A stretch of DNA of 64,000 nt from Pedobacter zeaxanthinifaciens (GTDB lineage Bacteria > Bacteroidota > Bacteroidia > Sphingobacteriales > Sphingobacteriaceae). The stretch lies in NCBI RefSeq assembly GCF_003313335.1, contig NZ_QMHP01000005.1, positions 1 to 64,000 of the forward strand, given 5' to 3'. A model generated the notes under the pieces. It saw nothing but the letters and a program-made list of their open reading frames with translations. It had not been told where the DNA came from and did no database searches. Both the position numbers and the translations under genes were made by a program. Shown here piece after piece: positions 1 through 64,000 of the stretch. The number at the start of each line of letters is the position of its first letter. The first letter of the stretch is position 1.

Positions 1-96
1 GTCTTAATGTTCCGCCTCAGTTCTGCACATCGTTGTTCCAGTCTTTTTTTTTATCGCTACCGAACTCCGTCCGTCAGCTCCCGTTTCGTTTGGGAC

Positions 97-128
97 TGCA
101 AAGGTAGGAAACTTTTTCTTTTCCGCAA
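97..128 (-). promoter_or_regulatory. Bacteroidota promoter, copy 1 (probable rrn promoter)
   Basis: Read on the minus strand, a TTGCGG -33 element (123-128) is followed after 19 bases from its TTG by TACCTTTGCA (97-106), matching the Bacteroidota consensus TTG-N19-TAnnTTTG exactly. It points toward position 1. It is the promoter closest to the left edge of three copies with the same spacing, which suggests a strongly expressed stable-RNA operon just outside the window (inference). Confidence 0.75.
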
Positions 129-222
129 ATAAAAAATAAAATTATTTTTTACTGCCTTTCTCCACCTCATCTCCCCCATTTCCCTCTTCCTTCAAACCTC
201 CCAACTTCCTTCCGAAGCGGAG

Positions 223-254
223 TGCAAAGGTAGCAAAACTTTTGTCAACCGCAA
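223..254 (-). promoter_or_regulatory. Bacteroidota promoter, copy 2 (probable rrn promoter)
   Basis: Minus strand: TTGCGG (249-254), 19-base spacing from TTG, TACCTTTGCA (223-232). Its downstream flank, including CTCCGCTTCGGA, is shared with copy 3, so the two arose by local duplication. No open reading frame of quality follows before the edge. Confidence 0.75.
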
Positions 255-357
255 GAAAAAAATCAAATTATTAAAACTTTTTCCCTTTGGCACTGTTTGC
301 CGCTCTTCATCACCCACACATCTTCCTTCCGCACATCCCTCTTCCTCCGAAGCGGAG

Positions 358-389
358 TGCAAAGGTAGCAAAATTCAGGTCGCCCGCAA
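358..389 (-). promoter_or_regulatory. Bacteroidota promoter, copy 3 (probable rrn promoter)
   Basis: Minus strand: TTGCGG (384-389), 19-base spacing from TTG, TACCTTTGCA (358-367). Same architecture as the two copies to the left and most distal from the edge. Confidence 0.72.
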
Positions 390-580
390 TGCCCGAACGG
401 GTGTTTTTTGAACCACGGCACACAACCACCTGGGATACAGCCATAAAAATTGAAAAAACAAATGAACAATATGAAAAGAAAAGTGTTTATATGCTCAATT
501 CAACCACAAACTTGGACTGATGCAAATAAAAACGAAGTATTTTGCAGGGGTTGGCGTAAAATAAACCCGATGAAAACGAA

Positions 581-634
581 AAGCCCGCATCCCGATTTCA
601 AGAGGGAGCGGACTTGTAGTGGACAGCGGGGCTA
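581..634 (-). terminator. Possible terminator or structured element
   Basis: On the minus strand a GCCCCGC arm near 628-634 and a GCGGGCT arm near 582-588 can pair around an interior that holds a second small stem, and the right arm is followed by CTTTTCGTTTT. It lies about 40 bases past the stop of the CoA-binding gene, so a terminator is plausible. The loop is long for a simple intrinsic terminator. Confidence 0.4.
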
Positions 635-670
635 TACTATAATATGTGTGATGCTACTGCTTTTCTATAT

Positions 671-1030
671 TCAATATTGTCCGGTTGCTAAAAGTACCAA
701 TGTACATGCTTCCGTATAGGCGATATCATTTGCATCCAATACCCTTTGCAATTCTCTATTTTCGGTACCTGGATTAAAAATAACACGTTTAGGATTGGTT
801 GCTACTATATAATCAAAATACTGAGGCTGAGTTGCCGGCCCTATATATAAAGTAATGGTATCAATATCCGGATGAATGTTTTCAGGTTTTTCGATAGCTG
901 CTCCGGCCACCTCACCGGTTTTAACTCCTACATTTACGATTTGATGACCACGACCGGTAAGCATATGGGCTGCTTTATAGGAATACCTGCTAGGATCAGG
1001 ACTTGCGCCGATGATGAGTGTTTTTTTCAT
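671..1030 (-). CDS. CoA-binding domain protein (YccU-like)
   Basis: A 119-residue Rossmann-type CoA-binding protein. It opens with KKTLIIGASPDPSRYSYKA, the nucleotide-binding loop with the S-R-Y segment typical of the family, and later has VIFNPGTEN and EACTLVLL, which match the second half of the fold. The family is small, cytoplasmic and of unproven physiological role. I place the start at the ATG at 1030; an in-frame ATG at 1051 would add seven residues with no family similarity. The FAD oxidoreductase gene ends 27 bases upstream of the 1051 ATG on the same strand, so the two may be cotranscribed. Confidence 0.85.
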   Translation of the reverse strand: MKKTLIIGASPDPSRYSYKAAHMLTGRGHQIVNVGVKTGEVAGAAIEKPENIHPDIDTITLYIGPATQPQYFDYIVATNPKRVIFNPGTENRELQRVLDANDIAYTEACTLVLLATGQY

Positions 1031-1077
1031 ATTGATATTGTGATTAGGCATACTATAAGTTAAACGATTTTATGCAA

Positions 1078-2625
1078 CTAATGTTTATGCTGATTTAGAA
1101 TTGCATTGGCACAATTGATGCCATCGATAGCTGCAGAGACGATTCCGCCTGCATAGCCAGCCCCCTCGGCACAAGGATACAATCCTTTTATTTGTGGGTG
1201 CTGAAAGGTTTCTTTATCACGTGGTATGCGTACTGGCGATGAAGTTCGACTTTCTACTCCAACTAAAATTGAATCATTAGTATAGTATCCCTTCATTTTT
1301 TTGCCAAACAAAGGAAGTGCGCCTTTTAGACTTTGCGAAACAAAATCCGGAAGAATATTATCTAACATTACACTTTTGGTACCTGGCAGATAGGAATTTT
1401 TAGGCAAATCGATGGATAGTCGGTTCTCTACAAAATCAACCATGCGTTGTGCCGGAGCAACCAAATTGCCACCGCCTGCTTCAAATGCCTTTTGTTCAAT
1501 TGCAGACTGAAAATTTAACATCCGCAAAGGATCATAACCCTGTACATCGTCGAGTGTGATTTGCACTACCGTACCCGAATTAGCGAAAGGGTTGTTGCGC
1601 TTTGAAGGAGACCAACCGTTGACTACTATTTCATTTAAATCTGTTGCGCAGGGTGCTATGATACCTCCTGGGCACATACAAAAAGAAAATACACCCCTAC
1701 TTTTCACCTGCTCAACTAAACTATAATAAGCAGGTGGCAGGTACTCACTACGGATATCGCAATGATACTGTGCTTGATCAATCACATTTTGAGGATGCTC
1801 TATACGAACTCCCAAGGCAAAAGGCTTTGCTTCGATAAGGATATTTTTGCTGTGCAATAACTCATAGATATCTCTAGCCGAATGCCCTGTGGCTAAAATA
1901 ACAGCATCGGCGTTGATTTCCTGCTCGTGATTAACGCTGATGCCTTTTACTTTTCCATTTTCAATAACGAGATCCGTTAACTTGGCATCAAAAAATACTT
2001 CTCCACCATTTTCTAATATGGTTTGGCGGATAGCAGTGATGATATGCGGTAGTTTATTTGTACCAATGTGCGGACGAGCATCCACCATGATATCAGGATG
2101 TGCGCCATGATCGACAAATATTTGTAATACCTTATTGATATCGCCACGTTTGTTAGAACGCGTATACAACTTCCCATCAGAGTAAGTACCGGCCCCACCC
2201 TCGCCATAGCAGTAGTTTGATTCGGTATTTACTAAACCTTGTTTATTAATAGCAGCCAAATCTCTACGACGTTGCTTAACATCTTTACCACGCTCCACCA
2301 CAATAGGCTTTAACCCGATTTCAATACATTGCAATGCCGCAAACAAACCGGCTGGCCCTGCCCCTACTATGATGACTTTTTTATCGTCGCTAACCTTATT
2401 GTATGTTAAATTTTGTTTTAAAGGTGTATAGGCTTCATCAATATATGCCCGAATTTGCATACGATAGACTACTTTTCTAGAGCGGGCATCTATAGATCTC
2501 TTTAAAATATTGAAGTGATTGATGCGGCTTTGATGAATGTTTAGCGAATTAGCAAGGCTATCTAGAATGGCCTGGTGGTTATCAACGTTGTATGGCGCAA
2601 CAGTTATTTCGATGTCTTTTTGCAT
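1078..2625 (-). CDS. FAD-dependent oxidoreductase, COG2509 type
   Basis: A 515-residue flavoprotein. A short N-terminal domain of about 80 residues precedes the FAD-binding motif VIIVGAGPAGLFAA (GAGPAG at about 88-93). Further flavoprotein features are ADAVILATGHSARD and a C-terminal GLYPCAEGAGYAGGIVSAAIDG, which closes the FAD site. This layout is that of the conserved 'uncharacterised FAD-dependent dehydrogenase' family; the substrate is unknown. The ATG at 2625 is used: the longer frame would need a TTG at 2637. A TAATTTTG promoter element at 2657-2664 sits at a suitable distance upstream. Confidence 0.9.
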   Translation of the reverse strand: MQKDIEITVAPYNVDNHQAILDSLANSLNIHQSRINHFNILKRSIDARSRKVVYRMQIRAYIDEAYTPLKQNLTYNKVSDDKKVIIVGAGPAGLFAALQCIEIGLKPIVVERGKDVKQRRRDLAAINKQGLVNTESNYCYGEGGAGTYSDGKLYTRSNKRGDINKVLQIFVDHGAHPDIMVDARPHIGTNKLPHIITAIRQTILENGGEVFFDAKLTDLVIENGKVKGISVNHEQEINADAVILATGHSARDIYELLHSKNILIEAKPFALGVRIEHPQNVIDQAQYHCDIRSEYLPPAYYSLVEQVKSRGVFSFCMCPGGIIAPCATDLNEIVVNGWSPSKRNNPFANSGTVVQITLDDVQGYDPLRMLNFQSAIEQKAFEAGGGNLVAPAQRMVDFVENRLSIDLPKNSYLPGTKSVMLDNILPDFVSQSLKGALPLFGKKMKGYYTNDSILVGVESRTSSPVRIPRDKETFQHPQIKGLYPCAEGAGYAGGIVSAAIDGINCANAILNQHKH

Positions 2626-2656
2626 GTGATTAGTCAAGTTTTTATCTTGAACGATA

Positions 2657-2664
2657 CAAAATTA
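2657..2664 (-). promoter_or_regulatory. -7 element for FAD oxidoreductase
   Basis: TAATTTTG on the minus strand fits TAnnTTTG, about 30 bases upstream of the ATG at 2625. No convincing TTG -33 element is seen at the usual spacing. Confidence 0.4.
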
Positions 2665-2802
2665 GTAATTTCAATTTAGTGTTGAATGATTTGATACATT
2701 ATATATAAGGTATGGCACTTTGTCAGTTTTTTGTATGTTTAAGTAACAAGGTATGAATATTGCTATCTAACCAACAAAATAAAAACCTAATAAAGAATTA
2801 AC

Positions 2803-3384
2803 ATGAAAAAAGTTTTAATTGGCATTGTTGCAGTTTTAGCGATAATAGCTTTGTTTAGCGGCTGTGGATATAATAGTTTAGTAAAACTAGATGAAGATGT
2901 TAAAACAAAATGGGGCGCTGTTGAAGCTCAATATCAAAGAAGAGCTGATTTGATCCCTAATTTGGTGAATACCGTTAAAGGTGCTGCTAAGTTTGAACAA
3001 TCAACATTAACTGCTGTTATCGAAGCCCGCAGCAAAGCGAGCCAAATTACGGTTGATCCTAACAAGCTTACAGAAGAAAACATTCAAAAGTACCAGGCTG
3101 CTCAAGGTCAAATTACACAAGCATTGGGAAGATTGATGGTACTTACGGAAAATTATCCACAGTTGAAGGCTACTGATCAGTTTAGAGACCTGTCGGCTCA
3201 GCTAGAAGGAACTGAGAACAGAATTACCGTTGCCAGAACAGACTATAACGCTGCTGTACAAAGCTATAACACTAAAGTTAGGTCGTTTCCGAACAACATC
3301 ACTGCCGGAATGTTTGGCTTTAGTCAGAAAGCAGCATTTAAAGCTGACGCTGGTGCGCAAAATGCTCCTAAAGTAGAATTTTAG
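2803..3384 (+). CDS. lemA: LemA family lipoprotein
   Basis: A 193-residue LemA protein. A hydrophobic N-terminus ends in LFSGC, a lipobox, so it is probably anchored in a membrane. The family core YNSLVKLDEDVKTKWGAVE and QRRADLIPNLVNTVKG is clear, followed by the long helical segment ending in FPNNITAGMFGF. LemA proteins form a helical bundle on an N-terminal anchor; their role is poorly known. It is followed by two TPM-domain genes, a widespread association in Bacteroidota that suggests a shared membrane or envelope function. Confidence 0.95.
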   Translation: MKKVLIGIVAVLAIIALFSGCGYNSLVKLDEDVKTKWGAVEAQYQRRADLIPNLVNTVKGAAKFEQSTLTAVIEARSKASQITVDPNKLTEENIQKYQAAQGQITQALGRLMVLTENYPQLKATDQFRDLSAQLEGTENRITVARTDYNAAVQSYNTKVRSFPNNITAGMFGFSQKAAFKADAGAQNAPKVEF

Positions 3385-3469
3385 TTATAAAAGGATATTA
3401 TTTAAGGGTAATGTATAACTTACACAACGTTGAAGTTTACGTTACCCTTTAATTTTAATTTGAGTTGTC

Positions 3470-3907
3470 ATGTCTATTTTTAGTACTAAAGAACAAGAGC
3501 AAATTGCACAAGCAATAACAGATGCTGAAAAAGCGACTTCTGGAGAAATTCGTATTGCTGTAGAAAAACACTGTAAGGGCGACGCCTACGAAAGAGCAAC
3601 TGGTTATTTTTATGAATTGGGGATGGACAAAACATCCCTACATAACGGAGTTTTAATTTATTTGGCTACGGAAGATCATAAATTTGCCATTATTGGCGAC
3701 AAAGGAATCAACAATTTGGTGCCATCAGATTTTTGGGAGACAACCAAAACGGCCATGAAGGCGCACTTTATGTCTGGAAACTTATGCGATGGAATTATAG
3801 CTGGCATTGCACTAGCAGCCGAAAAACTCTCTATATTTTTCCCAAATAAGAACGACGATGTGAATGAATTGCCAAACGACATCGTTTTTCTTGATCCACA
3901 GCAATAA
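3470..3907 (+). CDS. TPM domain protein, cytoplasmic
   Basis: A 145-residue protein made of one TPM domain (the TLP18.3/Psb32/MOLO-1 fold). Seen are EKATSGEIRIAVEKHC, the strand GVLIYLATEDHKFAIIGDKGIN and the terminal GIIAGIALAAEKL. There is no signal peptide, unlike the next gene. TPM domains of plant and bacterial proteins have been linked to phosphatase activity and membrane repair, but function here is unproven. It starts 85 bases after lemA and ends 45 bases before the second TPM gene, so the three probably form one operon. Confidence 0.88.
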   Translation: MSIFSTKEQEQIAQAITDAEKATSGEIRIAVEKHCKGDAYERATGYFYELGMDKTSLHNGVLIYLATEDHKFAIIGDKGINNLVPSDFWETTKTAMKAHFMSGNLCDGIIAGIALAAEKLSIFFPNKNDDVNELPNDIVFLDPQQ

Positions 3908-3952
3908 TTAGTTATATCTTTCGAGATGTAACCTTACCTACAAATTCCTACA

Positions 3953-4729
3953 ATGAAAAGGTTATTGATTTTACTACATATTTTATTTTTCACTTTTAAC
4001 GGTTTTGCACAAGATTTCCCTGCTAAGCCAAACCGTTTAGTTAGTGATTATACCAACACTTTATCAGCTACGCAGGTAGCAAGTTTAGAAAGCAAATTGG
4101 TTGCCTTTGATGATTCCACATCTAACCAAATTGCTGTGGTTATTATTAAATCGGTTGGCGATTATGACATTAACGAATATGCCTATAAATTAGGGAGAGC
4201 TTGGGGCGTTGGCGGTAAGGAGAAAAATAATGGTGTTGTTTTGTTGGTTGCACTTGGTGACCGCAAACTTTCTATACAAACTGGCTACGGTTTAGAAGGA
4301 GCATTACCTGATGTGTATACAAAACGCATTATTGAAGATGATATTAAGCCTTACTTTAAGGAAGGGAATTACTACGAAGGCATTAATACTGGAGTTGATT
4401 CCATTATCAAATTAACCAAAGGAGAGTATAAAAACGACAAACCTAAAAAGAGAAAAGGACCGGGCGGCGCTGGGTCGGGTTTGATTATACTCATTATTGT
4501 GATCATCATCATTATTATATTGAGAAAAGGTGGTAGAGGCGGTGGCGGCCAGGTTATTGGTGGCAGAGGCGTTTCGGATGCCATTTTTTGGGGATTACTT
4601 TTTGGCAGTGGACGTAACTCTGGCGGCGGAGGTTTTGGCGGTGGCTTTGGCGGCGGCAGCAGCGGCGGTGGTTTTGGCGGTTTTGGTGGTGGAAGCTTTG
4701 GCGGCGGCGGAAGTAGCGGAAGTTGGTAA
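3953..4729 (+). CDS. Secreted TPM domain protein with Gly-rich tail (YgcG-like)
   Basis: A 258-residue protein: signal peptide (1-19, ending FNGFAQD), TPM domain (about 25-160, with LVSDYTNTLSATQVASLE and IQTGYGLEGALPD), a charged KPKKRKG stretch, a strongly hydrophobic Ile-rich membrane segment (about 177-190), and a C-terminal tail of about 60 residues that is almost only Gly, Ser and Phe. The order matches YgcG-type proteins. The domain is probably outside the cytoplasmic membrane with the tail on the other side. It closes the lemA-TPM-TPM operon. Confidence 0.92.
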   Translation: MKRLLILLHILFFTFNGFAQDFPAKPNRLVSDYTNTLSATQVASLESKLVAFDDSTSNQIAVVIIKSVGDYDINEYAYKLGRAWGVGGKEKNNGVVLLVALGDRKLSIQTGYGLEGALPDVYTKRIIEDDIKPYFKEGNYYEGINTGVDSIIKLTKGEYKNDKPKKRKGPGGAGSGLIILIIVIIIIIILRKGGRGGGGQVIGGRGVSDAIFWGLLFGSGRNSGGGGFGGGFGGGSSGGGFGGFGGGSFGGGGSSGSW

Positions 4730-4730
4730 C

Positions 4731-4779
4731 TAGTGGTTAGTGGTTAGTGGTTAGTGGTTAGTGGTTAGTGGTTAGTGGT
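4731..4779 (+). repeat. Seven tandem copies of TAGTGGT
   Basis: Directly after the TPM gene's stop the 7-base unit TAGTGGT occurs seven times without a mismatch. Related but decayed tracts occur at 40426-40455 and 42761-42796. The perfect copies suggest recent slippage. Confidence 0.95.
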
Positions 4780-4829
4780 GGGATTGCCGCTAGGATTGAA
4801 AGTTTAATATCCAAAAAAATTGTGTTGCT

Positions 4830-5216
4830 ATGTATAGGAAAGATTTGATTACTGCAGAAATAGAACGTTTAGCTCAGGTACTAGCGAGAATAATGGGCTT
4901 AAAACTTGATGGTGATTTTGCCAACGCTAACTCGTTATTCAACGAAACAATGGCGCAGTCGTTCCTATTGCCGCACACTATTTTAGACGATAGAAACCTA
5001 GATGCTTTTAAAATTTGGCTTAGCGAAAGCAATTTATCAGCTGAAAAACTTGATTCCTTAAGTGAGTTTTTGTTTTATGAATTAGGAATGAGTGCTGAAC
5101 GCAACCAAATCATAGCGCCTAAGCTTAATCTTATTTATCAGGTACTGGCCGAACAACATAAAATTGTACACCTGGTTAATTTCCATCGACAAGAAATTAT
5201 ACAACAGTACCTTTAA
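4830..5216 (+). CDS. Hypothetical protein, helical
   Basis: A 128-residue protein that I do not assign firmly. It begins MYRKDLITAEIERLAQVLAR and is predicted mostly alpha-helical, with no signal peptide, membrane segment or recognised catalytic motif. The opening resembles that of the DUF6483 family seen in Firmicutes, but this is only an impression. It stands alone between the TAGTGGT repeat and the Nudix gene and starts with ATG. Coding is supported by length and even amino-acid composition. Confidence 0.7.
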   Translation: MYRKDLITAEIERLAQVLARIMGLKLDGDFANANSLFNETMAQSFLLPHTILDDRNLDAFKIWLSESNLSAEKLDSLSEFLFYELGMSAERNQIIAPKLNLIYQVLAEQHKIVHLVNFHRQEIIQQYL

Positions 5217-5274
5217 TATACAACATTAGGCCGAAATAAGATTTCCAAAGAGTAGCCGAGCTATTTTTAATTTT

Positions 5275-5282
5275 TACTTTTG
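5275..5282 (+). promoter_or_regulatory. -7 element deciding the Nudix start
   Basis: TACTTTTG fits TAnnTTTG and lies 18 bases before the ATG at 5301. It overlaps the TTG at 5280 that would otherwise extend the Nudix frame, which rules that start out. A clear -33 TTG is not seen. Confidence 0.5.
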
Positions 5283-5300
5283 CCTTTTGAATTGATACGC

Positions 5301-5867
5301 ATGGAAATAAAAAAATGGCAAAAACTTGCCTCCAGATATTTAGTTAAAGAAAAGTGGGCAACCTTAAGGGTGGATACTTGTGAGCTACAGAACGGTGCTA
5401 TTAAGGATGATTATTATGTGCTAGAATATCCCAACTGGGTTAACGCTATTGCACTAACCGCTGAAAATCAAATTATCATGGTTCGTCAATATCGATTTGC
5501 AGGTGATATTATTTCTCTTGAAATTCCCGGCGGCGTTATTGATGATGGCGAAGCGCCGGAAGTAGCCGTAAAAAGAGAGTTGCTAGAAGAAACTGGCTAT
5601 ACTTTTGACACTTGCGAACTGGTTGCGACACTTTATCCTAATCCTGCTACGGCCAACAATCAAACTTTTACCTACTTATTAACTGGGGGTATAAAAACTC
5701 ACGAACAACATTTGGATGAGCATGAAATTTTGAATGTGGAACTGTACACGATTGAGGAGGTGAAAAACTTGCTAAAAGAAAATAAGATAGACCAAGCATT
5801 ACATGTAGCTGGCTTATTTTACGGATTGAATAAACTACAGGACAACCAATCAAACCATGGGCAATAA
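5301..5867 (+). CDS. Nudix hydrolase, ADP-ribose pyrophosphatase-like
   Basis: A 188-residue Nudix protein. The Nudix box (about 78-100) is complete: GVIDDGE, then R-E-L-L-E-E-T-G, fitting Gx5Ex7REUxEExGU, the Mg-binding hydrolase motif. The N-terminal part and the segment LVATLYPNPATANNQTFTYLL resemble NudF/ADP-ribose pyrophosphatase-type members that cleave nucleoside diphosphate sugars; the substrate is an inference. The ATG at 5301 is chosen because a promoter element covers the upstream TTG. Its end overlaps the DUF423 gene by 11 bases, implying coupled translation. Confidence 0.9.
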   Translation: MEIKKWQKLASRYLVKEKWATLRVDTCELQNGAIKDDYYVLEYPNWVNAIALTAENQIIMVRQYRFAGDIISLEIPGGVIDDGEAPEVAVKRELLEETGYTFDTCELVATLYPNPATANNQTFTYLLTGGIKTHEQHLDEHEILNVELYTIEEVKNLLKENKIDQALHVAGLFYGLNKLQDNQSNHGQ

Positions 5868-6234
5868 CACCATCATTTTTACCGGCACTACGTTTGGCAT
5901 CTTAGCAATTATATTAGGAGCGTTTGGAGCTCACGCGTTGAAGAAGGTACTGTCCACAGAAAAACTTGCCTCTTTCGAAGTGGGCGTACGTTATCAAATG
6001 TACAATGCTTTATTTTTATTGTTACTGGGATTTAATACTAATACGACAATCAGTAACATTAAATGGGCTTTTTATTTGGTAACTGCTGGTACAATATTAT
6101 TTTCTTTCAGCATTTATCTTTTAGCATTGGCTGAGCCACTAAAAAAGAACTTCAGATTTTTAGGGCCAGTTACGCCACTTGGAGGATTGTTAATAATTTT
6201 AGGCTGGGGCAGCTTACTGGCTACATTACTTTAA
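5857..6234 (+). CDS. DUF423 family membrane protein
   Basis: A 125-residue integral membrane protein with four hydrophobic segments. The family signature is clear: GAFGAHALKKVLS near the N-terminus, then SFEVGVRYQMYNALFLLLLG, and PVTPLGGLLIILGW near the end. Function of DUF423 (YgdD-like) proteins is not established. It begins inside the end of the Nudix gene in another frame, so both belong to one transcript. The downstream tetR runs convergently. Confidence 0.93.
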   Translation: MGNNTIIFTGTTFGILAIILGAFGAHALKKVLSTEKLASFEVGVRYQMYNALFLLLLGFNTNTTISNIKWAFYLVTAGTILFSFSIYLLALAEPLKKNFRFLGPVTPLGGLLIILGWGSLLATLL

Positions 6235-6247
6235 CTCAATAATTAAA

Positions 6248-6823
6248 TTAAAGTGCAGCTTTTACCAAATAAGGGAGAATTTCTTTTTGGAAAGCGACAA
6301 AATTCTTTCGTACATCGGCATCACTTACTGAAGTAAAAGCGAATGAAAAAACAATGCTTTTACTAGCTTTTAATAAAAAGGCCAAGCCTCCCCTACGAGC
6401 AGGGTTATTTTTAAAATGATCCAGTTCCAGATAAGCGGACAGCAGTAGGGCCTCTAGTTGGTCGGAAAGGTGCTTTAGAAATTCTTGTGAGTTGGCATTT
6501 TCACGTACAAAATCCCATCCAATAAACTCATTACATACAGTAAACGAAAGCCTGCAAGTTTTCATCACCAATGCTTTTAAGTGCTCTTCTTCATCTGCAA
6601 ACTGTGCCTTATTGGATAATATTCCATGTAAATTCACGTCCAAATAATCCATCAAAATAAAATCAAGAATTTGCTCCTTGCTTTCGAAATATTTATAGAT
6701 GGTAGCTTTTGCAATACGAGCCTTTTTGGCGATTTCGTTTACACTAGTTTTATGATAACCGTATTTCCTAAATAATTCCTTCGCGGCTCTTAGGATGCTA
6801 TTTTTTATTTTCTCTGGTTCCAT
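6248..6823 (-). CDS. TetR family transcriptional regulator
   Basis: A 191-residue regulator. The N-terminal helix-turn-helix (about 10-55) reads ILRAAKELFRKYGYHKTS and IAKATIYKYFESKEQIL, typical of TetR. The C-terminal ligand domain is not assignable. Its ATG overlaps the stop codon of the preceding lipoprotein gene by one base (TAATG), so translation is likely coupled, and pheS lies upstream on the same strand. No efflux or enzyme gene adjoins it, so its targets are unknown. Confidence 0.92.
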   Translation of the reverse strand: MEPEKIKNSILRAAKELFRKYGYHKTSVNEIAKKARIAKATIYKYFESKEQILDFILMDYLDVNLHGILSNKAQFADEEEHLKALVMKTCRLSFTVCNEFIGWDFVRENANSQEFLKHLSDQLEALLLSAYLELDHFKNNPARRGGLAFLLKASKSIVFSFAFTSVSDADVRKNFVAFQKEILPYLVKAAL

Positions 6824-7236
6824 TAATTTTTTACGTAAAGCGTATTGCCAGCAACGTATGCGTTATAGCGTTTTAATGATGTTTTGGCAGGTGCTTTTAC
6901 GGGACTGCCATCATAAAGTGAATATTTTGCGCCAGATACAGGGTCAGTTGCCGTTAAAGCGGGATCATCCAATACTATGGCATTTTTTTGTTCGGGGTTA
7001 ACCGTGCTGCACCTGTCGTAAGCCACATATTGGTTATCCGCCCTGCGGTAAATAATAATGCCAGCTACGCCATAGTTGTTAAAACTCACGGCGCCACCTG
7101 GCGTACTTAACCTGCTGATATTTGGATCGGTAAGTGGCGCACTAAAGTTAACTGGAAAATCGGGCACAAAGTTCTCTTGCTTCCCACATGCAGTGAAAAG
7201 CAGAAATAACGACAATATGCCCGCAATCCTTTTCAT
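6823..7236 (-). CDS. Rieske-like lipoprotein lacking cluster ligands
   Basis: A 137-residue lipoprotein (signal ending LLFTAC, then GKQ). The body resembles the Rieske fold of small Bacteroidota lipoproteins: IIYRRADNQYVAYDRCST, then DPVSGAKYSLYDGSPVKAPA, then a final strand. In true Rieske proteins these two loops supply C-x-H and C-x-x-H to a 2Fe-2S cluster. Here the first keeps one Cys but no His, and the second has neither, so it should not bind the cluster. It lies four bases after pheS and overlaps tetR by one base. The fold assignment is by motif position and moderately sure. Confidence 0.7.
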   Translation of the reverse strand: MKRIAGILSLFLLFTACGKQENFVPDFPVNFSAPLTDPNISRLSTPGGAVSFNNYGVAGIIIYRRADNQYVAYDRCSTVNPEQKNAIVLDDPALTATDPVSGAKYSLYDGSPVKAPAKTSLKRYNAYVAGNTLYVKN

Positions 7237-7240
7237 AATT

Positions 7241-8281
7241 TTATATTGTAGCAGATTGATACTGTTTCAAGAAACGGACATCATTTTCAGAGAATAAACG
7301 CAAATCTTTAATTTCAAATTTCAAATTAGCGATACGTTCAATGCCCATACCAAATGCGAAGCCGCTATATTTTTTACTATCAATACCACAGTTTTCCAAA
7401 ACGTTAGGATCAACCATACCGCAGCCTAAAATCTCTACCCAGCCACTACCTTTACACATTTGGCAGCCAGCACCTTTGCATATACTGCAAGAGATATCCA
7501 TTTCGGCACTTGGCTCAGTAAAAGGGAAATAAGATGGGCGGAAACGCACTTTAGTTCCTTCGCCGTATAATTCCTGAACAAAGTAGAATAAAGTTTGCTT
7601 CAAATCGGCAAAAGAAACCTTTTCATCCACATATAAGCCTTCCACCTGATGGAAAAAGCAATGTGCCCTAGCAGAAATTGCCTCGTTACGATAAACACGA
7701 CCCGGCATTAAAGCCCTGAACGGAGGCTGACCAGCTTCCATCATACGTACCTGCACCGAAGAGGTATGCGTACGCAAAGCGACATCGCCCTTTTCACCAC
7801 CTTTTTTAATAAAGAAAGTATCCTGCATATCACGAGCTGGGTGTTCTTCAGGGAAATTCAAAGCAGAGAAATTGTGCCAATCATCTTCAATTTCTGGTCC
7901 TTCAGCTACGCTAAAACCCAATTTATTGAAAATTTCGATAATTTCTCTACGTACAATCGCTAAAGGATGGCGTGTACCAATTTCAAAACCCTCACCAGGA
8001 AGAGTCAAATCTAAATCGCTACCCTCTGTTGCCCCATGAGCATCAGCAATGGTTTCATTTAAAGTTTGATATTTTGCCTCAGCAAGCTGCTTAAATTGAT
8101 TCAGCACTTTTCCTAAAGTTCTTTTTTCTTCAGGAGAAACCGCTTTAAATTCATCAAAAATATCTTTGATGATACCTTTTGTTCCTAAAAAACGAATCCT
8201 GAATTGCTCTAGCTCAGCAGCATTATTGGTATCAAACGCATTGATCTCTTCTGTGTATTGCGTTATTTGGTCTTGTAACAT
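7241..8281 (-). CDS. pheS: Phenylalanine--tRNA ligase alpha subunit
   Basis: A 346-residue PheS. It has the N-terminal helical tRNA-binding arm (1-80), then class II synthetase motifs: GTRHPLAIVRREIIEIFNKLG, HPARDMQDTF, RTHTSSVQVRMME (motif 2 area), FTEPSAEMDI and a final GFAFGMGIERIANLKF (motif 3). A C-x2-C-x4-C-x2-C group (SCSICKGAGCQMCKGSGW) lies between, as in other PheS of this type. I use the ATG at 8281 because family proteins begin with MLxxI; an ATG at 8296 would add MYIWR, and a TATATTTG promoter-like box overlaps it. The beta subunit is not in the window. Confidence 0.96.
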   Translation of the reverse strand: MLQDQITQYTEEINAFDTNNAAELEQFRIRFLGTKGIIKDIFDEFKAVSPEEKRTLGKVLNQFKQLAEAKYQTLNETIADAHGATEGSDLDLTLPGEGFEIGTRHPLAIVRREIIEIFNKLGFSVAEGPEIEDDWHNFSALNFPEEHPARDMQDTFFIKKGGEKGDVALRTHTSSVQVRMMEAGQPPFRALMPGRVYRNEAISARAHCFFHQVEGLYVDEKVSFADLKQTLFYFVQELYGEGTKVRFRPSYFPFTEPSAEMDISCSICKGAGCQMCKGSGWVEILGCGMVDPNVLENCGIDSKKYSGFAFGMGIERIANLKFEIKDLRLFSENDVRFLKQYQSATI

Positions 8282-8402
8282 GCGCCAAATATACATGTTT
8301 TTATCTCACTTTTTTGTCAGACCGAGTTCAAAAACTTAGGTAATAGCATAATAAATGGATAAAATGAACCGAAATACAGTTTTGGTTGCAACCGTTGCTC
8401 AA

Positions 8403-9314
8403 TTAATAGCTGCTGCCTAAGAACGTCAATAGTTCAATAAACATCAATTGAACGCTTCCTGCCGTAGTAAAGCTGTGGTCAGCACCTGGAATTTGAACAA
8501 ATTTATTGGAAATCCCGAGTTGATTCAATCGGTTGGTGAAGGCATCAAAAGTAGCTCTATTTTGTTTTGGGAATGCACCTACTACGTTATTCTCAGGAAA
8601 TATGGTTAACGTATTTATTTTTTTACCGGCATTTGCCACGTAAAGTGGGCTTATAGCTTTATAATATTGCTCGTTTGTGGGAGATACTTCAAAGCCGGTG
8701 TATCTATAACCGAATTCCAAAATTGGTGGCGGCAATAAATTATAGTTAGGTAAATCAGTAAAAGTTTGGTCTAGGGCGCCAGCTAAATTAGCTACTGCTT
8801 TAACTTTACCAGTATTTTTATCACCATAGCTGTATAGCAAGGCCAAAGTTGCGCCTGCGCTATGCCCTACCACAGCAATCTTTGAATTACTTACTTGCCA
8901 ATCTTCAGCTTTTGAAATCACAAAATCAACAGCAGCAGATACATCAATTACTTGGTCCTGTATCAATATGCTACTTTTTTTATGAGTTATTGGATTAGTT
9001 TCCAAGCCACTTCCATCTACTAAGCGGTAGTTAATGTTTAACACTGCAAAGTTTTTCTTATACAGCTCCTCTACTAAAGCCGTATAATCTGATTTATCGC
9101 CACCAATAAAACTTCCGCCATGTATAAAAACAACTACTTTTGTATCAGCATTTCTTTTAGCGGGCAAATAAACATCCATTTTTTGCAAGCTATTACTCCC
9201 ATAACTTACATTTAGGAAAGTTTCCGCCTGCAAATTGGAATTACTAACGGACTTTTTACAAGCGGCAGTTGTCAACAACAAAAAAAATAGACTCACCAAT
9301 TTCATATTCATCAT
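8403..9314 (-). CDS. Lipoprotein alpha/beta hydrolase (esterase)
   Basis: A 303-residue secreted lipoprotein (LLLTTAACKKS lipobox). The hydrolase core shows the oxyanion-hole motif VVFIHGGSFIGG, the nucleophile elbow VVGHSAGA (Ser), and a C-terminal PGADHSF with the catalytic His, as in BD-FAE/Abhydrolase_3 carboxylesterases. The substrate is unknown. The longest frame would start with GTG at 9326; I prefer the ATG at 9314, and ATGs at 9311 and 9305 are equally compatible with the signal peptide. It follows kbl by 40 bases on the same strand. Confidence 0.88.
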   Translation of the reverse strand: MMNMKLVSLFFLLLTTAACKKSVSNSNLQAETFLNVSYGSNSLQKMDVYLPAKRNADTKVVVFIHGGSFIGGDKSDYTALVEELYKKNFAVLNINYRLVDGSGLETNPITHKKSSILIQDQVIDVSAAVDFVISKAEDWQVSNSKIAVVGHSAGATLALLYSYGDKNTGKVKAVANLAGALDQTFTDLPNYNLLPPPILEFGYRYTGFEVSPTNEQYYKAISPLYVANAGKKINTLTIFPENNVVGAFPKQNRATFDAFTNRLNQLGISNKFVQIPGADHSFTTAGSVQLMFIELLTFLGSSY

Positions 9315-9354
9315 CTTAATTGCCACTTGATATAACTTATTAACGTTTGATATC

Positions 9355-10545
9355 TTATTTAATTACACCTAAGTCTCTACCAACTTTAGTGAATGCCGCA
9401 ATAGCTTTATCCAAATGGTGTTGCTCATGCGCAGCCGAAAGTTGTACCCTAATACGTGCCTTACCTTGTGGTACTACTGGATAGAAAAATCCAATTACGT
9501 AAATGCCTTCTTCCAACATTTTAGCCGCAAACTCTTGAGCTACCTTAGCATCATACAACATTACCGGAACTATCGGGTGAAAACCTGGCTTAATGTCAAA
9601 TCCAGCTTCAGTCATTTTTTCGCGGAAATACTTGGTGTTGTATTCCAATTTATCCCTTAAAGTTGTGGTTTCGCTCAGCATATCCAACACAGCCACAGAA
9701 GCTCCTGCTATTGAAGGTGCTAGGGTGTTAGAAAAAAGGTACGGACGAGAACGCTGGCGTAGCATATCAACAATTTCTTTACGGCCAGAGGTAAATCCAC
9801 CTGATGCGCCACCAAGAGCCTTACCCAAAGTGCCGGTAATGATATCAATACGACCCATTACGTTAAAATGTTCATGTGTACCGCGTCCAGTTTTTCCAAT
9901 AAAACCTGAACAGTGAGATTCATCAATCATCACCAAAGCCTCGTACTTATCTGCCAAGTCGCAAATTTTATCCAAAGGTGCTACCGAGCCATCCATAGAA
10001 AACGCACCATCGGTAACAATCATTCGGTGTCTGCAATCCTTTGCTGCAATTAATTGCTTCTCCAAATCTTCCATATCGCAGTTTTTGTAGCGGAAACGCT
10101 GCGCTTTACACAAGCGGACGCCATCAATGATAGAAGCATGGTTAAGTTCATCGGAAATAATAGCATCCTCAGGACCAAGCAAAGGTTCAAAAACCCCGCC
10201 ATTAGCATCAAATGCCGCTGCATATAAAATAGTATCTTCAGTTCCTAAAAACTGTGAAATCTTTGCTTCCAATTCCTTATGAATGTCTTGCGTACCACAG
10301 ATGAATCGTACCGAAGACATGCCATAACCATAATGATCTATCGCTTTTTTAGCAGCCTCAATCACTTTTGGATGCGATGATAAGCCTAAGTAATTGTTAG
10401 CGCAAAAGTTAATTACTTCATCGCCTGTGCTTACTTTTATATCAGCTCCCTGTGGTGTAGTGATAATTCTTTCGCGTTTATATAGGCCCGCTTGTTCAAT
10501 CTCTGCAAGTTCCTTTTGTAAAACTGGTTGTAAGGTTTTATACAT
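9355..10545 (-). CDS. kbl: Glycine C-acetyltransferase (2-amino-3-ketobutyrate CoA ligase)
   Basis: A 396-residue PLP enzyme of the alpha-oxoamine synthase family. It converts 2-amino-3-oxobutanoate and CoA to glycine and acetyl-CoA in threonine breakdown. Seen are [40 protein letters not shown] with the PLP-stacking region, and [14 protein letters not shown] with the PLP lysine at about 242. Length is the usual one. The matching threonine dehydrogenase gene lies 23 kb away (33812-34756) rather than next door. A promoter with TTTG and TATCTTTG lies at 10579-10606. Confidence 0.96.
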
Positions 10546-10578
10546 GGTTTAATCGTTTTTTGATTAAAAAAATCTTCA

Positions 10579-10606
10579 CAAAGATAGTATTTTGGTGCTT
10601 AACAAA
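10579..10606 (-). promoter_or_regulatory. kbl promoter
   Basis: Minus strand: TTTG (10603-10606), 16 bases, TATCTTTG (10579-10586), about 34 bases before the kbl ATG. Spacing is a little short against the usual 19. Confidence 0.5.
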
Positions 10607-10658
10607 CTTTAACATACAAAATATGTTTATGTTATCAATTACAGCTATATTTAAGCCT

Positions 10659-13112
10659 ATGAAGAATATATACCTCTTGTTAATAAGCACTCTCAGTCTT
10701 ATTAATGTTGCTTTTGCGCAACAATTTGAAGTCAAAGGAAAAATTACAGACGCCGACGGCAATAGCATCCCATTTGTATCAGTTTTTATCAAAGGAACAA
10801 CCAAAGGCGTTTCGGCAAATACGGATGGACAATATGTAATTAATGTAGATAGAGGCGTGGTAACCCTATCATTTACGGCCGTGGGCTACAAAACCGCCTA
10901 CCAAACTATCGATGTGTTTAACAACATCACCCTTAACAAAAGCCTTGATACTGAGCATTACACCTTAAACAGTGTAGTGATAAAGGCAAATGGCGAAGAT
11001 CCGGCATATAAAATTGTAAGGAACGCCATTAAAAATAGAAAAGCCTATTTAGAAGAAATATTTGCCTATAGCAGCGATGTATATATTAAAGGTATGCAGA
11101 AACTGGTGGGTGCGCCTAAAAAGTTCTTTGGTAGAGATATCCAAAAGACGCTCAATTTAGACACCAACAGAAACGGCATTTTGTACTTATCAGAATCTCA
11201 ATCCAAGTTCTCGTACATGAAACCCGATAGGATTAAAGAAGAAATGATTTCGTCTAAAATCTCCGGAAGTAACAATGCTTTCAGTTTCAACAAAGCATCA
11301 GATATGAGAATTAACTTTTATGAAAACTTATTACTTGCTAATACCGGCCTAAGCGCCCGTAGCTTTGTATCGCCAATTGCTGATAATGCACTTTTTTATT
11401 ACAAGTACAAGCTACTAGGTACCAGTGAAGAAAATGGTTTGACAATTAATAAGATAGAGGTTACGCCAAAACGGAAAAATGACCCTGTATTTAGAGGGGT
11501 AATTTACATAGCAGATGCGACTTGGCGCTTAATGGGAACCGACCTGAATTTGACCAAAGATGCTGGCGTAAACTTGATTGATACCTTAAACATTGCTCAA
11601 CACTTCATTAAGGTTGACAAATACTTTATGCCGGGCAACTTGAAATTTGAATTTAACGGAAATGTGTTTGGCTTCAAATTCAAGGGTTACTTCATCAGTT
11701 TCTACAGCAATTATAACATCAATCCTAAATTTGAAAAGGGTTATTTCACGCCTGAAATTTTAAAAATCACCAAACAAGTTAACAAAAAAGACTCAACTTA
11801 TTGGGCGAACAACAGACCTATACCACTCACCGAAGAGGAACGCAAAGACTACATCAAAAAAGACAGCATCGCTTTGCGCAAACAAAGTAAAGCATACCTT
11901 GACTCTTTGGAGAAAGCGAACAACAACTTTACGGTTGGCAAAATTATCATGACCAGCTACTCCATCAACGACAGGTACAATAAGCGTAGCTATACCTTTG
12001 ACCCTTTAATTAAATCAGTTTTTTACAACACCGTAGAGGGTTTGGCCATCAAATATGGTGTAACTTACAGGAAACGGTATGAAAACAATAGGTTTTTAAC
12101 AATTAGACCCGAAGCTCGTTATGGATTTAAGAACGAAATTTTTACGGCCAATTTGAGCACTTACTTTTATTACGATGCCATTAAAAGAGCTGGTGTTGGT
12201 TTCAACTTTGGAAATGAAATAGCCGATTTGAATAACTACGGCACCATGACCTTGCTATCCAACACGATTAACAGTTTGCTGTTTGAAAGAAACTTCCCCA
12301 AATTTTACAAAAGAGATTTCATCAATGTAAATACACAAAGAGAGCTTGCTAACGGACTACAAGCAACCTTAGCAGTTGATTACTCGAGAAACCAAGCGTT
12401 AACCAACAGTACACTTTATAAATTTAAGGATTTCGAAGACAGGGAATTTACCTCTAACAATCCTTTGAGTCCGCTGGACGATTCGCCATTTTTTCCAACT
12501 TACCAAACCGCTACGGTTACAGCCGGATTAACCTACACGTTTGGGCAGAAATACATCACTCGCCCCGATTCGAAAATATATACAGAATCCAAGTATCCCC
12601 GCTTGAGCTTAAGGTACAAAAAAGCAATTAACGGCATTTTTGGTTCAGACAGCGACTATGATTTAGTAACATTTGAAGCTTACCAAGAGCGAATTGGACT
12701 AGGTTTATTTGGATACACCTCATTTGTATTGGGAGCAGGTAAATTCTTAAACAACAATAAAGTTTACTACCCAGAATTTAAGCACTTTAGAGGTAACAAT
12801 GCTAAATTTTTCCCTCCTAATCTGCGTAAGTTTAGGTTCCTTGATTTTTACCAGTACAGCACCAATCAACATTATTTAGAAGGGCATTTAGAACATAACT
12901 TTTCAGGCTTCATCCTTAATAAAATTCCATTGTTAAGAAAATTAAAACTGGAAGAAATTGTGGGGCTTAGTTATTTAACGCAACCAGAAAAGAAAAACTA
13001 CACAGAATATTACTTCGGTATTCAGCGTTTACTTTTCGGTATCAGCTATGGTGTTGCTTATGATAACGGTAAAAAAGTTAATCAAGGATTTAGATTTGCC
13101 TACGATTTTTAG
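10659..13112 (+). CDS. DUF5686 / carboxypeptidase-like outer-membrane protein, first copy
   Basis: An 817-residue envelope protein. The ATG at 10659 gives a clean signal peptide ending NVAFAQQ; the longer frame starts at a TTG at 10560 and is rejected. Residues about 22-100 form a CarboxypepD_reg-like beta domain (FEVKGKITDADGNSIPFVSVFIKGTTKGVSANTDG). The rest matches the DUF5686 layout: a helical segment with KAYLEEIFAYSSDVYIKG, a central beta region, and a C-terminal part with many aromatic strands ending in FAYDF, as for a barrel in the outer membrane. Function is unknown. A close paralogue follows after 96 bases. Confidence 0.9.
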   Translation: MKNIYLLLISTLSLINVAFAQQFEVKGKITDADGNSIPFVSVFIKGTTKGVSANTDGQYVINVDRGVVTLSFTAVGYKTAYQTIDVFNNITLNKSLDTEHYTLNSVVIKANGEDPAYKIVRNAIKNRKAYLEEIFAYSSDVYIKGMQKLVGAPKKFFGRDIQKTLNLDTNRNGILYLSESQSKFSYMKPDRIKEEMISSKISGSNNAFSFNKASDMRINFYENLLLANTGLSARSFVSPIADNALFYYKYKLLGTSEENGLTINKIEVTPKRKNDPVFRGVIYIADATWRLMGTDLNLTKDAGVNLIDTLNIAQHFIKVDKYFMPGNLKFEFNGNVFGFKFKGYFISFYSNYNINPKFEKGYFTPEILKITKQVNKKDSTYWANNRPIPLTEEERKDYIKKDSIALRKQSKAYLDSLEKANNNFTVGKIIMTSYSINDRYNKRSYTFDPLIKSVFYNTVEGLAIKYGVTYRKRYENNRFLTIRPEARYGFKNEIFTANLSTYFYYDAIKRAGVGFNFGNEIADLNNYGTMTLLSNTINSLLFERNFPKFYKRDFINVNTQRELANGLQATLAVDYSRNQALTNSTLYKFKDFEDREFTSNNPLSPLDDSPFFPTYQTATVTAGLTYTFGQKYITRPDSKIYTESKYPRLSLRYKKAINGIFGSDSDYDLVTFEAYQERIGLGLFGYTSFVLGAGKFLNNNKVYYPEFKHFRGNNAKFFPPNLRKFRFLDFYQYSTNQHYLEGHLEHNFSGFILNKIPLLRKLKLEEIVGLSYLTQPEKKNYTEYYFGIQRLLFGISYGVAYDNGKKVNQGFRFAYDF

Positions 13113-13208
13113 TCGATAGTTTAAGAAAAACATGCAGCACTTATTTGAGTACTAGATTTTATAAAAGGTTTTCGTTATTTTGAACGACGACAAAGATTCC
13201 CTTTTTTG

Positions 13209-15668
13209 ATGAGCTACTGTTTCCGCTGCTGTTTACTTTTGCTATTTTGCCTAAAAGCAGGCACTGCTTTGGCACAACAGTACACGCTATCGGGGAAAAT
13301 TACGGAAGCAAAAGGAACTGCAATCCCATTTTCTTCGGTTTATGTGCATACTACTACGCAAGGTACTTCATCCAATATTGATGGCCAGTATAAACTCAGT
13401 TTACCGAAAGGCCAAATTGAGCTATTGTTTAGTGCCGTTGGCTACGAAGACCGTAAAATTACACTAACGATAGCCGAAAATACGACACTTGACGTGGTGC
13501 TGGCACCTAAAATTTTCACGCTTAATGATGTGGTAATCAAGTCATCAAATGAAAACCGAGCCGAAGAAATTATTAAAAAAGTTATTACGAAGCGTAGCGT
13601 ATTGCTCAATGAAGTCCAAGCTTTTTCGGCAGAAGTTTATACCAAAGCCATGCAAAAACTACATAAAGCACCTAAACGCTTTTTTGGTAGAGATGTAGCT
13701 ACAATTTTAGAACTAGATAGTAACAGAAAAGGCATCATTTATCTTTCTGAAACAGAATCGAAGCTTGATTTTAAGCAATTTCACAAAATCAAAGAAGTGA
13801 TGATTTCTTCTAAAATTGCAGGTGATGATAAGGGCTTCAGCTTTAACAAAGCTTCCGATTTGATGGTAAACTTCTACGAAAACATCCTATTTGAAGACAA
13901 ACTTTGCGTTAGAGGTTTTGTATCGCCGGTGGCTGATAATGCCTTATCTTACTATGAATATAAACTGTTGGGAACCAATGAAGAAAATGGACAAATCATT
14001 AGTAAGATACAGGTTATTCCTAAACGGGCACACTCCCCTACCTTCAATGGAACTATATATGTAGTGAATGATAGTTGGAGAATCAGCGCTGTCAATCTTT
14101 CCATCACCAAAAAAAACGGAATGGAATTGATTGATACTTTAAACGTAAAGCAACAACTAGTTCAAGTAGGCAACGTTTTTGTGCCGCAATCTATACAGTT
14201 CAGCATTGCGGGGAAACTATTAGGCTTTCAGTTTTCTGGCTACGTTTTGGGGGTATTCAAAAATTACGATATCAAACCTACCTTCAACAAGAATTTTTTC
14301 ACAAAGGAGATTCTGAAAGTAGAAAAAACATCTAACAGAAAAGATCCCCTGTATTGGGAAAAACATCGTTCGGTACCGTTAACGGAAGAAGAATTTGAGA
14401 ACTACCTGAAAAAAGACAGTGTAAGTAAATTGAAAGCCTCACAAAGCTATCTGGATTCTGTTGATCAGGTGAAAAATAGGTTTAATGCCCGACAGATTTT
14501 AGTTACACCTTACATTTATTACCGTAGCTACAATAAAAAAAGTATCACTTTTGATCCGATAGCTACTTCTGTTTTTTTCAACACTGTTGAAGGACTGGCT
14601 TTAAAATATGCAGCAACCTGGCGACAAGGCTTTGATGATGGTAGGTACTACAGCATAAAGCCCGAATTGCGCTATGGCTTTGCTAACGATCACTTTAATC
14701 CAAACATTAAGGCTAAATACCTTTATGATCCCATCAAAAATGCAACTATTGCAATTGGATTTGGTTCGGAAGTGGCCAATTTAAACTCTCAGGAACAAAC
14801 CAATTTACTCCAAAATACCATTAATACATTGGTATTTGGGAAAAACGTAGCCAAATTTTACGAACGTAGGTTTTTTAACGTAGAAGCTTCAAGAGAATTT
14901 GCGCCAAGCTTTGAACTGAAATTAACGGCTGAATACGCCAACCGAAGTGCTTTAACAAATAGTAATTTCACCAACTTTGGAAAAAACTCCGAATTCACTT
15001 CAAACAATCCGTTTCAACCAAACAATGAAAATAGCCTGCTTTTCCCAAAGCATAAAGCATTTATTGTGAGCGGCACATTAGCTTATACAGTTGCGCAAAA
15101 ATACATTACCCGCCCCGACGGTCGTTTTTATATGGAAAGCAATTACCCAAGGATAGAGTTTAATTATAAACGTGGCATTAAGGGTGTTTTCGGTTCGGAA
15201 GTTGATTACGACTTTATTTCGGTAGAGCTTTATCAAAAAAAACTGCAACTTGGCATGTTGGGAAAGTCATCTTTACTGATAGGTGCCGGTAAATTTTTAA
15301 CTACAGAAAGTTTGAACTACCCGGACTGGAAGCACTTTAGAGCAAATCAAAGTATCGTATTTAACCCTGATGAGCGCTATTTTCAATTTTTGGATTTCTA
15401 TATCTTTAATACTACAAAACAATATTTTGAAGCACATTTTCAGCATAATTTTGGTTCATTTTTTTTAAACAGAATCCCCTTGTTAAGAAAATTGAAATTA
15501 GAGGAGATTATCGGTACAGCCTATCTGTCATCTCCAGAAAAAAGAAATTATACAGAATTTTATTTCGGCATCAAGCGTTTGAATTTTAGGATTCACTATG
15601 GCTACGCGTACGACAGGGATGAACGAATTAAAAAGGGCTTCAAGTTCTCGTATGGCTTTAATTTGTAA
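13209..15668 (+). CDS. DUF5686 / carboxypeptidase-like outer-membrane protein, second copy
   Basis: An 819-residue paralogue of the preceding protein, colinear over its length: signal peptide ending GTALAQQ, CarboxypepD_reg-like domain (YTLSGKITEAKGTAIPFSSVYV), shared segments such as KRFFGRDV, SSKIAGDDKGFSFNKASDL, FVSPVADNALSYYEYKLLG and a final LRKLKLEEI. The start is the ATG at 13209, the preceding TTG being the frame extension. Divergence between copies is large, so the duplication is old, and both reading frames are intact, which argues for separate roles. Confidence 0.9.
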   Translation: MSYCFRCCLLLLFCLKAGTALAQQYTLSGKITEAKGTAIPFSSVYVHTTTQGTSSNIDGQYKLSLPKGQIELLFSAVGYEDRKITLTIAENTTLDVVLAPKIFTLNDVVIKSSNENRAEEIIKKVITKRSVLLNEVQAFSAEVYTKAMQKLHKAPKRFFGRDVATILELDSNRKGIIYLSETESKLDFKQFHKIKEVMISSKIAGDDKGFSFNKASDLMVNFYENILFEDKLCVRGFVSPVADNALSYYEYKLLGTNEENGQIISKIQVIPKRAHSPTFNGTIYVVNDSWRISAVNLSITKKNGMELIDTLNVKQQLVQVGNVFVPQSIQFSIAGKLLGFQFSGYVLGVFKNYDIKPTFNKNFFTKEILKVEKTSNRKDPLYWEKHRSVPLTEEEFENYLKKDSVSKLKASQSYLDSVDQVKNRFNARQILVTPYIYYRSYNKKSITFDPIATSVFFNTVEGLALKYAATWRQGFDDGRYYSIKPELRYGFANDHFNPNIKAKYLYDPIKNATIAIGFGSEVANLNSQEQTNLLQNTINTLVFGKNVAKFYERRFFNVEASREFAPSFELKLTAEYANRSALTNSNFTNFGKNSEFTSNNPFQPNNENSLLFPKHKAFIVSGTLAYTVAQKYITRPDGRFYMESNYPRIEFNYKRGIKGVFGSEVDYDFISVELYQKKLQLGMLGKSSLLIGAGKFLTTESLNYPDWKHFRANQSIVFNPDERYFQFLDFYIFNTTKQYFEAHFQHNFGSFFLNRIPLLRKLKLEEIIGTAYLSSPEKRNYTEFYFGIKRLNFRIHYGYAYDRDERIKKGFKFSYGFNL

Positions 15669-15673
15669 ACCTG

Positions 15674-15701
15674 ATTTCGATTATCTATTTGATTTACAAA
15701 C
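15674..15701 (+). repeat. Fragment of the TTCGATTAT dispersed repeat
   Basis: Twenty-eight bases starting at ATTTCGATTATCTATTTG match the left part of the repeats at 16917-17109 and 32788-32940. An 8-bp perfect hairpin (ATGTTTCG / CGAAACAT, 15727-15747) follows shortly after. Confidence 0.6.
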
Positions 15702-15808
15702 TTGCCGAAGGCTACTTTGTTAAGGAATGTTTCGAGAAGCGAAACATGAAAAGTGTAGGTTAATCAACAGAAATTAAAAAGTTTCGTAAATATCTGATGT
15801 AAATCAGC

Positions 15809-15839
15809 TTTGCTAAACCATAATTAAGCTTTATCTTTG
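15809..15839 (+). promoter_or_regulatory. trhO promoter
   Basis: TTTG (15809-15812), exactly 19 bases, then TATCTTTG (15832-15839): a full match to the Bacteroidota consensus, 36 bases before the trhO ATG. Confidence 0.8.
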
Positions 15840-15875
15840 CAGCGTTAAACGCCGTTTGCAGCGGTATCAATCATT

Positions 15876-16805
15876 ATGAAATACAATACCTTACTTTATT
15901 ACTGCTATTCTCCAATAGCAGATGCAGAACAATTTGCTGCAGATCACCTAGCTTTTTGTAAATCTTTAGGTTTAGTTGGCCGTATTATCGTTGCAGACGA
16001 AGGTTTGAATGGAACCGTTTCGGGTACTGTTGAAGCCTGCGAAGCATACATGAATCACATACATGCAGATGAACGTTTCGCCAAAACTGAATTTAAGATA
16101 GACGAAGTAGAAGAACCTTCTTTTATTAAGATGCACTGCCGCTACAAAGCTGAAATTGTGCACTCTGGTTTGAGAGATAAAACAATCATCGACCCAAATA
16201 AACGTACAGGAAAACATTTAGAGCCAAAGGAATTTAGCGAAATGATAGACCGGGATGATGTGGTGATTTTAGATGTGCGCTCCAACTACGAACATAACTT
16301 GGGCAAATTTAAAAATGCAGTTACACTGGATATAGATAATTTCAGAGATTTTCCTGAGCAAATAGAAGCGTTAGCACAGTATAAAGACAAGAAAGTGCTA
16401 ACCTATTGCACTGGCGGCATCAAGTGCGAAAAAGCTTCGGCCTTACTTTTACACCATGGCTTTAATGATGTATACCAACTACATGGTGGCATTATCAAAT
16501 ATGGTAAAGAAGCTGGCGGGAAAGATTTTGAAGGCAAATGCTACGTTTTTGATAACAGGATTGCGGTAGATGTTAACTCCGTAAACCCAACGGTGGTGAG
16601 CAAATGCTTAAATTGTGGCACAGTAACACCAAAAATGATCAATTGTGCTAACCCAGAATGTAATGAGCATTTCACCCAGTGTGATGCCTGCGGAGAGCTA
16701 TTACAAGGTTGTTGCTCTACTACTTGCATGGAACATCCTCGCAAAAGACCTTACGATGGTACAGGTTATTACGTAAAGGTACCACAGCAAGTTGCCGCAA
16801 AGTAA
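15876..16805 (+). CDS. trhO: tRNA uridine(34) hydroxylase, rhodanese-related
   Basis: A 309-residue TrhO/YceA protein, which hydroxylates U34 of certain tRNAs on the way to 5-carboxymethoxyuridine-type wobble modification. An N-terminal acylphosphatase-like domain (1-95, with ADEGLNGTVSG) precedes a rhodanese domain (about 115-215) with VVILDVRSNYEH and the active-site loop TYCTGGIKCEKA (Cys at about 178). The C-terminus is Cys-rich (CLNCGTVTPK, CANPEC, CDACGELLQGCC), probably a zinc site, as in full-length family members. It stands alone with its own strong promoter. Confidence 0.95.
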   Translation: MKYNTLLYYCYSPIADAEQFAADHLAFCKSLGLVGRIIVADEGLNGTVSGTVEACEAYMNHIHADERFAKTEFKIDEVEEPSFIKMHCRYKAEIVHSGLRDKTIIDPNKRTGKHLEPKEFSEMIDRDDVVILDVRSNYEHNLGKFKNAVTLDIDNFRDFPEQIEALAQYKDKKVLTYCTGGIKCEKASALLLHHGFNDVYQLHGGIIKYGKEAGGKDFEGKCYVFDNRIAVDVNSVNPTVVSKCLNCGTVTPKMINCANPECNEHFTQCDACGELLQGCCSTTCMEHPRKRPYDGTGYYVKVPQQVAAK

Positions 16806-16916
16806 TCTCGTAATTAGCTCTAAAAACGGTATTGGTACTTATAAATCCTGCTTAAAGTTTAACCTATTTATGGTTTCTATTTATAAAGATAGAGACCAAT
16901 AATTTGCATAATTTCA

Positions 16917-17109
16917 GCGGCAAAACGCCTCGAGAAAGCTAGCTCTGGCTATAAACATGAGTTCGATTATTATTATTATTTGATTTACCATAATATACCA
17001 TATTTTCTAGCTAACTGACTCTGATACCGAACATTCAGGATCAGTATCAGCTTTGAAAGCTAATTAGCAATGAATTAATAATCGAACTCGGGCTGTAATG
17101 CTTTGCCGC
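16917..17109 (+). repeat. Imperfect long inverted repeat, MITE-like
   Basis: The ends GCGGCAAA (16917-16924) and TTTGCCGC (17102-17109) are inverted, and inside them GAGTTCGATTATTA (16959-16972) pairs perfectly with 17076-17089. The interior contains TAGCTAACTGAC and GGATCAGTATCAG, both also found in the repeat at 32788-32940. No ORF is inside. It fills most of the gene-free gap between trhO and the sensor gene. Confidence 0.65.
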
Positions 17110-17176
17110 AGTTTAATATTGCCTAGCAATTCCAATTATTTTTCTAATTTGCAATAGTGTCAATAAGTAGGTTTTC

Positions 17177-20080
17177 ATGAGGAGAAACATCAAATATTTA
17201 TTTTTGCTCTTTTCGCTAACGCTGTTATCCGCAATTTACGCGACAGCAAGTGATATCCCTCGTATTGGAGTACCATATATACAAAACTTCGGCAAGGCGC
17301 TTTACGCCGCAGGCAACCAGAATTGGTCCATCGCAAAAAACAGCAAAAGCATTATGTTCTTTGCAAATTCAGGCGGACTTTTAAGCTACAATGGCAAATA
17401 TTGGCAAAAACATGAGTTGCCAAATAAACAGATTGTAAGATCAGTAGCCATTGGACATGATGGTTTGGTTTACACTGGCGGATTTGGTGAATTTGGCTAT
17501 TGGGATTACGAAAATAAAGAGCTACAGTACCATTCTTTAATTAAATTAATTCCTAAGTCAGCCAAACTTAGCGGCGAAGTTTGGAAAATATATGTCATTG
17601 GAAAAACGATATATTTTCAAACCTTTTCAGAAATCTTTGTTTACCAAAACAAAAAAATCACAATAATTAAAGGTGTAAACAACTTATTATTTACCCATAA
17701 GGTTAACAATAGGTTATTTGCCGAAGTAATAGACAATGGCCTATTTGAAGTAAAAGGGAAGCAACTCGTAAAGTTATTGGGCAGCGAGATATTAGGCAAA
17801 ACAGGGATACTCTCCATTTTACCTTTTAAAAATAACCAGTTGCTAATTGGCACAAGTAAAAATGGCCTTTTTTTATACGATGGTACAATTTTCACACCAT
17901 TTAACAGTCAGGCAAATAATTTCCTAAAAACCTACCAACTCAATAACGGCGCCAAAGTTTTCAATAATTATTATGCTTTTGGCACCATTCTAAACGGCGT
18001 AATTATTATTGATGAAAATGGAAATATTGTTCAAAGCATCAATAAAACTAGCGGCTTACAAAACAACACGGTTTTAAGCATCTACAACGATGATGAAAGT
18101 AATTTATGGGTGGGCTTAGATAATGGTATCGATCGGATTGAGCTTAACTCGCCCCTTTCTTTCTATTTTGATAAAACAGGAAGATTTGGCACCGTTTATT
18201 CAAGCTTAATTTATCAAGACAAAATTTACCTGGGAACCAATCAGGGTTTATTTTATAGCACTTGGAATAGCAGTTGGAAAAACATCAACAACAATTTCGA
18301 CTTTAAACTGATTCCTAATTCGCAAGGTCAGGTTTGGGATTTAAGTAATATTGATAACCAATTGATATGCGGCCATAACGATGGAACTTTTGCGGTTACT
18401 GGTGATAGGATTGAAAAAATATCCTCAATTAATGGCGGTTGGACACTGAAAAAACTCTCTTCTAACCCTAACGTATTAATTCAAGGAACCTATACCGGAT
18501 TGTGCATCTATACAAAAAATGCTTCCGGAAAATGGGTTTTTAGTCATAGGATAAATGGTTTTGGTGAACCTTCGAGATATGTTGAGCAAGATCATAAGGG
18601 CAATATTTGGGTTAGTCACGCTTACAAGGGGCTATACCGCATTACCCTAAGCAGCGATTTTAAGCAAGCCTTAAAAGTAAAGTATTTTGACGAAACCAAT
18701 GGATTACCAAATAGCTTTAACATCAATACCTTCAACCTAGAAAATAGAATAGTTTTCTCTACTGATTCGGGTTTTTACATCTACGATGACATTACCAACA
18801 AATTCAGCAAGTACAAGGAATTGAATCAAAAGTTGGGAAGTTTTAATACATCCAATAAAATTATCAAAGCAGGTACCGGAAAATATTGGTTCATCAATAG
18901 AGGCCGTATGGGGCTGAGTGATTTTATAGAATCTGGAAACATCAAGGTTGACTCGAACAGGTTCAATATTTTAGATGCCCGTATGGTGCAGTACTACGAA
19001 AACATCAGTCAAATTAGTAACAATATTTATTTGATCAGTGTTGATGACGGCTTTGCAATTTATAATGATGTACTAGCCGGATCAATGAAATTGAGTAAAA
19101 AGCTACCTCAGGTAGTTATCGGTAAAATTGAAGACATCACAGACAAATACAGTTTAATTGCTGAAAGTGGTGATGCTGAACAAAAAATAGAAATCCCTTT
19201 TTCGAGAAATAGCATAAGAATTTCATTTGCACTACCTTATTATCGCCTTGCAAAAATCAAATTTCAATACTATTTAGATGGTTACTCTAAGCAATGGTCG
19301 GATTGGAATACGGCAACACAAAAAGATTTTACCAATTTGAGTAACGGCACCTATATTTTTAAAGTGCGTGCTAAAATTGATGAAAATACTGTTAGCGCAG
19401 TAAGTGAAATAAAAGTGATCATTTTGCCGCCTTGGTATGCAAGTAATTGGGCATGGATTTGCTATCTAATTTTGGCAGTGGCCGGTTTAGTAATTGGCAA
19501 AAAGGTATATGAAAGCAAATTGCAAAGAGATCAACAAAAAATTGCACAAAAGCTACAGCAAGAAAAGGAAGAGTACCTAAAGAAAAAAGCTGAAGCAACT
19601 GAAAAGCAAATTAGCAGGTTGCAGACTGAAAAACTACAAACCGAATTAGCTGGCAAAAGCCGAGAACTGGCAAATTCGGCAATGAGCTTGGTTTACAAAA
19701 ATGAGTTACTGCAGAAAATCAGTCAAGAGCTAAATAAACTTCGTGAAAATAAGGATCACAAATCTCCGGAAGACCAATTGAGAAAGATTCAAAAAATTAT
19801 TGATGATGGCATGAACGATGAAAGGGACTGGAATTTATTTGAGAAAAGTTTCAATGAAGCACACGAAAGTTTCTTTAAAAAATTGAAAATTAACCATCCC
19901 GACTTAGTACCAAATGACCTTAAATTGTGTGCCTATTTACGGATGAATATGAGCAGCAAGGAGATGGCATCTCTATTAAACATCTCTGTACGTGGCGTTG
20001 AAATTAGAAGATATCGCTTACGAAAAAAATTGGCTGTGCCTCATGATAAGAATTTAACCGAGTTCTTAATCGAAATCTAA
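17177..20080 (+). CDS. Membrane sensor-regulator with propeller, Y_Y_Y and LuxR-like HTH domains
   Basis: A 967-residue one-component regulator. Signal peptide (1-26); a periplasmic beta-propeller of two-component-regulator-type repeats (for instance VLSIYNDDESNLWVGLDNGI and HKGNIWVSHAYKGLYRI); a triple-tyrosine (Y_Y_Y) domain at about 680-745 (IKFQYYLDGYSKQWSDW); one membrane segment at about 755-775; a coiled coil (785-860); and a C-terminal helix-turn-helix (about 900-965, MASLLNISVRGVEIRRYRL). It has no histidine kinase or receiver domain. Located directly upstream of susC, it most likely senses a glycan fragment and activates the following locus (inference). Confidence 0.93.
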   Translation: MRRNIKYLFLLFSLTLLSAIYATASDIPRIGVPYIQNFGKALYAAGNQNWSIAKNSKSIMFFANSGGLLSYNGKYWQKHELPNKQIVRSVAIGHDGLVYTGGFGEFGYWDYENKELQYHSLIKLIPKSAKLSGEVWKIYVIGKTIYFQTFSEIFVYQNKKITIIKGVNNLLFTHKVNNRLFAEVIDNGLFEVKGKQLVKLLGSEILGKTGILSILPFKNNQLLIGTSKNGLFLYDGTIFTPFNSQANNFLKTYQLNNGAKVFNNYYAFGTILNGVIIIDENGNIVQSINKTSGLQNNTVLSIYNDDESNLWVGLDNGIDRIELNSPLSFYFDKTGRFGTVYSSLIYQDKIYLGTNQGLFYSTWNSSWKNINNNFDFKLIPNSQGQVWDLSNIDNQLICGHNDGTFAVTGDRIEKISSINGGWTLKKLSSNPNVLIQGTYTGLCIYTKNASGKWVFSHRINGFGEPSRYVEQDHKGNIWVSHAYKGLYRITLSSDFKQALKVKYFDETNGLPNSFNINTFNLENRIVFSTDSGFYIYDDITNKFSKYKELNQKLGSFNTSNKIIKAGTGKYWFINRGRMGLSDFIESGNIKVDSNRFNILDARMVQYYENISQISNNIYLISVDDGFAIYNDVLAGSMKLSKKLPQVVIGKIEDITDKYSLIAESGDAEQKIEIPFSRNSIRISFALPYYRLAKIKFQYYLDGYSKQWSDWNTATQKDFTNLSNGTYIFKVRAKIDENTVSAVSEIKVIILPPWYASNWAWICYLILAVAGLVIGKKVYESKLQRDQQKIAQKLQQEKEEYLKKKAEATEKQISRLQTEKLQTELAGKSRELANSAMSLVYKNELLQKISQELNKLRENKDHKSPEDQLRKIQKIIDDGMNDERDWNLFEKSFNEAHESFFKKLKINHPDLVPNDLKLCAYLRMNMSSKEMASLLNISVRGVEIRRYRLRKKLAVPHDKNLTEFLIEI

Positions 20081-20208
20081 CACTACATCATTACCTCTCA
20101 AACGCATTTTTTAAAGTTATTTTAAGGCGCACTATTTTTCTCTTCTGTAGTAGTGCAAACCACAACACAATATGTGTTAAAAATGGCCTATAAGGCATTT
20201 AAAGCTAA

Positions 20209-20240
20209 AAAATATGACTATTGAGAAATAGCCATATTTT
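20209..20240 (+). terminator. Hairpin terminator after sensor gene
   Basis: Arms 20209-20222 and 20227-20240 pair over 14 positions with one mismatch around a GAGA loop, flanked by A and T runs, so it could act in both directions. It separates the regulator from the SusC gene. Confidence 0.6.
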
Positions 20241-20334
20241 AAAATGATGTAGTAATGTGCAAGTGATTTATGTTGTTTTACATCAACAAAAATTCAACAT
20301 TCGCATATTCAAATAATCAAATATTAATAACGGT

Positions 20335-23300
20335 ATGAAAAAAATCTTTACAGAATTCTCTGTTATTGCCTGCTTTTTATTACTACTACTATCAGACGTT
20401 GCCTTTGCCCAAAACGTTACAGTTAAGGGTTCGGTAAAAGACGATCAAAACCTTCCGATACCGGGAGTTAGTGTAGTAGTGAAAGGAACAAGCAATGGCG
20501 TACAAACAGACGCGAGTGGAAATTACACGATTAGTGCGCCAAGCAGCGGCACCTTGGTGTTTTCCTTCATCGGTTTTAACAATCAAGAAATTGCAGTTGG
20601 TACAAAAACTACCATCAACGTAACCTTAACTGCCGCCAACAATGATTTACAACAAGTTGTAGTTGTTGGATATGGTACGCAACAAAAAAGAGACCTCACA
20701 GGTTCAATTGCCAGCGTTAAAGGGCAAGAAATCGAAAAATTAACGACTACTAACCCGATCAATGCGCTACAAGGTAAGGTACCAGGTTTAACTATTTCTA
20801 ACAATGGTGCTCCGGGATCTTCTCCAACTGTACGTATTAGAGGTGTAAATAGTACAAGTGGAGGCGCAGTAAATCCTCTTTACGTAGTAGACGGTCAATT
20901 GCAAGACAATATCGATTACTTGAACCCAGCGGATATTGAGAGTATTGATGTGTTAAAGGATGCATCTTCAATTGCCATTTACGGATTAAAAGGTGCAAAC
21001 GGAGTAATTGCCGTTACTACCAAAAAATCGGCCAAAGGAAAAACCACCATCAACTTGAGTAGCAATGTAGGTATACAAAAAGTTACTAATCAAATTGAAA
21101 TGGCTGATGCCGACGGTTTCAAAAAATTGTATTCGGCTCAACTAGCCAACTTAGGAGCTGCTCCGTTTGACTATACCAATTATAATGCAAATACAAATTG
21201 GCAAGATTTGATCTTTAGAAATGCGGTAATCAATACAAACAACTTAAGCATTTCTAACAACGGAGAAAAAAGCACTACCTTGATTAACTTAGGTTATAAC
21301 GATCAGGACGGTGTAATGAAATACAGTAATTACAAAAAATTTATTGCCCGCTTAAATGAGGAAATTAGAATTTCTGACAAGATAAAAGTTGGCGCTAACT
21401 TAACAGGTTTTCACTGGAGAAACGAGCCTAACACATCAAGTATCACTAATGCTTTATGGGCTGCGCCAATTGTAGCTGTACAAACTAACGATTTGTATAA
21501 CACTATGCCTTCTTTCCAAAGAGCGCAGGTTGGCAACCCTGTTTATGCGATGGAGCGTAACAGAAACACATCTATTAACCGCGGTTACAGAATCAGTGGT
21601 AATCTATTCGCTGAAATCAAATTCTTAAAAGATTTCACCCTTAATTCTACTGTTTATACTGATTTAGGATTCAATAATGCTAGAAGTTACTCGCCACTTC
21701 CTTTCAGAACAGTAAACTTAGGCGAAGGGGCAGCACCTACCGAAGTGGTATATGATAACTCGGTACGTACCACTGTGGGACAAAGTGCAAATGAATACAG
21801 AAAGTATCAACAAGATCATACCATTAGCTATAGCAAAAAGTTTGGACAAGATCACAAATTAAACGCAGTAGCTGGTTTTAACTCAGTTTACGAATCGTAT
21901 ACTACGTTAAGCGGCAGTAGAAGAGATACGACAGTTAATGTACCTAACAATCCAAACTTATGGTATTTGAATGTTGTAAATCAGAACAACCCTACGTTTA
22001 ACAGCGGAGGTGGTGAAGAGGAATCTAACGCCGGTGTTTTCTTAAGAACAAGTTATTCATATAAAGACAAGTACTTATTCAACGGTACAATTAGAAGAGA
22101 TGGAAACTCAAAACTAGCGAACCAAAATAGATGGCAAACCTTTGGAAGCGTTGGTTTGGGATGGGTTGTGAGTGAAGAAGGTTTTTTCAAGGATAATGTA
22201 AAAGGAGTTGATTTCTTCAAATTAAGAGGAGCTTATGGTTCTTTAGGTAATGCGGGAAGTATTCCAAACAACTTATTTGAAATAGGACTTACAACAGCTA
22301 GTAATGCAATATTTGGTGACCAAATATACACTGCTCTTTCAAACGCCTACCTTGTAAATCCGAATTTGCGTTATGAAAAAATAAAAGGCTTTGATGTAGG
22401 TTTTGATTTGAAAGCATTAAAAAATAGACTAAGTGCGGAAGTAAGTTATTTCGATAAAAAGACAGAAGACTTATTAACTACCTACACTTTGCCTGGACCT
22501 GCTGGAAATTACACTTACTATGATAATTTAGGTACTGTTACCAATAAAGGTATTGAGATTTCATTGGGCTGGAACGATAAAATTGGTAAAGATTTTAGCT
22601 ACAGCATCAATCCAAATTTCAGTTATGTAAGCAATAATGTAGAGGCTATTGGAAATACCACTAACTTCTTAATTACCAACGGCATTAATGTAACAGAAAC
22701 TGGAAGATCAATTGGATATTTTAGAGGATATAAACAAATTGGAATTTACCAATCAGCGGCTGATATGGCAAGAATGCCTGTAATGGCTGGTTCACAAATC
22801 GGTGATATCGCTTATGAAGACGTAAATGGGGATGGTCAAATCAACACTGATGACAGAACCTATTTAGGCTCTCCTTTTCCTCCATATTCTTACGGCTTAA
22901 GCATCACATTAAATTACAAAGGTTTCGACGCAACAATTGATGGACAGGGATTTGCAGGTCATAAAATTTATACCCAACGCAAAACTCAAGTGTTCGCTAC
23001 CTTAAACTACGAAGCTAACAGGTTAAACGCTTGGACCGCTCCTGGCTCAACTAACGTTGAACCGATTTTGGACAATACCAGAGCTAACAACTTCTTATTT
23101 AGTAATTATTTTATTGAACCTGGGGATTATTTCCGACTAAGAAATGTGCAACTTGGTTACACTTTCAACCAAGGTTTCATCAATAAATTAGCGATATCGA
23201 AATTGAGAGTTTTCGTAAGCGGACAAAACCTAAAAACTTGGAGCAAAACCACTGGTTATTCTCCCGAAGCAATTATTGGTAACCCAACAAGTTCAGGCGC

Positions 23301-23361
23301 TGACAATGGTCTCTATCCAATTACAGCGGTTTACACCTTTGGTTTAAATGTTACTTTTTAA
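20335..23361 (+). CDS. susC: SusC/RagA family TonB-linked outer-membrane protein
   Basis: A 1008-residue SusC-like transporter that imports oligosaccharides across the outer membrane with TonB energy. Signal peptide (1-26, DVAFAQN), CarboxypepD_reg-like domain (about 27-105), the conserved VVVVGYGTQQKRDLTGS TonB-box region, plug domain (about 120-230; VRIRGVNS, DPLYVVDG-type segment, GLKGANGVIAVTTKK), and a long C-terminal barrel with the terminal YTFGLNVTF. It is paired with a SusD gene 25 bases downstream. Specificity cannot be read directly; neighbouring enzymes suggest a beta-glucan. Confidence 0.98.
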   Translation: MKKIFTEFSVIACFLLLLLSDVAFAQNVTVKGSVKDDQNLPIPGVSVVVKGTSNGVQTDASGNYTISAPSSGTLVFSFIGFNNQEIAVGTKTTINVTLTAANNDLQQVVVVGYGTQQKRDLTGSIASVKGQEIEKLTTTNPINALQGKVPGLTISNNGAPGSSPTVRIRGVNSTSGGAVNPLYVVDGQLQDNIDYLNPADIESIDVLKDASSIAIYGLKGANGVIAVTTKKSAKGKTTINLSSNVGIQKVTNQIEMADADGFKKLYSAQLANLGAAPFDYTNYNANTNWQDLIFRNAVINTNNLSISNNGEKSTTLINLGYNDQDGVMKYSNYKKFIARLNEEIRISDKIKVGANLTGFHWRNEPNTSSITNALWAAPIVAVQTNDLYNTMPSFQRAQVGNPVYAMERNRNTSINRGYRISGNLFAEIKFLKDFTLNSTVYTDLGFNNARSYSPLPFRTVNLGEGAAPTEVVYDNSVRTTVGQSANEYRKYQQDHTISYSKKFGQDHKLNAVAGFNSVYESYTTLSGSRRDTTVNVPNNPNLWYLNVVNQNNPTFNSGGGEEESNAGVFLRTSYSYKDKYLFNGTIRRDGNSKLANQNRWQTFGSVGLGWVVSEEGFFKDNVKGVDFFKLRGAYGSLGNAGSIPNNLFEIGLTTASNAIFGDQIYTALSNAYLVNPNLRYEKIKGFDVGFDLKALKNRLSAEVSYFDKKTEDLLTTYTLPGPAGNYTYYDNLGTVTNKGIEISLGWNDKIGKDFSYSINPNFSYVSNNVEAIGNTTNFLITNGINVTETGRSIGYFRGYKQIGIYQSAADMARMPVMAGSQIGDIAYEDVNGDGQINTDDRTYLGSPFPPYSYGLSITLNYKGFDATIDGQGFAGHKIYTQRKTQVFATLNYEANRLNAWTAPGSTNVEPILDNTRANNFLFSNYFIEPGDYFRLRNVQLGYTFNQGFINKLAISKLRVFVSGQNLKTWSKTTGYSPEAIIGNPTSSGADNGLYPITAVYTFGLNVTF

Positions 23362-23386
23362 TTCACCCATATTAATTGTAATTAAA

Positions 23387-24946
23387 ATGAAGATATTTGA
23401 TAATAAAACTAGAAATTTCACTTTAGTAGCAGCCGCATTTGCCGTAGCTATTTTAGGTTCTGGTTGCAAAAAATTCCTTGATACTCAGAAACAAGGTTCA
23501 TATTCTACCGAAACATATCCTTTTTCTAACGGCGCAGGAGACAATCCTTATGATCAGTTCGTATTTGGCGCTTACAATGAGCTTCGTGCCTACAATGTAC
23601 ATGTTGACGGCTTTTTGGTGGCCACCAGTATCAGAAGTGATGATGCCGACAAAGGAAGTACACCAACCGATGGTGGTGCTGATGTAATAGGCATGGATAA
23701 TTTCACTGTAGTTCCAACTAACGGAAGATGTAATGCTTTATGGACTGGTTACTACAACCTAATTTCCAAAGCTAACCTTGTATTGGATCAAGTGGCAAAT
23801 AACAAAGACATTGTAGCTACTGAATCAGCAAAAATACAAGCTCAAGCTGAGGCTAGATTTTTAAGAGGTTATGCTTACTTTATGCTAGTGAGGTTTTTTG
23901 GAAGAGTACCCTTGGTAGATAAAGTGGTTGGTGCTTCTGATAGCAATATTCCACAGAGTACTCCGGCACAAGTTTATGCTTTTATTGAAAGCGACTTGCA
24001 ATTTGCTGCAGCTAACCTTCCTCTATCATGGCCTGCAAAATTTGTTGGTCGTTTAACTAGAGGTGCCGCTAACGGAATTTTAGCTAAAGTATACTTAACT
24101 CAACAAAAATGGGCAGCTGCAATGGCAGCCGCAAATATGGTGATGACGTCAGGTCAATATGACTTAAGTACTTCGTACGATGTAATTTTCAGAGAAACTG
24201 GCGAGAACAGTAAAGAGTCGGTATTTGAAGTTCAAGCTACCGCTAGTGCTGCTGTTCCAACTGCTAATGGCATTCAGCTAACCAGTCATCAAGGCGTGAG
24301 AGGATCAGGCGTTTGGGATTTAGGTTGGGGCTGGAACACGCCAAGTGTACAACTTGAAGCTGCTTACGAAGCTAACGATCCGCGTAAAGCTCGTACTATA
24401 CTTTACACTAGTACTGCAAGTACTCCAGGTTCAACGATCTATGGCGAAACCACACCTGTGGGATTACCAAACCCGAGATATAATAACAAAGCTTACACTA
24501 ACCCAGCCATTAGGGCATCTGTAGGTAACAGATTCGGTTACTGGATGAATGTAAGAATCCTGCGTTATGCAGATGTGGTTTTGATGTATGCCGAAGCAGC
24601 TAATGAAGTTGGTGGTGCGGCTAATACTACCGCAGCCTTAACTGCGTTGAACAGCGTACGTGCTAGAGCCAGACGCGGCGCACCTGCAGGTACTTTACCA
24701 GATATCACCGTAACTGATCAAGCGGCTTTAAGAACAGCAATTCAACAAGAAAGACGTGTTGAGCTAGCAATGGAATACGATAGATTTTTTGATTTAATCA
24801 GATGGGGTTCTACAGTTGCTCAAGCTGCAATGACTGCTGCTGGAAAAACAGGGTTTAGTTATGATAGGGATAAGTATCTTCCTATTCCACAAACTCAAAT
24901 TGACCTTAGTAAAGGTGTTTTAACTCAAAATTTTGGTTATAATTAA
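23387..24946 (+). CDS. susD: SusD/RagB family glycan-binding lipoprotein
   Basis: A 519-residue SusD-like lipoprotein (lipobox GSGC, Cys at 27, then KKFLDTQ). The helical TPR-like core shows NLISKANLVLDQV, AEARFLRGYAYFMLVRFFGRVPLV and the terminal ERRVELAMEYDRFFDLIRWG and KYLPIPQTQIDLS typical of the family. It caps the SusC transporter on the cell surface. The ATG at 23387 is used; a longer frame from 23348 would overlap susC and spoil the signal peptide. Confidence 0.97.
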   Translation: MKIFDNKTRNFTLVAAAFAVAILGSGCKKFLDTQKQGSYSTETYPFSNGAGDNPYDQFVFGAYNELRAYNVHVDGFLVATSIRSDDADKGSTPTDGGADVIGMDNFTVVPTNGRCNALWTGYYNLISKANLVLDQVANNKDIVATESAKIQAQAEARFLRGYAYFMLVRFFGRVPLVDKVVGASDSNIPQSTPAQVYAFIESDLQFAAANLPLSWPAKFVGRLTRGAANGILAKVYLTQQKWAAAMAAANMVMTSGQYDLSTSYDVIFRETGENSKESVFEVQATASAAVPTANGIQLTSHQGVRGSGVWDLGWGWNTPSVQLEAAYEANDPRKARTILYTSTASTPGSTIYGETTPVGLPNPRYNNKAYTNPAIRASVGNRFGYWMNVRILRYADVVLMYAEAANEVGGAANTTAALTALNSVRARARRGAPAGTLPDITVTDQAALRTAIQQERRVELAMEYDRFFDLIRWGSTVAQAAMTAAGKTGFSYDRDKYLPIPQTQIDLSKGVLTQNFGYN

Positions 24947-24956
24947 TTATTGAGAC

Positions 24957-25835
24957 ATGAAAGTTAACAACTTAAATAAATATAAAATTGCCTTTCTACT
25001 AGCTACCGCTGTGGTTGGTACATCATGTAAAAAAGATGGTAATCCAAATAATTTGCCTGATGTTGATGCATCAAGTTACGCTGGTAAAATTGATGGTTAC
25101 GCTAGTTCAGATGAGGTTTATCCGAATAACTTGGTTGCTTATTGGTCTTTTGAAGATAATAGCAATGAACAGAAAACCAGCTCAACACCTACCGCAACAG
25201 CTAATGCCAGTTTTATAGCAGGAGTTAAAGGTAAAGCGTTGAAGCTAACAGCTGGCTACGTTTACTTTGCTAAGCAATTTGATGCTTTTAAAAGTGATGC
25301 ATTAAAAAACTTCACCATTAGCAGTTGGGTACAGATTGCAAATAATGGCTCTAAAAAAACCATGTTAATGACAATTGCACGTCCTAACACGTTTTTGGGA
25401 AGTTTAGATTTCCGTTTAAACACAAATAGCACCTCAACTACATTTCTAGGGATAGGCCCAAGATTCACGACCTTAGGTGGAGGCAGCCAAGATAATCTTA
25501 ATGCCAATTTATCTCCTGCATTTGGTGCAACTGTTTGGACTCACCTCGTACTAACCTACAATGGAGCTACTGGTATCTTCAAAGTATGGGCCGACGGAAA
25601 AGATGTTGGTTCTTATAATAGCCGTGGTACTGGAAATAATGTATTTAAATCTTACGAGCCAGGTGAGTTCATCATCGGTGCTCATTACAACAACATCCCA
25701 GGCAAAGAAATCGTTGGATCAGCAGCTGATTTTGTAGCTATGACGGGCAGTGTTGATGAATTAAGAATTTATAATACAGTTCTTCAAGATGCAAGTATTA
25801 AAGCACTTTACAATCTAGGTAGAGCAGGTAAATAA
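24957..25835 (+). CDS. LamG-domain surface lipoprotein
   Basis: A 292-residue lipoprotein (signal ending VVGTSCKKDG). From about residue 60 it is a concanavalin A-like/LamG (Laminin_G_3) domain: NNLVAYWSFEDNSNEQ, FTISSWVQI, WTHLVLTYNGATGIFKVWADGK and a closing SVDELRIYNTVL. Such proteins in SusCD loci usually act as extra surface glycan binders; that role is inferred. It begins ten bases after susD and is followed by a strong hairpin terminator, so it closes the first transcript of the locus. Confidence 0.9.
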   Translation: MKVNNLNKYKIAFLLATAVVGTSCKKDGNPNNLPDVDASSYAGKIDGYASSDEVYPNNLVAYWSFEDNSNEQKTSSTPTATANASFIAGVKGKALKLTAGYVYFAKQFDAFKSDALKNFTISSWVQIANNGSKKTMLMTIARPNTFLGSLDFRLNTNSTSTTFLGIGPRFTTLGGGSQDNLNANLSPAFGATVWTHLVLTYNGATGIFKVWADGKDVGSYNSRGTGNNVFKSYEPGEFIIGAHYNNIPGKEIVGSAADFVAMTGSVDELRIYNTVLQDASIKALYNLGRAGK

Positions 25836-25848
25836 TACTATAAAACAG

Positions 25849-25880
25849 AAAAAGGCACAGTAGCAATGCTGTGCCTTTTT
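25849..25880 (+). terminator. Strong intrinsic terminator inside the glycan locus
   Basis: A perfect 12-bp stem (25849-25860 with 25869-25880), loop of eight, right arm ending in TTTTT. It separates susCD-LamG from the enzyme genes and suggests that the surface proteins and enzymes differ in transcript level. Confidence 0.88.
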
Positions 25881-25898
25881 ATCAAATATCAATTAAGT

Positions 25899-27569
25899 AT
25901 GCGATTTTTTCAGATGTTACAGCGAGGTGGTAATATTTTACTACTTCCTCTTATTTTACTAACTATAGGATGCAAAAAAAATAATGCTGAAAGCATCACA
26001 AATTCGGATACTTCGCTTTATTTTACCATTAACGGCAACAATAACGGAACGCTTAAATACACGAATTTAACAGGTAAGCCCATTGCCAAATTTACATTTA
26101 CTGAACCCATTAATACCGCAACCACTTCCAACGGAATTTCATTTAAAGATGCTGACGGAGTAGTTATTCCAATTAACATCACTTTTGATGACAATAATAA
26201 AATTGTAAATGTAAGCCCACAAAATAACCTTTCCTCGTTTGCTACATATACGCTTAGTGTAAATGATCAACTAAAGTCTTCAACGGGCGGCAGATTGATC
26301 AATCCCGTTAGCATTACGCTTGTTTCTGGAATGGATGATACCGATAAATTTCCACGAATAAGCGATGACGAACTGCTTACTTTAGTTCAAAAGCAAACTT
26401 TCAAATATTTCTGGGATTTTGGGCACCCTGTAAGCGGAATGGCCCGCGAAAGAAATACCTCTGGCAATACAGTAACCTCCGGTGGAACTGGTTTTGGCGT
26501 AATGGCCATGGTGGCCGGTATCCATCGAAATTTTATCACTAGAAATGATGGACTAGCAAGAGTTCAACAAATAGTTAATTTTTTAAAAACTGCCGACCGT
26601 TTCCACGGCGCTTATTCACACTGGATAGATGGAAACACAGGGAAAGCAATTGCTTTTAGCACCAAAGACAATGGAGGCGACTTAGTAGAAACTTCCCTAC
26701 TAATGGCAGGATTAATTAGTGCCCGCCAATACTTCAATGGCACAACAACTGCCGAAACCAACTTAAGAAATGACATTACACAATTATATAACCAAGTAGA
26801 ATGGAGCTGGTACCGTAATGGAACTAACTCACTCTATTGGCATTGGAGCCCAACCTACAACTGGGACATGAACTTAAAAATACAGGGCTGGAATGAGTGC
26901 CTAATCACTTATGTTTTAGCTGCATCTTCCACTACCTACGGTATTTCTAAAGCTGTTTATGATGAGGGATGGGCCAGAAACGGCGCTATGAAAAATGGCA
27001 ACACTTACTACGGTGTTCAATTGCCCTTAGGCAATGCCGGAGGAGGACCATTGTTTTTGTCACACTATTCATTTTTGGGAATCAATCCAAATGGGTTAAT
27101 TGATGCTTATGCCAACTACGAAACACAAAATAAGGCACATGCCATGATCAATTACAATTATTGTGTGGCCAACCCTGCAAAAAATAATGGCTATAGCGCT
27201 AATTGTTGGGGATTAACTGCAAGCGATATACCAGGAGGCTACACAGCAAGTTCTCCTACCAACGACCGTGGTGTAATTGCCCCTACCGCAGCACTTTCTT
27301 CATTTCCATACACGCCAGAGCAATCCATGGCCGCATTAAAGTTTTTTTACTATAAACTAGGAGATAAAATTTGGAAAGAATATGGATTTGTTGATGCATT
27401 TAACCTTAACGATCCGTGGTTTGCTTCTTCACACCTAGCTATTGATCAAGGTCCTATCATCGTTATGATAGAAAATTATCGAAGCAAGCTCATTTGGAAC
27501 TTGCTCATGAGCGCTCCTGAAATTAAAACAGGTATGACTAACCTCGGTTTTTCAAGTCCTAATTTATAA
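25899..27569 (+). CDS. Glycoamylase-fold (PF10091, GH144-like) lipoprotein with Ig-like domain
   Basis: A 556-residue lipoprotein (LLTIGCKKN). Residues about 30-150 look like a Big_5-type Ig domain; from about 160 the PF10091 alpha/alpha toroid follows: LVQKQTFKYFWDFGHPVSGMARER, GGDLVETSLLMAGLISARQY, HWSPTYNWDMNLKIQGWNECLITY and SHLAIDQGPIIVMIENYRS. Characterised members of this fold include the GH144 endo-beta-1,2-glucanases of Bacteroidota. The ATG at 25899 is used since the upstream ATG at 25866 lies inside the terminator. A shorter paralogue follows directly. Confidence 0.88.
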   Translation: MRFFQMLQRGGNILLLPLILLTIGCKKNNAESITNSDTSLYFTINGNNNGTLKYTNLTGKPIAKFTFTEPINTATTSNGISFKDADGVVIPINITFDDNNKIVNVSPQNNLSSFATYTLSVNDQLKSSTGGRLINPVSITLVSGMDDTDKFPRISDDELLTLVQKQTFKYFWDFGHPVSGMARERNTSGNTVTSGGTGFGVMAMVAGIHRNFITRNDGLARVQQIVNFLKTADRFHGAYSHWIDGNTGKAIAFSTKDNGGDLVETSLLMAGLISARQYFNGTTTAETNLRNDITQLYNQVEWSWYRNGTNSLYWHWSPTYNWDMNLKIQGWNECLITYVLAASSTTYGISKAVYDEGWARNGAMKNGNTYYGVQLPLGNAGGGPLFLSHYSFLGINPNGLIDAYANYETQNKAHAMINYNYCVANPAKNNGYSANCWGLTASDIPGGYTASSPTNDRGVIAPTAALSSFPYTPEQSMAALKFFYYKLGDKIWKEYGFVDAFNLNDPWFASSHLAIDQGPIIVMIENYRSKLIWNLLMSAPEIKTGMTNLGFSSPNL

Positions 27570-27581
27570 AACAACACACAA

Positions 27582-28904
27582 ATGAAAATTAAGTATCTGA
27601 TTCCAATCCTCGCCCTTTTAGGTAGCTGTTCGGTCAGTAGACAAACCGAATCCAAAAAATTAACAGATGATGAATTACTAACAGAAGTTCAAAAACAGAC
27701 CTACAAATACTTTTACGAAGGTGCTGAGCCTATATCTGGCCTTTCTAGAGAACGTTACCATAGCGATAACATCTATCCGCAAAACGATAAAGATATTATA
27801 GCTACCGGTGCTAGCGGATTTGGAATGATGGGTACATTAGTAGCAATTGAACGACAATTCATTACACGAGAACAAGGTTTAGCGCATTTGAAAAAAGGAC
27901 TTGATTTTTTAGCAAAGGCCGACCGATTTCATGGTGCTTGGGCGCATTGGATGTACCCTAGCGGAAAAGCAAAACCTTTTGGTAAAAATGATGATGCAGG
28001 AGATTTGGTAGAAACCTCATTTCTAGCACAAGCATTAATTTGCGTTAGGCAATATTATGCCAACGGCAATGCCGAAGAAAAAGCTTTAGCACAAAAAGCA
28101 GATGAACTATGGAAAGGTATAGACTGGAACTTTTACAGAAAAAATGGCCAAAATGTGCTGTATTGGCATTGGTCGCCAACAGCTGAATGGAAAATGAATT
28201 TTGCCATTACAGGTTATAACGAATGCTTAATCACCTACATATTAGCGGCTTGCTCTCCTACACATGGTGTACCTGCAGAAGTTTACCATCAAGGTTGGGC
28301 AAAAAGCGGTGCAATTAACACCAACATTACGATGTATGGCCACCCCATTAAATTAAAACATAATGTTGTTGGCGAAAGTGTTGGGCCTCTTTTTTGGGCG
28401 CATTACTCCTATTTAGGCCTAAATCCAAAAGGACTAAAAGATAAATATGCTGATTACTGGCAAGAGAACAGAAATCAAACCTTAATCAATTACGACTATG
28501 CCATTGCCAACCCAAAAGGATATAAAGGCTATGGTAAAAATTCATGGGGCCTAACGGCCAGCTACTCTGTAAAAGGTTATGCGGCACATATGCCCAATGA
28601 AGATTTTGGCGTAATTAGCCCAACTGCTGCCTTGTCCTCTTACCCATATACGCCAAAAGAAAGCATGCAGGTAATTAGAAACTTGTACGATAATATGAAA
28701 GATAAAGTTTGGGGAGAATTTGGCTTTTATGACGCTTACAGCGAAACAGCCAACTGGTATCCGAAACGATATATCGGCATAGACCAAGGGCCAATTGTGG
28801 TAATGATTGAAAATGGCCGCACCGGACTTTTATGGAAGCTTTTTATGAGCGCTCCCGAAATTCAACAAGGATTAACGAAACTAGGTTTTACCTACTCAAA
28901 ATAA
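27582..28904 (+). CDS. Glycoamylase-fold (PF10091, GH144-like) lipoprotein, compact
   Basis: A 440-residue lipoprotein (ALLGSCSVS) made only of the PF10091 toroid: LLTEVQKQTYKYFYEGAEP, SGLSRERY, GDLVETSFLAQALICVRQYY, HWSPTAEWKMNFAITGYNECLITYI and IGIDQGPIVVMIENGRTGL. It shares the acidic residues of the previous protein's core but lacks the Ig domain. Twelve bases separate it from its paralogue and nine from the GH3 gene. One of the pair may act as the endo- and the other as a disaccharide-releasing enzyme (inference). Confidence 0.9.
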   Translation: MKIKYLIPILALLGSCSVSRQTESKKLTDDELLTEVQKQTYKYFYEGAEPISGLSRERYHSDNIYPQNDKDIIATGASGFGMMGTLVAIERQFITREQGLAHLKKGLDFLAKADRFHGAWAHWMYPSGKAKPFGKNDDAGDLVETSFLAQALICVRQYYANGNAEEKALAQKADELWKGIDWNFYRKNGQNVLYWHWSPTAEWKMNFAITGYNECLITYILAACSPTHGVPAEVYHQGWAKSGAINTNITMYGHPIKLKHNVVGESVGPLFWAHYSYLGLNPKGLKDKYADYWQENRNQTLINYDYAIANPKGYKGYGKNSWGLTASYSVKGYAAHMPNEDFGVISPTAALSSYPYTPKESMQVIRNLYDNMKDKVWGEFGFYDAYSETANWYPKRYIGIDQGPIVVMIENGRTGLLWKLFMSAPEIQQGLTKLGFTYSK

Positions 28905-28913
28905 TAATCATAC

Positions 28914-31202
28914 ATGAAGAGAATCATCATAGTTTTAGCGATAGCCTCTACCCTATCTGCATTTGCACAAAAACCAAAAACAACTACCGAAAAACAAAAA
29001 ATGGATGCTTTCATTAGCAACCTAATGTCGAAGATGACAGTTGACGAAAAAATTGGTCAGCTTAATTTGGTAACAGGTGGTGAAGCCACAACTGGTGCGG
29101 CTGTGAGCACTGGCGTAGAGTCAAAAATTGCAAAAGGGAATGTGGGTGGAATTTTCAGCTTAACTACTCCACAAAAGATTAGAAAGGCACAAGAAATCGC
29201 TATGCGTAGCCGATTAAAAATACCTTTGATTTTTGGACAGGATGTGATACACGGTTACAAAACCACTTTTCCAATACCTTTGGCTTTAGCAGCAAGTTGG
29301 GACCTCCCGATGATTGAAAAAACGGCAAGGGTAGCAGCTACTGAAGCTACTGCAGATGGCTTAAACTGGACATTCTCTCCTATGGTTGATTTAGCCCGAG
29401 ACCCACGTTGGGGACGTGTAGCAGAAGGAAGCGGAGAAGACCCTTACCTAGGAGCTGAAATTGCAAAAGTGATGGTAAAGGGCTATCAGGGCAACGATTT
29501 AAAAGCTGTAAATACCATGATGGCCTGTGTAAAGCACTTGGCTTTGTACGGTGCGGCAGAAGCTGGTAGAGACTATAACACTACCGACATGAGCTTTGAC
29601 AGAATGTATAACGAATACCTACCGCCGTATAAAGCAGCTATTGACGCGGGTGCAGGTAGCGTGATGGTTTCTTTTAATGATATCAACGGTGTTCCTGCCA
29701 CGGCAAACAAATGGTTACTTACCGATTTATTAAGAAAAGAATGGGGTTTTAAAGGATTTGTAGCATCTGACTATACTGGTGTAAGCGAATTAATCGCTCA
29801 TGGCTTAGGGGATCTAAAAACGGTATCAGGTCTTGCTTTAAAGGCTGGTACGGATATGGATATGGTAAGCGAAGGTTTTTTAACCACCTTGAAACAAAAT
29901 CTTAACGAGGGTAAGGTTACCATCGCCCAAATTAACATGGCTTGCCGATTAATTTTAGAAGCAAAATATAAATTGGGCTTATTTGACGATCCTTTCAAAT
30001 ATTGTAATGATGAACGTGCAGCAAAAGAGATCCTATCTCAGGAAAATTTAAAATTTGCTCGTGAAGCCGCTACAAAAACCTTTGTATTGCTAAAAAACGA
30101 CCAACAGACTTTACCACTACAACGTAAAGGCACCATTGCTTTAGTTGGTCCGTTAGCAAATACTGCATCTAATATGCCTGGTACTTGGAGCGTAAACGCA
30201 GATATGTCAAAAGTTCCTACGTTGCTACAAGGCTTGAAAGAAGTAGCTGGAAATAATGTTAAAATTACCTATGCCTTAGGTTCTAACCTCATTGGTGATC
30301 CTAACCAACAGATTTGGGGTACCGCTCACGGCCGCGACATTCCTCGTGACAACCGACCTGAAAGTGAAATTATTGCAGAAGCTGTAAAAGTGGCTGAAAA
30401 AGCTGATGTTGTAGTAGCAGCTTTGGGAGAAGCTTCGGAAATGAGTGGTGAAAGCTCTAGCCGTACAGATATTGGCATTCCTGATACGCAACGACGTTTG
30501 TTAGCAGCTTTATTACAGACTGGAAAACCGGTAGTTTTAGTGCTATTCGCTGGTCGTCCGATGACTTTGACTTGGGAACAACAGAATGTGCCAGCTATAC
30601 TGAACGTGTGGTTTGGCGGTGTTGAAGCAGCAAAAGCTATTGGTGATGTTTTATTCGGCGATGTTAATCCTTCAGGAAAAATTACCATGACCTTCCCGCA
30701 AAATGTTGGACAAATTCCTTTGTACTATGCGCATAAAAATACAGGCCGACCGCTGGGAGATAGAAAGTGGTTCACAAGGTTTTGGTCTAATTATCTAGAT
30801 GTAAGCAATGATCCATTATATCCGTTTGGATATGGTTTAAGTTACACAACCTTTACTTATGGCGATATAAAAATTAGTAGTAACAATTTAAAACCTGGGC
30901 AAAAAATTAAGCTAACTACCACCGTTACCAATAGTGGAAAGTACGCAGGTGAAGAAGTGGTACAGCTATATGTACGAGACCTAGTTGGGACAAGTACAAG
31001 ACCGGTTAAAGAGCTAAAAGGCTTCCAAAAAATCAGCTTACAGCCTGGAGAAACTAAAACCGTAACCTTTGAAATTGGTGAAGAGATGTTGAGATTTTAT
31101 AACAGTCAATTGAAATACGTTTCGGAAGCCGGGGATTTCAAAGCATTTATTGGTACCAATTCTAGAGATGTAAAGGAAGTTGATTTTAAATTAGTGAAAT
31201 AA
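28914..31202 (+). CDS. bglX: GH3 beta-glucosidase, BglX-like
   Basis: A 762-residue secreted GH3 enzyme (signal peptide ending SAFAQK). The N-terminal barrel holds IFGQDVIHGYKTTFPIPLALA, DPRWGRVAEGSGEDPYL, KHLALYGAAEAGRDYN and the nucleophile region GFKGFVASDYTGV (Asp at about 286). The alpha/beta sandwich (about 400-600) has ALGEASEMSGESSSRTDI with the acid/base area, and a C-terminal fibronectin III-like domain completes the family layout. It probably hydrolyses oligosaccharides released by the two GH144-like proteins to glucose in the periplasm. Confidence 0.96.
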   Translation: MKRIIIVLAIASTLSAFAQKPKTTTEKQKMDAFISNLMSKMTVDEKIGQLNLVTGGEATTGAAVSTGVESKIAKGNVGGIFSLTTPQKIRKAQEIAMRSRLKIPLIFGQDVIHGYKTTFPIPLALAASWDLPMIEKTARVAATEATADGLNWTFSPMVDLARDPRWGRVAEGSGEDPYLGAEIAKVMVKGYQGNDLKAVNTMMACVKHLALYGAAEAGRDYNTTDMSFDRMYNEYLPPYKAAIDAGAGSVMVSFNDINGVPATANKWLLTDLLRKEWGFKGFVASDYTGVSELIAHGLGDLKTVSGLALKAGTDMDMVSEGFLTTLKQNLNEGKVTIAQINMACRLILEAKYKLGLFDDPFKYCNDERAAKEILSQENLKFAREAATKTFVLLKNDQQTLPLQRKGTIALVGPLANTASNMPGTWSVNADMSKVPTLLQGLKEVAGNNVKITYALGSNLIGDPNQQIWGTAHGRDIPRDNRPESEIIAEAVKVAEKADVVVAALGEASEMSGESSSRTDIGIPDTQRRLLAALLQTGKPVVLVLFAGRPMTLTWEQQNVPAILNVWFGGVEAAKAIGDVLFGDVNPSGKITMTFPQNVGQIPLYYAHKNTGRPLGDRKWFTRFWSNYLDVSNDPLYPFGYGLSYTTFTYGDIKISSNNLKPGQKIKLTTTVTNSGKYAGEEVVQLYVRDLVGTSTRPVKELKGFQKISLQPGETKTVTFEIGEEMLRFYNSQLKYVSEAGDFKAFIGTNSRDVKEVDFKLVK

Positions 31203-31263
31203 AAACTATGCTATAATACGATAGCACTCTTCATAGTCTAGAAGAGATTTTAATATCATTTTT

Positions 31264-31302
31264 AAAGACTTACGAAGCTTTTGAAACTTAGTAAGTCTTT
31301 TT
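31264..31302 (+). terminator. Hairpin terminator after GH3 gene
   Basis: AAAGACTTAC (31264-31273) pairs with GTAAGTCTTT (31291-31300), followed by more T. The sequence belongs to a family of ACTTACGAAG hairpins also seen at 44994-45028 and 54750-54782. Confidence 0.8.
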
Positions 31303-31348
31303 ATATTTAGTCGTTGCAAGTAGGCAGGGCAAGCAATTTGAAACAGTT

Positions 31349-32125
31349 ATGAAAAAAATAAACGCATTACTAATCCTCATCCTATTTAATGTTAGTGCTT
31401 TTGCACAGGATTTTTCCCTGTTCAAAAAAGAGGAATTTATTACCAATGGCGATACCATAAAATACCGTATCCTTTATCCGAAGAATTTCGATGCGGCAAA
31501 AAAATATCCAGTGGTACTGTTTTTACATGGACGCGGAGAGAGCGGCAATGATAATCAGAAGCAGTTGACGCATGGCGCAAAAATGTTCCTTAACGAAAAC
31601 TTCAGAAACAGTAATGAAGTGATTACTATTTTCCCGCAATGTTCTGAAAATAGCTATTGGGCAAATGTTGAAATTGAATCGGTACAAGACAAACGCTTTT
31701 TCACTTTTGTAAAAGGCGGACAACCGACTAAATCAATGTCACTTTTATTGGCATTTACAGATACGTTTTTCAAGAATAGCTTTGTTGACGCAACGAAAAT
31801 TTACGTAGGCGGCCTGTCCATGGGCGGCATGGGCACCTTCGAAATTTTAAGAAGAAAACCGAACACCTTTGCCGCTGCGTTTGCTATTTGCGGTGGAGAC
31901 AATGTAGAGAATGTAAAGAAATATAAAAATGTACCACTTTGGATTTTTCATGGTGGGCTGGATGACGTGGTAACGCCACAGTTTTCATATGGTGTATATC
32001 GAGAGTTAAAAAAACTTGGACATGAACCTAAATTTACCGTTTATTTAAAAGCTAACCATAACAGTTGGGACAGTGCATTTGCAGAGCCAGAATTATTTCC
32101 TTGGTTATTTTCGCACCATAAATAA
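31349..32125 (+). CDS. Secreted alpha/beta hydrolase (esterase/peptidase-like)
   Basis: A 258-residue secreted protein (signal peptide ending SAFAQD). Hydrolase motifs: VVLFLHGRGESGNDNQKQL (oxyanion region), the nucleophile elbow YVGGLSMGGMGTFEI (Ser in GLSMGG), IFHGGLDDVV (Asp) and LKANHNSW (His). This pattern fits the phospholipase/carboxylesterase and prolyl oligopeptidase-like group common near glycan loci, where some members remove acyl groups. It has its own transcript because a terminator separates it from the GH3 gene; its link to the locus is by position only. Confidence 0.88.
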   Translation: MKKINALLILILFNVSAFAQDFSLFKKEEFITNGDTIKYRILYPKNFDAAKKYPVVLFLHGRGESGNDNQKQLTHGAKMFLNENFRNSNEVITIFPQCSENSYWANVEIESVQDKRFFTFVKGGQPTKSMSLLLAFTDTFFKNSFVDATKIYVGGLSMGGMGTFEILRRKPNTFAAAFAICGGDNVENVKKYKNVPLWIFHGGLDDVVTPQFSYGVYRELKKLGHEPKFTVYLKANHNSWDSAFAEPELFPWLFSHHK

Positions 32126-32178
32126 TCTTATATTTAATTAATTTTGGCATAATGATATGCAAATTAAATTGTTAAAAT

Positions 32179-32637
32179 ATGGATCTACCTAACATTTTTA
32201 CCAAAACTGTAGCAGAGGGTGTTATTGAAAGAATTAACCAACTAACCCCTAATTCACAACCTTTATGGGGCACCATGAATGCAGCCCAAATGCTCGCTCA
32301 TTGTTGCGTGACATACGAAATGGTTTATACGGATAAGCATCCAAAGCCAGGCTTGATGATGCGTTTAATACTCAAATGGTTTGTTAAGCAACAAGTGGTT
32401 ACTGATAAACCTTTCCCAAAAAGTTCGAAAACTGCGCCAGCATTTTTAATTACAGAACAAAAAGAGTTTGAAGCAGAAAAAATAAGGTTGATTGATTACA
32501 TTAAACAAACGCAAGTTTTAGGAGCTTCAGCTTTTGACGGAAAGGCATCGCATTCTTTTGGTATGCTGGATGATAACGAATGGAACAACATGTTCTATAA
32601 ACATTTGGATCATCATTTGAAGCAGTTTGGCGTTTAG
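32179..32637 (+). CDS. DUF1569 / DinB-like protein
   Basis: A 152-residue cytoplasmic protein of the DinB-like four-helix group with the DUF1569 pattern: LTPNSQPLWGTMNAAQMLAHC near the N-terminus, MMRLILKWFVKQQVV in the middle, and MFYKHLDHHLKQFGV at the end. Conserved His residues (LAHC and HLDHH) would form the metal site of this fold. Function is not known. A TAATTTTG box at 32139-32146 lies upstream and a hairpin terminator downstream. Confidence 0.9.
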   Translation: MDLPNIFTKTVAEGVIERINQLTPNSQPLWGTMNAAQMLAHCCVTYEMVYTDKHPKPGLMMRLILKWFVKQQVVTDKPFPKSSKTAPAFLITEQKEFEAEKIRLIDYIKQTQVLGASAFDGKASHSFGMLDDNEWNNMFYKHLDHHLKQFGV

Positions 32638-32680
32638 CAGCTTGAAACACAGGTCTGGCTAACACTCAAAAAATATTACT

Positions 32681-32713
32681 AACCCCATAGCGCTTGAAGC
32701 CTGCGGGGTTTTT
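32681..32713 (+). terminator. Terminator after DUF1569 gene
   Basis: AACCCC (32681-32686) pairs with GGGGTT (32705-32710), followed by a T-rich run; the loop contains a smaller GC pair. Placed 43 bases after the stop. Confidence 0.65.
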
Positions 32714-32787
32714 ATTTTAGGAAGGTCTTTGTAAACTTGAGTCGGGTTAAATACTTTTACAGCTCTTGAAAAAATTACATCAACCCA

Positions 32788-32940
32788 ATTTCGATTATCA
32801 TTTATTTGATTTACAACAACATAAAATATTTTATAGCTAACTGACCCTGAAATAAATTCAGGGTGACGGCAAATTGGCGTTTCATCATACTTTTCCGAAT
32901 GTTCGGGATCAGTATCAGTTTTGAAAGTTGCCTAGCTGCA
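32788..32940 (+). repeat. Dispersed repeat with REP-like palindrome
   Basis: Shares TTCGATTAT, TATTTGATTTAC, TAGCTAACTGAC and GGATCAGTATCAG blocks with 16917-17109. Inside is ACCCTGAA / TTCAGGGT (32844-32864), a palindrome of the kind common between genes in Bacteroidota, and a second CCGAA/TTCGG hairpin at 32895-32906. No gene is visible between 32638 and 33025. Confidence 0.65.
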
Positions 32941-32972
32941 CAGGTATTGCTCTTCTAAAAAAATCGACACAA

Positions 32973-33002
32973 AAAAAGCCTGAAGAAACCTTCAAGCTTT
33001 TT
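32973..33002 (-). terminator. Terminator after yebC
   Basis: A hairpin of AAAAAGC-c-TGAAG and CTTCA-a-GCTTTTT around AAAC, 24 bases past the yebC stop. The symmetric A/T flanks let it work in both directions. Confidence 0.75.
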
Positions 33003-33025
33003 GTTAAATTTTGCCTCATGCAATT

Positions 33026-33754
33026 TTATTCAGCCATGTTATGATAAACCGCTTGAACGTCGTCGTCCTCTTCCAATTTATCAATTAACTTCATCACATC
33101 CGCTGCCTGTTCTTCAGTAACTTCGTGGTGTGATAATGCGATGCGCTCTAATTTTGAACTTTTTAACTCGATACCTTTTTCTTCAATTGCTTTCTGTAGG
33201 CGACCAAAATCTTCGAAAGCACCTTGAGCTACAACAATATCATTTCCCTCTTCATCAGCCTCAACGTAAAGTTCCTCTAAACCAGCGTCAATCAATTCAA
33301 ACTCTAACTCTTCCAAATCCAAATCTTCAATAGGTGCAAACCTAAAAATAGATTTTCTGCTGAAAACGAAATCTAATGAACCCGTTTTACCCAAAGAACC
33401 ATTGGTTTTGTTGAAATAACTGCGTACGTTGGCAACGGTACGGTTGGTATTGTCGGTTGCTGTTTCAATAAGCACAGCTACACCGTGTGGCGCATATCCT
33501 TCGTAAACAATCTCCTCGTAATTAGCCATCGATTTATCCGAGGCACGTTTAATTGCCGCATCTACCCTATCCTTTGGCATATTTACGGCCTTGGCATTTT
33601 GTATGGCGGTACGTAAACGAGAGTTAGTTTCCGGGTGCGGACCAGCTTCCTTAACGGCAATTACAATATCTTTACCAATACGGGTAAACTGTACGGCCAT
33701 TTTGGCCCAACGTTTAAATTTTCTTTCTTTTCTAAATTCGAATGCTCTTCCCAT
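33026..33754 (-). CDS. yebC: YebC/PmpR family protein
   Basis: A 242-residue YebC family protein. The start MGRAFEFRKERKFKRW is that of Bacteroidota members and fixes the ATG at 33754 (the longer frame begins at TTG 33781). Further signatures: FTRIGKDIVIAVKEAG, NMPKDRVDAAIKRA, YEEIVYEGYAPHGVAVLIET, TDNTNRTVANVRSYFNK and an acidic C-terminus. Family members are described as DNA-binding regulators, and some as ribosome-associated factors relieving stalling; which applies here is unknown. Confidence 0.96.
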   Translation of the reverse strand: MGRAFEFRKERKFKRWAKMAVQFTRIGKDIVIAVKEAGPHPETNSRLRTAIQNAKAVNMPKDRVDAAIKRASDKSMANYEEIVYEGYAPHGVAVLIETATDNTNRTVANVRSYFNKTNGSLGKTGSLDFVFSRKSIFRFAPIEDLDLEELEFELIDAGLEELYVEADEEGNDIVVAQGAFEDFGRLQKAIEEKGIELKSSKLERIALSHHEVTEEQAADVMKLIDKLEEDDDVQAVYHNMAE

Positions 33755-33811
33755 TGTTATAGTATTTAGGACCTCCGCCAACCCCTCCTAAGCGAGATTG
33801 AGTGGGGCTTT

Positions 33812-34756
33812 TTATTTCTTTAAATTCATTAACATATCTGCTGTCATCTTTGCCAAATCAAAGTCTGGTTTCCAACCCCATTCCTTATTAGCGTAGCTAT
33901 CATCAATAGATTTTGGCCAGCTATCTGCAATTTCTTGCCTTGGGTCGTTTTCTGAGTAAGTTAGCTTAAAATCAGGAATGTGCTTTTTAATTTCTGCGGC
34001 TAAAACTTCCGGCGTAAAACTTACACCTGCAAAATTATAGCTAGATCTAATTGAAAGATTTTCTGCCGGTGCATCCATTAACTGTATGGTACCCCTAATT
34101 GCATCGTCCATGTACATCATTGGCAATTCAGTTTCTGCAGATAAGAAAGACGAATAGCTCCCCTTTTTCAATGCTTCGTGGAAAATGTGTACCGCGTAAT
34201 CTGTTGTACCACCACCTGGTGCAGCTTTCCAGCTTATCAATCCCGGATATCGGATGCTTCTTACATCTAAACCATATTTTTGATGATAATACTCGCACCA
34301 GCGCTCTCCAGCCAGTTTACTGATACCATAAACCGTGTTCGGGTCCATAGTACAAAACTGTGGAGTATTAACTTTTGGAGAATTAGGTCCAAAAACAGCG
34401 ATGGAACTTGGCCAGTAAACCTTCGCAGTTTTGTAAACCAAAGCTAAGTCCAACACGTTCAGTAATCCGTTCATGTTTAAATCCCAAGCTAATTTGGGAT
34501 TTTGCTCGCCAGTAGCAGAAAGCAATGCCGCAAGCAAGTACACTTGTGTTGGCTTGTACTTCTCAAAAACAGCCTTTAATATTTCTTTATCTAAAACGTT
34601 TACAAACTCAAACGGCCCTGCATTTTTGATTTCATAATCTGGCCGACGAATATCACAAGCAACTACGTTATCGCTACCGTAGCCACTTCTTAAAGCAGTC
34701 ACCAGCTCAGTGCCAATTTGCCCGTTTGAACCTAAAACAAGTATTTTATCACTCAT
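33812..34756 (-). CDS. tdh: L-threonine 3-dehydrogenase, SDR type
   Basis: A 314-residue NAD-dependent extended SDR protein. Seen are the nucleotide loop ILVLGSNGQIGTEL, WPSSIAVFG, the catalytic TVYGISKLAGERWCEYY (Y-x3-K), and RYPGLISWKAAPGGGTTDYAVHIFHEAL with ELPMMYMDDAIRGTIQLM, which are characteristic of SDR-type threonine dehydrogenase rather than sugar epimerases. It makes 2-amino-3-oxobutanoate, the substrate of Kbl. The ATG at 34756 is chosen because a TACCTTTG promoter box overlaps the TTG at 34777. Confidence 0.88.
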   Translation of the reverse strand: MSDKILVLGSNGQIGTELVTALRSGYGSDNVVACDIRRPDYEIKNAGPFEFVNVLDKEILKAVFEKYKPTQVYLLAALLSATGEQNPKLAWDLNMNGLLNVLDLALVYKTAKVYWPSSIAVFGPNSPKVNTPQFCTMDPNTVYGISKLAGERWCEYYHQKYGLDVRSIRYPGLISWKAAPGGGTTDYAVHIFHEALKKGSYSSFLSAETELPMMYMDDAIRGTIQLMDAPAENLSIRSSYNFAGVSFTPEVLAAEIKKHIPDFKLTYSENDPRQEIADSWPKSIDDSYANKEWGWKPDFDLAKMTADMLMNLKK

Positions 34757-34774
34757 GTGTAAATCGAAATTTGA

Positions 34775-34782
34775 CAAAGGTA
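34775..34782 (-). promoter_or_regulatory. -7 element of tdh
   Basis: TACCTTTG on the minus strand, 18 bases before the ATG at 34756. It decides the start. No good -33 element at standard spacing. Confidence 0.55.
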
Positions 34783-35352
34783 AAAAAACGAATGCAATCT
34801 AGAAATTCCTGCAAATTTATATCAGCGGCTTAAAATTTATTTTCGGATAAGGCTATTTGAAACGCTTAATTCAAACAAGTTTACCTTAACCAAATTAGAA
34901 ATATAAAGGAACGATATGGAGTGATCAATCCCCGACTTTTTTCGTTTAAAGGCCAATGACGCGTTAGCCCCTAAACTCATTTACATCACTTGCAAAACGT
35001 AACCTTATGAAATAAAAAAGCATTTCAATTTATTACATTTATCAACAAATTACTTATTTTTAATTTTATTTTCAATTGATATTGGTTTTCATTTACAAAA
35101 CTGAAATTGAAAAAACGTTGCGAATTACAGCGCTTGGTGAGCAAAGTAGCTTATAAAATTTGTCCAACTGATTTAAGAAATAGTTGGCATCAAGGTCGCG
35201 ATTAAATGCACTTGCGATATCAAAAGTTAATAAGTTCAAAAAATTATTGTACCAAGTTTGTAACACGCATTGATAAGTAGTTTTTAATTATTATTATTAC
35301 CTTAAATTACATCGTGTAATTTTCACACTTAGAAACCAAAATATACCACAAT
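34783..35352. other. AT-rich gene-free region before the sugar-oxidation locus
   Basis: No credible ORF or RNA gene is seen in about 570 bases. It contains an imperfect hairpin whose outer arms TTTTCAATT (35069-35077) and AATTGAAAA (35105-35113) enclose a second GTTTT/AAAAC pair. The last 150 bases must carry the promoter and any operator of the following locus, but I cannot point to one. Confidence 0.5.
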
Positions 35353-35937
35353 ATGGACAGAAGAGAAGCACTGAGAAGTGTAGCAATACTTTTGGGAACA
35401 GCAATTTCCGCTGGCACTACCGATATGTTGTTCAGCAGCTACACCATACCGGAAAGCGAAAAAAATGCTGTTACTTTTACTGCGGACCAGCTCAAAACAC
35501 TAACCGAAATTGCTGATGTGATTATTCCTACCACAAAATCATCTGGTGGTGCTAAAGCAGCCGGTGTAGGAAAATTTATTCCAATGATGATTAACGATTG
35601 TTACACGGCCAAACAACAGCAATCTTTTTACAACGGCTTAAATGCATTTGAAGCTAGGGCTAAAAAAACCTACAAGAAAAGTTTTGCGCTAATCCCATTA
35701 GTTGAACGCAAAAAAATGCTGACCGTTCTTAGACAGGAAACTTTAGATCAAAAAGCTAATAAAGTTCCTGAAATGGTCGATATCACTTACTTTTTCACGG
35801 TAGTTCGTGATTTAACCTCTTTAGGTTATTTCTCATCAGAAATTGGCTGTACCAAAGCACGTGAATATGTGGCTATCCCAGGTAGCTATGATGGCGCATA
35901 TCCGCTAAAACCAGGACAAAAATCATGGGCTACTTAA
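35353..35937 (+). CDS. Gluconate 2-dehydrogenase subunit 3-like protein (Tat)
   Basis: A 194-residue protein with an N-terminal twin-arginine segment (MDRREALRS followed by a hydrophobic AILLGTAISAG) and a body of the Gluconate_2-dh3 family: LTEIADVIIPTTKSSGGAKAAGVGKFI, MINDCYTAKQQQSFYNGL and FFTVVRDLTSLGYFSSEIG. In FAD-dependent sugar dehydrogenases this small subunit carries the Tat signal that exports the GMC catalytic subunit. The GMC gene follows after 32 bases and has no signal of its own, which supports the same role here. Confidence 0.9.
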   Translation: MDRREALRSVAILLGTAISAGTTDMLFSSYTIPESEKNAVTFTADQLKTLTEIADVIIPTTKSSGGAKAAGVGKFIPMMINDCYTAKQQQSFYNGLNAFEARAKKTYKKSFALIPLVERKKMLTVLRQETLDQKANKVPEMVDITYFFTVVRDLTSLGYFSSEIGCTKAREYVAIPGSYDGAYPLKPGQKSWAT

Positions 35938-35969
35938 TTTTCTTCTAAACCAACCAGAACCAAAACAGA

Positions 35970-37673
35970 ATGAACTTAAATATAAATTTAAAAGCTGAAA
36001 ACACTTACGACGCTATTGTTGTAGGTTCGGGAATAAGTGGCGGCTGGGCTGCCAAAGAGCTTACCGAAAAGGGCTTAAAAGTATTAATGTTAGAAAGAGG
36101 GATGAACATTGAGCACATCAAAGATTATGATGGCGCTATGAAAAACCCTTGGGATATTAAACATGCAGGTAGGTTAACGGAAGAAATGAAGCGTACCCAC
36201 CCTGTTCAAAAACGTGATTATCCGTACAATGAAGTAACCGAAAAATGGTGGGTTAATGATTTGGAGTGCCCTTACACCGAGGTAAAACGATTCGACTGGT
36301 ATCGTGGATTCCATGTTGGTGGAAAATCCTTAATGTGGGGACGTCAAAGCTATCGTTTCGGTGACCTGAACTTTGAAGAGAATGCAAAAGATGGCTACGG
36401 CAGCGACTGGCCAATCAGATATAAGGATTTATCAGCATGGTATGACTATGTAGAGAAATTTGCGGGCATCAGCGGACAAAATGAAGGATTGCAAGAGATT
36501 TTACCTGACGGGCAATTTCTGCCACCAATGGATTTGAACATCGTTGAAAAATCTGTAAAAGAAAGCATTAAGCAAAAATGGGGCAATGAAAGATTGTTGA
36601 CCATCGGCAGGGTTGCGAATTTAACCGTTCCTCACAACGGCCGAGGCAATTGCCAATACCGCAACTTATGTAGTCGTGGCTGTCCTTTCGGAGCGTATTT
36701 CAGTACACAATCTTCTACCCTACCAGCGGCAGTGGAAACTGGAAATCTCACCCTAAGACCATACTCTATTGTAAATCACATTATCTACGATAAGGATACT
36801 AAAAAAGCAAAAGGGGTTGCGGTAATAGATGCGCTAACGAACAAAACGATGGAGTTTTACGCTAAAATTGTTTTCGTAAATGGTTCTACTTTAGGTACTA
36901 CTTTCATTCTGTTAAATTCCACTTCTGAAGCTCATCCAAATGGTTTAGGTAACGGCAGCGGACAACTTGGCCACAATTTAATGGATCACCATTTCCGTTG
37001 TGGAGCTGACGGCGATTTTGATGGATTTGAAAAATACTACACCTATGGTCGTAGGGCGAACGGTATCTATGTGCCTCGCTTTAGAAATGTAGGCAAAGAT
37101 AAACGCGACTACTTGAGAGGTTTTGGCTATCAAGGCGGTGCATCAAGACAAAATTGGCAAAAAGATGTAGCCGAATTAGCCTTTGGAACGGAATTCAAAG
37201 AGAAAATGACTACCCCGGGTGCTTGGAGAATGGGAATGGGTGGTTTTGGCGAAATGCTGCCTTACTACGAAAACCGCGTATACATTGATCAAACCAAAAA
37301 AGATAAATGGGGGCAACCAGTACTGGCTATTGACTGCGAGTACAAGGAAAACGAGAAAAAGATGCGTCAGGATATGATGAACGACGCTGCTGAAATGTTG
37401 GAAGCCGCTGGTGCAAAAAACATCAGAACTTACGACAACGGCTGTCATCCAGGGATGGCAATCCACGAAATGGGTACAGCAAGAATGGGCAAAGACCCTA
37501 AAACTTCGGTACTTAATGAGTGGAACCAAATGCATGAAGTAAAAAACGTTTTTGTTACTGATGGCGCTTGTATGCCTTCAATAGGCTGCCAAAACCCGTC
37601 GTTAACATTTATGGCGTTAACAGCTCGTGCTGCAGACCACGCCGTAAACGAATTAAAGAAAGGGAACCTATAA
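35970..37673 (+). CDS. GMC family FAD-dependent sugar oxidoreductase
   Basis: A 567-residue GMC flavoprotein. FAD-binding YDAIVVGSGISGGWAAKELTEKG at the N-terminus, FHVGGKSLMWGRQSYR, and C-terminal HEMGTARMG (His 499) and QNPSLTFMALTARAADH (Asn 542) as the usual catalytic His/Asn. A Cys triad (228, 234, 238; C-x5-C-x3-C) sits where alpha subunits of FAD glucose dehydrogenases carry an iron-sulphur cluster. It lacks a signal peptide and is probably exported bound to the preceding Tat subunit. Likely reaction: oxidation of a sugar hydroxyl, perhaps C3 of a glycoside (inference). Confidence 0.93.
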   Translation: MNLNINLKAENTYDAIVVGSGISGGWAAKELTEKGLKVLMLERGMNIEHIKDYDGAMKNPWDIKHAGRLTEEMKRTHPVQKRDYPYNEVTEKWWVNDLECPYTEVKRFDWYRGFHVGGKSLMWGRQSYRFGDLNFEENAKDGYGSDWPIRYKDLSAWYDYVEKFAGISGQNEGLQEILPDGQFLPPMDLNIVEKSVKESIKQKWGNERLLTIGRVANLTVPHNGRGNCQYRNLCSRGCPFGAYFSTQSSTLPAAVETGNLTLRPYSIVNHIIYDKDTKKAKGVAVIDALTNKTMEFYAKIVFVNGSTLGTTFILLNSTSEAHPNGLGNGSGQLGHNLMDHHFRCGADGDFDGFEKYYTYGRRANGIYVPRFRNVGKDKRDYLRGFGYQGGASRQNWQKDVAELAFGTEFKEKMTTPGAWRMGMGGFGEMLPYYENRVYIDQTKKDKWGQPVLAIDCEYKENEKKMRQDMMNDAAEMLEAAGAKNIRTYDNGCHPGMAIHEMGTARMGKDPKTSVLNEWNQMHEVKNVFVTDGACMPSIGCQNPSLTFMALTARAADHAVNELKKGNL

Positions 37674-37687
37674 GTCTTAAGTGGTAC

Positions 37688-37736
37688 GTAATAAGTTCTA
37701 GGTTTTACTAGTGACGTAAAACTTAAAACTTATTAC
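37688..37736 (+). repeat. Long hairpin between GMC and Gfo/Idh genes
   Basis: A 21-base arm (37688-37708) pairs with 37716-37736 with two mismatches around a 7-base loop. There is no T run after it, so it is more likely an mRNA-stability or processing element, or a mobile remnant, than a simple terminator. Confidence 0.75.
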
Positions 37737-37751
37737 CTACAACCTTCAAAT

Positions 37752-38906
37752 ATGAAACAAAAAATAAGAATGGGAATGGTTGGCGGCGGTAAAAATGCCT
37801 TTATTGGCGCTGTACACCGCATTGCCGCTAATATTGATGGACTAATTGAGTTCTGCTGTGGCGCTTTAAGTTCAAATCCTGAGAATGCAAAAATCTCCGG
37901 AAAAGAACTTTTCCTCCCAGAAGACCGTGTATATACCTCTTACAAACAAATGTTTGAGGCCGAAAGCAAGCTACCAGCGGAGGTAAGAATGCAGTTTGTT
38001 AGCATAGTTACGCCAAACCATTTACACTTCGAACCAGCAATGATGGCATTAGAACATGGTTTTAATGTGTTGATAGATAAACCCATTACATTTACATTGG
38101 CCGAAGCTAAAGCATTGCAACAAAAAGTGGAAGAAACGGGCTTAACTTTAGCGCTAACCCACACCTACTCGGCCTACCCTATGGTGAAACAAGCCAAAGC
38201 GATGGTAAAAGAAGGTGTGTTTGGTAAAATAAGGAAAGTGTGTGTTAACTATCCGCAAGGTTGGTTGAGTACTGCCGCCGGCGATGATAATAAACAAGCT
38301 GCTTGGCGTACCGACCCTTCCAGAAGTGGCATTAGTGGCTGCATGGGCGATATTGGAACACATGCTGCACAGTTGGCGGAATACATTTCCGGACTTCAAA
38401 TTTCAAAAATTTGTGCTGATTTAAACATTGTTGTAGATGGCAGAGCATTAGACGATGATGGCAATGTGCTTTTAAAATTTGATAACGGAGCTAACGGTTT
38501 GCTAATGGCTAGTCAAATTGCCGCAGGCGAAGAAAATGCTTTGCGTATTAACGTGTATGGTGAAAAAGGCAGTTTGGAATGGCATCAAATGGAGCCAAAC
38601 ACTTTGTTAGTGAAATGGCTAGATCAACCAGCTCAAATTTACCGAGCCGGAAATGGCTATTTATCTGCGGCAGCAAGCCATAACACCAGAACTCCTTCTG
38701 GCCACCCGGAAGGATACTTGGAGGCTTTTGCAAATATTTACAGAAACTTTGCACTTACGCTAAACGCAAAGTTAAATGGTGAAACGCCTACGGCTGAAAT
38801 GTTAGATTTTCCTACCGCAAAAGATGGCGTAAGGGGAATGGCATTTATAGAAAATGTAGTAGCTTCAAGTAAGTCTACTCAAAAATGGCATGATTTTACA
38901 GTTTAA
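37752..38906 (+). CDS. Gfo/Idh/MocA family oxidoreductase, cytoplasmic
   Basis: A 384-residue NAD(P)-dependent oxidoreductase without a signal peptide. It begins IRMGMVGGGKNAFIGAVH (nucleotide loop), has VSIVTPNHLHFEPAMMALEHGFNVLIDKP with the usual lysine of the catalytic EKP-like motif (here DKP), and GISGCMGDIGTHAAQLAEYISG with the conserved D-x3-H pair. Proteins of this group interconvert hydroxyl and keto groups on sugars or inositols. It probably reduces a keto sugar after uptake, and lies 15 bases before a TIM-barrel gene. Confidence 0.92.
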   Translation: MKQKIRMGMVGGGKNAFIGAVHRIAANIDGLIEFCCGALSSNPENAKISGKELFLPEDRVYTSYKQMFEAESKLPAEVRMQFVSIVTPNHLHFEPAMMALEHGFNVLIDKPITFTLAEAKALQQKVEETGLTLALTHTYSAYPMVKQAKAMVKEGVFGKIRKVCVNYPQGWLSTAAGDDNKQAAWRTDPSRSGISGCMGDIGTHAAQLAEYISGLQISKICADLNIVVDGRALDDDGNVLLKFDNGANGLLMASQIAAGEENALRINVYGEKGSLEWHQMEPNTLLVKWLDQPAQIYRAGNGYLSAAASHNTRTPSGHPEGYLEAFANIYRNFALTLNAKLNGETPTAEMLDFPTAKDGVRGMAFIENVVASSKSTQKWHDFTV

Positions 38907-38921
38907 AAACATCGAAAACTA

Positions 38922-39974
38922 ATGACAACAATAAAGGGACCTGCAGTATTTTTAGCTCAATTCATCAGCGACGAAGCGCCGTTTAACTCTTTAGATAATA
39001 TTTGTAGGTGGGCAGCTGACTTGGGCTTTAAAGGCATACAAATGCCCACTTTGGACAGCAGGTTTATTGACTTAAAGCTAGCTGCGGAAAGTAAAACTTA
39101 CGCTGACGAACTTACTGGGAAAGTAGCTGCACATGGTTTAAAAATCACAGAACTATCTACTCACTTACAGGGGCAATTGGTTGCAGTACACCCTGCTTAC
39201 AACGAACTTTTCGATGCATTTGCGGCCACCGAAGTAAAGAACAATCCTAAAGCCCGTACTGAATGGGCTATTCAACAGTTAAAATATGCGGCTAAAGCCT
39301 CTCAAAACCTTGGTTTAAATGCACATGCTACTTTCAGCGGTTCCCTGCTATGGCAATTTTTCCATCCTTGGCCTCAACGTCCAGATGGTTTGGTTGATGA
39401 AGCTTTTACAGAACTTGCAAAACGCTGGTTGCCTATTTTAAATGAATTTGACCAATGTGGCGTAGATGTATGCTATGAAATTCACCCTGGCGAAGATTTA
39501 TTTGATGGCATTACTTACGAAATGTTTCTTGACAAAGTAAATCAGCATCCTAGAGCTTGCTTATTGTACGATCCATCGCATTTTGTGCTGCAACAATTAG
39601 ATTACATCCATTACATTGATTTATATCACGAACGCATTAAGGCTTTTCATGTAAAAGACTCGGAATTTAATCCAACTGGAAGACAAGGAACTTTTGGCGG
39701 CTATCAAAGTTGGGCAAACCGTGCTGGGCGATATCGTTCTCCTGGCGATGGTCAAGTAGACTTTAAGACCATTTTTAGCAAATTAGCCCAATACGATTAT
39801 AAGGGTTGGGCCGTTATGGAATGGGAGTGTTGCATTAAAAACCAGCAGGATGGCGCCAAAGAAGGAGCTGAATTCATTAAAAAGCATATCATTAACGTAA
39901 CAGATAAAGCTTTTGACGACTTCGCCGCAGCTGGAAGTGATGCAGATTTTAACAAAAAAATATTAGGCTTATAA
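38922..39974 (+). CDS. Sugar phosphate isomerase/epimerase-like TIM barrel, cytoplasmic
   Basis: A 350-residue xylose isomerase-like TIM-barrel protein. Metal-site segments are visible: VDVCYEIHPGEDLFDG (Glu), CLLYDPSHFVLQ (Asp/His), IKAFHVKDSEF (His/Asp) and GWAVMEWECC (Glu). There is no signal peptide. The family includes isomerases, epimerases and dehydratases for sugars and inositols. In this setting it probably acts with the preceding Gfo/Idh protein on an imported sugar. The exact substrate cannot be read. Confidence 0.9.
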   Translation: MTTIKGPAVFLAQFISDEAPFNSLDNICRWAADLGFKGIQMPTLDSRFIDLKLAAESKTYADELTGKVAAHGLKITELSTHLQGQLVAVHPAYNELFDAFAATEVKNNPKARTEWAIQQLKYAAKASQNLGLNAHATFSGSLLWQFFHPWPQRPDGLVDEAFTELAKRWLPILNEFDQCGVDVCYEIHPGEDLFDGITYEMFLDKVNQHPRACLLYDPSHFVLQQLDYIHYIDLYHERIKAFHVKDSEFNPTGRQGTFGGYQSWANRAGRYRSPGDGQVDFKTIFSKLAQYDYKGWAVMEWECCIKNQQDGAKEGAEFIKKHIINVTDKAFDDFAAAGSDADFNKKILGL

Positions 39975-40027
39975 CTGAACTAACCTTTTTACTTTTTACT
40001 TTACATTATTTCAAATACAATACACAC

Positions 40028-40426
40028 ATGAAACGAACTTTTTTAATCCTTGGAATTACATCGGTTTTTGTAGCTACCTTATCAGCCTTTAAACCTGAGC
40101 CAAAAGCAGAACCAGCAGTGAATATTACTACTTCTGCCCTGCCTAAAATAGCTAGTACAACCATGCAAATGAGTGGCGGCGAGTTATTGATCAATAAATC
40201 AGACTGTATCGGCTGTCATCACAAAGTGAATAAACTAATTGGCCCTTCTTATACTGATGTAGCCAAGAAATATCCTAGCAATGAAAAAAACATCGCCTAC
40301 TTGGCAGATAAAATTATAAAGGGCGGTTCGGGCGTATGGGGCAAAATCCCTATGACACCGCATCCTAAAGTATCTGAAAGTGATGCAAAGTTGATGGCAA
40401 AATATATCCTTTCGTTGAAGAAATAA
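40028..40426 (+). CDS. Periplasmic cytochrome c, class I
   Basis: A 132-residue exported monohaem cytochrome c. Haem site C-I-G-C-H at 60-64 (SDCIGCHHKVNKLIGPSY), and a probable distal Met in GKIPMTPHP (109). The pattern KLIGPSYTDVAKKY is that of cytochrome c551-like carriers. An N-terminal hydrophobic segment directs export. It is probably the electron acceptor of the GMC dehydrogenase in the same locus, passing electrons to the respiratory chain. Confidence 0.93.
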   Translation: MKRTFLILGITSVFVATLSAFKPEPKAEPAVNITTSALPKIASTTMQMSGGELLINKSDCIGCHHKVNKLIGPSYTDVAKKYPSNEKNIAYLADKIIKGGSGVWGKIPMTPHPKVSESDAKLMAKYILSLKK

Positions 40427-40455
40427 GTGGTTAGGTATTGATGGTCAGGCATCAG
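40426..40455 (+). repeat. Decayed TGGTTAG/TGGTCAG repeat tract
   Basis: AGTGGTTAGGTATTGATGG and GTCAGGCATCAG resemble the tract at 42761-42796 and the perfect TAGTGGT array at 4731-4779. The 132-base gap before the Tat Gfo/Idh gene holds nothing else I can name. Confidence 0.5.
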
Positions 40456-40558
40456 CAATTGATTAAACTACCTAAGAAACAAGCGTAAAACTAAAAAACC
40501 ATCCCTAAGTTTTCTTTCTGAATAGAGGATTAAAGAAAGCGGGGATTAAACCAAACAT

Positions 40559-42007
40559 ATGAACCAAGATAACAACCAAAGCAGACGTAACTTTCTAAAA
40601 ATGGGTGCTGTTGCTGCAACTGCATTCACTATTGTTCCTCGCCACGTATTGGGTGGTAAAGGCTATTTGGCACCTAGCGATAGGCTAATTGTAGCGGGTG
40701 TAGGTGTTGGCGGAAAAGGCGACAGCGATTTGCGATTAATTCACGAAAGTGGAAAGGCCGAAATTGCCTATCTATGTGATGTTGATACCCGCAGGGCGGC
40801 CAACAGTGTAAAACGTTTCCCTAAAGCCAAATTTTATAAGGATTGGCGAGAGATGTACGACAAAGAGCATAAGAACTTTGATGCGGTAACGGTTTCCACT
40901 CCTGATCATAACCATGCCATACAGGCTTTAGCGGCAATGCAATTGCGCAAGCACGTTTACGTACAAAAACCACTAACTCACGATATTTACGAAGCAAGAA
41001 TACTTACTGCGGCGGCAAAAAAATACAAGGTAGTTACTCAAATGGGTAACCAAGGTGCAAGTAATGATGGCCCTCGTTTATTGAAAGAATGGTACGATGC
41101 TGATTTAATTGGTGATGTGCATACCATTTACGCTTGGACAGACAGGCCTGTTTGGCCCCAAGGTATTCCGTGGTCGAAAAACAAAGCCGAAGTTCCAAAA
41201 GAGCTAGATTGGGATTTGTGGTTAGGTACAGCACCAGCTAAGGACTACGTTGAAAAATTAGTTCCATTTAACTGGCGTGGCTGGTGGGATTATGGCACTG
41301 GCGCTTTGGGCGACATGGGCTGCCACTTATTAGAAGCTCCTTTTAGTGTGCTTAATTTGAAATATGCTACAGAAGTAGAAGCCAGTGTTGGTTCAGTGTA
41401 TGTAGATGAGTTCAAACGCGGTTATTTCCCAGAAAGCTGCCCGCCTTCGAGTCATGTTACGCTTAAATTCCCTAAAACAAACAAAACGCAAGGCGAAGTT
41501 ACCGTACATTGGATGGATGGTGGTATACAACCTACCAGACCAGAAGAATTGGGTGCCGATGAGGTGTTTGGTGATGGCGGAAATGGTACCTTATTTATCG
41601 GTACAAAAGGCAAAATGATGGCCAATACTTATGGCGATAAAGCCAGGTTATTGCCGTTATCAAGAAACGAAAACTTAAACATAGCGCAAAAACTTGCTCG
41701 TGTTCCGGGACAAGCCAATGGACATTACGGACAATGGGTTGAAGGTTGTATTGCAGGTTATGGCAAAAATGAATTAAGTTCTCCTTTTGAAATTGCTGGC
41801 CCGCTAACAGAGTGTTTACTGATGGCTAACCTTGCAATTAGAGCAGCTGACGTTCAGCGCATTAATGATAAAGGAAAAGTAAGTTATCCTGGCAGATACA
41901 GAAAACTACTTTGGGATAACGATCAAATGAAAGTGACCAACTTTGACGATGTAAATCAATTTGTGAAAAGAGATTACCGTGAAGGTTGGAAATTAGGAGA
42001 GAAATAG
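40559..42007 (+). CDS. Gfo/Idh/MocA family oxidoreductase, Tat-exported
   Basis: A 482-residue protein with a classic twin-arginine signal (SRRNFLKMGAVAATAF). The mature part has LIVAGVGVGGKGDSDLRLI, DAVTVSTPDHNHAIQALAAMQLRKHVYVQKPLTHDIYEA (QKP in place of EKP), and YGTGALGDMGCHLLEAPF (D-x3-H). Exported members of this family act on glycosides outside the cytoplasm with tightly bound NAD; some oxidise and re-reduce C3 during catalysis. It may epimerise, oxidise or cleave the sugar that the GMC enzyme also acts on (inference). Confidence 0.93.
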   Translation: MNQDNNQSRRNFLKMGAVAATAFTIVPRHVLGGKGYLAPSDRLIVAGVGVGGKGDSDLRLIHESGKAEIAYLCDVDTRRAANSVKRFPKAKFYKDWREMYDKEHKNFDAVTVSTPDHNHAIQALAAMQLRKHVYVQKPLTHDIYEARILTAAAKKYKVVTQMGNQGASNDGPRLLKEWYDADLIGDVHTIYAWTDRPVWPQGIPWSKNKAEVPKELDWDLWLGTAPAKDYVEKLVPFNWRGWWDYGTGALGDMGCHLLEAPFSVLNLKYATEVEASVGSVYVDEFKRGYFPESCPPSSHVTLKFPKTNKTQGEVTVHWMDGGIQPTRPEELGADEVFGDGGNGTLFIGTKGKMMANTYGDKARLLPLSRNENLNIAQKLARVPGQANGHYGQWVEGCIAGYGKNELSSPFEIAGPLTECLLMANLAIRAADVQRINDKGKVSYPGRYRKLLWDNDQMKVTNFDDVNQFVKRDYREGWKLGEK

Positions 42008-42021
42008 AAAATACGCAAAAT

Positions 42022-42053
42022 AACTTCATCAACCTGTAAAGATTGATGGAGTT
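42022..42053 (+). terminator. Attenuator-like hairpin
   Basis: AACTTCATCAA (42022-42032) pairs with TTGATGGAGTT (42043-42053) with one G-U pair, followed by TT and AAATG. It lies between the Tat Gfo/Idh and DUF1080 genes and may partly terminate or stabilise the message. Confidence 0.55.
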
Positions 42054-42066
42054 TTAAATGTAACAG

Positions 42067-42750
42067 ATGAAAAAAATATTAATAGCAGCAATGATGGTTG
42101 CTTCAATTGGTGCTAATGCACAAAAGAAAAAAGGAGGTTTTACCCCATTATTTGATGGTAAAACAACTACAGGTTGGCATACTTACGGTAAAGATTTTGT
42201 TGGCAAAGCTTGGAATGTAGAAGATGGCGTTATTCACTTCGACCCGAAATTGAAAAACAAAGATGGCGGCGATTTGGTAACGGACAAAGAATACGGCAAT
42301 TTCCATTTAAAGTTAGAGTGGAAAGTTGCTCCAAAATCCAATAGCGGTATCATTTTTTTCGTACATGAAGATCCTGCAAAGTATAAACAAACTTACTTAA
42401 CCGGACCAGAAATGCAGGTATTGGATAACGAAGGGCATCCAGATGGTAAAATCACTAAACACCGTTCCGGGGATTTGTATGATATGATCCAAAGCAAATC
42501 AGAGCCTGTAAAACCAGTAGGCGAATGGAACTTGGCTGAAATCATCAGCGATAAAGGAAAATTAACTTTAAAGCTAAATGGTGTTAAAGTAGTAGAAACC
42601 ACCATGTGGGACGACAATTGGAAGAATTTAATTGCGGGCAGTAAATTTGCGAAATGGGAAGGCTTTGGCACTTATCAAACAGGAAAAATCGCATTGCAAG
42701 ATCACGGTGATGAGGTTTGGTTCCGTAATATCATGATTAAAGAACTATAA
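42067..42750 (+). CDS. Secreted DUF1080 (3-keto-glycoside hydrolase/lyase-like) protein
   Basis: A 227-residue secreted protein (signal peptide ending GANAQKK) of PF06439, a concanavalin-like fold: GFTPLFDGKTTTGWHTYG, NFHLKLEWKVAPKSNSGIIFFV, PEMQVLDNEGHPDG, DLYDMIQSKSEPVKPVGEWN and a final EVWFRNIMIKEL. All are family signatures. Characterised members cleave 3-keto-glycosides. Next to an exported GMC dehydrogenase and Tat Gfo/Idh protein, the same reaction is likely here, in the periplasm. Confidence 0.93.
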   Translation: MKKILIAAMMVASIGANAQKKKGGFTPLFDGKTTTGWHTYGKDFVGKAWNVEDGVIHFDPKLKNKDGGDLVTDKEYGNFHLKLEWKVAPKSNSGIIFFVHEDPAKYKQTYLTGPEMQVLDNEGHPDGKITKHRSGDLYDMIQSKSEPVKPVGEWNLAEIISDKGKLTLKLNGVKVVETTMWDDNWKNLIAGSKFAKWEGFGTYQTGKIALQDHGDEVWFRNIMIKEL

Positions 42751-42760
42751 CAGGGAAAAA

Positions 42761-42796
42761 GGTATCAGCGGTCAGGTATTAGTGGTCAGTATCAGT
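42761..42796 (+). repeat. Short imperfect repeat tract (GTCAG/TAGTGGT type)
   Basis: GGTATCAGCGGTCAGGTATT followed by AGTGGTCAGTATCAG: two to three imperfect units resembling the tracts at 40426 and 4731. It lies in the leader of the permease gene. Confidence 0.5.
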
Positions 42797-42850
42797 ACCA
42801 TTTATAACCAAAAAACCAACCAACCAAAAACTAAAAAACCAAAACTAAAT

Positions 42851-44086
42851 ATGAACTCAACAACTCGCTTCAAACTATCCTTTATGATGTTCCTCGAATT
42901 TTTCATTTGGGGAGGATGGTTTGTAACAATGGGGACTTACCTCACTAAAAACCTATCAGCAGATGGCGTACAAATCGGTTCTGCTTACAGTACTCAATCT
43001 CTTGGAGCCATTATAGCCCCTTTTATTATCGGGTTAATCGCCGATAGGTTTTTCGCAGCTCAAAAAATATTAGGATTTTTACACATCTGCGGAGGTATTT
43101 TACTTTGGTTGGCTTCAACATCACTTAATTTCGAAAGCTTCTTCCCTTTCATATTGGGATATATGATTGCTTACATGCCTACCTTGGCGTTGGTTAATTC
43201 CATCTCATTCCGACAAATGAAAGATCCAGGAAAAGAATTCCCATCGGTAAGGGTTTTTGGTACAATTGGCTGGATCATAGCTGGATTAGTAATTGGATGG
43301 TTAAATTGGGAGCAAGATGGCAACTTAATCCTAACGTTTAAAATGGCTTCGGTTGCTTCGGTATTATTAGGCTTATTCAGCTTTGCATTACCACATACGC
43401 CTCCTGCAAAAAAAGGAGAGAAAACTTCCTTTGGTGATATTATTGGATTAGACGCTATCGGCCTGTTAAAAAACAAATCATACTTGTTATTTTTTATCGC
43501 TTCTGTAGCCATCTGTATTCCGCTTGCATTTTATTACAATTTTACCAATCCATTTCTTAACGAAGTTGGAATGAAAGCTGCAGCGGGCAAACAATCATTA
43601 GGACAAGTTTCCGAAACATTATTTATGCTGTTAATGCCGCTATTTTTTGTGCGTTTAGGCGTTAAAAAAATGCTTGCCATTGGTATGATTGCTTGGGTAG
43701 TTAGATACTTATTTTTTGCTTTTGGCAACGCCGATACCAACTATTGGATGCTAATTGGCGGCATTGTACTACATGGCATCTGTTATGATTTCTTCTTCGT
43801 TACTGGACAAATTTATACTGATAGACTAGCAGGAGAAAAATTCAAAAGTGCTGCGCAGGGATTTATTACCTTAGCTACCTATGGCGTTGGGATGCTTTTT
43901 GGTTCAATTATATCAGGCGTTGTGGTAGATAAATATGTAGTTGATGGAGGCCATAATTGGTATAACATTTGGATTATCCCAGCGGCCATCTCAGCAGTAG
44001 TAGCTTTATTGTTTATCTTATTTTTTAAAGACGACAACAAAACCGCAGCAGTACCAGCACAAGACAATCAAAATTATGAGCACTAG
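42851..44086 (+). CDS. MFS permease, NupG/nucleoside-H+ symporter type
   Basis: A 411-residue membrane protein with about twelve hydrophobic segments. It has LSFMMFLEFFIWGGWFVTMGTYL at the start, SLGAIIAPFIIGLIADRFF, PSVRVFGTIGWIIAGLVIG, and GICYDFFFVTGQIYTDR, hallmarks of the Nuc_H_symport family. In Bacteroidota such genes often lie with Gfo/Idh and DUF1080 genes, so a keto sugar or monosaccharide is a likelier cargo than nucleosides (inference). The ATG at 42851 is used; an earlier frame start at 42782 lies in the repeat tract. Its end overlaps the next gene by 11 bases. Confidence 0.92.
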   Translation: MNSTTRFKLSFMMFLEFFIWGGWFVTMGTYLTKNLSADGVQIGSAYSTQSLGAIIAPFIIGLIADRFFAAQKILGFLHICGGILLWLASTSLNFESFFPFILGYMIAYMPTLALVNSISFRQMKDPGKEFPSVRVFGTIGWIIAGLVIGWLNWEQDGNLILTFKMASVASVLLGLFSFALPHTPPAKKGEKTSFGDIIGLDAIGLLKNKSYLLFFIASVAICIPLAFYYNFTNPFLNEVGMKAAAGKQSLGQVSETLFMLLMPLFFVRLGVKKMLAIGMIAWVVRYLFFAFGNADTNYWMLIGGIVLHGICYDFFFVTGQIYTDRLAGEKFKSAAQGFITLATYGVGMLFGSIISGVVVDKYVVDGGHNWYNIWIIPAAISAVVALLFILFFKDDNKTAAVPAQDNQNYEH

Positions 44087-44957
44087 AAGAAATTTCATCA
44101 AAGAAACGGGACTGCTTGCGGCAAGCTTAGCCATAGCACCTTCGCTTACTAAAGCATTTGCAAAACAGGGGCAAGCAGTAGGCATACAGTTATACAGCTT
44201 ACGCGATATCATTGGAGCAGATGTAAAAGGTGTTATCCAAAAAGTGGCAAAAGCTGGCTTTAAAGAAGTAGAAAGTTACGGATATGCACCAAAGGACGGC
44301 AGTTTCTGGGGACTTACCCCGAAGCAGTTCAAAGCCCTATTAGATGCTAATGGCTTGTACTCACCTAGCGGTCACTTTGGTTTTGATGACTACGTAACTA
44401 CAGGAAATTCAGACGATATCAAGGCTTACATCGAGGCTTCTACAATACTAGGTAGCAAATATGTAGTAGCGCCTTGGCTTGGTGAAAATTTGCGCAAAAC
44501 AGCTGATGATTATAAGAAAGTGGCTGATAGATTAAATACAGCCGGCGAACTTTGCAAAAAAGCAGGTATGCACATGGGCTACCATAATCATGGTTTTGAA
44601 TTTGAAAAACACGGTAACCAAACTGGCCTAGATATTTTACTTAGTAACACTGATCCAAGCTTGGTACATTTTGAACTTGATTTATATTGGGCGGCACATG
44701 CTGGCCAAAACCCGGTTGAGCTATTCAAAAAATATCCTAAGCGATTTAAAATGTGGCATGTGAAAGACATGGACAAAACTAACCGTGATTGGAATACAGA
44801 AATAGGTAAAGGCAGCATTGATTTCAAAAGCATATTTGCGGCTGCAGCTACCTCTGGGGTAAAGCATATTTATCTTGAACAAGAGACCAATTACAAACCT
44901 GATTACATCGGCTCCATCAATACAAGCATCAAATACATCAAAGGAAATTTGTTGTAA
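44076..44957 (+). CDS. Sugar isomerase/epimerase-like TIM barrel, Tat-exported
   Basis: A 293-residue protein with a twin-arginine signal (STRRNFIKETGLLAASLAIAPS) and an AP-endonuclease 2-like TIM barrel: VGIQLYSLRDIIGADVKG, HMGYHNHGFEFEK, HFELDLYWAAHAGQNPVEL, MWHVKDMDK and KHIYLEQETNY carry the expected metal ligands (His, Glu, Asp, Glu). It overlaps the permease gene by 11 bases, so translation is coupled. Export places it in the periplasm with the DUF1080 and Gfo/Idh proteins, where it may isomerise or eliminate a keto sugar. Confidence 0.92.
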   Translation: MSTRRNFIKETGLLAASLAIAPSLTKAFAKQGQAVGIQLYSLRDIIGADVKGVIQKVAKAGFKEVESYGYAPKDGSFWGLTPKQFKALLDANGLYSPSGHFGFDDYVTTGNSDDIKAYIEASTILGSKYVVAPWLGENLRKTADDYKKVADRLNTAGELCKKAGMHMGYHNHGFEFEKHGNQTGLDILLSNTDPSLVHFELDLYWAAHAGQNPVELFKKYPKRFKMWHVKDMDKTNRDWNTEIGKGSIDFKSIFAAAATSGVKHIYLEQETNYKPDYIGSINTSIKYIKGNLL

Positions 44958-44993
44958 TATAATTGTACTTCTCTCCTTCTGAAGGAAGCGATT

Positions 44994-45028
44994 AAACTTA
45001 CGAAGTTTTGAAAACTTCGTAAGTTTTT
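44994..45028. terminator. Bidirectional terminator, ACTTACGAAG family
   Basis: A perfect 16-base inverted repeat (44994-45009 with 45011-45026) with A and T flanks, between the end of the sugar-oxidation locus (plus) and the YdcF gene (minus). It can end both transcripts. Confidence 0.85.
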
Positions 45029-45776
45029 ATACAATTCCCAACTTAGCTACGATATACCCTACCCACTCTTTAAGTAGCAACTCCCAACCGTACATGGCCC
45101 CTGCCTGTGGCAATAGGTAATCTTCTACCGTAAAATTGTCAGTAATGGAATTAGTTGGATAAAAGGTAACATTAGTAAGCCCCTGTTGCTCGGCTAACAA
45201 CTTTGTACGTGGAATATGCCACGCACTAGTAACGACTAAAATGCGGGCATTGGAGTAATTCATTTTTTTAAGCAGCTTGATGGTGTATTGGAAGTTTTCC
45301 TTCGTATTTCTACTATGCTTTTCAATAATCACGGCACTATCGGGAATATGTATTGCCCTAAAATAATCAAGCGTATAAAGTGCCTCTGGCGGATCATCGT
45401 TTAGCAAACTACCACTTCCACCACTCATTAAAATTTTGTCAATGGTACCGTTGTGGTACAACTTCATTATCTGTATCAATCGATCAGATGCGAATTCACC
45501 TTTCAATGCCTTTGTTTCTTCATTATAACTTGAAAATCCACCCAATAAAATTCCTACATCGTAATGGGCTAACTTTGGTGCTTTAGGCTCGTAAACACTT
45601 GCAACGGTACCCAAAATAAACTTGTTTGTGAAAAAGAACAACAATAATATAGCGGTGATTAATGCCTTCTTTTTAAATCGCTTATTCTTCGAAAAAATAG
45701 CATAAACACCCAACACCAAAATCCAAACCAATGGCCTGATGATGAACAAGAGAAACTTAGACAGGAAAAAAGACAC
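45027..45776 (-). CDS. YdcF/ElyC/SanA-type (DUF218) envelope protein
   Basis: A 249-residue protein with two N-terminal membrane segments (LLFIIRPLVWILVLGVY; ALITAILLLFFFTNKFIL) and a DUF218 domain outside: YDVGILLGGFSSY, KILMSGGSGSLLND, VIIEKHSRNTKENFQYTIKLL and ARILVVTSAWHIPRTKLL. Family members in E. coli affect envelope carbohydrate synthesis or barrier function. The start is a GTG at 45776, the only candidate for the full membrane segment. It lies three bases after the stop of the lamin-tail gene, so both are cotranscribed. Confidence 0.9.
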   Translation of the reverse strand: MSFFLSKFLLFIIRPLVWILVLGVYAIFSKNKRFKKKALITAILLLFFFTNKFILGTVASVYEPKAPKLAHYDVGILLGGFSSYNEETKALKGEFASDRLIQIMKLYHNGTIDKILMSGGSGSLLNDDPPEALYTLDYFRAIHIPDSAVIIEKHSRNTKENFQYTIKLLKKMNYSNARILVVTSAWHIPRTKLLAEQQGLTNVTFYPTNSITDNFTVEDYLLPQAGAMYGWELLLKEWVGYIVAKLGIV

Positions 45777-45779
45777 CTT

Positions 45780-48392
45780 TTAGTTCAGTTTAGATGCCAA
45801 CACACAAGTTTGTTTGAAACTATCTGTGCTACCATTGATGTTAAAAATATCTGTCTTAATCACGTATAAACCAACTTTACACAGCTGACCGCTATCATTC
45901 AATCCATCCCACATGATACTTCCTTGTGTAGACATGGTAATATTTCTCGCCAATTTACGTACCAGTACGCCTTTATCCGTATAGATATTAATGGTGGCTA
46001 AATTGCCACTGCCTTTAAAGCGGTAGTCGATTTGTAATTGATCTTCGAAGCCATCGTTATCTGGCGAGAAAGTTTTGTTAGCCAAGGTAACCGCACTTTT
46101 AGCGCTTTCATCTTCACTTTGAGAGTTCTTATAAGTTGGGGTAGCAAAACCTGATGAAGCTGCAGCAGATTGCAAATTTCCCAAATCGTTTGCAGGTTTA
46201 TTAAAAGAAACACGCTCTAAAGAAACGCCCTTCACATCTTTAAGCAAGGCATGGTGCATCTTTTCATTGTAAGATAATGAATCGATGCCAGTATCGCCGC
46301 TCCAAATAGTAGCCTTACCGCTTGTATTGGTAAAGGTTGGCATACTAGCAATTTGTATGATTTGAGAAGGATTTGGCACATTGTAGTTTTGTTTTACCGC
46401 ATCTGCGTTGGCAGTAATTACCCAATAAGTTTTAGGGCGAATGAATGCCGAAGTAGAAGAAATGGTTCTTTTACTTGGGCCTGTACTACCAGAGGCAGCC
46501 GGATTAGAAATAGTAAGCTCTTTTAAATCCAGAATTTTATTGGTGGCATTATACAGTTCAACAAAATCTCCTCCGGTAACTCTTTCATTAAATAGGATTT
46601 CGCTAATCAAGATGTCACCCGGCTTAATGGGATCAGTAATTAAAATGGTTGCGGAATTGGCAGATGGATCAATTGGTACGCCGTTACAATTCACTATTCC
46701 AGTAACGGTAAGCAAACTTTCCCGATTTGCCATTATTGCCTGCGATAAGGTGATCACTACGCTTTGGTTGCCAGTACCATTTAGCGCAACCGAGGCTGGC
46801 CGCCCAATGCCATTATTGATGTTATAATTGTTCACATCAGTAAGTAAACTGGTAGCAATGGGCTTATCGAAATCTATTTGTATTTGCGTTGGTGATAAAA
46901 TTGTGGCAGTAAGCAATTTAGGCGCAACATTATCTACATTTTGCGGGTTGTATACGGAGTTTTGCGCTCCCGGAGTTCCATTATTCGTACCAGTACTTGC
47001 AGTCCAGTTGAAGGCACCGCCACACGGGCCATTTGGATTGATAAGTTCTAAAGCATAACCTGTTCTTTTGCTATTATCGCGATACCAGGCATCAGTATAA
47101 GACACAAAATCAATCACGGTAGTTCCATCAGGCAAAAATAAGTTCAAGTCGTCTTTATCGTTATTTAAAGCTGGCCAAGGAGATATGCCCAAAGTTTTGC
47201 CATAAGTTTTGTAAAGATCAACATCCGCTATGGCGCAAACAATCCGATAGCTTTTTGGGGCCAAGGTATCTGCTGCAAAAGTGGCTATGGACGTTGATCC
47301 ATCTTTATATTTCCATCCGGTGATAATGATATAGTTATCCGTGGTGTTATACAGCTCAAAATATTCTTTACTCAGCGTTGCAGTGCTTGTTGGTGCGGCC
47401 ATTATCTCGTTGAAAACCACATCTCCGCGTTTTGCCGTATAGGATTTTACATGTATGAAAGTTCTGGTTCTAGCAGTGGTAATGCTATTTCCTTTAATAT
47501 CCGCAACATTATTTACCGATACAGTGTATTGCCCCGAAGGCACATCGTTGGCATAAGTAAGCCTCACGCTGCTTCCAGTTAAAACTTCAACTAAAGTTGG
47601 ACTGCCAATGCCGCTAATTGCATAATTGCTGTTGACTACTGCCGAAACCGGATCAATCGGTTCGTTAAACGTAAGCTCAAATGTTTTATCACTCAACGAT
47701 TTGATGGCACTAATATTTGGTGGCGTATTATCAACGTAACTTTCTATCTTAAAATCATCAAACTTAAACATGTTATATCTTGATGCGGTGGTGTAACGGC
47801 AATACACCCCAAAATAGGAAGTCGACATATAAGTGTTATCTACAACCGAGCCATCGTGACTGAAGTTGCTACCACCAGTAAAATCGGTATAAATATCCCA
47901 TCGGCCAGCCGCATTGCGTTCTACCCTCACCCTAACCGTTACTGAACTTGCGCTTGGTCGGGTTTTATCTGCCAAGGCTAAAATAGTGGTTGATGTACTT
48001 CCATTTTGTCTCACCAAACTGAAATTTTCCGCACTTGTGCTAGAACCAAGCTGCAAATAATAGGCTTGAATACCGGCAGTGGCAGATAAATCCTGATTGT
48101 TAGAAACTAAATATATCCGAGGGTAATTGGTGGTACTTGGATCAAAAGCTAAATTGAGATAAAATTCCCAAGCAACATTTCCAGCCAGGGCATTAGGCGT
48201 TGATAGGTATAAAGTACTAGTAGCTTGCGGACCGTTAGAAGTTAGGGCAAAATCCGGTGTAATTTGAAATGATGTTGTTGTGCCTCCCCAAGTTGGATTA
48301 TTCGTAAAATCTCCGTCAGCAAAATTATCATTTAACTGAGCGAAAGTAAGTTTAGTGCACAATAAGGTTAAAAAGAGTAAAGTTTTTCTCAT
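45780..48392 (-). CDS. Secreted multi-domain lamin-tail protein with gliding/T9SS-style C-terminus
   Basis: An 870-residue secreted protein (signal peptide ending TFAQ). Order: a LamG/jelly-roll-like domain (about 20-210, KFDDFKIES), Ig-like Big_5 domain (about 220-315), a lamin-tail domain (about 320-455: GDVVFNEIMAAPTS and EYFELYNTTDNYI), a second Big_5 (about 490-590), a second lamin-tail-like domain (about 590-720: GDILISEILFNERVTGGDFVELYN), and a C-terminal FlgD-Ig/gliding-type domain (TFSPDNDGFEDQL, IYTDKGVLVRKL, WDGLNDSGQ). The last domain suggests cell-surface delivery. It precedes the ydcF-like gene by three bases. Function is unknown. Confidence 0.88.
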   Translation of the reverse strand: MRKTLLFLTLLCTKLTFAQLNDNFADGDFTNNPTWGGTTTSFQITPDFALTSNGPQATSTLYLSTPNALAGNVAWEFYLNLAFDPSTTNYPRIYLVSNNQDLSATAGIQAYYLQLGSSTSAENFSLVRQNGSTSTTILALADKTRPSASSVTVRVRVERNAAGRWDIYTDFTGGSNFSHDGSVVDNTYMSTSYFGVYCRYTTASRYNMFKFDDFKIESYVDNTPPNISAIKSLSDKTFELTFNEPIDPVSAVVNSNYAISGIGSPTLVEVLTGSSVRLTYANDVPSGQYTVSVNNVADIKGNSITTARTRTFIHVKSYTAKRGDVVFNEIMAAPTSTATLSKEYFELYNTTDNYIIITGWKYKDGSTSIATFAADTLAPKSYRIVCAIADVDLYKTYGKTLGISPWPALNNDKDDLNLFLPDGTTVIDFVSYTDAWYRDNSKRTGYALELINPNGPCGGAFNWTASTGTNNGTPGAQNSVYNPQNVDNVAPKLLTATILSPTQIQIDFDKPIATSLLTDVNNYNINNGIGRPASVALNGTGNQSVVITLSQAIMANRESLLTVTGIVNCNGVPIDPSANSATILITDPIKPGDILISEILFNERVTGGDFVELYNATNKILDLKELTISNPAASGSTGPSKRTISSTSAFIRPKTYWVITANADAVKQNYNVPNPSQIIQIASMPTFTNTSGKATIWSGDTGIDSLSYNEKMHHALLKDVKGVSLERVSFNKPANDLGNLQSAAASSGFATPTYKNSQSEDESAKSAVTLANKTFSPDNDGFEDQLQIDYRFKGSGNLATINIYTDKGVLVRKLARNITMSTQGSIMWDGLNDSGQLCKVGLYVIKTDIFNINGSTDSFKQTCVLASKLN

Positions 48393-48449
48393 ATTTGGGG
48401 AATCAACATATTTAAATCAATAAATATACATAAAAATAAACAAGAAAAA

Positions 48450-49439
48450 ATGAAAGTTGCAGTTGTAGGTGCTACAGGACTAGTAGGCACCGTAATGTTA
48501 AAAGTATTGGAAGAAAGAAATTTTCCTTTAACCGAATTAATCCCAGTAGCTTCTGAAAAGAGCGTTGGTAAGTTAATTAAGTTTAAGGATAAGGAGTATC
48601 CAATTGTTAGCATGGACACTGCTATTGAAATGCGTCCTGAAATCGCTTTGTTTTCAGCTGGTGGCGGTACTTCTTTAGAAAATGCACCTCGTTTTGCAGC
48701 TGTTGGAACCACCGTAATTGATAACTCATCAGCTTGGAGAATGGACCCTGATAAAAAATTAGTAGTACCAGAAGTTAATGCTGTTGAACTAACCGCTGAG
48801 GATAAAATCATTGCAAACCCAAACTGCTCAACCATACAAATGGTAGTAGCACTTAAACCATTGCACGATAAATATAAAATCAAACGTGTTGTTGTTTCTA
48901 CTTACCAATCGGTTACAGGCACCGGCGTAAAGGCGGTTGATCAATTAATGAACGAGCGTAAAGGCATTGATGGCCCTAAAGCTTATCCTTACGAAATTGA
49001 CTTGAACGTGTTGCCTCACATTGATGTTTTCCAAGACAATGGTTACACTAAAGAGGAAATGAAAATGATCAAGGAAACGAACAAAATTATGAGCGATGAT
49101 AGCATTAAAGTAACCGCTACTACAGTTCGTATTCCAGTAATGGGCGGTCACTCTGAATCAGTAAACATCGAGTTTGAAAATGATTTTGATTTAGCTGAAG
49201 TACGCAGCATTTTAGAGCAAGCACCAGGCATTATTGTAGTTGATGATGTAGCAAATCTGAAATACCCTATGCCTAAGGATGCACATGAAAAAGATGAGGT
49301 TTTTGTAGGACGTATCCGCAGAGATGAGTCATTAGACAACGCCTTGAATATGTGGATAGTAGCAGATAACCTCCGCAAAGGTGCTGCAACCAACGCAGTA
49401 CAAATTGCTGAATATTTAATGGAGAATAAGTTAGTTTAA
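48450..49439 (+). CDS. asd: Aspartate-semialdehyde dehydrogenase
   Basis: A 329-residue enzyme that reduces aspartyl phosphate to the semialdehyde for lysine/diaminopimelate, threonine and methionine synthesis. NADP-binding VAVVGATGLVGTVMLKVL at the start, active-site IIANPNCSTIQM (Cys 126), and RIPVMGGHSESVNIEF with the catalytic His. Full length, no fusion. It is divergent from the lamin-tail gene with only 57 bases between them, so both promoters lie there. A terminator follows. Confidence 0.97.
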   Translation: MKVAVVGATGLVGTVMLKVLEERNFPLTELIPVASEKSVGKLIKFKDKEYPIVSMDTAIEMRPEIALFSAGGGTSLENAPRFAAVGTTVIDNSSAWRMDPDKKLVVPEVNAVELTAEDKIIANPNCSTIQMVVALKPLHDKYKIKRVVVSTYQSVTGTGVKAVDQLMNERKGIDGPKAYPYEIDLNVLPHIDVFQDNGYTKEEMKMIKETNKIMSDDSIKVTATTVRIPVMGGHSESVNIEFENDFDLAEVRSILEQAPGIIVVDDVANLKYPMPKDAHEKDEVFVGRIRRDESLDNALNMWIVADNLRKGAATNAVQIAEYLMENKLV

Positions 49440-49455
49440 CTATTAAAAATCCTAG

Positions 49456-49484
49456 AAAGTGATGTGTAAAACATCACTTTTTTT
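49456..49484 (+). terminator. asd terminator
   Basis: AAAGTGATGT (49456-49465) pairs perfectly with ACATCACTTT (49471-49480) around GTAAA, followed by TTTT. Confidence 0.9.
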
Positions 49485-49528
49485 ATGACCAAATTTTTCA
49501 AAGCCGTTTAAAAATATCCATTTAGATA

Positions 49529-50713
49529 ATGAAGAAATCTATTTTACTTGCCTTTTTCACCATGCTATTGTCCACTAAATTTATTTCCGCTCAGGATAGT
49601 TTGGTTACCGCAATGGCAAAACGCAGTCAGACGAGTTTAACAGTTTCTAACGGCGAATTGAAAGGATTAGGATGGGATAAAATTATTGAAAAAGCGAAGA
49701 AAAGTAATAACATAGTGATTGGCGAAGAGCATTTCACCAACGAGATTCCATTCTTTGTTTCCAAAATAGCAGGACAGATCAAGTTTGATAATTTCTTCTG
49801 TGAGATTGATCCATTTACGGCACATATTTTCGAGCAAAAGATAAAAACACTTTCGGCAGATGCTTTAAATAAATATACCGCTGATTATGGGAATACATTT
49901 TCTTTCTATGCCTTTAAACCGGAATTTGATTTACTTAAACAGCTTGTAAATGGAAAGACTACCATTAGAGGTACAGATCAAATTTTATTAGTTGCTGATC
50001 GACTGATTTGTAACGAGCTCATGCAAACCACCAAAAACACAAGGGCGAGAGAAATATACAAAACTATCAGAGACCAATCTAAAGCACATTTTTCTGCTTT
50101 TCTAAAAGATCAGAAAAATCCATTTTATTTACTAACTCCAGATTTTGACACTCAAATTAATGAACTCGCTAACTTAAAATTGAGTACTGAAGAAAACAAA
50201 ATCATAGCAGCTTTAAAGCTCAGCGCCGAAATTTACAAATCTCAAAACCACCATCTACGTATACAGTTGATGAAAAATCAATTGATGGCAGATTATGGCA
50301 GCTGGGTAAAGCAAAAAAATCTTTATAAATACGGCGCCAACCACGCTGCCAAAGGCGAAAGCTTGTTAGAAATTTATGATATTGGCAATTTAGTTAACAA
50401 TATTGAAGATAGCCAATTCAGTAGTTCGCTGCATATCATTGTGCTTGGAAAGTCGGGATGGCAAGCTTCCCCATTTGAAGGGCAACCAGCATCTCAAATT
50501 GATGAAAACGAAGGTTCATTAAAATCATTGAAACCTTTCCTCAAATTGGTAAACGGAACGGAATGGCAATGCTTCGATATGGCACCAATTAGAAGAGCCA
50601 TTGAAAACGGAAAAGTAAAAGTAACAGATGTCAAGCTATCGCGTATCATCAAAGGGTTTGACTTCTTGGTAGTTATTCCTGAAGTTACCGCTAGTCAATT
50701 TCCGAAATTATAA
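49529..50713 (+). CDS. Secreted protein, weak EreA/ChaN-like resemblance
   Basis: A 394-residue secreted protein (signal peptide ending FISAQD). I do not recognise it firmly. NIVIGEEHFTNEIPFFVSKIA near residue 65 has the G-E-x-H pattern seen at the start of erythromycin-esterase and ChaN-like domains, FFCEIDPFTAHIF follows as a second strand-helix unit, and LYKYGANHAAKG could supply a second conserved His. The rest is mostly helical. It stands between asd and a PBP4-type gene with separate spacing to each, so context says little. Confidence 0.6.
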   Translation: MKKSILLAFFTMLLSTKFISAQDSLVTAMAKRSQTSLTVSNGELKGLGWDKIIEKAKKSNNIVIGEEHFTNEIPFFVSKIAGQIKFDNFFCEIDPFTAHIFEQKIKTLSADALNKYTADYGNTFSFYAFKPEFDLLKQLVNGKTTIRGTDQILLVADRLICNELMQTTKNTRAREIYKTIRDQSKAHFSAFLKDQKNPFYLLTPDFDTQINELANLKLSTEENKIIAALKLSAEIYKSQNHHLRIQLMKNQLMADYGSWVKQKNLYKYGANHAAKGESLLEIYDIGNLVNNIEDSQFSSSLHIIVLGKSGWQASPFEGQPASQIDENEGSLKSLKPFLKLVNGTEWQCFDMAPIRRAIENGKVKVTDVKLSRIIKGFDFLVVIPEVTASQFPKL

Positions 50714-50737
50714 GTTTGTTTTTTAATTTTTTACCTG

Positions 50738-52174
50738 ATGAGACCTTTAAGAATCCATATCATGTTTAGCAAAAGAGCACTGTACCTACTTTTAATTGCG
50801 CTACCTCAAATCTTAAATGCCCAAACAACCGCTCAAAAGCTGGAACGGGCTTATCAAGTTCTTCAAAAAGATGAGCAAGCAAAATATGCCATTACATCGC
50901 TTTGCGTATTAGATGCTAACACTGGAAAAGTGATTTTTGCTAATAATGAAAATATCGGTTTAGCGACAGCTTCTACGTTAAAAACCATTACATCGGCTAC
51001 AGCTTTTTACACGTTAGGAAAAGATTTCCGTTATGAGACCAAACTTTCCTACACTGGTAAAATTACTGCTGATGGTGTTTTGCAAGGTGATATCATCATT
51101 ACCGGCTCGGGTGATCCAAGCTTAGCCTCGTGGCGTTACGAACAAACTAAGGAGAACAATATTTTAAGTCAATGGGTGGCCGCAATTAAAGCTGCTGGCA
51201 TTAAAAAAATTGATGGCAGTGTAATTAGTGATGATAGCACCTTTGGCACTTCCACTATCCCAACAGGCTGGATTTGGCAAGACATTGGCAACTACTACGG
51301 AGCCGGTGCTGGATCAATTTGCTGGCGAGAAAACCAGTTTGATGTACAACTTAGAGCAGGAAACAGCACAGGAAGTGAAGTAGAAATTGTAAAAACTGTA
51401 CCGAACACGCCTTACATCCAATTGGTAAACGAACTAAAAACTGGCGCTAGTGGAACCGGCGATAATGCTTATGCTTTTTTAGCTCCTTACAGCAATCTAG
51501 GTTATCTGAGAGGCACTTGGGGAATGGGTATCAAGAAAAACGGCATTTCATTGGCTTTGCCAGATGCTGCTTTTGATGCTGCTTATCGTTTGCAGGACAC
51601 TTTAAAGCGACTTAACATTGAATGTGCCAAGCAGCCAAGCTCCGCTCGTTTACTGGCGCTGAGTAAGCAAAGTATTGTACAGCAACAGCAGCCTTTACTT
51701 AGCATCTTCTCTCCTACTTTAAGCGAATTGGTATACTGGTTCAATAAAAAAAGTATTAACTTATATGGCGAGCAACTGCTCAAAACCATGGCCTACAAGC
51801 AGGGCAAAGAAGGCAGCACTGCAAATGGCGCTAAAACGGTAATCAATTTTTGGGCAGGGAAAGGGGTTGATAAAAATGCCTTAAATATGATTGATGGCAG
51901 TGGTCTTTCACCTGGAAATAGGGTAACTACTATGGCAATGGCATCGGTATTGTTCCAAGCACAAAAGGAACCTTGGTTTCCTGATTATATCAAGTCTTTT
52001 CCAGATTATAATGGAATGACCATTAAAAGTGGAAATATCAATGATGTTACCGCTTACGCCGGATATTACACCGACAAAAACGGAAATAAATATGTTTTGG
52101 TAATCAACATTAACAATTATAGCGGCTCCGGAATCAGCAGAAAATTATTTCAGGTTTTGGATGCTTTAAAGTAA
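50738..52174 (+). CDS. dacB: D-alanyl-D-alanine carboxypeptidase/endopeptidase (PBP4 class)
   Basis: A 478-residue periplasmic peptidoglycan hydrolase of the S13 class. Signal peptide ending ILNAQ; active-site S-T-L-K at about 79-82 (LATASTLKTITSATAFY); a large inserted region with DGSVISDDSTFG and WIWQDIGNYYGAGAGS that matches PBP4; DGSGLSPGNRVTT (SxN-type motif area) and TIKSGNINDVTAYAG (K-S-G in place of K-T-G). It would trim peptide cross-links. The ATG at 50738 is used; the ATG at 50762 gives an equally good signal peptide. Confidence 0.93.
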   Translation: MRPLRIHIMFSKRALYLLLIALPQILNAQTTAQKLERAYQVLQKDEQAKYAITSLCVLDANTGKVIFANNENIGLATASTLKTITSATAFYTLGKDFRYETKLSYTGKITADGVLQGDIIITGSGDPSLASWRYEQTKENNILSQWVAAIKAAGIKKIDGSVISDDSTFGTSTIPTGWIWQDIGNYYGAGAGSICWRENQFDVQLRAGNSTGSEVEIVKTVPNTPYIQLVNELKTGASGTGDNAYAFLAPYSNLGYLRGTWGMGIKKNGISLALPDAAFDAAYRLQDTLKRLNIECAKQPSSARLLALSKQSIVQQQQPLLSIFSPTLSELVYWFNKKSINLYGEQLLKTMAYKQGKEGSTANGAKTVINFWAGKGVDKNALNMIDGSGLSPGNRVTTMAMASVLFQAQKEPWFPDYIKSFPDYNGMTIKSGNINDVTAYAGYYTDKNGNKYVLVININNYSGSGISRKLFQVLDALK

Positions 52175-52240
52175 TTGTTGACCCTTTGTGAGAAATTATT
52201 TAAACCCATCACATCACCTAAGATCTAAATATGAAAGACA

Positions 52241-52381
52241 ATGAAACAATTAAAAAAATTACAAAAAATCTCTAGTTGCATTTTACCTGCTCTCGCAATC
52301 AAGTCGACAAATAACTTGACTTTTAAATTGCTGATGCGCAACAAATTGACCCTTGTAGATCCCGTAACATTAGATGTATAG
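52241..52381 (+). CDS. Possible 46-residue peptide
   Basis: An ATG-initiated frame encodes MKQLKKLQKISSCILPALAI at its start and ends at 52381, overlapping the next small frame by eight bases. It begins with a basic segment and has no recognised domain. It lies in a 530-base gap between dacB and the GH20 gene. This could be chance; I list it because of the overlap with the next small frame and the terminator further on. Confidence 0.25.
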   Translation: MKQLKKLQKISSCILPALAIKSTNNLTFKLLMRNKLTLVDPVTLDV

Positions 52382-52571
52382 GAAAATGAAAGGTTCAAGC
52401 TTTTTTAAAAAATTTGCGATACTATTAATTATCGCACTAATACTATCTTCGATTACAATTTTCTATAAGATTAAATCTTCAGCTTTAGAGGTGTCAATGC
52501 CATACTTAGCAATACATTTGATAATAGTGTTATCCTTTAGTATAATTGGCGCTTTATTGATTAGAAAATAA
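52374..52571 (+). CDS. Small two-segment membrane protein
   Basis: A 65-residue frame starting with ATG (an ATG at 52386 is also possible). It has two clear hydrophobic segments: FAILLIIALILSSITIF and YLAIHLIIVLSFSIIGALLI, joined by a short polar loop and ending in RK. No family is recognised. An intrinsic terminator begins 26 bases after its stop, which supports its being the end of a real transcript. Confidence 0.5.
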   Translation: MYRKMKGSSFFKKFAILLIIALILSSITIFYKIKSSALEVSMPYLAIHLIIVLSFSIIGALLIRK

Positions 52572-52596
52572 ATATTAATAACATTTTTAGGTTATG

Positions 52597-52632
52597 GGCT
52601 TAATAAGAGACAAATCTTGTTAGGCCTTTTTT
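52597..52632 (+). terminator. Terminator after small membrane protein
   Basis: GGCTTAATAAGA (52597-52608) pairs with TCTTGTTAGGCC (52615-52626) over 12 positions, two of them G-U, followed by TTTTTT. Confidence 0.85.
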
Positions 52633-52705
52633 AATATTTTTTAATAATTACATTGGCTAACCCGCTCCTATTTGGTAAATTGCCATTTCACACAAAAAAT
52701 ATATA

Positions 52706-54670
52706 ATGAAGCTACTCTTTTCGTCATTACTACTTGCTGGCTGCCTAACTGCTGCTGCACAAAATACAGTGGTTGCTACAGATGGCATGGTATTTAACCA
52801 AACTGCCAATCATGCGCATAGCGAAATCGCCATTATTCCAGAGCCTGTTACCATCATTAAACAGGAAGGGCATTTCATCCTCCCACAAAATATTTTAATA
52901 CAAGCAACCAAACCTGCAGATTTAAAGCAGACAATCTCTTTTTTACAAGAGCGTTTGAGCGTACCCACTGGCTTTTTTGTGAGTTCAACAGCCACCACAT
53001 CGGCTAATGCCAACATCAAATTGGTAATCAACGACCGAAACGATGCCGTAATTGGTGCAGAGGGTTATCATTTACAAGTTACACCGCAGCAAATTGTAAT
53101 TACAGCCAATAAACCAGCTGGCATTTTTTATGGCGTACAAACGCTGATGCAGTTACTGCCTAAACAAATAGAGAGTAAGGATGAAGTGAAGGAAGAAGTG
53201 AAGTGGCAAATTCCTTGTGTAAACATTACCGACTATCCTAGATTGACTTGGAGAGGTTTAATGTTTGATGTAGCAAGGCATTTTTTCACCAAAGAAGAAG
53301 TAAAGCAATACATTGATGCCATGGTGCGCTATAAATACAATATTTTGCATTTGCACCTAACGGATGATGAAGGTTGGAGGATAGAAATCAAAGGCTATCC
53401 GAAACTAACCGAAGTTGGCGCTTGGAATGTTAAACGTGTGGGCAGTTTTGGAACGTTTATTCCACCTACTGCCGATGAGCCACGCAACTATGGTGGATTT
53501 TACACGCAGGCAGATTTGAAAGAGTTAGTAGCTTATGCCCAGGAACGTTTCGTTAACATTTTACCAGAGGTTGATGTACCAGGACATAGTTTAGCGGCAG
53601 TGGCTTCTTATCCGGAGCTATCTTGCACACCTGAAGCGGTAAATTACAAAGTACGCAGTGGCGAACGCATTATGGATTGGAGCAGAGGCGCCCCTCCCCT
53701 GGCAATGGTAGATAATACGCTTTGTCCGGCTAACGAAAAGGTTTATGAATTTTTAGATACCGTGGTTGCTCAGGTAGCTAGTATTTTCCCTTTTGAATAC
53801 ATGCACATGGGCGGTGATGAAGCGCCTCATAATTTCTGGGAGAAAACCCCACAAATTGCTGAACTCATGAAACGTGAGAACTTAAAAACGATGGCGCAGG
53901 TACAAGGTTATTTTGAACGCCGTTTGGAGAAAATTGTGGCTAAGCATGGTAAACGTTTTATGGCTTGGGACGAAGTGTTGGAAGGTGGCGTTTCGCAAAG
54001 TACAGCAGTAATGAGTTGGAGAGATATGAAATATGGTGTGCAAGCTGCAAAAAATAAACATGAGGTGGTAATGAGCCCCACGCAATATGCCTATTTGGAT
54101 TATATGCAAGCCGATGAAATTACGGAGCCTAAAGTGTACAAAGGTTTACGCTTGAGCAAAACATACGAATTTGATCCTGTTCCTGATGGGGTGGACCCTA
54201 AATACATCAAAGGTGGTCAAGGTAATTTATGGACTGAACAAGTGTACAACATACGCCAAGCCGAATACCAAACTTGGCCACGCGGATTTGCTATTGCTGA
54301 AAGTGTTTGGAGTCCGAAAGAAAAGAAAAACTGGAAAAACTTTTTTGCCCGTACCGAACAGCATTTTGAACGCTTAAATATTGCTGAAACCAAATATGCA
54401 CCAAGTGTTTACGATCCTATTTTTGCGGTGAAACGTACGGCAGATGGCAAGCTATTGGTTACTTTAACTACCGAAGTGGAGGGACTAGATATTTATTATA
54501 GTTTCGATAATTCCTTTCCAGATCATTTTTACCCGAAGTACAACGAACCTTTGGTTGTTCCAGTTGATGCCAACATGCTAAGGGTAATTACCTATCGCGA
54601 TAAAAAGCCTATTGGTAGAATGATGAACATGCCAATTGAAGAATTGAACAAAAGAGCGCCGAAGAAATAA
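52706..54670 (+). CDS. Beta-N-acetylhexosaminidase, GH20
   Basis: A 654-residue secreted enzyme (signal peptide ending TAAAQN). An N-terminal GH20b domain (about 40-175) precedes the barrel: WRGLMFDVARHFFTKEEVKQ, YNILHLHLTDDEGWRIEIKG, ILPEVDVPGHSLAAVASYPEL, HMGGDEAPHNFWEK with the catalytic Asp-Glu pair (371-372), and a final WPRGFAIAESVWSP. A small C-terminal domain with LDIYYSFDNSFPDH (chitobiase/beta-hexosaminidase C-terminal type) follows. It removes terminal GlcNAc/GalNAc from chitooligosaccharides, glycans or muropeptides. Confidence 0.96.
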   Translation: MKLLFSSLLLAGCLTAAAQNTVVATDGMVFNQTANHAHSEIAIIPEPVTIIKQEGHFILPQNILIQATKPADLKQTISFLQERLSVPTGFFVSSTATTSANANIKLVINDRNDAVIGAEGYHLQVTPQQIVITANKPAGIFYGVQTLMQLLPKQIESKDEVKEEVKWQIPCVNITDYPRLTWRGLMFDVARHFFTKEEVKQYIDAMVRYKYNILHLHLTDDEGWRIEIKGYPKLTEVGAWNVKRVGSFGTFIPPTADEPRNYGGFYTQADLKELVAYAQERFVNILPEVDVPGHSLAAVASYPELSCTPEAVNYKVRSGERIMDWSRGAPPLAMVDNTLCPANEKVYEFLDTVVAQVASIFPFEYMHMGGDEAPHNFWEKTPQIAELMKRENLKTMAQVQGYFERRLEKIVAKHGKRFMAWDEVLEGGVSQSTAVMSWRDMKYGVQAAKNKHEVVMSPTQYAYLDYMQADEITEPKVYKGLRLSKTYEFDPVPDGVDPKYIKGGQGNLWTEQVYNIRQAEYQTWPRGFAIAESVWSPKEKKNWKNFFARTEQHFERLNIAETKYAPSVYDPIFAVKRTADGKLLVTLTTEVEGLDIYYSFDNSFPDHFYPKYNEPLVVPVDANMLRVITYRDKKPIGRMMNMPIEELNKRAPKK

Positions 54671-54749
54671 CAACCTGAGTTTAAGTAGCCACATGTAATG
54701 CCTAGTTGCAGCAAAACTCCTGAAATAAACTAAGGTTGAAAGCAATAAA

Positions 54750-54782
54750 AAACTTCGTAAGTTGTTAAAACTTACGAAGTTT
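54750..54782 (-). terminator. Terminator of the AsmA-like gene, ACTTACGAAG family
   Basis: Perfect 14-base arms (54750-54763 and 54769-54782) around GTTAA. On the minus strand the stem is followed by a T run (complement of AATAAAA at 54744-54750). It lies between convergent GH20 and AsmA-like genes. Confidence 0.82.
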
Positions 54783-54806
54783 AATTCATTCTAAAACTTA
54801 ATGTTA

Positions 54807-57401
54807 TTATAGCGTATCTTTCTTCTTTTTGTTAAACAGCCCTTTCAATTTATTACCAATTTCCTGGGTTGCTTTCTCAACAGCTTTCTTCTTTAACGTA
54901 TCAACTTTTTCTTTAGCTTTTGCTTCTAATTCTGCCTTTTTCTCTTCCACTACTTGGTTAACGGCTGCTTTCGCTGCATTACTGGCCGAGCCTTCCCCAG
55001 CGCCATATTTTAGTTTGATACTTGGCTTTAAGAACGTCCCCATCAAATCTGCATTAATTTTAATGGTTTCACCAACCGAAACATTTGTACCAAGTTTACC
55101 GTTCAAGCTGGCTAAAGCTGAATTTGCAAGGTCGTTTGCTTTGGAACCCAACATCGCCCTTGGCACGTTTAATACCAAATCGTAATCCATAGTTTGGTCA
55201 ATACCGTTAGAACCTTGGACATTCATGCTAATTCCTTTCACTTTAATATCAAACGGCGCCACTTTTAGCCTGCCATCCTCAATTCTAAACTTAGTTTTCA
55301 AGTTGTTCACCTCTACGCGTTTCAATTCTGAAACCCCTAAAGTGTTGGCTAATTTATTTACGGGTTCAAAACCATCAACAATTGCCTGAATGATATTCGC
55401 TAAACCTTCGGCATTTAGGGACGAATAAATTGGCATCATCTTATCATCCAAATCAGAGTTGAACTTTAAATTAGTAGAAAAGCTTCCTTTTGCATATTGC
55501 GCAATTGGCGTAAGCAATTTCACCGTATTAAAAGTGTTAAAGGCTTGCTGAATATCCACTTTCTCCATTCCAAAATCAACATCAACTTTTGGTTTTTTAG
55601 GATTTACCGTAGTGTATGAACCATTCATTTTAATAGTTCCGCCCACCATATCTAAGCCCAAATTCTTAAAATAAACTGTTCTGTCTTTCACTTGCAAAGC
55701 ACCCCTAGCATTACTAATATCGTACTTATCGTATTTCACTTTATTAGCCTTTAAAGCCATATTGAAATTGATATTTGCAGGCACTTCAACAATCGCCAAA
55801 GGAACCTCTTCTTTTGATTTACTTTCCTGTACCACATTTGGACCCATCAACTCATTAACATCAATGTAGTTAGACGTAAGGTTGAAATTTCCTTCCAGCA
55901 ATTGATTTTTCTTGAAAACATAGTTCAAATAATTATTCACCGAACCGTTTGCTTGGAAATCACTTCTGCCCAACTTGGCAGTAAGGTTACTCAAAGTGAT
56001 ATTTTTAGGGCTAAAGGTCATTTTGGCAGCAGGTATACTCACCGGCATCGGCACATTTTTTCCCTTGTAAAGGAAGTTGCTAGCCTGCATCTGTCCTGAA
56101 GCTTTAAAATCTTGATATTGACCTTTGTCAACCGAAGATTTCCTACCGGCCGCTTGTACATCAGCCTGAAGGTTTCCAGAAATAGTCATATCCTTCAATG
56201 GAAAAATGGTAGTCAGTTGTTTCAAATCTAAATTTCCTTTTAATGCCATATCCACAAAAGGATCGCTCATTGGATTTTTAACCAACAAACGCCCATCAAG
56301 CGGTGCTTGGCCAAACTCCAAATGAAATGCAGGAATATTCACCACGGTATGATCCAAAACCCCATCTGGATTAGCTACATTGGCTTTTACTTGAATGTTA
56401 TTGATAGCGGAAGGAAATGATGGATACTTGATTTTACCATCCTTAATTGCCAAGTTCAAATTAAAAGTAGGAATTGATTTTTCATTGTAAGTACCCTTAA
56501 CTACACCATCTACACCAAACTTTCCAGTAGCTTGCATATCCTTAAAATTTGCGGCATAAATAGCTGGAATTAAGGATAAAAAGTTCTTTAAATCAGATTG
56601 TTGCGCATCAAATTTCAAGTCCATTACCATATCCGTAGCATTTGGCATCGCTAAATAACCCACGGCCGAAAGTACCAATTCATTCAATTTGATTTTATTT
56701 TCCCCAAAGGTGAACTTCATTTGCTTCATATCCATTTCCAAGGGAAGATTTGCATCCAGCACTACGCCGTTTAAGTATGGAATGCCACCGTATTTAACCG
56801 TCAACTTCTCTATGTCAGACACAGTAGCTAACGTAAATATGTCTTGTGTGAAGTTTCCTTTTCCACTGTGATTCAAATTTTCAGCCTTCAAGTAAAAGTT
56901 TAATGAAGCATCGTCATACGTAATATTGCCTTTTTCTATATTGTATTTTTCCAAAGCAGCTTTAAAACTGGCACTTGCGGTATCAGCTGGTTTTGCCGTA
57001 CTATCAGGCTTCATGATATCCCAATTGGCTTTTCCACTTTTCAGCACTTTAGCTAAAATGGTTGGTTCTTGCAGGCTCACTGCATTAATTTCGTAAGTTT
57101 CGCCCTTAATTACGCTCATTAAATTAAGGTCTAATTGTAGCTGTTTGATATTTGCTAGGGTGTCATTTGCAAAGCTATCAATACCAACTACAGACAAATC
57201 ATTAAGTCTAATGCCCATTTTAGGAAAGGAGCGGATCAAGGTCAGGTCAAAAGCTTTAAAATCTACCTTGGCATTAACTTTTTGGTTAATAACCGATTTT
57301 ACTTTGGCTACAATTTGATCTTTAAATAAGTAGGGAACCGCCGCTGCTGCTACCAATAGTACGGCAAAAACAATGGCGATGGTTAGAAGAATTTTTTTCA
57401 T
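54807..57401 (-). CDS. AsmA family protein
   Basis: An 864-residue protein with one N-terminal membrane anchor (KKILLTIAIVFAVLLVAAAAV) and a long repetitive beta region, as in AsmA/TamB-like proteins thought to bridge membranes or shape lipid supply. AsmA signatures: LIRSFPKMGIRLNDLSVVG near the start and DGRLKVAPFDIKVKGISMNVQGS with MDYDLVLNVPRAMLG near the end. The C-terminus is Lys- and Ala-rich and coiled (KAELEAKAKEKVDTLKKKAVEKA). The ATG at 57401 is fixed by a promoter box overlapping the upstream TTG. Confidence 0.92.
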   Translation of the reverse strand: MKKILLTIAIVFAVLLVAAAAVPYLFKDQIVAKVKSVINQKVNAKVDFKAFDLTLIRSFPKMGIRLNDLSVVGIDSFANDTLANIKQLQLDLNLMSVIKGETYEINAVSLQEPTILAKVLKSGKANWDIMKPDSTAKPADTASASFKAALEKYNIEKGNITYDDASLNFYLKAENLNHSGKGNFTQDIFTLATVSDIEKLTVKYGGIPYLNGVVLDANLPLEMDMKQMKFTFGENKIKLNELVLSAVGYLAMPNATDMVMDLKFDAQQSDLKNFLSLIPAIYAANFKDMQATGKFGVDGVVKGTYNEKSIPTFNLNLAIKDGKIKYPSFPSAINNIQVKANVANPDGVLDHTVVNIPAFHLEFGQAPLDGRLLVKNPMSDPFVDMALKGNLDLKQLTTIFPLKDMTISGNLQADVQAAGRKSSVDKGQYQDFKASGQMQASNFLYKGKNVPMPVSIPAAKMTFSPKNITLSNLTAKLGRSDFQANGSVNNYLNYVFKKNQLLEGNFNLTSNYIDVNELMGPNVVQESKSKEEVPLAIVEVPANINFNMALKANKVKYDKYDISNARGALQVKDRTVYFKNLGLDMVGGTIKMNGSYTTVNPKKPKVDVDFGMEKVDIQQAFNTFNTVKLLTPIAQYAKGSFSTNLKFNSDLDDKMMPIYSSLNAEGLANIIQAIVDGFEPVNKLANTLGVSELKRVEVNNLKTKFRIEDGRLKVAPFDIKVKGISMNVQGSNGIDQTMDYDLVLNVPRAMLGSKANDLANSALASLNGKLGTNVSVGETIKINADLMGTFLKPSIKLKYGAGEGSASNAAKAAVNQVVEEKKAELEAKAKEKVDTLKKKAVEKATQEIGNKLKGLFNKKKKDTL

Positions 57402-57419
57402 GGTGTGTAATTTATTTGG

Positions 57420-57427
57420 CAAAAGTA
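57420..57427 (-). promoter_or_regulatory. -7 element of the AsmA-like gene
   Basis: TACTTTTG on the minus strand, 18 bases before the ATG at 57401. It covers the TTG at 57422 and so decides the start. Confidence 0.5.
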
Positions 57428-57544
57428 TTAATTATTGTTGGTTTATGATTTAGTAAACCGGTTGATACATTGTTTAAAGATGAGAACGAATTATACCGCT
57501 TAAAATGATTTTATTGGCTATTTTTACGGCTTACAACATTAAAT

Positions 57545-59251
57545 ATGCGAAAAATTTTCTTCATTGCATTTATTGCCTTAGCATTCAACACTAGTGCGCA
57601 AACTCAAAAAGAGCAGTATTTTAAATTAACCAGAACAGGCTTTAACGAGAATAATGCCTTTGCTACTACTGCATTTGTGGAACAATTTTTTCGCTTACCT
57701 GGAAACAAAGGTTTTGATGCCAGTATTTACCGTGTTGAAGAAATACTAAAAAAAGCGGGCTTTGTACTGCAAAAAAAGGATGAATTTGAAGCGCCCCTAA
57801 CCTATCGTATCGAAAAAAGAGCGATGAAACGTGAGGCCTGGGAACCCGTTGATGCCAACATCAGCATTGTGGGAGAAAACACGCCGCTACAATCATTCAA
57901 AACCAACAGAAACATGATCCCAATCAACTGTGTATCCACACCTGCCGAAGGGGTTACCGCAGAAGTAGTGTTTGTAAATAAAGCCACTAAAGAAGATTTG
58001 GAAGGAAAAGATTTGAAAGGAAAAATCATCTTTGGCGATATTGCAACACAACGTTTGATCAGTTTAGCGAGCAAATCGGGGGCTATTGGTGCTTTGGGTT
58101 TTGCATTACCAGAATTTAATCAGCCAACAAAACATACCACTTCCATTCAATTTAGTCCGATGCAACCCAATGCCGGCGTTTGGGCTTTATTTCTATCCTA
58201 CGCTTCAAAAGAGAGTTTAAAAGCAGCTTGTTTAAAGGGAAAAGTGGAGTTAAAGGTCAATATCACCACCAAAACTTATCCAAGCGAAGAGCTCACCATT
58301 GTTGCCAATGTTAGAGGTACTGTTAAACCTAATGAACGTTTTGTGTATAGCGCACACGTACAAGAGCCCGGAGCTAACGATAATGCCACAGGCGTGGGCA
58401 CTTTAGCAGAAATGGCTAGATTAACTGCCAAATTAGTAAAAGAGGGCAAGCTAAAGCCGCAGCGAAGCCTTACATTTTTATGGGGCGATGAAATTACATC
58501 TACCCGTAGATACATTACGGAAGATACCGACCGTGCTAAGGGAATTTTATGGGGTATGAGTTTGGATATGGTTGGTGAGGATACTGAAAAAACCGGTGGT
58601 ACTTTCTTGGTAGAAAAAATGCCTGATCCATCGGCTATTTGGACCCGCGGTAACGATAAACACTCCGAGTGGGGAGCTGGAGAAGTAAAAGAAAAAGATT
58701 TATTCCCACATTATTTTAACGATTTTGTATTTGACATCTGCAAAGAACAGGGCAAATTTGCCAACTGGATGGTAAAATTCAATCCATTTGAAGGTGGTAG
58801 CGATCATACGCCGTTTTTACAAAACAAAATCCCAGGTTTATTAATGTGGCATTTTACCGACGTTTTTTACCATACCGACAATGATCGACTGGACAAGGTA
58901 TCCGCTAAAACCATGAAGAATGTTGGCGTAAGCGCTTTAACTGTTGCTTATACCTTAATAACCGCAGATGAAAATACAGCTTCTGCTACCGTGAGCCAAG
59001 TTAAGGAAGATGCTTTGCTACGTTTAAAAACAGAATTTGAATTGAGTAAAGCAGCCATTGCAAGTGGCAAATCTGCCGACGAAGAAAAGCACATTGTCGA
59101 AGTGTGGGGCAAATGGTACGTTGATGCCCTAGCCACCATAGGAAATATGGCCGTAAAACCGCAAACTACACGTGTAGGATCAAGCATTAAGGTGGCTACT
59201 TTGGCAATTGAAAAGCAAACGCAAGATTACATCAATGCGCTTGGCAAGTAG
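57545..59251 (+). CDS. Secreted M28 family metallopeptidase
   Basis: A 568-residue secreted protein (signal peptide ending NTSAQ). A PA-like insert (about 130-240) sits within the M28 domain. Zinc ligands can be placed: His 271 and Asp 279 in YSAHVQEPGANDNATG, Glu 316 in FLWGDEITSTRRY, Asp 341 in MSLDMVGED, and the final His in FYHTDNDRL. All are kept, so it should be an active aminopeptidase-type enzyme. The gene is divergent from the AsmA-like gene and 83 bases ahead of map. Confidence 0.92.
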   Translation: MRKIFFIAFIALAFNTSAQTQKEQYFKLTRTGFNENNAFATTAFVEQFFRLPGNKGFDASIYRVEEILKKAGFVLQKKDEFEAPLTYRIEKRAMKREAWEPVDANISIVGENTPLQSFKTNRNMIPINCVSTPAEGVTAEVVFVNKATKEDLEGKDLKGKIIFGDIATQRLISLASKSGAIGALGFALPEFNQPTKHTTSIQFSPMQPNAGVWALFLSYASKESLKAACLKGKVELKVNITTKTYPSEELTIVANVRGTVKPNERFVYSAHVQEPGANDNATGVGTLAEMARLTAKLVKEGKLKPQRSLTFLWGDEITSTRRYITEDTDRAKGILWGMSLDMVGEDTEKTGGTFLVEKMPDPSAIWTRGNDKHSEWGAGEVKEKDLFPHYFNDFVFDICKEQGKFANWMVKFNPFEGGSDHTPFLQNKIPGLLMWHFTDVFYHTDNDRLDKVSAKTMKNVGVSALTVAYTLITADENTASATVSQVKEDALLRLKTEFELSKAAIASGKSADEEKHIVEVWGKWYVDALATIGNMAVKPQTTRVGSSIKVATLAIEKQTQDYINALGK

Positions 59252-59311
59252 GGTATTGTCTATCCTGAGTCAACATCAACCAAAAACTCAGCATCAGTTA
59301 TTAAGTTAATT

Positions 59312-59319
59312 TACTTTTG
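59312..59319 (+). promoter_or_regulatory. -7 element of map
   Basis: TACTTTTG, 15 bases before the map ATG. No clear -33 element. Confidence 0.45.
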
Positions 59320-59334
59320 TAAAAAAATTAGATC

Positions 59335-60099
59335 ATGTCAATTACCAACGAAACAGAAATGCTAGGAATGCAAAAAGTGAGTGATGCAGTGGCACATACG
59401 CTTAGAGAGATGAGAAATTTTGCAAAAGTTGGCATGAGCACTAAGGAATTAGATGATTTTGGTGGTGAGCTATTAAAGCAGCTCGGGGCTAAATCTGCGC
59501 CGTTTTTAACTTACGGCTTCCCCGGATACACTTGCATTAGCGTAAATAACGAGTTTTGTCATGGCATCCCTTCTGCTACACGCATTTTAAAAGAGGGCGA
59601 TTTAATTAATATAGATGTTTCTGCTGAACTGGATGGTTTTTGGTCAGACAATGGTGGCTCTTTTATTTTGGGGAAAGATCTTCAAGGGCACCAAAAATTA
59701 ATTGACGCCTCAAAAGAGATTCTGCAAAAAGCTATCAGCAATATTAAAGGCGGCGTTAAAGTTGCAGATATTGGCCTTTTGATAGAAACAGAAGCGAAAA
59801 AACGAGGCTACAAAGTGATCAAAAATCTCACTGGTCATGGCGTTGGCCGTAGCTTGCACGAAGAGCCACATGAGATTGCCAACTATCGCGATCGTTTTAA
59901 TTTCACCAGATTTAAGAAAAATTCAGTAGTAGCTATCGAGACTTTCATCTCTACTGCTTCAAACTATGCGGATACTTTGGAAGACGGCTGGACTATGGTA
60001 GGTGATAAAGGTGGTTTTATGGCACAGCATGAGCATACCATTATGGTCACTGGTGGCCAGCCGGTTATTTTAACTAAAAGCAACGGTATTTGGGAATAG
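59335..60099 (+). CDS. map: Methionine aminopeptidase, type I
   Basis: A 254-residue enzyme removing the initiator Met from new proteins. Seen are NNEFCHGIPSATRILKEGDLINIDVSAELDGFWSDNGGSF (first two Asp ligands), KNLTGHGVGRSLHEEP (His), VVAIETFIS (Glu) and MAQHEHTIMVT (Glu): all five metal ligands are in place. The second metal region reads FWSDNGGSF instead of the common YHGDTSRTF, so this is a divergent paralogue-type MetAP; another copy may exist elsewhere, usually near ribosomal genes. Confidence 0.93.
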   Translation: MSITNETEMLGMQKVSDAVAHTLREMRNFAKVGMSTKELDDFGGELLKQLGAKSAPFLTYGFPGYTCISVNNEFCHGIPSATRILKEGDLINIDVSAELDGFWSDNGGSFILGKDLQGHQKLIDASKEILQKAISNIKGGVKVADIGLLIETEAKKRGYKVIKNLTGHGVGRSLHEEPHEIANYRDRFNFTRFKKNSVVAIETFISTASNYADTLEDGWTMVGDKGGFMAQHEHTIMVTGGQPVILTKSNGIWE

Positions 60100-60160
60100 T
60101 TAAGAAGCATTTCCGTAAAGTAAATCAATTCCCGCCGTAACAACCCACAACCCCGTCCAA

Positions 60161-60409
60161 TGAAAACCTCTCGCCCTTTTGGGGAGAGATGCCGAAGGCA
60201 GAGAGGGGTAAACTTCTATTACTCAAATTTACCGAAGTTTACCGTGTTGTTTTAGGTTAATTAACCCTCTCTGTCCTGTGGACATCTCTCCCTGATAGGG
60301 AGAGAATCGCATCGATGTAAGGAAATACGTTTTAAACATCTCTATAAGGAGATTTGAGGGCAAAATAAGCAGCCTAATAGCGATCAAACCAATCCACAAC
60401 CTTTTCCCA
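60161..60409. repeat. Long inverted-repeat unit 1 of tandem array
   Basis: The unit starts GAAAACCTCTCGCCC and contains a left hairpin arm (about 60167-60207) and a right arm (about 60265-60307) that are imperfect reverse complements (…GAGAGATGCCGAAGGC… against …GTCCTGTGGACATCTCTC…). Length is about 249 bases; no gene inside. Confidence 0.85.
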
Positions 60410-60678
60410 TGAAAACCTCTCGCCCCTTTGGGGAGAGATGCCGAAGGCAGAGAGGGGTAAACCTTTAATTACCCGATTTGCCGAAAGTACTGTGTTGTTT
60501 TAGGTTAATTAACCCTCTCTGTCCTGCGGACATCTCTCCCTGATAGGGAGAGAATAGCAACTATTTAAGGAAATACTTTTCAAAGATTTCTCGGCATATT
60601 CAATACCACGATATTAAAAAGCAAGCAAGAATAACATAGCAATGCAACCAATCCACAACAACCCACAACCTTTTCCCA
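60410..60678. repeat. Long inverted-repeat unit 2 of tandem array
   Basis: About 269 bases, near-identical to unit 1 in its hairpin half and to unit 3 in its tail (GCAAGCAAGAATAACATAGC). Confidence 0.85.
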
Positions 60679-60947
60679 TGAAAACCTCTCGCCCCTTTGG
60701 GAGAGATGCCGAAGGCAGAGAGGGGTAAACTTCTATTACCCAAATTTACCGAAAGTACTACCTTGTGTTAAGTTGAATAGACCCTCTCTGTCCTGTGGAC
60801 ATCTCTCCCTGATAGGGAGAGAATAGTAATGATGTAAGGAAATACTTTCAAAGATCTCTCTGCATATTCCGTACCACGACATTAGGTAAGCAAGCAAGAA
60901 TAACATAGCAATCAAACCAGTCCACAACAACCCACAATCCCTATCCA
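60679..60947. repeat. Long inverted-repeat unit 3 of tandem array
   Basis: About 269 bases. Carries the same inverted arms; small differences include loss of one G in GGGGAGAG and changes after TAGGTTAA (here TTAAGTTGAATAGA). Confidence 0.85.
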
Positions 60948-61004
60948 TGAAACCTCTCGCCCTTTGGGGAGAGATGCCGAAGGCAGAGAGGGGTAAACTT
61001 TTAT
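60948..61004. repeat. Partial repeat unit 4
   Basis: Only the left arm (CCTCTCGCCCTTTGGGGAGA onward) and the first bases of GGGTAAACTTTTA remain; the efflux operon promoter begins about 30 bases later. Confidence 0.8.
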
Positions 61005-61032
61005 CATCCTTTTGTAAACGCACAAAAAAATA

Positions 61033-61065
61033 TTTGCAATTTAATCAATCGATTGATTAAATTTG
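61033..61065 (+). promoter_or_regulatory. Efflux operon promoter with TetR operator palindrome
   Basis: TTTG (61033-61036), 21 bases, TAAATTTG (61058-61065) form a Bacteroidota promoter. Between and overlapping them is a perfect 26-base palindrome (61038-61063, centre ATCAATCGATTGAT). A repressor bound there would block the promoter. The following gene encodes a TetR protein, so autoregulation is very likely. Confidence 0.85.
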
Positions 61066-61084
61066 CTGCGTCAAAAAAAACAAG

Positions 61085-61705
61085 ATGGAAAAAACCGATA
61101 AAAAGACTGACATCCTCGTAGCTGCTGAAAAGCTTTTCTGCGAATATGGCTTCGAGGGTACATCTACACGCCAAATTGCAGCTGAATCTGGCGCTAACAT
61201 GGCTATGATCAACTACTATTTCGGTAGTAAAATGGGCGTGTTTAAAGAAATTTTGGAAGAAAGAGTGCTGAGCTTTAAATCTCAGCTCAACCAAATTAAA
61301 GAGGAAAATATTCCTGCCAAAGAGAAACTAATAAAGGTAATTGAAAAATATGCTACCCGTATTTTAAGCAATGCCAACTTTCATAAAATGATGTATCGCG
61401 AACTATCGCTTTCATTACGTCCTGAGGTATTCGATCAAATTAAAGGTGCCATGGGACAAAATCTCATCGTAATAGAAAACATCATTAAAGAAGGGATCGA
61501 ATCTGGAGATTTCAGAGAAGTAGATATCCGAATGACGATTGTTAGCGTGATGGGCACCATTTCGATGGTTACCACCTCTCCTAACAAAATTGCTCCTGAT
61601 AGTACCTACGACCTGAACAAAGACAAAGATCGGAAGATAATTACCGAGAGATTAGTTGCTCACCTGAAAGACATGATTCTAACGCATTTAACACCCAAAA
61701 AATGA
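61085..61705 (+). CDS. TetR family repressor of efflux operon
   Basis: A 206-residue regulator. HTH (about 8-55): ILVAAEKLFCEYGFEGTSTRQIAAESGANMAMINYYFGSK, typical of the TetR/AcrR group, with a C-terminal ligand domain (RELSLSLRPEVFDQIKG). A 26-base palindrome lies in its own promoter. Its stop overlaps the start of the TolC-like gene (ATGA), so the repressor and pump are translated together, a common self-limiting arrangement for drug efflux. Confidence 0.95.
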   Translation: MEKTDKKTDILVAAEKLFCEYGFEGTSTRQIAAESGANMAMINYYFGSKMGVFKEILEERVLSFKSQLNQIKEENIPAKEKLIKVIEKYATRILSNANFHKMMYRELSLSLRPEVFDQIKGAMGQNLIVIENIIKEGIESGDFREVDIRMTIVSVMGTISMVTTSPNKIAPDSTYDLNKDKDRKIITERLVAHLKDMILTHLTPKK

Positions 61706-63066
61706 TACCAATAAATCCAACCAGTTATCAAAGGGATTTGAAAAAACCAACGTTAATAAAGCTATTGTTGTTGGTTTTTCTTTTAGCCCCAGCGCTGCTG
61801 AAGGCGCAAAATGTAAAACAATTGAGCTTACAAGAAGCTATTGATTTAGGCATTGCCAACAGCAAAAATTTAAAACTCTCTCAACAAAAAATAGATGAAG
61901 CCGTTGCCCAACTAGCAGTAGTTAAAGACAATGCCTTACCTAGTGCATCAGCAAGTTTCATGTATAACCACGCTGAAATTCCTACTAATACGCTTAAAAT
62001 TGGCGAAGGTAATCCTATCCATTTGCCTAACAGGGCCGATGCATTTGTAGGAACCGCTGCCGTACAAGAGTTAGTTTACGGTGGTGGCAAGCTGAAATAT
62101 GCGCAAGAATCTACTAAGCTTTTAAAGGAAATTGCGCTTTTGGATGCCGACAAAAACAAAGAGGAAGTGAGTTATGCGGTTGTAAACAGCTATTTCTCTC
62201 TGTACAAATTGTTGCAAAGCAAAAAAGTAGTGGCGCAAAACTTAAGCGCTATCTCAAAGCAACTTAAACAAGCACAGCGTTTTTATGAGCAAGGCTTGGT
62301 AACTAAAAATGATGTATTGAGGTTCCAATTGCAACAGGCCAACATTTCCCTAACGGATATGGAAATTGAGAACAATAGAAAAATCATCAACTATAATCTT
62401 GATATCCTTTTAGGACTGCCAGAAAACACTGCTATTGAACTGAAAGGCGCTGATGATGCATTGCCTCAATTGTCATCATTTGATGCTTATTTAAATGCTG
62501 CGTTAACCAACCGACAAGAATTGCAACAGCTTAACTTGAGGCATCAAACGGCGGATTACAATATCAAATCAATTAAGGCTAACACCAGACCAACGGTAGG
62601 TTTAGGCGCTAACTTGTACTACGTAAATCCAAGCGGGAACTTTATTCCTAGCAACCAACAATTTGTAATGCCAATTACTTTGGGCGCTACTATTTCGTGG
62701 AACATTGGTTCGTTGTGGACCAATAAAAATAAGGTGGCAGAGGCTAAAGTACAGCAATTGGAAATAGATACGCAGAAAGACATCTTTACTGACAATGTAA
62801 AAACCGAACTGAATAAAAATTATCAGACCTACCAACTAGCTGTCCAAAAAATAGATGTATTGGAAACTTCTATAGCTCAGGCTACTGAAAATGATAGATT
62901 GTTGGAATCGAAATACCAAAACAACATTGCTTCTGCTATTGATAGGATTGACGCAGAAACCTTGCTATATCAAGCTAAAATTAATTTGGAGTTAGCTAAA
63001 GCTGATGCCAAACTAGCTTACTACACTTTATTAAAATCAACAGGAAAAATATCTCAAAATAACTAA
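61702..63066 (+). CDS. TolC-like outer-membrane efflux protein
   Basis: A 454-residue outer-membrane factor. The signal peptide is long (MIPINPTSYQRDLKKPTLIK, then LLLLVFLLAPALLKAQ). Two repeats of the OEP domain follow: LSLQEAIDLGIANSKNLKLSQQKIDEA and, in the second half, AALTNRQELQQLNLRHQTADYNIKSIKANTRPTVGLGANL, each with long helices (SKQLKQAQRFYEQGLVTKNDVLRFQLQ). It would form the outer-membrane channel for the adaptor encoded next, seven bases downstream. Confidence 0.95.
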   Translation: MIPINPTSYQRDLKKPTLIKLLLLVFLLAPALLKAQNVKQLSLQEAIDLGIANSKNLKLSQQKIDEAVAQLAVVKDNALPSASASFMYNHAEIPTNTLKIGEGNPIHLPNRADAFVGTAAVQELVYGGGKLKYAQESTKLLKEIALLDADKNKEEVSYAVVNSYFSLYKLLQSKKVVAQNLSAISKQLKQAQRFYEQGLVTKNDVLRFQLQQANISLTDMEIENNRKIINYNLDILLGLPENTAIELKGADDALPQLSSFDAYLNAALTNRQELQQLNLRHQTADYNIKSIKANTRPTVGLGANLYYVNPSGNFIPSNQQFVMPITLGATISWNIGSLWTNKNKVAEAKVQQLEIDTQKDIFTDNVKTELNKNYQTYQLAVQKIDVLETSIAQATENDRLLESKYQNNIASAIDRIDAETLLYQAKINLELAKADAKLAYYTLLKSTGKISQNN

Positions 63067-63073
63067 GCATACC

Positions 63074-64000
63074 ATGACACAGCCCAAAAAAAAGAAAAAC
63101 AAAGTTATTCCGATTATTTTAGGAGTACTTTTAGTAATAGGAGCCATTTTCGGTTTCACTCAATATAATTATTACAGCAAACACGTAGATACTGATGACG
63201 CTCAAATTGACGGTGATATTAGTCCGGTTATTGCAAGGGTTAGCGGCTACGTAAAAGACATCAACTTTGAAGAAAATGCTAAAGTTAACCAAGGTGAGGT
63301 ACTAGTAACTTTAGATGACAGCGATTATAAAATTAAGCTAGAGCAAGCGCAGGCTGGTCAAGCAGGTGCAAATGCAAATGTAGGTGTTACACAAGCGCAA
63401 ATAGCCGCGACTTCTGCTAACACAGCTACCGCAAAAGCTAATATTGAGGCGGCGAAAGTAAAGTTGGATTTAGCGAAAAAAGATTACGAACGCTACGAAA
63501 ACTTGGTGAAAGATGGTTCAATTACCAAACAGGCGTTTGACCAAGCCAAAGCACAAAAAGAAACAGCACAAGCAACTTACGACGCTGCAGTAGACCAATA
63601 TAATGCTGCTGTAAAACAAGTTGGCACTACGCAATCGCAGCTGAATGTGAGTAGCAATGGCGTAACACAACGCCAAGCCGATGTAGATTTTGCGAAACTT
63701 CAGTTATCATACACACAAATTAAGGCGCCTACTACCGGTATTGTTGGCAAAAAGAGCTTACAAAAAGGTCAGTTGGTACAGGCGGGTCAAACTTTATTCT
63801 CTATCGTAAATGAAAACAGCATTTACATTACTGCCAATTTTAAAGAAACTCAATTGGAGAAAATTAAAGCTGGACAAAAAGTTAAAATTGATGTAGATGC
63901 CTACCCAGATCAAGATATCGAGGGTGAAGTTTATACTTTCTCTCCTATTACAGGAGCAAAAGGTTCATTACTTCCTCCAGATAATGCTACCGGTAATTTC
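63074..64000 (+). CDS. HlyD/EmrA family membrane-fusion protein (cut by right edge)
   Basis: The frame opens MTQPKKKKNKVIPIILGVLL and continues without a stop for 309 codons to the window end. A short basic N-terminus and one membrane segment (about 11-30) precede HVDTDDAQIDGDISPVIARVSGYVKDI (lipoyl-like half), a coiled coil (about 85-190), YTQIKAPTTGIVGKKSLQKGQLVQAGQ (second lipoyl half) and a beta-barrel part. This is the EmrA layout, so an MFS (EmrB-like) or ABC pump should follow outside the window. Confidence 0.95.
   Translation, partial: MTQPKKKKNKVIPIILGVLLVIGAIFGFTQYNYYSKHVDTDDAQIDGDISPVIARVSGYVKDINFEENAKVNQGEVLVTLDDSDYKIKLEQAQAGQAGANANVGVTQAQIAATSANTATAKANIEAAKVKLDLAKKDYERYENLVKDGSITKQAFDQAKAQKETAQATYDAAVDQYNAAVKQVGTTQSQLNVSSNGVTQRQADVDFAKLQLSYTQIKAPTTGIVGKKSLQKGQLVQAGQTLFSIVNENSIYITANFKETQLEKIKAGQKVKIDVDAYPDQDIEGEVYTFSPITGAKGSLLPPDNATGNF

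Follow-up and report, generated by a model that had tools for sequence, protein, structure and literature searches.

The window, a stretch of 64,000 nucleotides, carries in line at 20335-31202 genes for a SusC, a SusD, a LamG lipoprotein, two PF10091 (GH144) proteins and a BglX-type GH3, all of them, like every feature considered here, on the forward strand; the ORF list and family profile searches thus bear out the content that a sequence-only reading had assigned to a single locus. A type A SusC TonB-dependent importer (20335-23361; TIGR04056, 819 bits), with its signal peptide and CarboxypepD_reg domain at 20335-20664, is followed by a SusD lid lipoprotein (CKKFLD; 23348-24946; PF07980, PF14322) and a LamG (ConA-like, Laminin_G_3) lipoprotein (CKKDGN; 24957-25835; PF13385) that is probably a surface glycan binder. 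Next are a GH144 lipoprotein fused to an N-terminal Ig-like Big_5 domain (CKKNNAES; 25866-27569; PF10091, 240 bits, and PF13205), the Ig-like domain of which is modelled at 25986-26345 with a pLDDT of 93.4, and a compact GH144 lipoprotein (CSVSRQ; 27582-28904) with PF10091 alone (274 bits). Against a cut-off of 27, scores of 240 and 274 bits exclude chance matches, and at E <= 0.001 the genome has just these two PF10091 matches, both in the locus. The GH3 BglX-type beta-glucosidase (28914-31202; BglX equivalog NF011678, 934 bits with a cut-off of 666) has a signal peptide and is probably periplasmic.

Upstream is a SusR-like membrane regulator (17177-20080) with a Reg_prop propeller, Y_Y_Y and a weak C-terminal HTH match, and with no histidine kinase domain among its Pfam matches; downstream is a secreted alpha/beta-hydrolase (31349-32125; PF00326, PF02230; 122 bits to the 3doh esterase). 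With adjacent susC and susD, glycoside hydrolases in line and a regulator nearby, the arrangement is that of a Sus-type polysaccharide utilisation locus. The related loci are those of the best 80 among 329 hits on the Ig-fused enzyme, a sample biased to near relatives, and their importers were typed by cut-offs of our own setting as A (at least 55% to the window SusC) or B (at least 52% to the L077 SusC), with the one nearest the Ig enzyme being taken where importers are in tandem. Counting homologues over at least 60% of length, and with some related loci stopping short of both genes, the regulator recurs in 54 of the 80 and the esterase in 44, the latter being found in 42 of the 56 type A or B loci that have enough flank. 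The locus may accordingly extend beyond 20335-31202 to take in both.

Both GH144 proteins have a PF10091-type (alpha/alpha)6 catalytic domain related to that of CpSGL, the founding member of the family from Chitinophaga pinensis (5GZH/5GZK). In CpSGL numbering both retain D135, D139, E142, E211, F268, Y330 and D400, all the positions tested, among them the general acid E211, the probable base E142 and the clan residues F268 and Y330 (functional roles from the available part of PMC12102758). In the GH144 tree, which used 95 of 173 sequences and carries a long-branch warning for 4gl3 and one row of L131, the compact protein (646 bits against 5gzh) is inside the CpSGL clade (29 rows, support 99). 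The Ig-fused protein, unlike CpSGL, lacks 8 residues that follow the RER motif, and it forms a clade of its own outside that of CpSGL. Its model (pLDDT 91.7) is nearest in structure to 4gl3 (Z 65.6) and then compares with CpSGL 5gzk at Z 63.9; as 4gl3 is titled a putative glucoamylase, endo action of the Ig-enzyme clade is only putative. The fold and catalytic domain are also those of 5Z06, Parabacteroides distasonis BDI_3064 (49% identity over 406 residues), but since the alignment covers the model from residue 124 only, most of the Ig domain is without a counterpart there. BDI_3064 releases sophorose, according to the accessible text of PMC8861115. The earlier suggestion that the compact protein acts on shorter chains was drawn from compactness alone, and phylogeny instead makes it CpSGL-type, in the clade of a characterised endo-glucanase.

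The GH3 aligns at 1056 bits with 5xxl, which we take to be BT_3567, and keeps DYTG and GESSSR, functional motifs of BglX / BT_3567-like GH3 enzymes; with its score above the BglX cut-off it belongs by sequence with that group, its specificity being predicted. BglX-type GH3 enzymes are broad in specificity, a point in favour of some other target glycan. The substrate originally proposed is supported by the enzyme families, by the catalytic residues and by the presence of a GH3 alongside, and beta-1,2-glucan is the best-supported one for the locus. Cyclic glucans of proteobacteria, as put forward in the sequence-only reading, are a candidate source.

A lysine signature unites the Ig-fused enzyme with the surface lipoproteins SusD and LamG and separates it from the compact one. 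Lysine or arginine is at Cys+2/+3 in 59 of 61 Ig-fused GH144 proteins, in 18/20 type A and 10/11 type B SusD, and in 20/22 type A and 41/46 type B LamG proteins, versus just one of 35 compact CpSGL-type GH144 proteins; it also occurs in 9 of 29 unassigned lipobox ORFs. The lipobox search was a simple pattern, which detected a lipobox in 20 of 31 type A SusD proteins and 11 of 50 of type B (of these 11, 10 have the K/R and one an acid at +2..+6). The signature is weaker than the surface export signal C-X-K-(D/E)2 (PMC5080379), with fewer than half of the Ig enzymes (27 of 61) having an acid at +2..+6, and the window's Ig enzyme (CKKNNAES) has the lysines while lacking the full signal. From its Ig domain this protein had been read as a surface endo-enzyme: the surface place is made plausible by the signature common with SusD and LamG, a suggestive point, while the domain itself is probably a sign of importer pairing rather than of endo-action as such. 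For the compact protein the signal suggests a periplasmic location, where it would meet imported oligomers. A testable division of labour can be proposed for the two.

The joint between importer and enzyme genes has a terminator-like hairpin (25849-25880), a G-C stem followed by a T run, with the sequence form of an intrinsic terminator, termination itself being predicted. The region 25836-25898 folds at -20.6 kcal/mol (z -5.78; none of 200 shuffles as good), and a like hairpin occurs at the joint in 47 of 69 loci against 0.4 expected. Such a recurrent feature may set the dosage of importer versus enzymes; a hairpin in this position is not described in the available portions of PMC10994844 or PMC7366714. 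As the ORF start at 25866 falls within it, the Ig-fused GH144 probably starts at ATG 25899 or 25914. A 10-bp stem and T run 3′ of the GH3 gene, recognised from sequence and fold (31264-31300), makes it probable that the esterase is on a separate transcript from GH3. A sigma-70 scan gave 27 sites versus 35.1 in shuffles, and no promoter is claimed.

Among relatives the locus is a mosaic in which the SusC plug and barrel, SusD, LamG and the Ig domain of the enzyme switch as one block. In the window this exchange block, which includes the hairpin, corresponds to 20665-26330, with edges placed from relatives in 40-residue steps and lying inside two genes, at about residue 111 of susC and about residue 155 of the GH144. 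Pairs were compared for 74 of 81 loci, and type trees made for the 63 of these that carry a type A or B importer (11 loci of other types were set aside); a further set of trees covers the 31 of the 81 loci in which each of the eight genes is complete and present once. All trees, that of the GH144 family too, are quick ones made without bootstrap. For the same 63 proteins, importer type changes once on the Ig tree versus six times on the catalytic-domain tree (five with 74 rows), though that the exchanges are few counts against docking of the Ig domain on the importer. Topology tests reject a catalytic-domain tree with a single A clade (AU p 5.4e-9) and an Ig-domain tree in which L066 stays beside its catalytic relatives (p 0.00012); the groups for both were chosen once the data had been seen. 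In the 31-locus trees there is one type change each for SusC, SusD, LamG and the Ig domain, and there are 4 for the regulator, 3 each for the catalytic domain, the compact GH144 and the esterase, and 5 for GH3. The SusC N-domain (signal peptide and CarboxypepD_reg) is independent of type, with 4 changes versus 1 each for plug and barrel in the 31-locus tree and a nearest-neighbour type match in 51-56 of 63.

Pairwise identities give the same picture. Catalytic domains reach 85% identity or more in 259 locus pairs, and in 28 of these the Ig regions share no more than 50%; SusC is likewise at most 50% identical in 27 of the 28, and all 27 SusC-divergent pairs are Ig-divergent. The partial correlation with SusC is 0.86 for the Ig domain, versus 0.22 for the esterase, 0.19 for GH3 and 0.11 for the catalytic domain. 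With the catalytic domain controlled, the Ig region tracks SusC within type B alone (partial r 0.44; 0 of 2000 permutations as high) and barely does so within type A alone (0.24; 89 of 2000). Natural chimeras are present: L066 has A-type relatives in the regulator, both catalytic domains and the SusC N-domain, together with a B block; L072 is the reverse, with both catalytic domains and the SusC N-domain of B lineage and an A block; and L125 is a third. The Ig domain of L072 is weakly A-like (42-55% identity to other A loci, 40-46% to B), its A placing coming from the tree. L144 has a type A importer in tandem with one of type B, and its sole Ig enzyme is of type B; with two PF10091 matches in the whole genome (G013), the type A importer is left without a matching Ig enzyme, which speaks against strict importer/Ig pairing.

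The model that on balance we marginally favour is of a beta-1,2-glucan utilisation locus of a Pedobacter-like bacterium, in which the GH144 enzyme is anchored to the matching SusCD/LamG set through its Ig domain, the block being exchanged together. Gene content, conserved residues, clades, co-segregation and the edges of the block are observed; substrate, location and docking are predicted. The LamG protein and the Ig-fused GH144 would be at the cell surface with SusC/SusD, where the enzyme would cut linear or cyclic beta-1,2-glucan; SusCD would import the resulting oligomers, the compact CpSGL-type enzyme would cleave them further in the periplasm and GH3 would release glucose, with removal of ester groups by the downstream esterase, the weakest step, being a possible addition. 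Docking is the best reading of the Ig domain, which as an importer-specific docking domain may keep the enzyme on its cognate complex, as in the levan utilisome. If it does so, SusC plug and barrel, SusD, LamG and Ig domain would be inherited and exchanged as one block, and the catalytic domain and remaining genes would be free to have other histories. The broader proposition, that Ig-like domains of Sus enzymes are importer-specific adaptors and that the contact set of SusC plug and barrel, SusD, binder and adaptor is swapped as one unit with edges through two genes, is put forward tentatively, at a little under an even chance.

The main rival to docking is linked recombination without contact: the Ig domain would simply lie in a fast-diverging stretch between recombining flanks, the SusC N-domain and the GH144 catalytic domain. 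This is a serious possibility, though we would not back it at even chances. Both block edges sit where importer type stops mattering, sequence past the GH144 edge differs little between types (69-80% per 40-residue step), the Ig domain adjoins lamG, and within type A the history of the importer differs from that of the Ig domain (window and L059: SusC 85%, Ig 70%; window and L058: SusC 66%, Ig 72%). Gut Bacteroides, moreover, swap whole gene sets via homologous recombination at flanking core genes, as the available text of PMC8845570 has it. What linkage leaves unexplained is why the Ig domain diverged exactly along the importer types when the catalytic domain fused to it shows no such split. 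Proximity also does not force co-segregation, as is evident from the type-independent SusC N-domain in the same gene as the plug, and none of the 63 typed loci has an Ig domain mismatched to its nearest importer.

Unlikely, but deserving of consideration, is that the Ig domain binds carbohydrate and is adapted to the same glycan variant as the importer (chain length, cyclic form or decoration), with both following substrate and neither touching the other. The accessory genes differ between types in a way that hints at different glucan decorations (a phosphoesterase gene in 6 of 18 type A and none of 38 type B loci, a GH43-like gene in none of the 18 and 28 of the 38), though they track kinship too, and in B. 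thetaiotaomicron a divergent SusC/SusD pair alters fructan use (PMC5967196, in part). That the esterase and the relatives' phosphoesterase strip succinyl or phosphoglycerol groups from periplasmic glucans is only a lead, and a search for phosphoglycerol glucan phosphodiesterases gave nothing useful. Against glycan binding, the Ig alignment has no conserved tryptophan (by eye, about 4 of 38 rows have one), and among the 50 matches listed the nearest folds to the Ig-domain model are the Ig-like domains found in CopC, S-layer, TssM and L,D-transpeptidase proteins and in one alpha-amylase (Z 9.0-11.6), weak evidence. Those same matches include no utilisome binding protein, an absence that weighs against no reading. 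A different beta-glucan, or a mixed glycan, is improbable as the target of the locus: a B. xylanisolvens cluster with a GH144 homologue does include a beta-1,2-galactosidase (PMC11739564, in the portion available), but the seven intact positions in both GH144 proteins and the well-supported CpSGL clade of the compact one speak otherwise, as does the beta-glucosidase favouring longer beta-1,2-gluco-oligomers in a B. thetaiotaomicron cluster of like kind (PMC8861115, in part).

As far as the available texts go, GH144 loci are abundant in Bacteroidetes (PMC6499787), and those loci and the B. thetaiotaomicron GH3 cluster (PMC8861115) are like the present one in SusC/SusD, GH144 and GH3; the present locus differs in having two GH144 proteins of separate clades side by side, in its LamG binder and neighbouring esterase, and in the importer block that relatives exchange. 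The levan and dextran utilisomes likewise have four surface parts, SusC, SusD, a binding lipoprotein and a glycoside hydrolase, and for the levan one Ig-like domains of binding protein and hydrolase are placed on the SusC lip; in the accessible text the Ig-like domains described are the binding protein's, whereas the complex here is a predicted one (PMC7618045). Co-segregation would be an indirect sign of a stable SusC2D2 complex with binder and hydrolase. Importer pairs that diverge while their surroundings are shared are also described, in the parts available, for the B. thetaiotaomicron 8736 fructan locus (PMC5967196) and the four ragAB alleles of P. gingivalis (PMC11817032), but the block here also takes LamG and an enzyme domain and leaves the SusC N-domain behind. 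No earlier account of importer-block exchange with an enzyme domain was found in the limited library of literature searched.

While the locus itself is of a type common in soil bacteria, what is new is the co-inheritance of importer and Ig domain in mosaic loci. It proposes a role for Ig-like domains fused to surface hydrolases, and the natural chimeras L066, L072 and L125, with L144 as counter-case, are available for testing the pairing. The co-inheritance signal provides a sequence-based handle on which Sus surface proteins may form one complex and, if the adaptor reading is true, a co-inherited block would predict which proteins touch in utilisomes that are as yet unsolved.

The six genes at 20335-31202 claimed by the sequence-only reading are all found in the window, in the same direction and with small gaps, and their profile matches are in order SusC, SusD, Laminin_G_3 (the LamG binder), PF10091 with Big_5 (the Ig enzyme), PF10091 alone (the compact GH144) and GH3 with an Fn3-like end. 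Upstream of susC (17177-20080) is a regulator whose domains are a propeller, Y_Y_Y and, weakly matched, an HTH, and downstream of GH3 is an alpha/beta-hydrolase, the esterase (31349-32125), with a signal peptide seen by eye. GH3 is followed by a 10-bp stem and T run (31264-31300), which suggests that the esterase is transcribed separately. Elsewhere in the window two adjacent large proteins of similar look are encoded (10560-15668), the second being a DUF5686 protein with a CarboxypepD_reg start (767 bits).

Seven motif positions, D135, D139, E142, E211, F268, Y330 and D400 in the numbering of the founding GH144 member, CpSGL, are kept in both window GH144 proteins, with offsets that agree with that numbering. 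A section of PMC12102758 has E211 as general acid and E142 as the most plausible base, a D400 mutant being still active. In a quick tree of 95 catalytic domains, one subject to long-branch warnings, the compact protein falls in the CpSGL clade with 4qt9 and 3eu8 (29 rows, support 99), the Ig enzyme in an Ig-fused clade (39 rows, support 100), and a third group is formed with 4gl3 (support 87 inside 85). The structure predicted for the Ig enzyme has high confidence (pLDDT 91.7, pTM 0.86); in the catalytic portion it matches 4gl3 (Z 65.6, 56%), 5gzk (Z 63.9, 54%), 5z06 (Z 61.5, 49%) and XcSGL 8xul (Z 52.1, 30%). Over its full length the GH3 can be aligned with 5xxl (BT_3567) and with 3u48 (JMB19063), and it retains DYTG and GESSSR. 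With the CpSGL positions kept and a 5xxl-like GH3, the assignment to beta-1,2-glucan stands as a prediction, for a locus of an already known, ordinary kind. Of 101 genomes from the same family, 76 have PF10091 matches, as do 105 of 296 from the phylum as a whole, and in 34 of the 101 two strong matches lie within 2 kb, judged from match positions; in a portion of PMC6499787, GH144 loci for beta-1,2-glucan are counted among abundant Bacteroidetes loci. A sulfatase-like protein, so called by eye from its first residues, adjoins one GH144 locus (L138:12474-13940), in agreement with the marine sulfatase-bearing variant in that paper. Other family PF10091 matches lie within reading frames of about 2900 residues (G017:C2:1112354, G012:C9:40067, G098:C41:18645), perhaps, at a guess from length, cyclic glucan synthases, so that some relatives may make the substrate.

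Among the best 80 of 329 matches to the Ig enzyme, the nearest named relatives are from Pedobacter, and the order regulator-susC-susD-lamG-GH144Ig-second GH144-(extra genes)-GH3-esterase recurs. The importer genes are of divergent types, with SusC about 40% identical between types, among them A, to which the window belongs, and B, typified by locus L077. Where flanks sufficed for accessory genes to be counted (18 type A and 38 type B loci), a calcineurin-like phosphoesterase lipoprotein (L063:10975-11961, L069:10974-11957, L073:14313-15317) accompanies type A importers only (6/18 and 0/38), a GH43-like protein carrying an F5/8 domain (L077:11035-12780, L105:10953-12698), which in sequence barely resembles any solved GH43, type B only (0/18 and 28/38), and the esterase, the one accessory gene of the three in the window, both (16/18 and 26/38). 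The phosphoesterase could strip phosphate substituents off bacterial glucans, and these distributions, which also track kinship, hint that the types meet differently decorated glucans.

In the window, lamG and the Ig enzyme gene are separated by a 14-bp stem followed by a T run (z -5.78). Related loci have a similar hairpin at this joint in 47 of 69 cases, against 0.4 expected. The figures elsewhere are 0/71 (susC-susD), 1/72 (susD-lamG), 4/54 (regulator-susC), 0/71 (Ig enzyme-second GH144), 0/46 (compact GH144-next enzyme gene) and 16/41 (GH3-esterase). The hairpin may lower enzyme transcript relative to importer transcript.

Location was judged by K or R at +2/+3 after the lipid cysteine in proteins with a recognised lipobox, the lipobox search over related loci recognising one in just 2 of 57 GH3 and none of 45 esterases. 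Such a residue is present in 59 of 61 Ig enzymes, as in SusD (type A 18/20, type B 10/11) and LamG (20/22 and 41/46), with 1/35 for compact GH144, 0/6 for phosphoesterases and 9/29 for unassigned lipobox ORFs. The known export signals of the phylum, in the part of PMC5080379 that treats them, combine lysine with acidic residues. Just 27 of the 61 Ig enzymes have an acid at +2 to +6, so surface placement of the Ig enzyme is graded as no more than likely.

The related loci are mosaics. L066 (P. xixiisoli) is close to L059 in regulator (84%), compact GH144 (95%) and esterase (87%), with SusC/SusD/LamG only 42/41/27% identical; to L091 the last three are 82/78/76%. Likewise L065 has a regulator 94% identical to that of L067, and SusC/SusD/LamG 85/88/84% identical to those of the window. 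GH3 alleles form two groups independent of importer type (L066, L069, L091, L094), that of L066 being 91% identical to L069 versus 66% to L059.

The Ig domain, by contrast, follows the importer. In 31 loci the partial correlation of Ig-domain with SusC identity, controlled for regulator, compact GH144 and catalytic domain, is 0.86 (0 of 2000 permutations as high); the corresponding values are 0.22 for the esterase, 0.19 for GH3 and 0.11 for the catalytic domain. Among 2701 pairs from 74 loci, 259 have catalytic domains at least 85% identical, and in all 27 of these with SusC at or below 50% the Ig region is too, though the 27 are not independent because they are drawn from few loci (L066, L072, L093/L097); L093/L097 gives a further pair with such an Ig region, its SusC, printed as 50, being just above the cut-off. 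On trees of the same 63 loci importer type changes once for the Ig domain and six times for the catalytic domain, and AU tests reject swapped groupings, of groups picked after the data were seen. L125 compared with L095/L098 has a catalytic domain 81-83% identical, Ig 32-37% and SusC 38%, its Ig being 56-59% identical to type B loci closest in SusC. L072 is type A by SusC and Ig-tree position, with Ig identity to A loci (42-55%) barely above that to B (40-46%). Compared in 30-residue segments, the Ig enzymes of L066 and L059 are 23-47% identical as far as the segment that starts at residue 128; identity rises to 83% in the one starting at 143 and is 97-100% from residue 158 through the last segment listed.

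Edges were mapped in 40-residue steps over 63 loci by whether the nearest neighbour by identity shared importer type. It did so in 62-63 loci for GH144 residues 36-155 and 52-56 for 156-555, and in 51-56 for SusC residues 27-110 and 62-63 for 111-310, the last step tested; the SusC edge is visible in opposite directions in L066 and L072. The unit changing together therefore comprises the plug and barrel of SusC, SusD, LamG and the Ig domain, components that would come together on the outer surface. Because Ig-like domains of a binding protein and a hydrolase rest on the SusC lip in the levan utilisome, as described in a part of PMC7618045, the Ig domain is read, by analogy, as a probable docking domain on the importer complex. 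The rival reading, linked recombination between flanks, moving the Ig domain along with the importer genes, accounts for both edges equally well. Among type A loci, the histories of the importer genes and the Ig domain differ, which shows that linkage is not absolute and also that matching inside a type is loose. At L144 (G013:C8:36000-55900) A and B importer cassettes stand in tandem before one type B Ig enzyme, an arrangement seen in part at L076 and L087 and a possible intermediate of exchange. Since that genome has just two PF10091 matches, its A importer has no type A Ig enzyme to go with it, which is evidence against strict pairing.

Docking and linkage are both proposals for the cause; the pattern itself, co-inheritance of Ig domain and importer, has good support in the loci compared here and is the part deserving specialists' attention.
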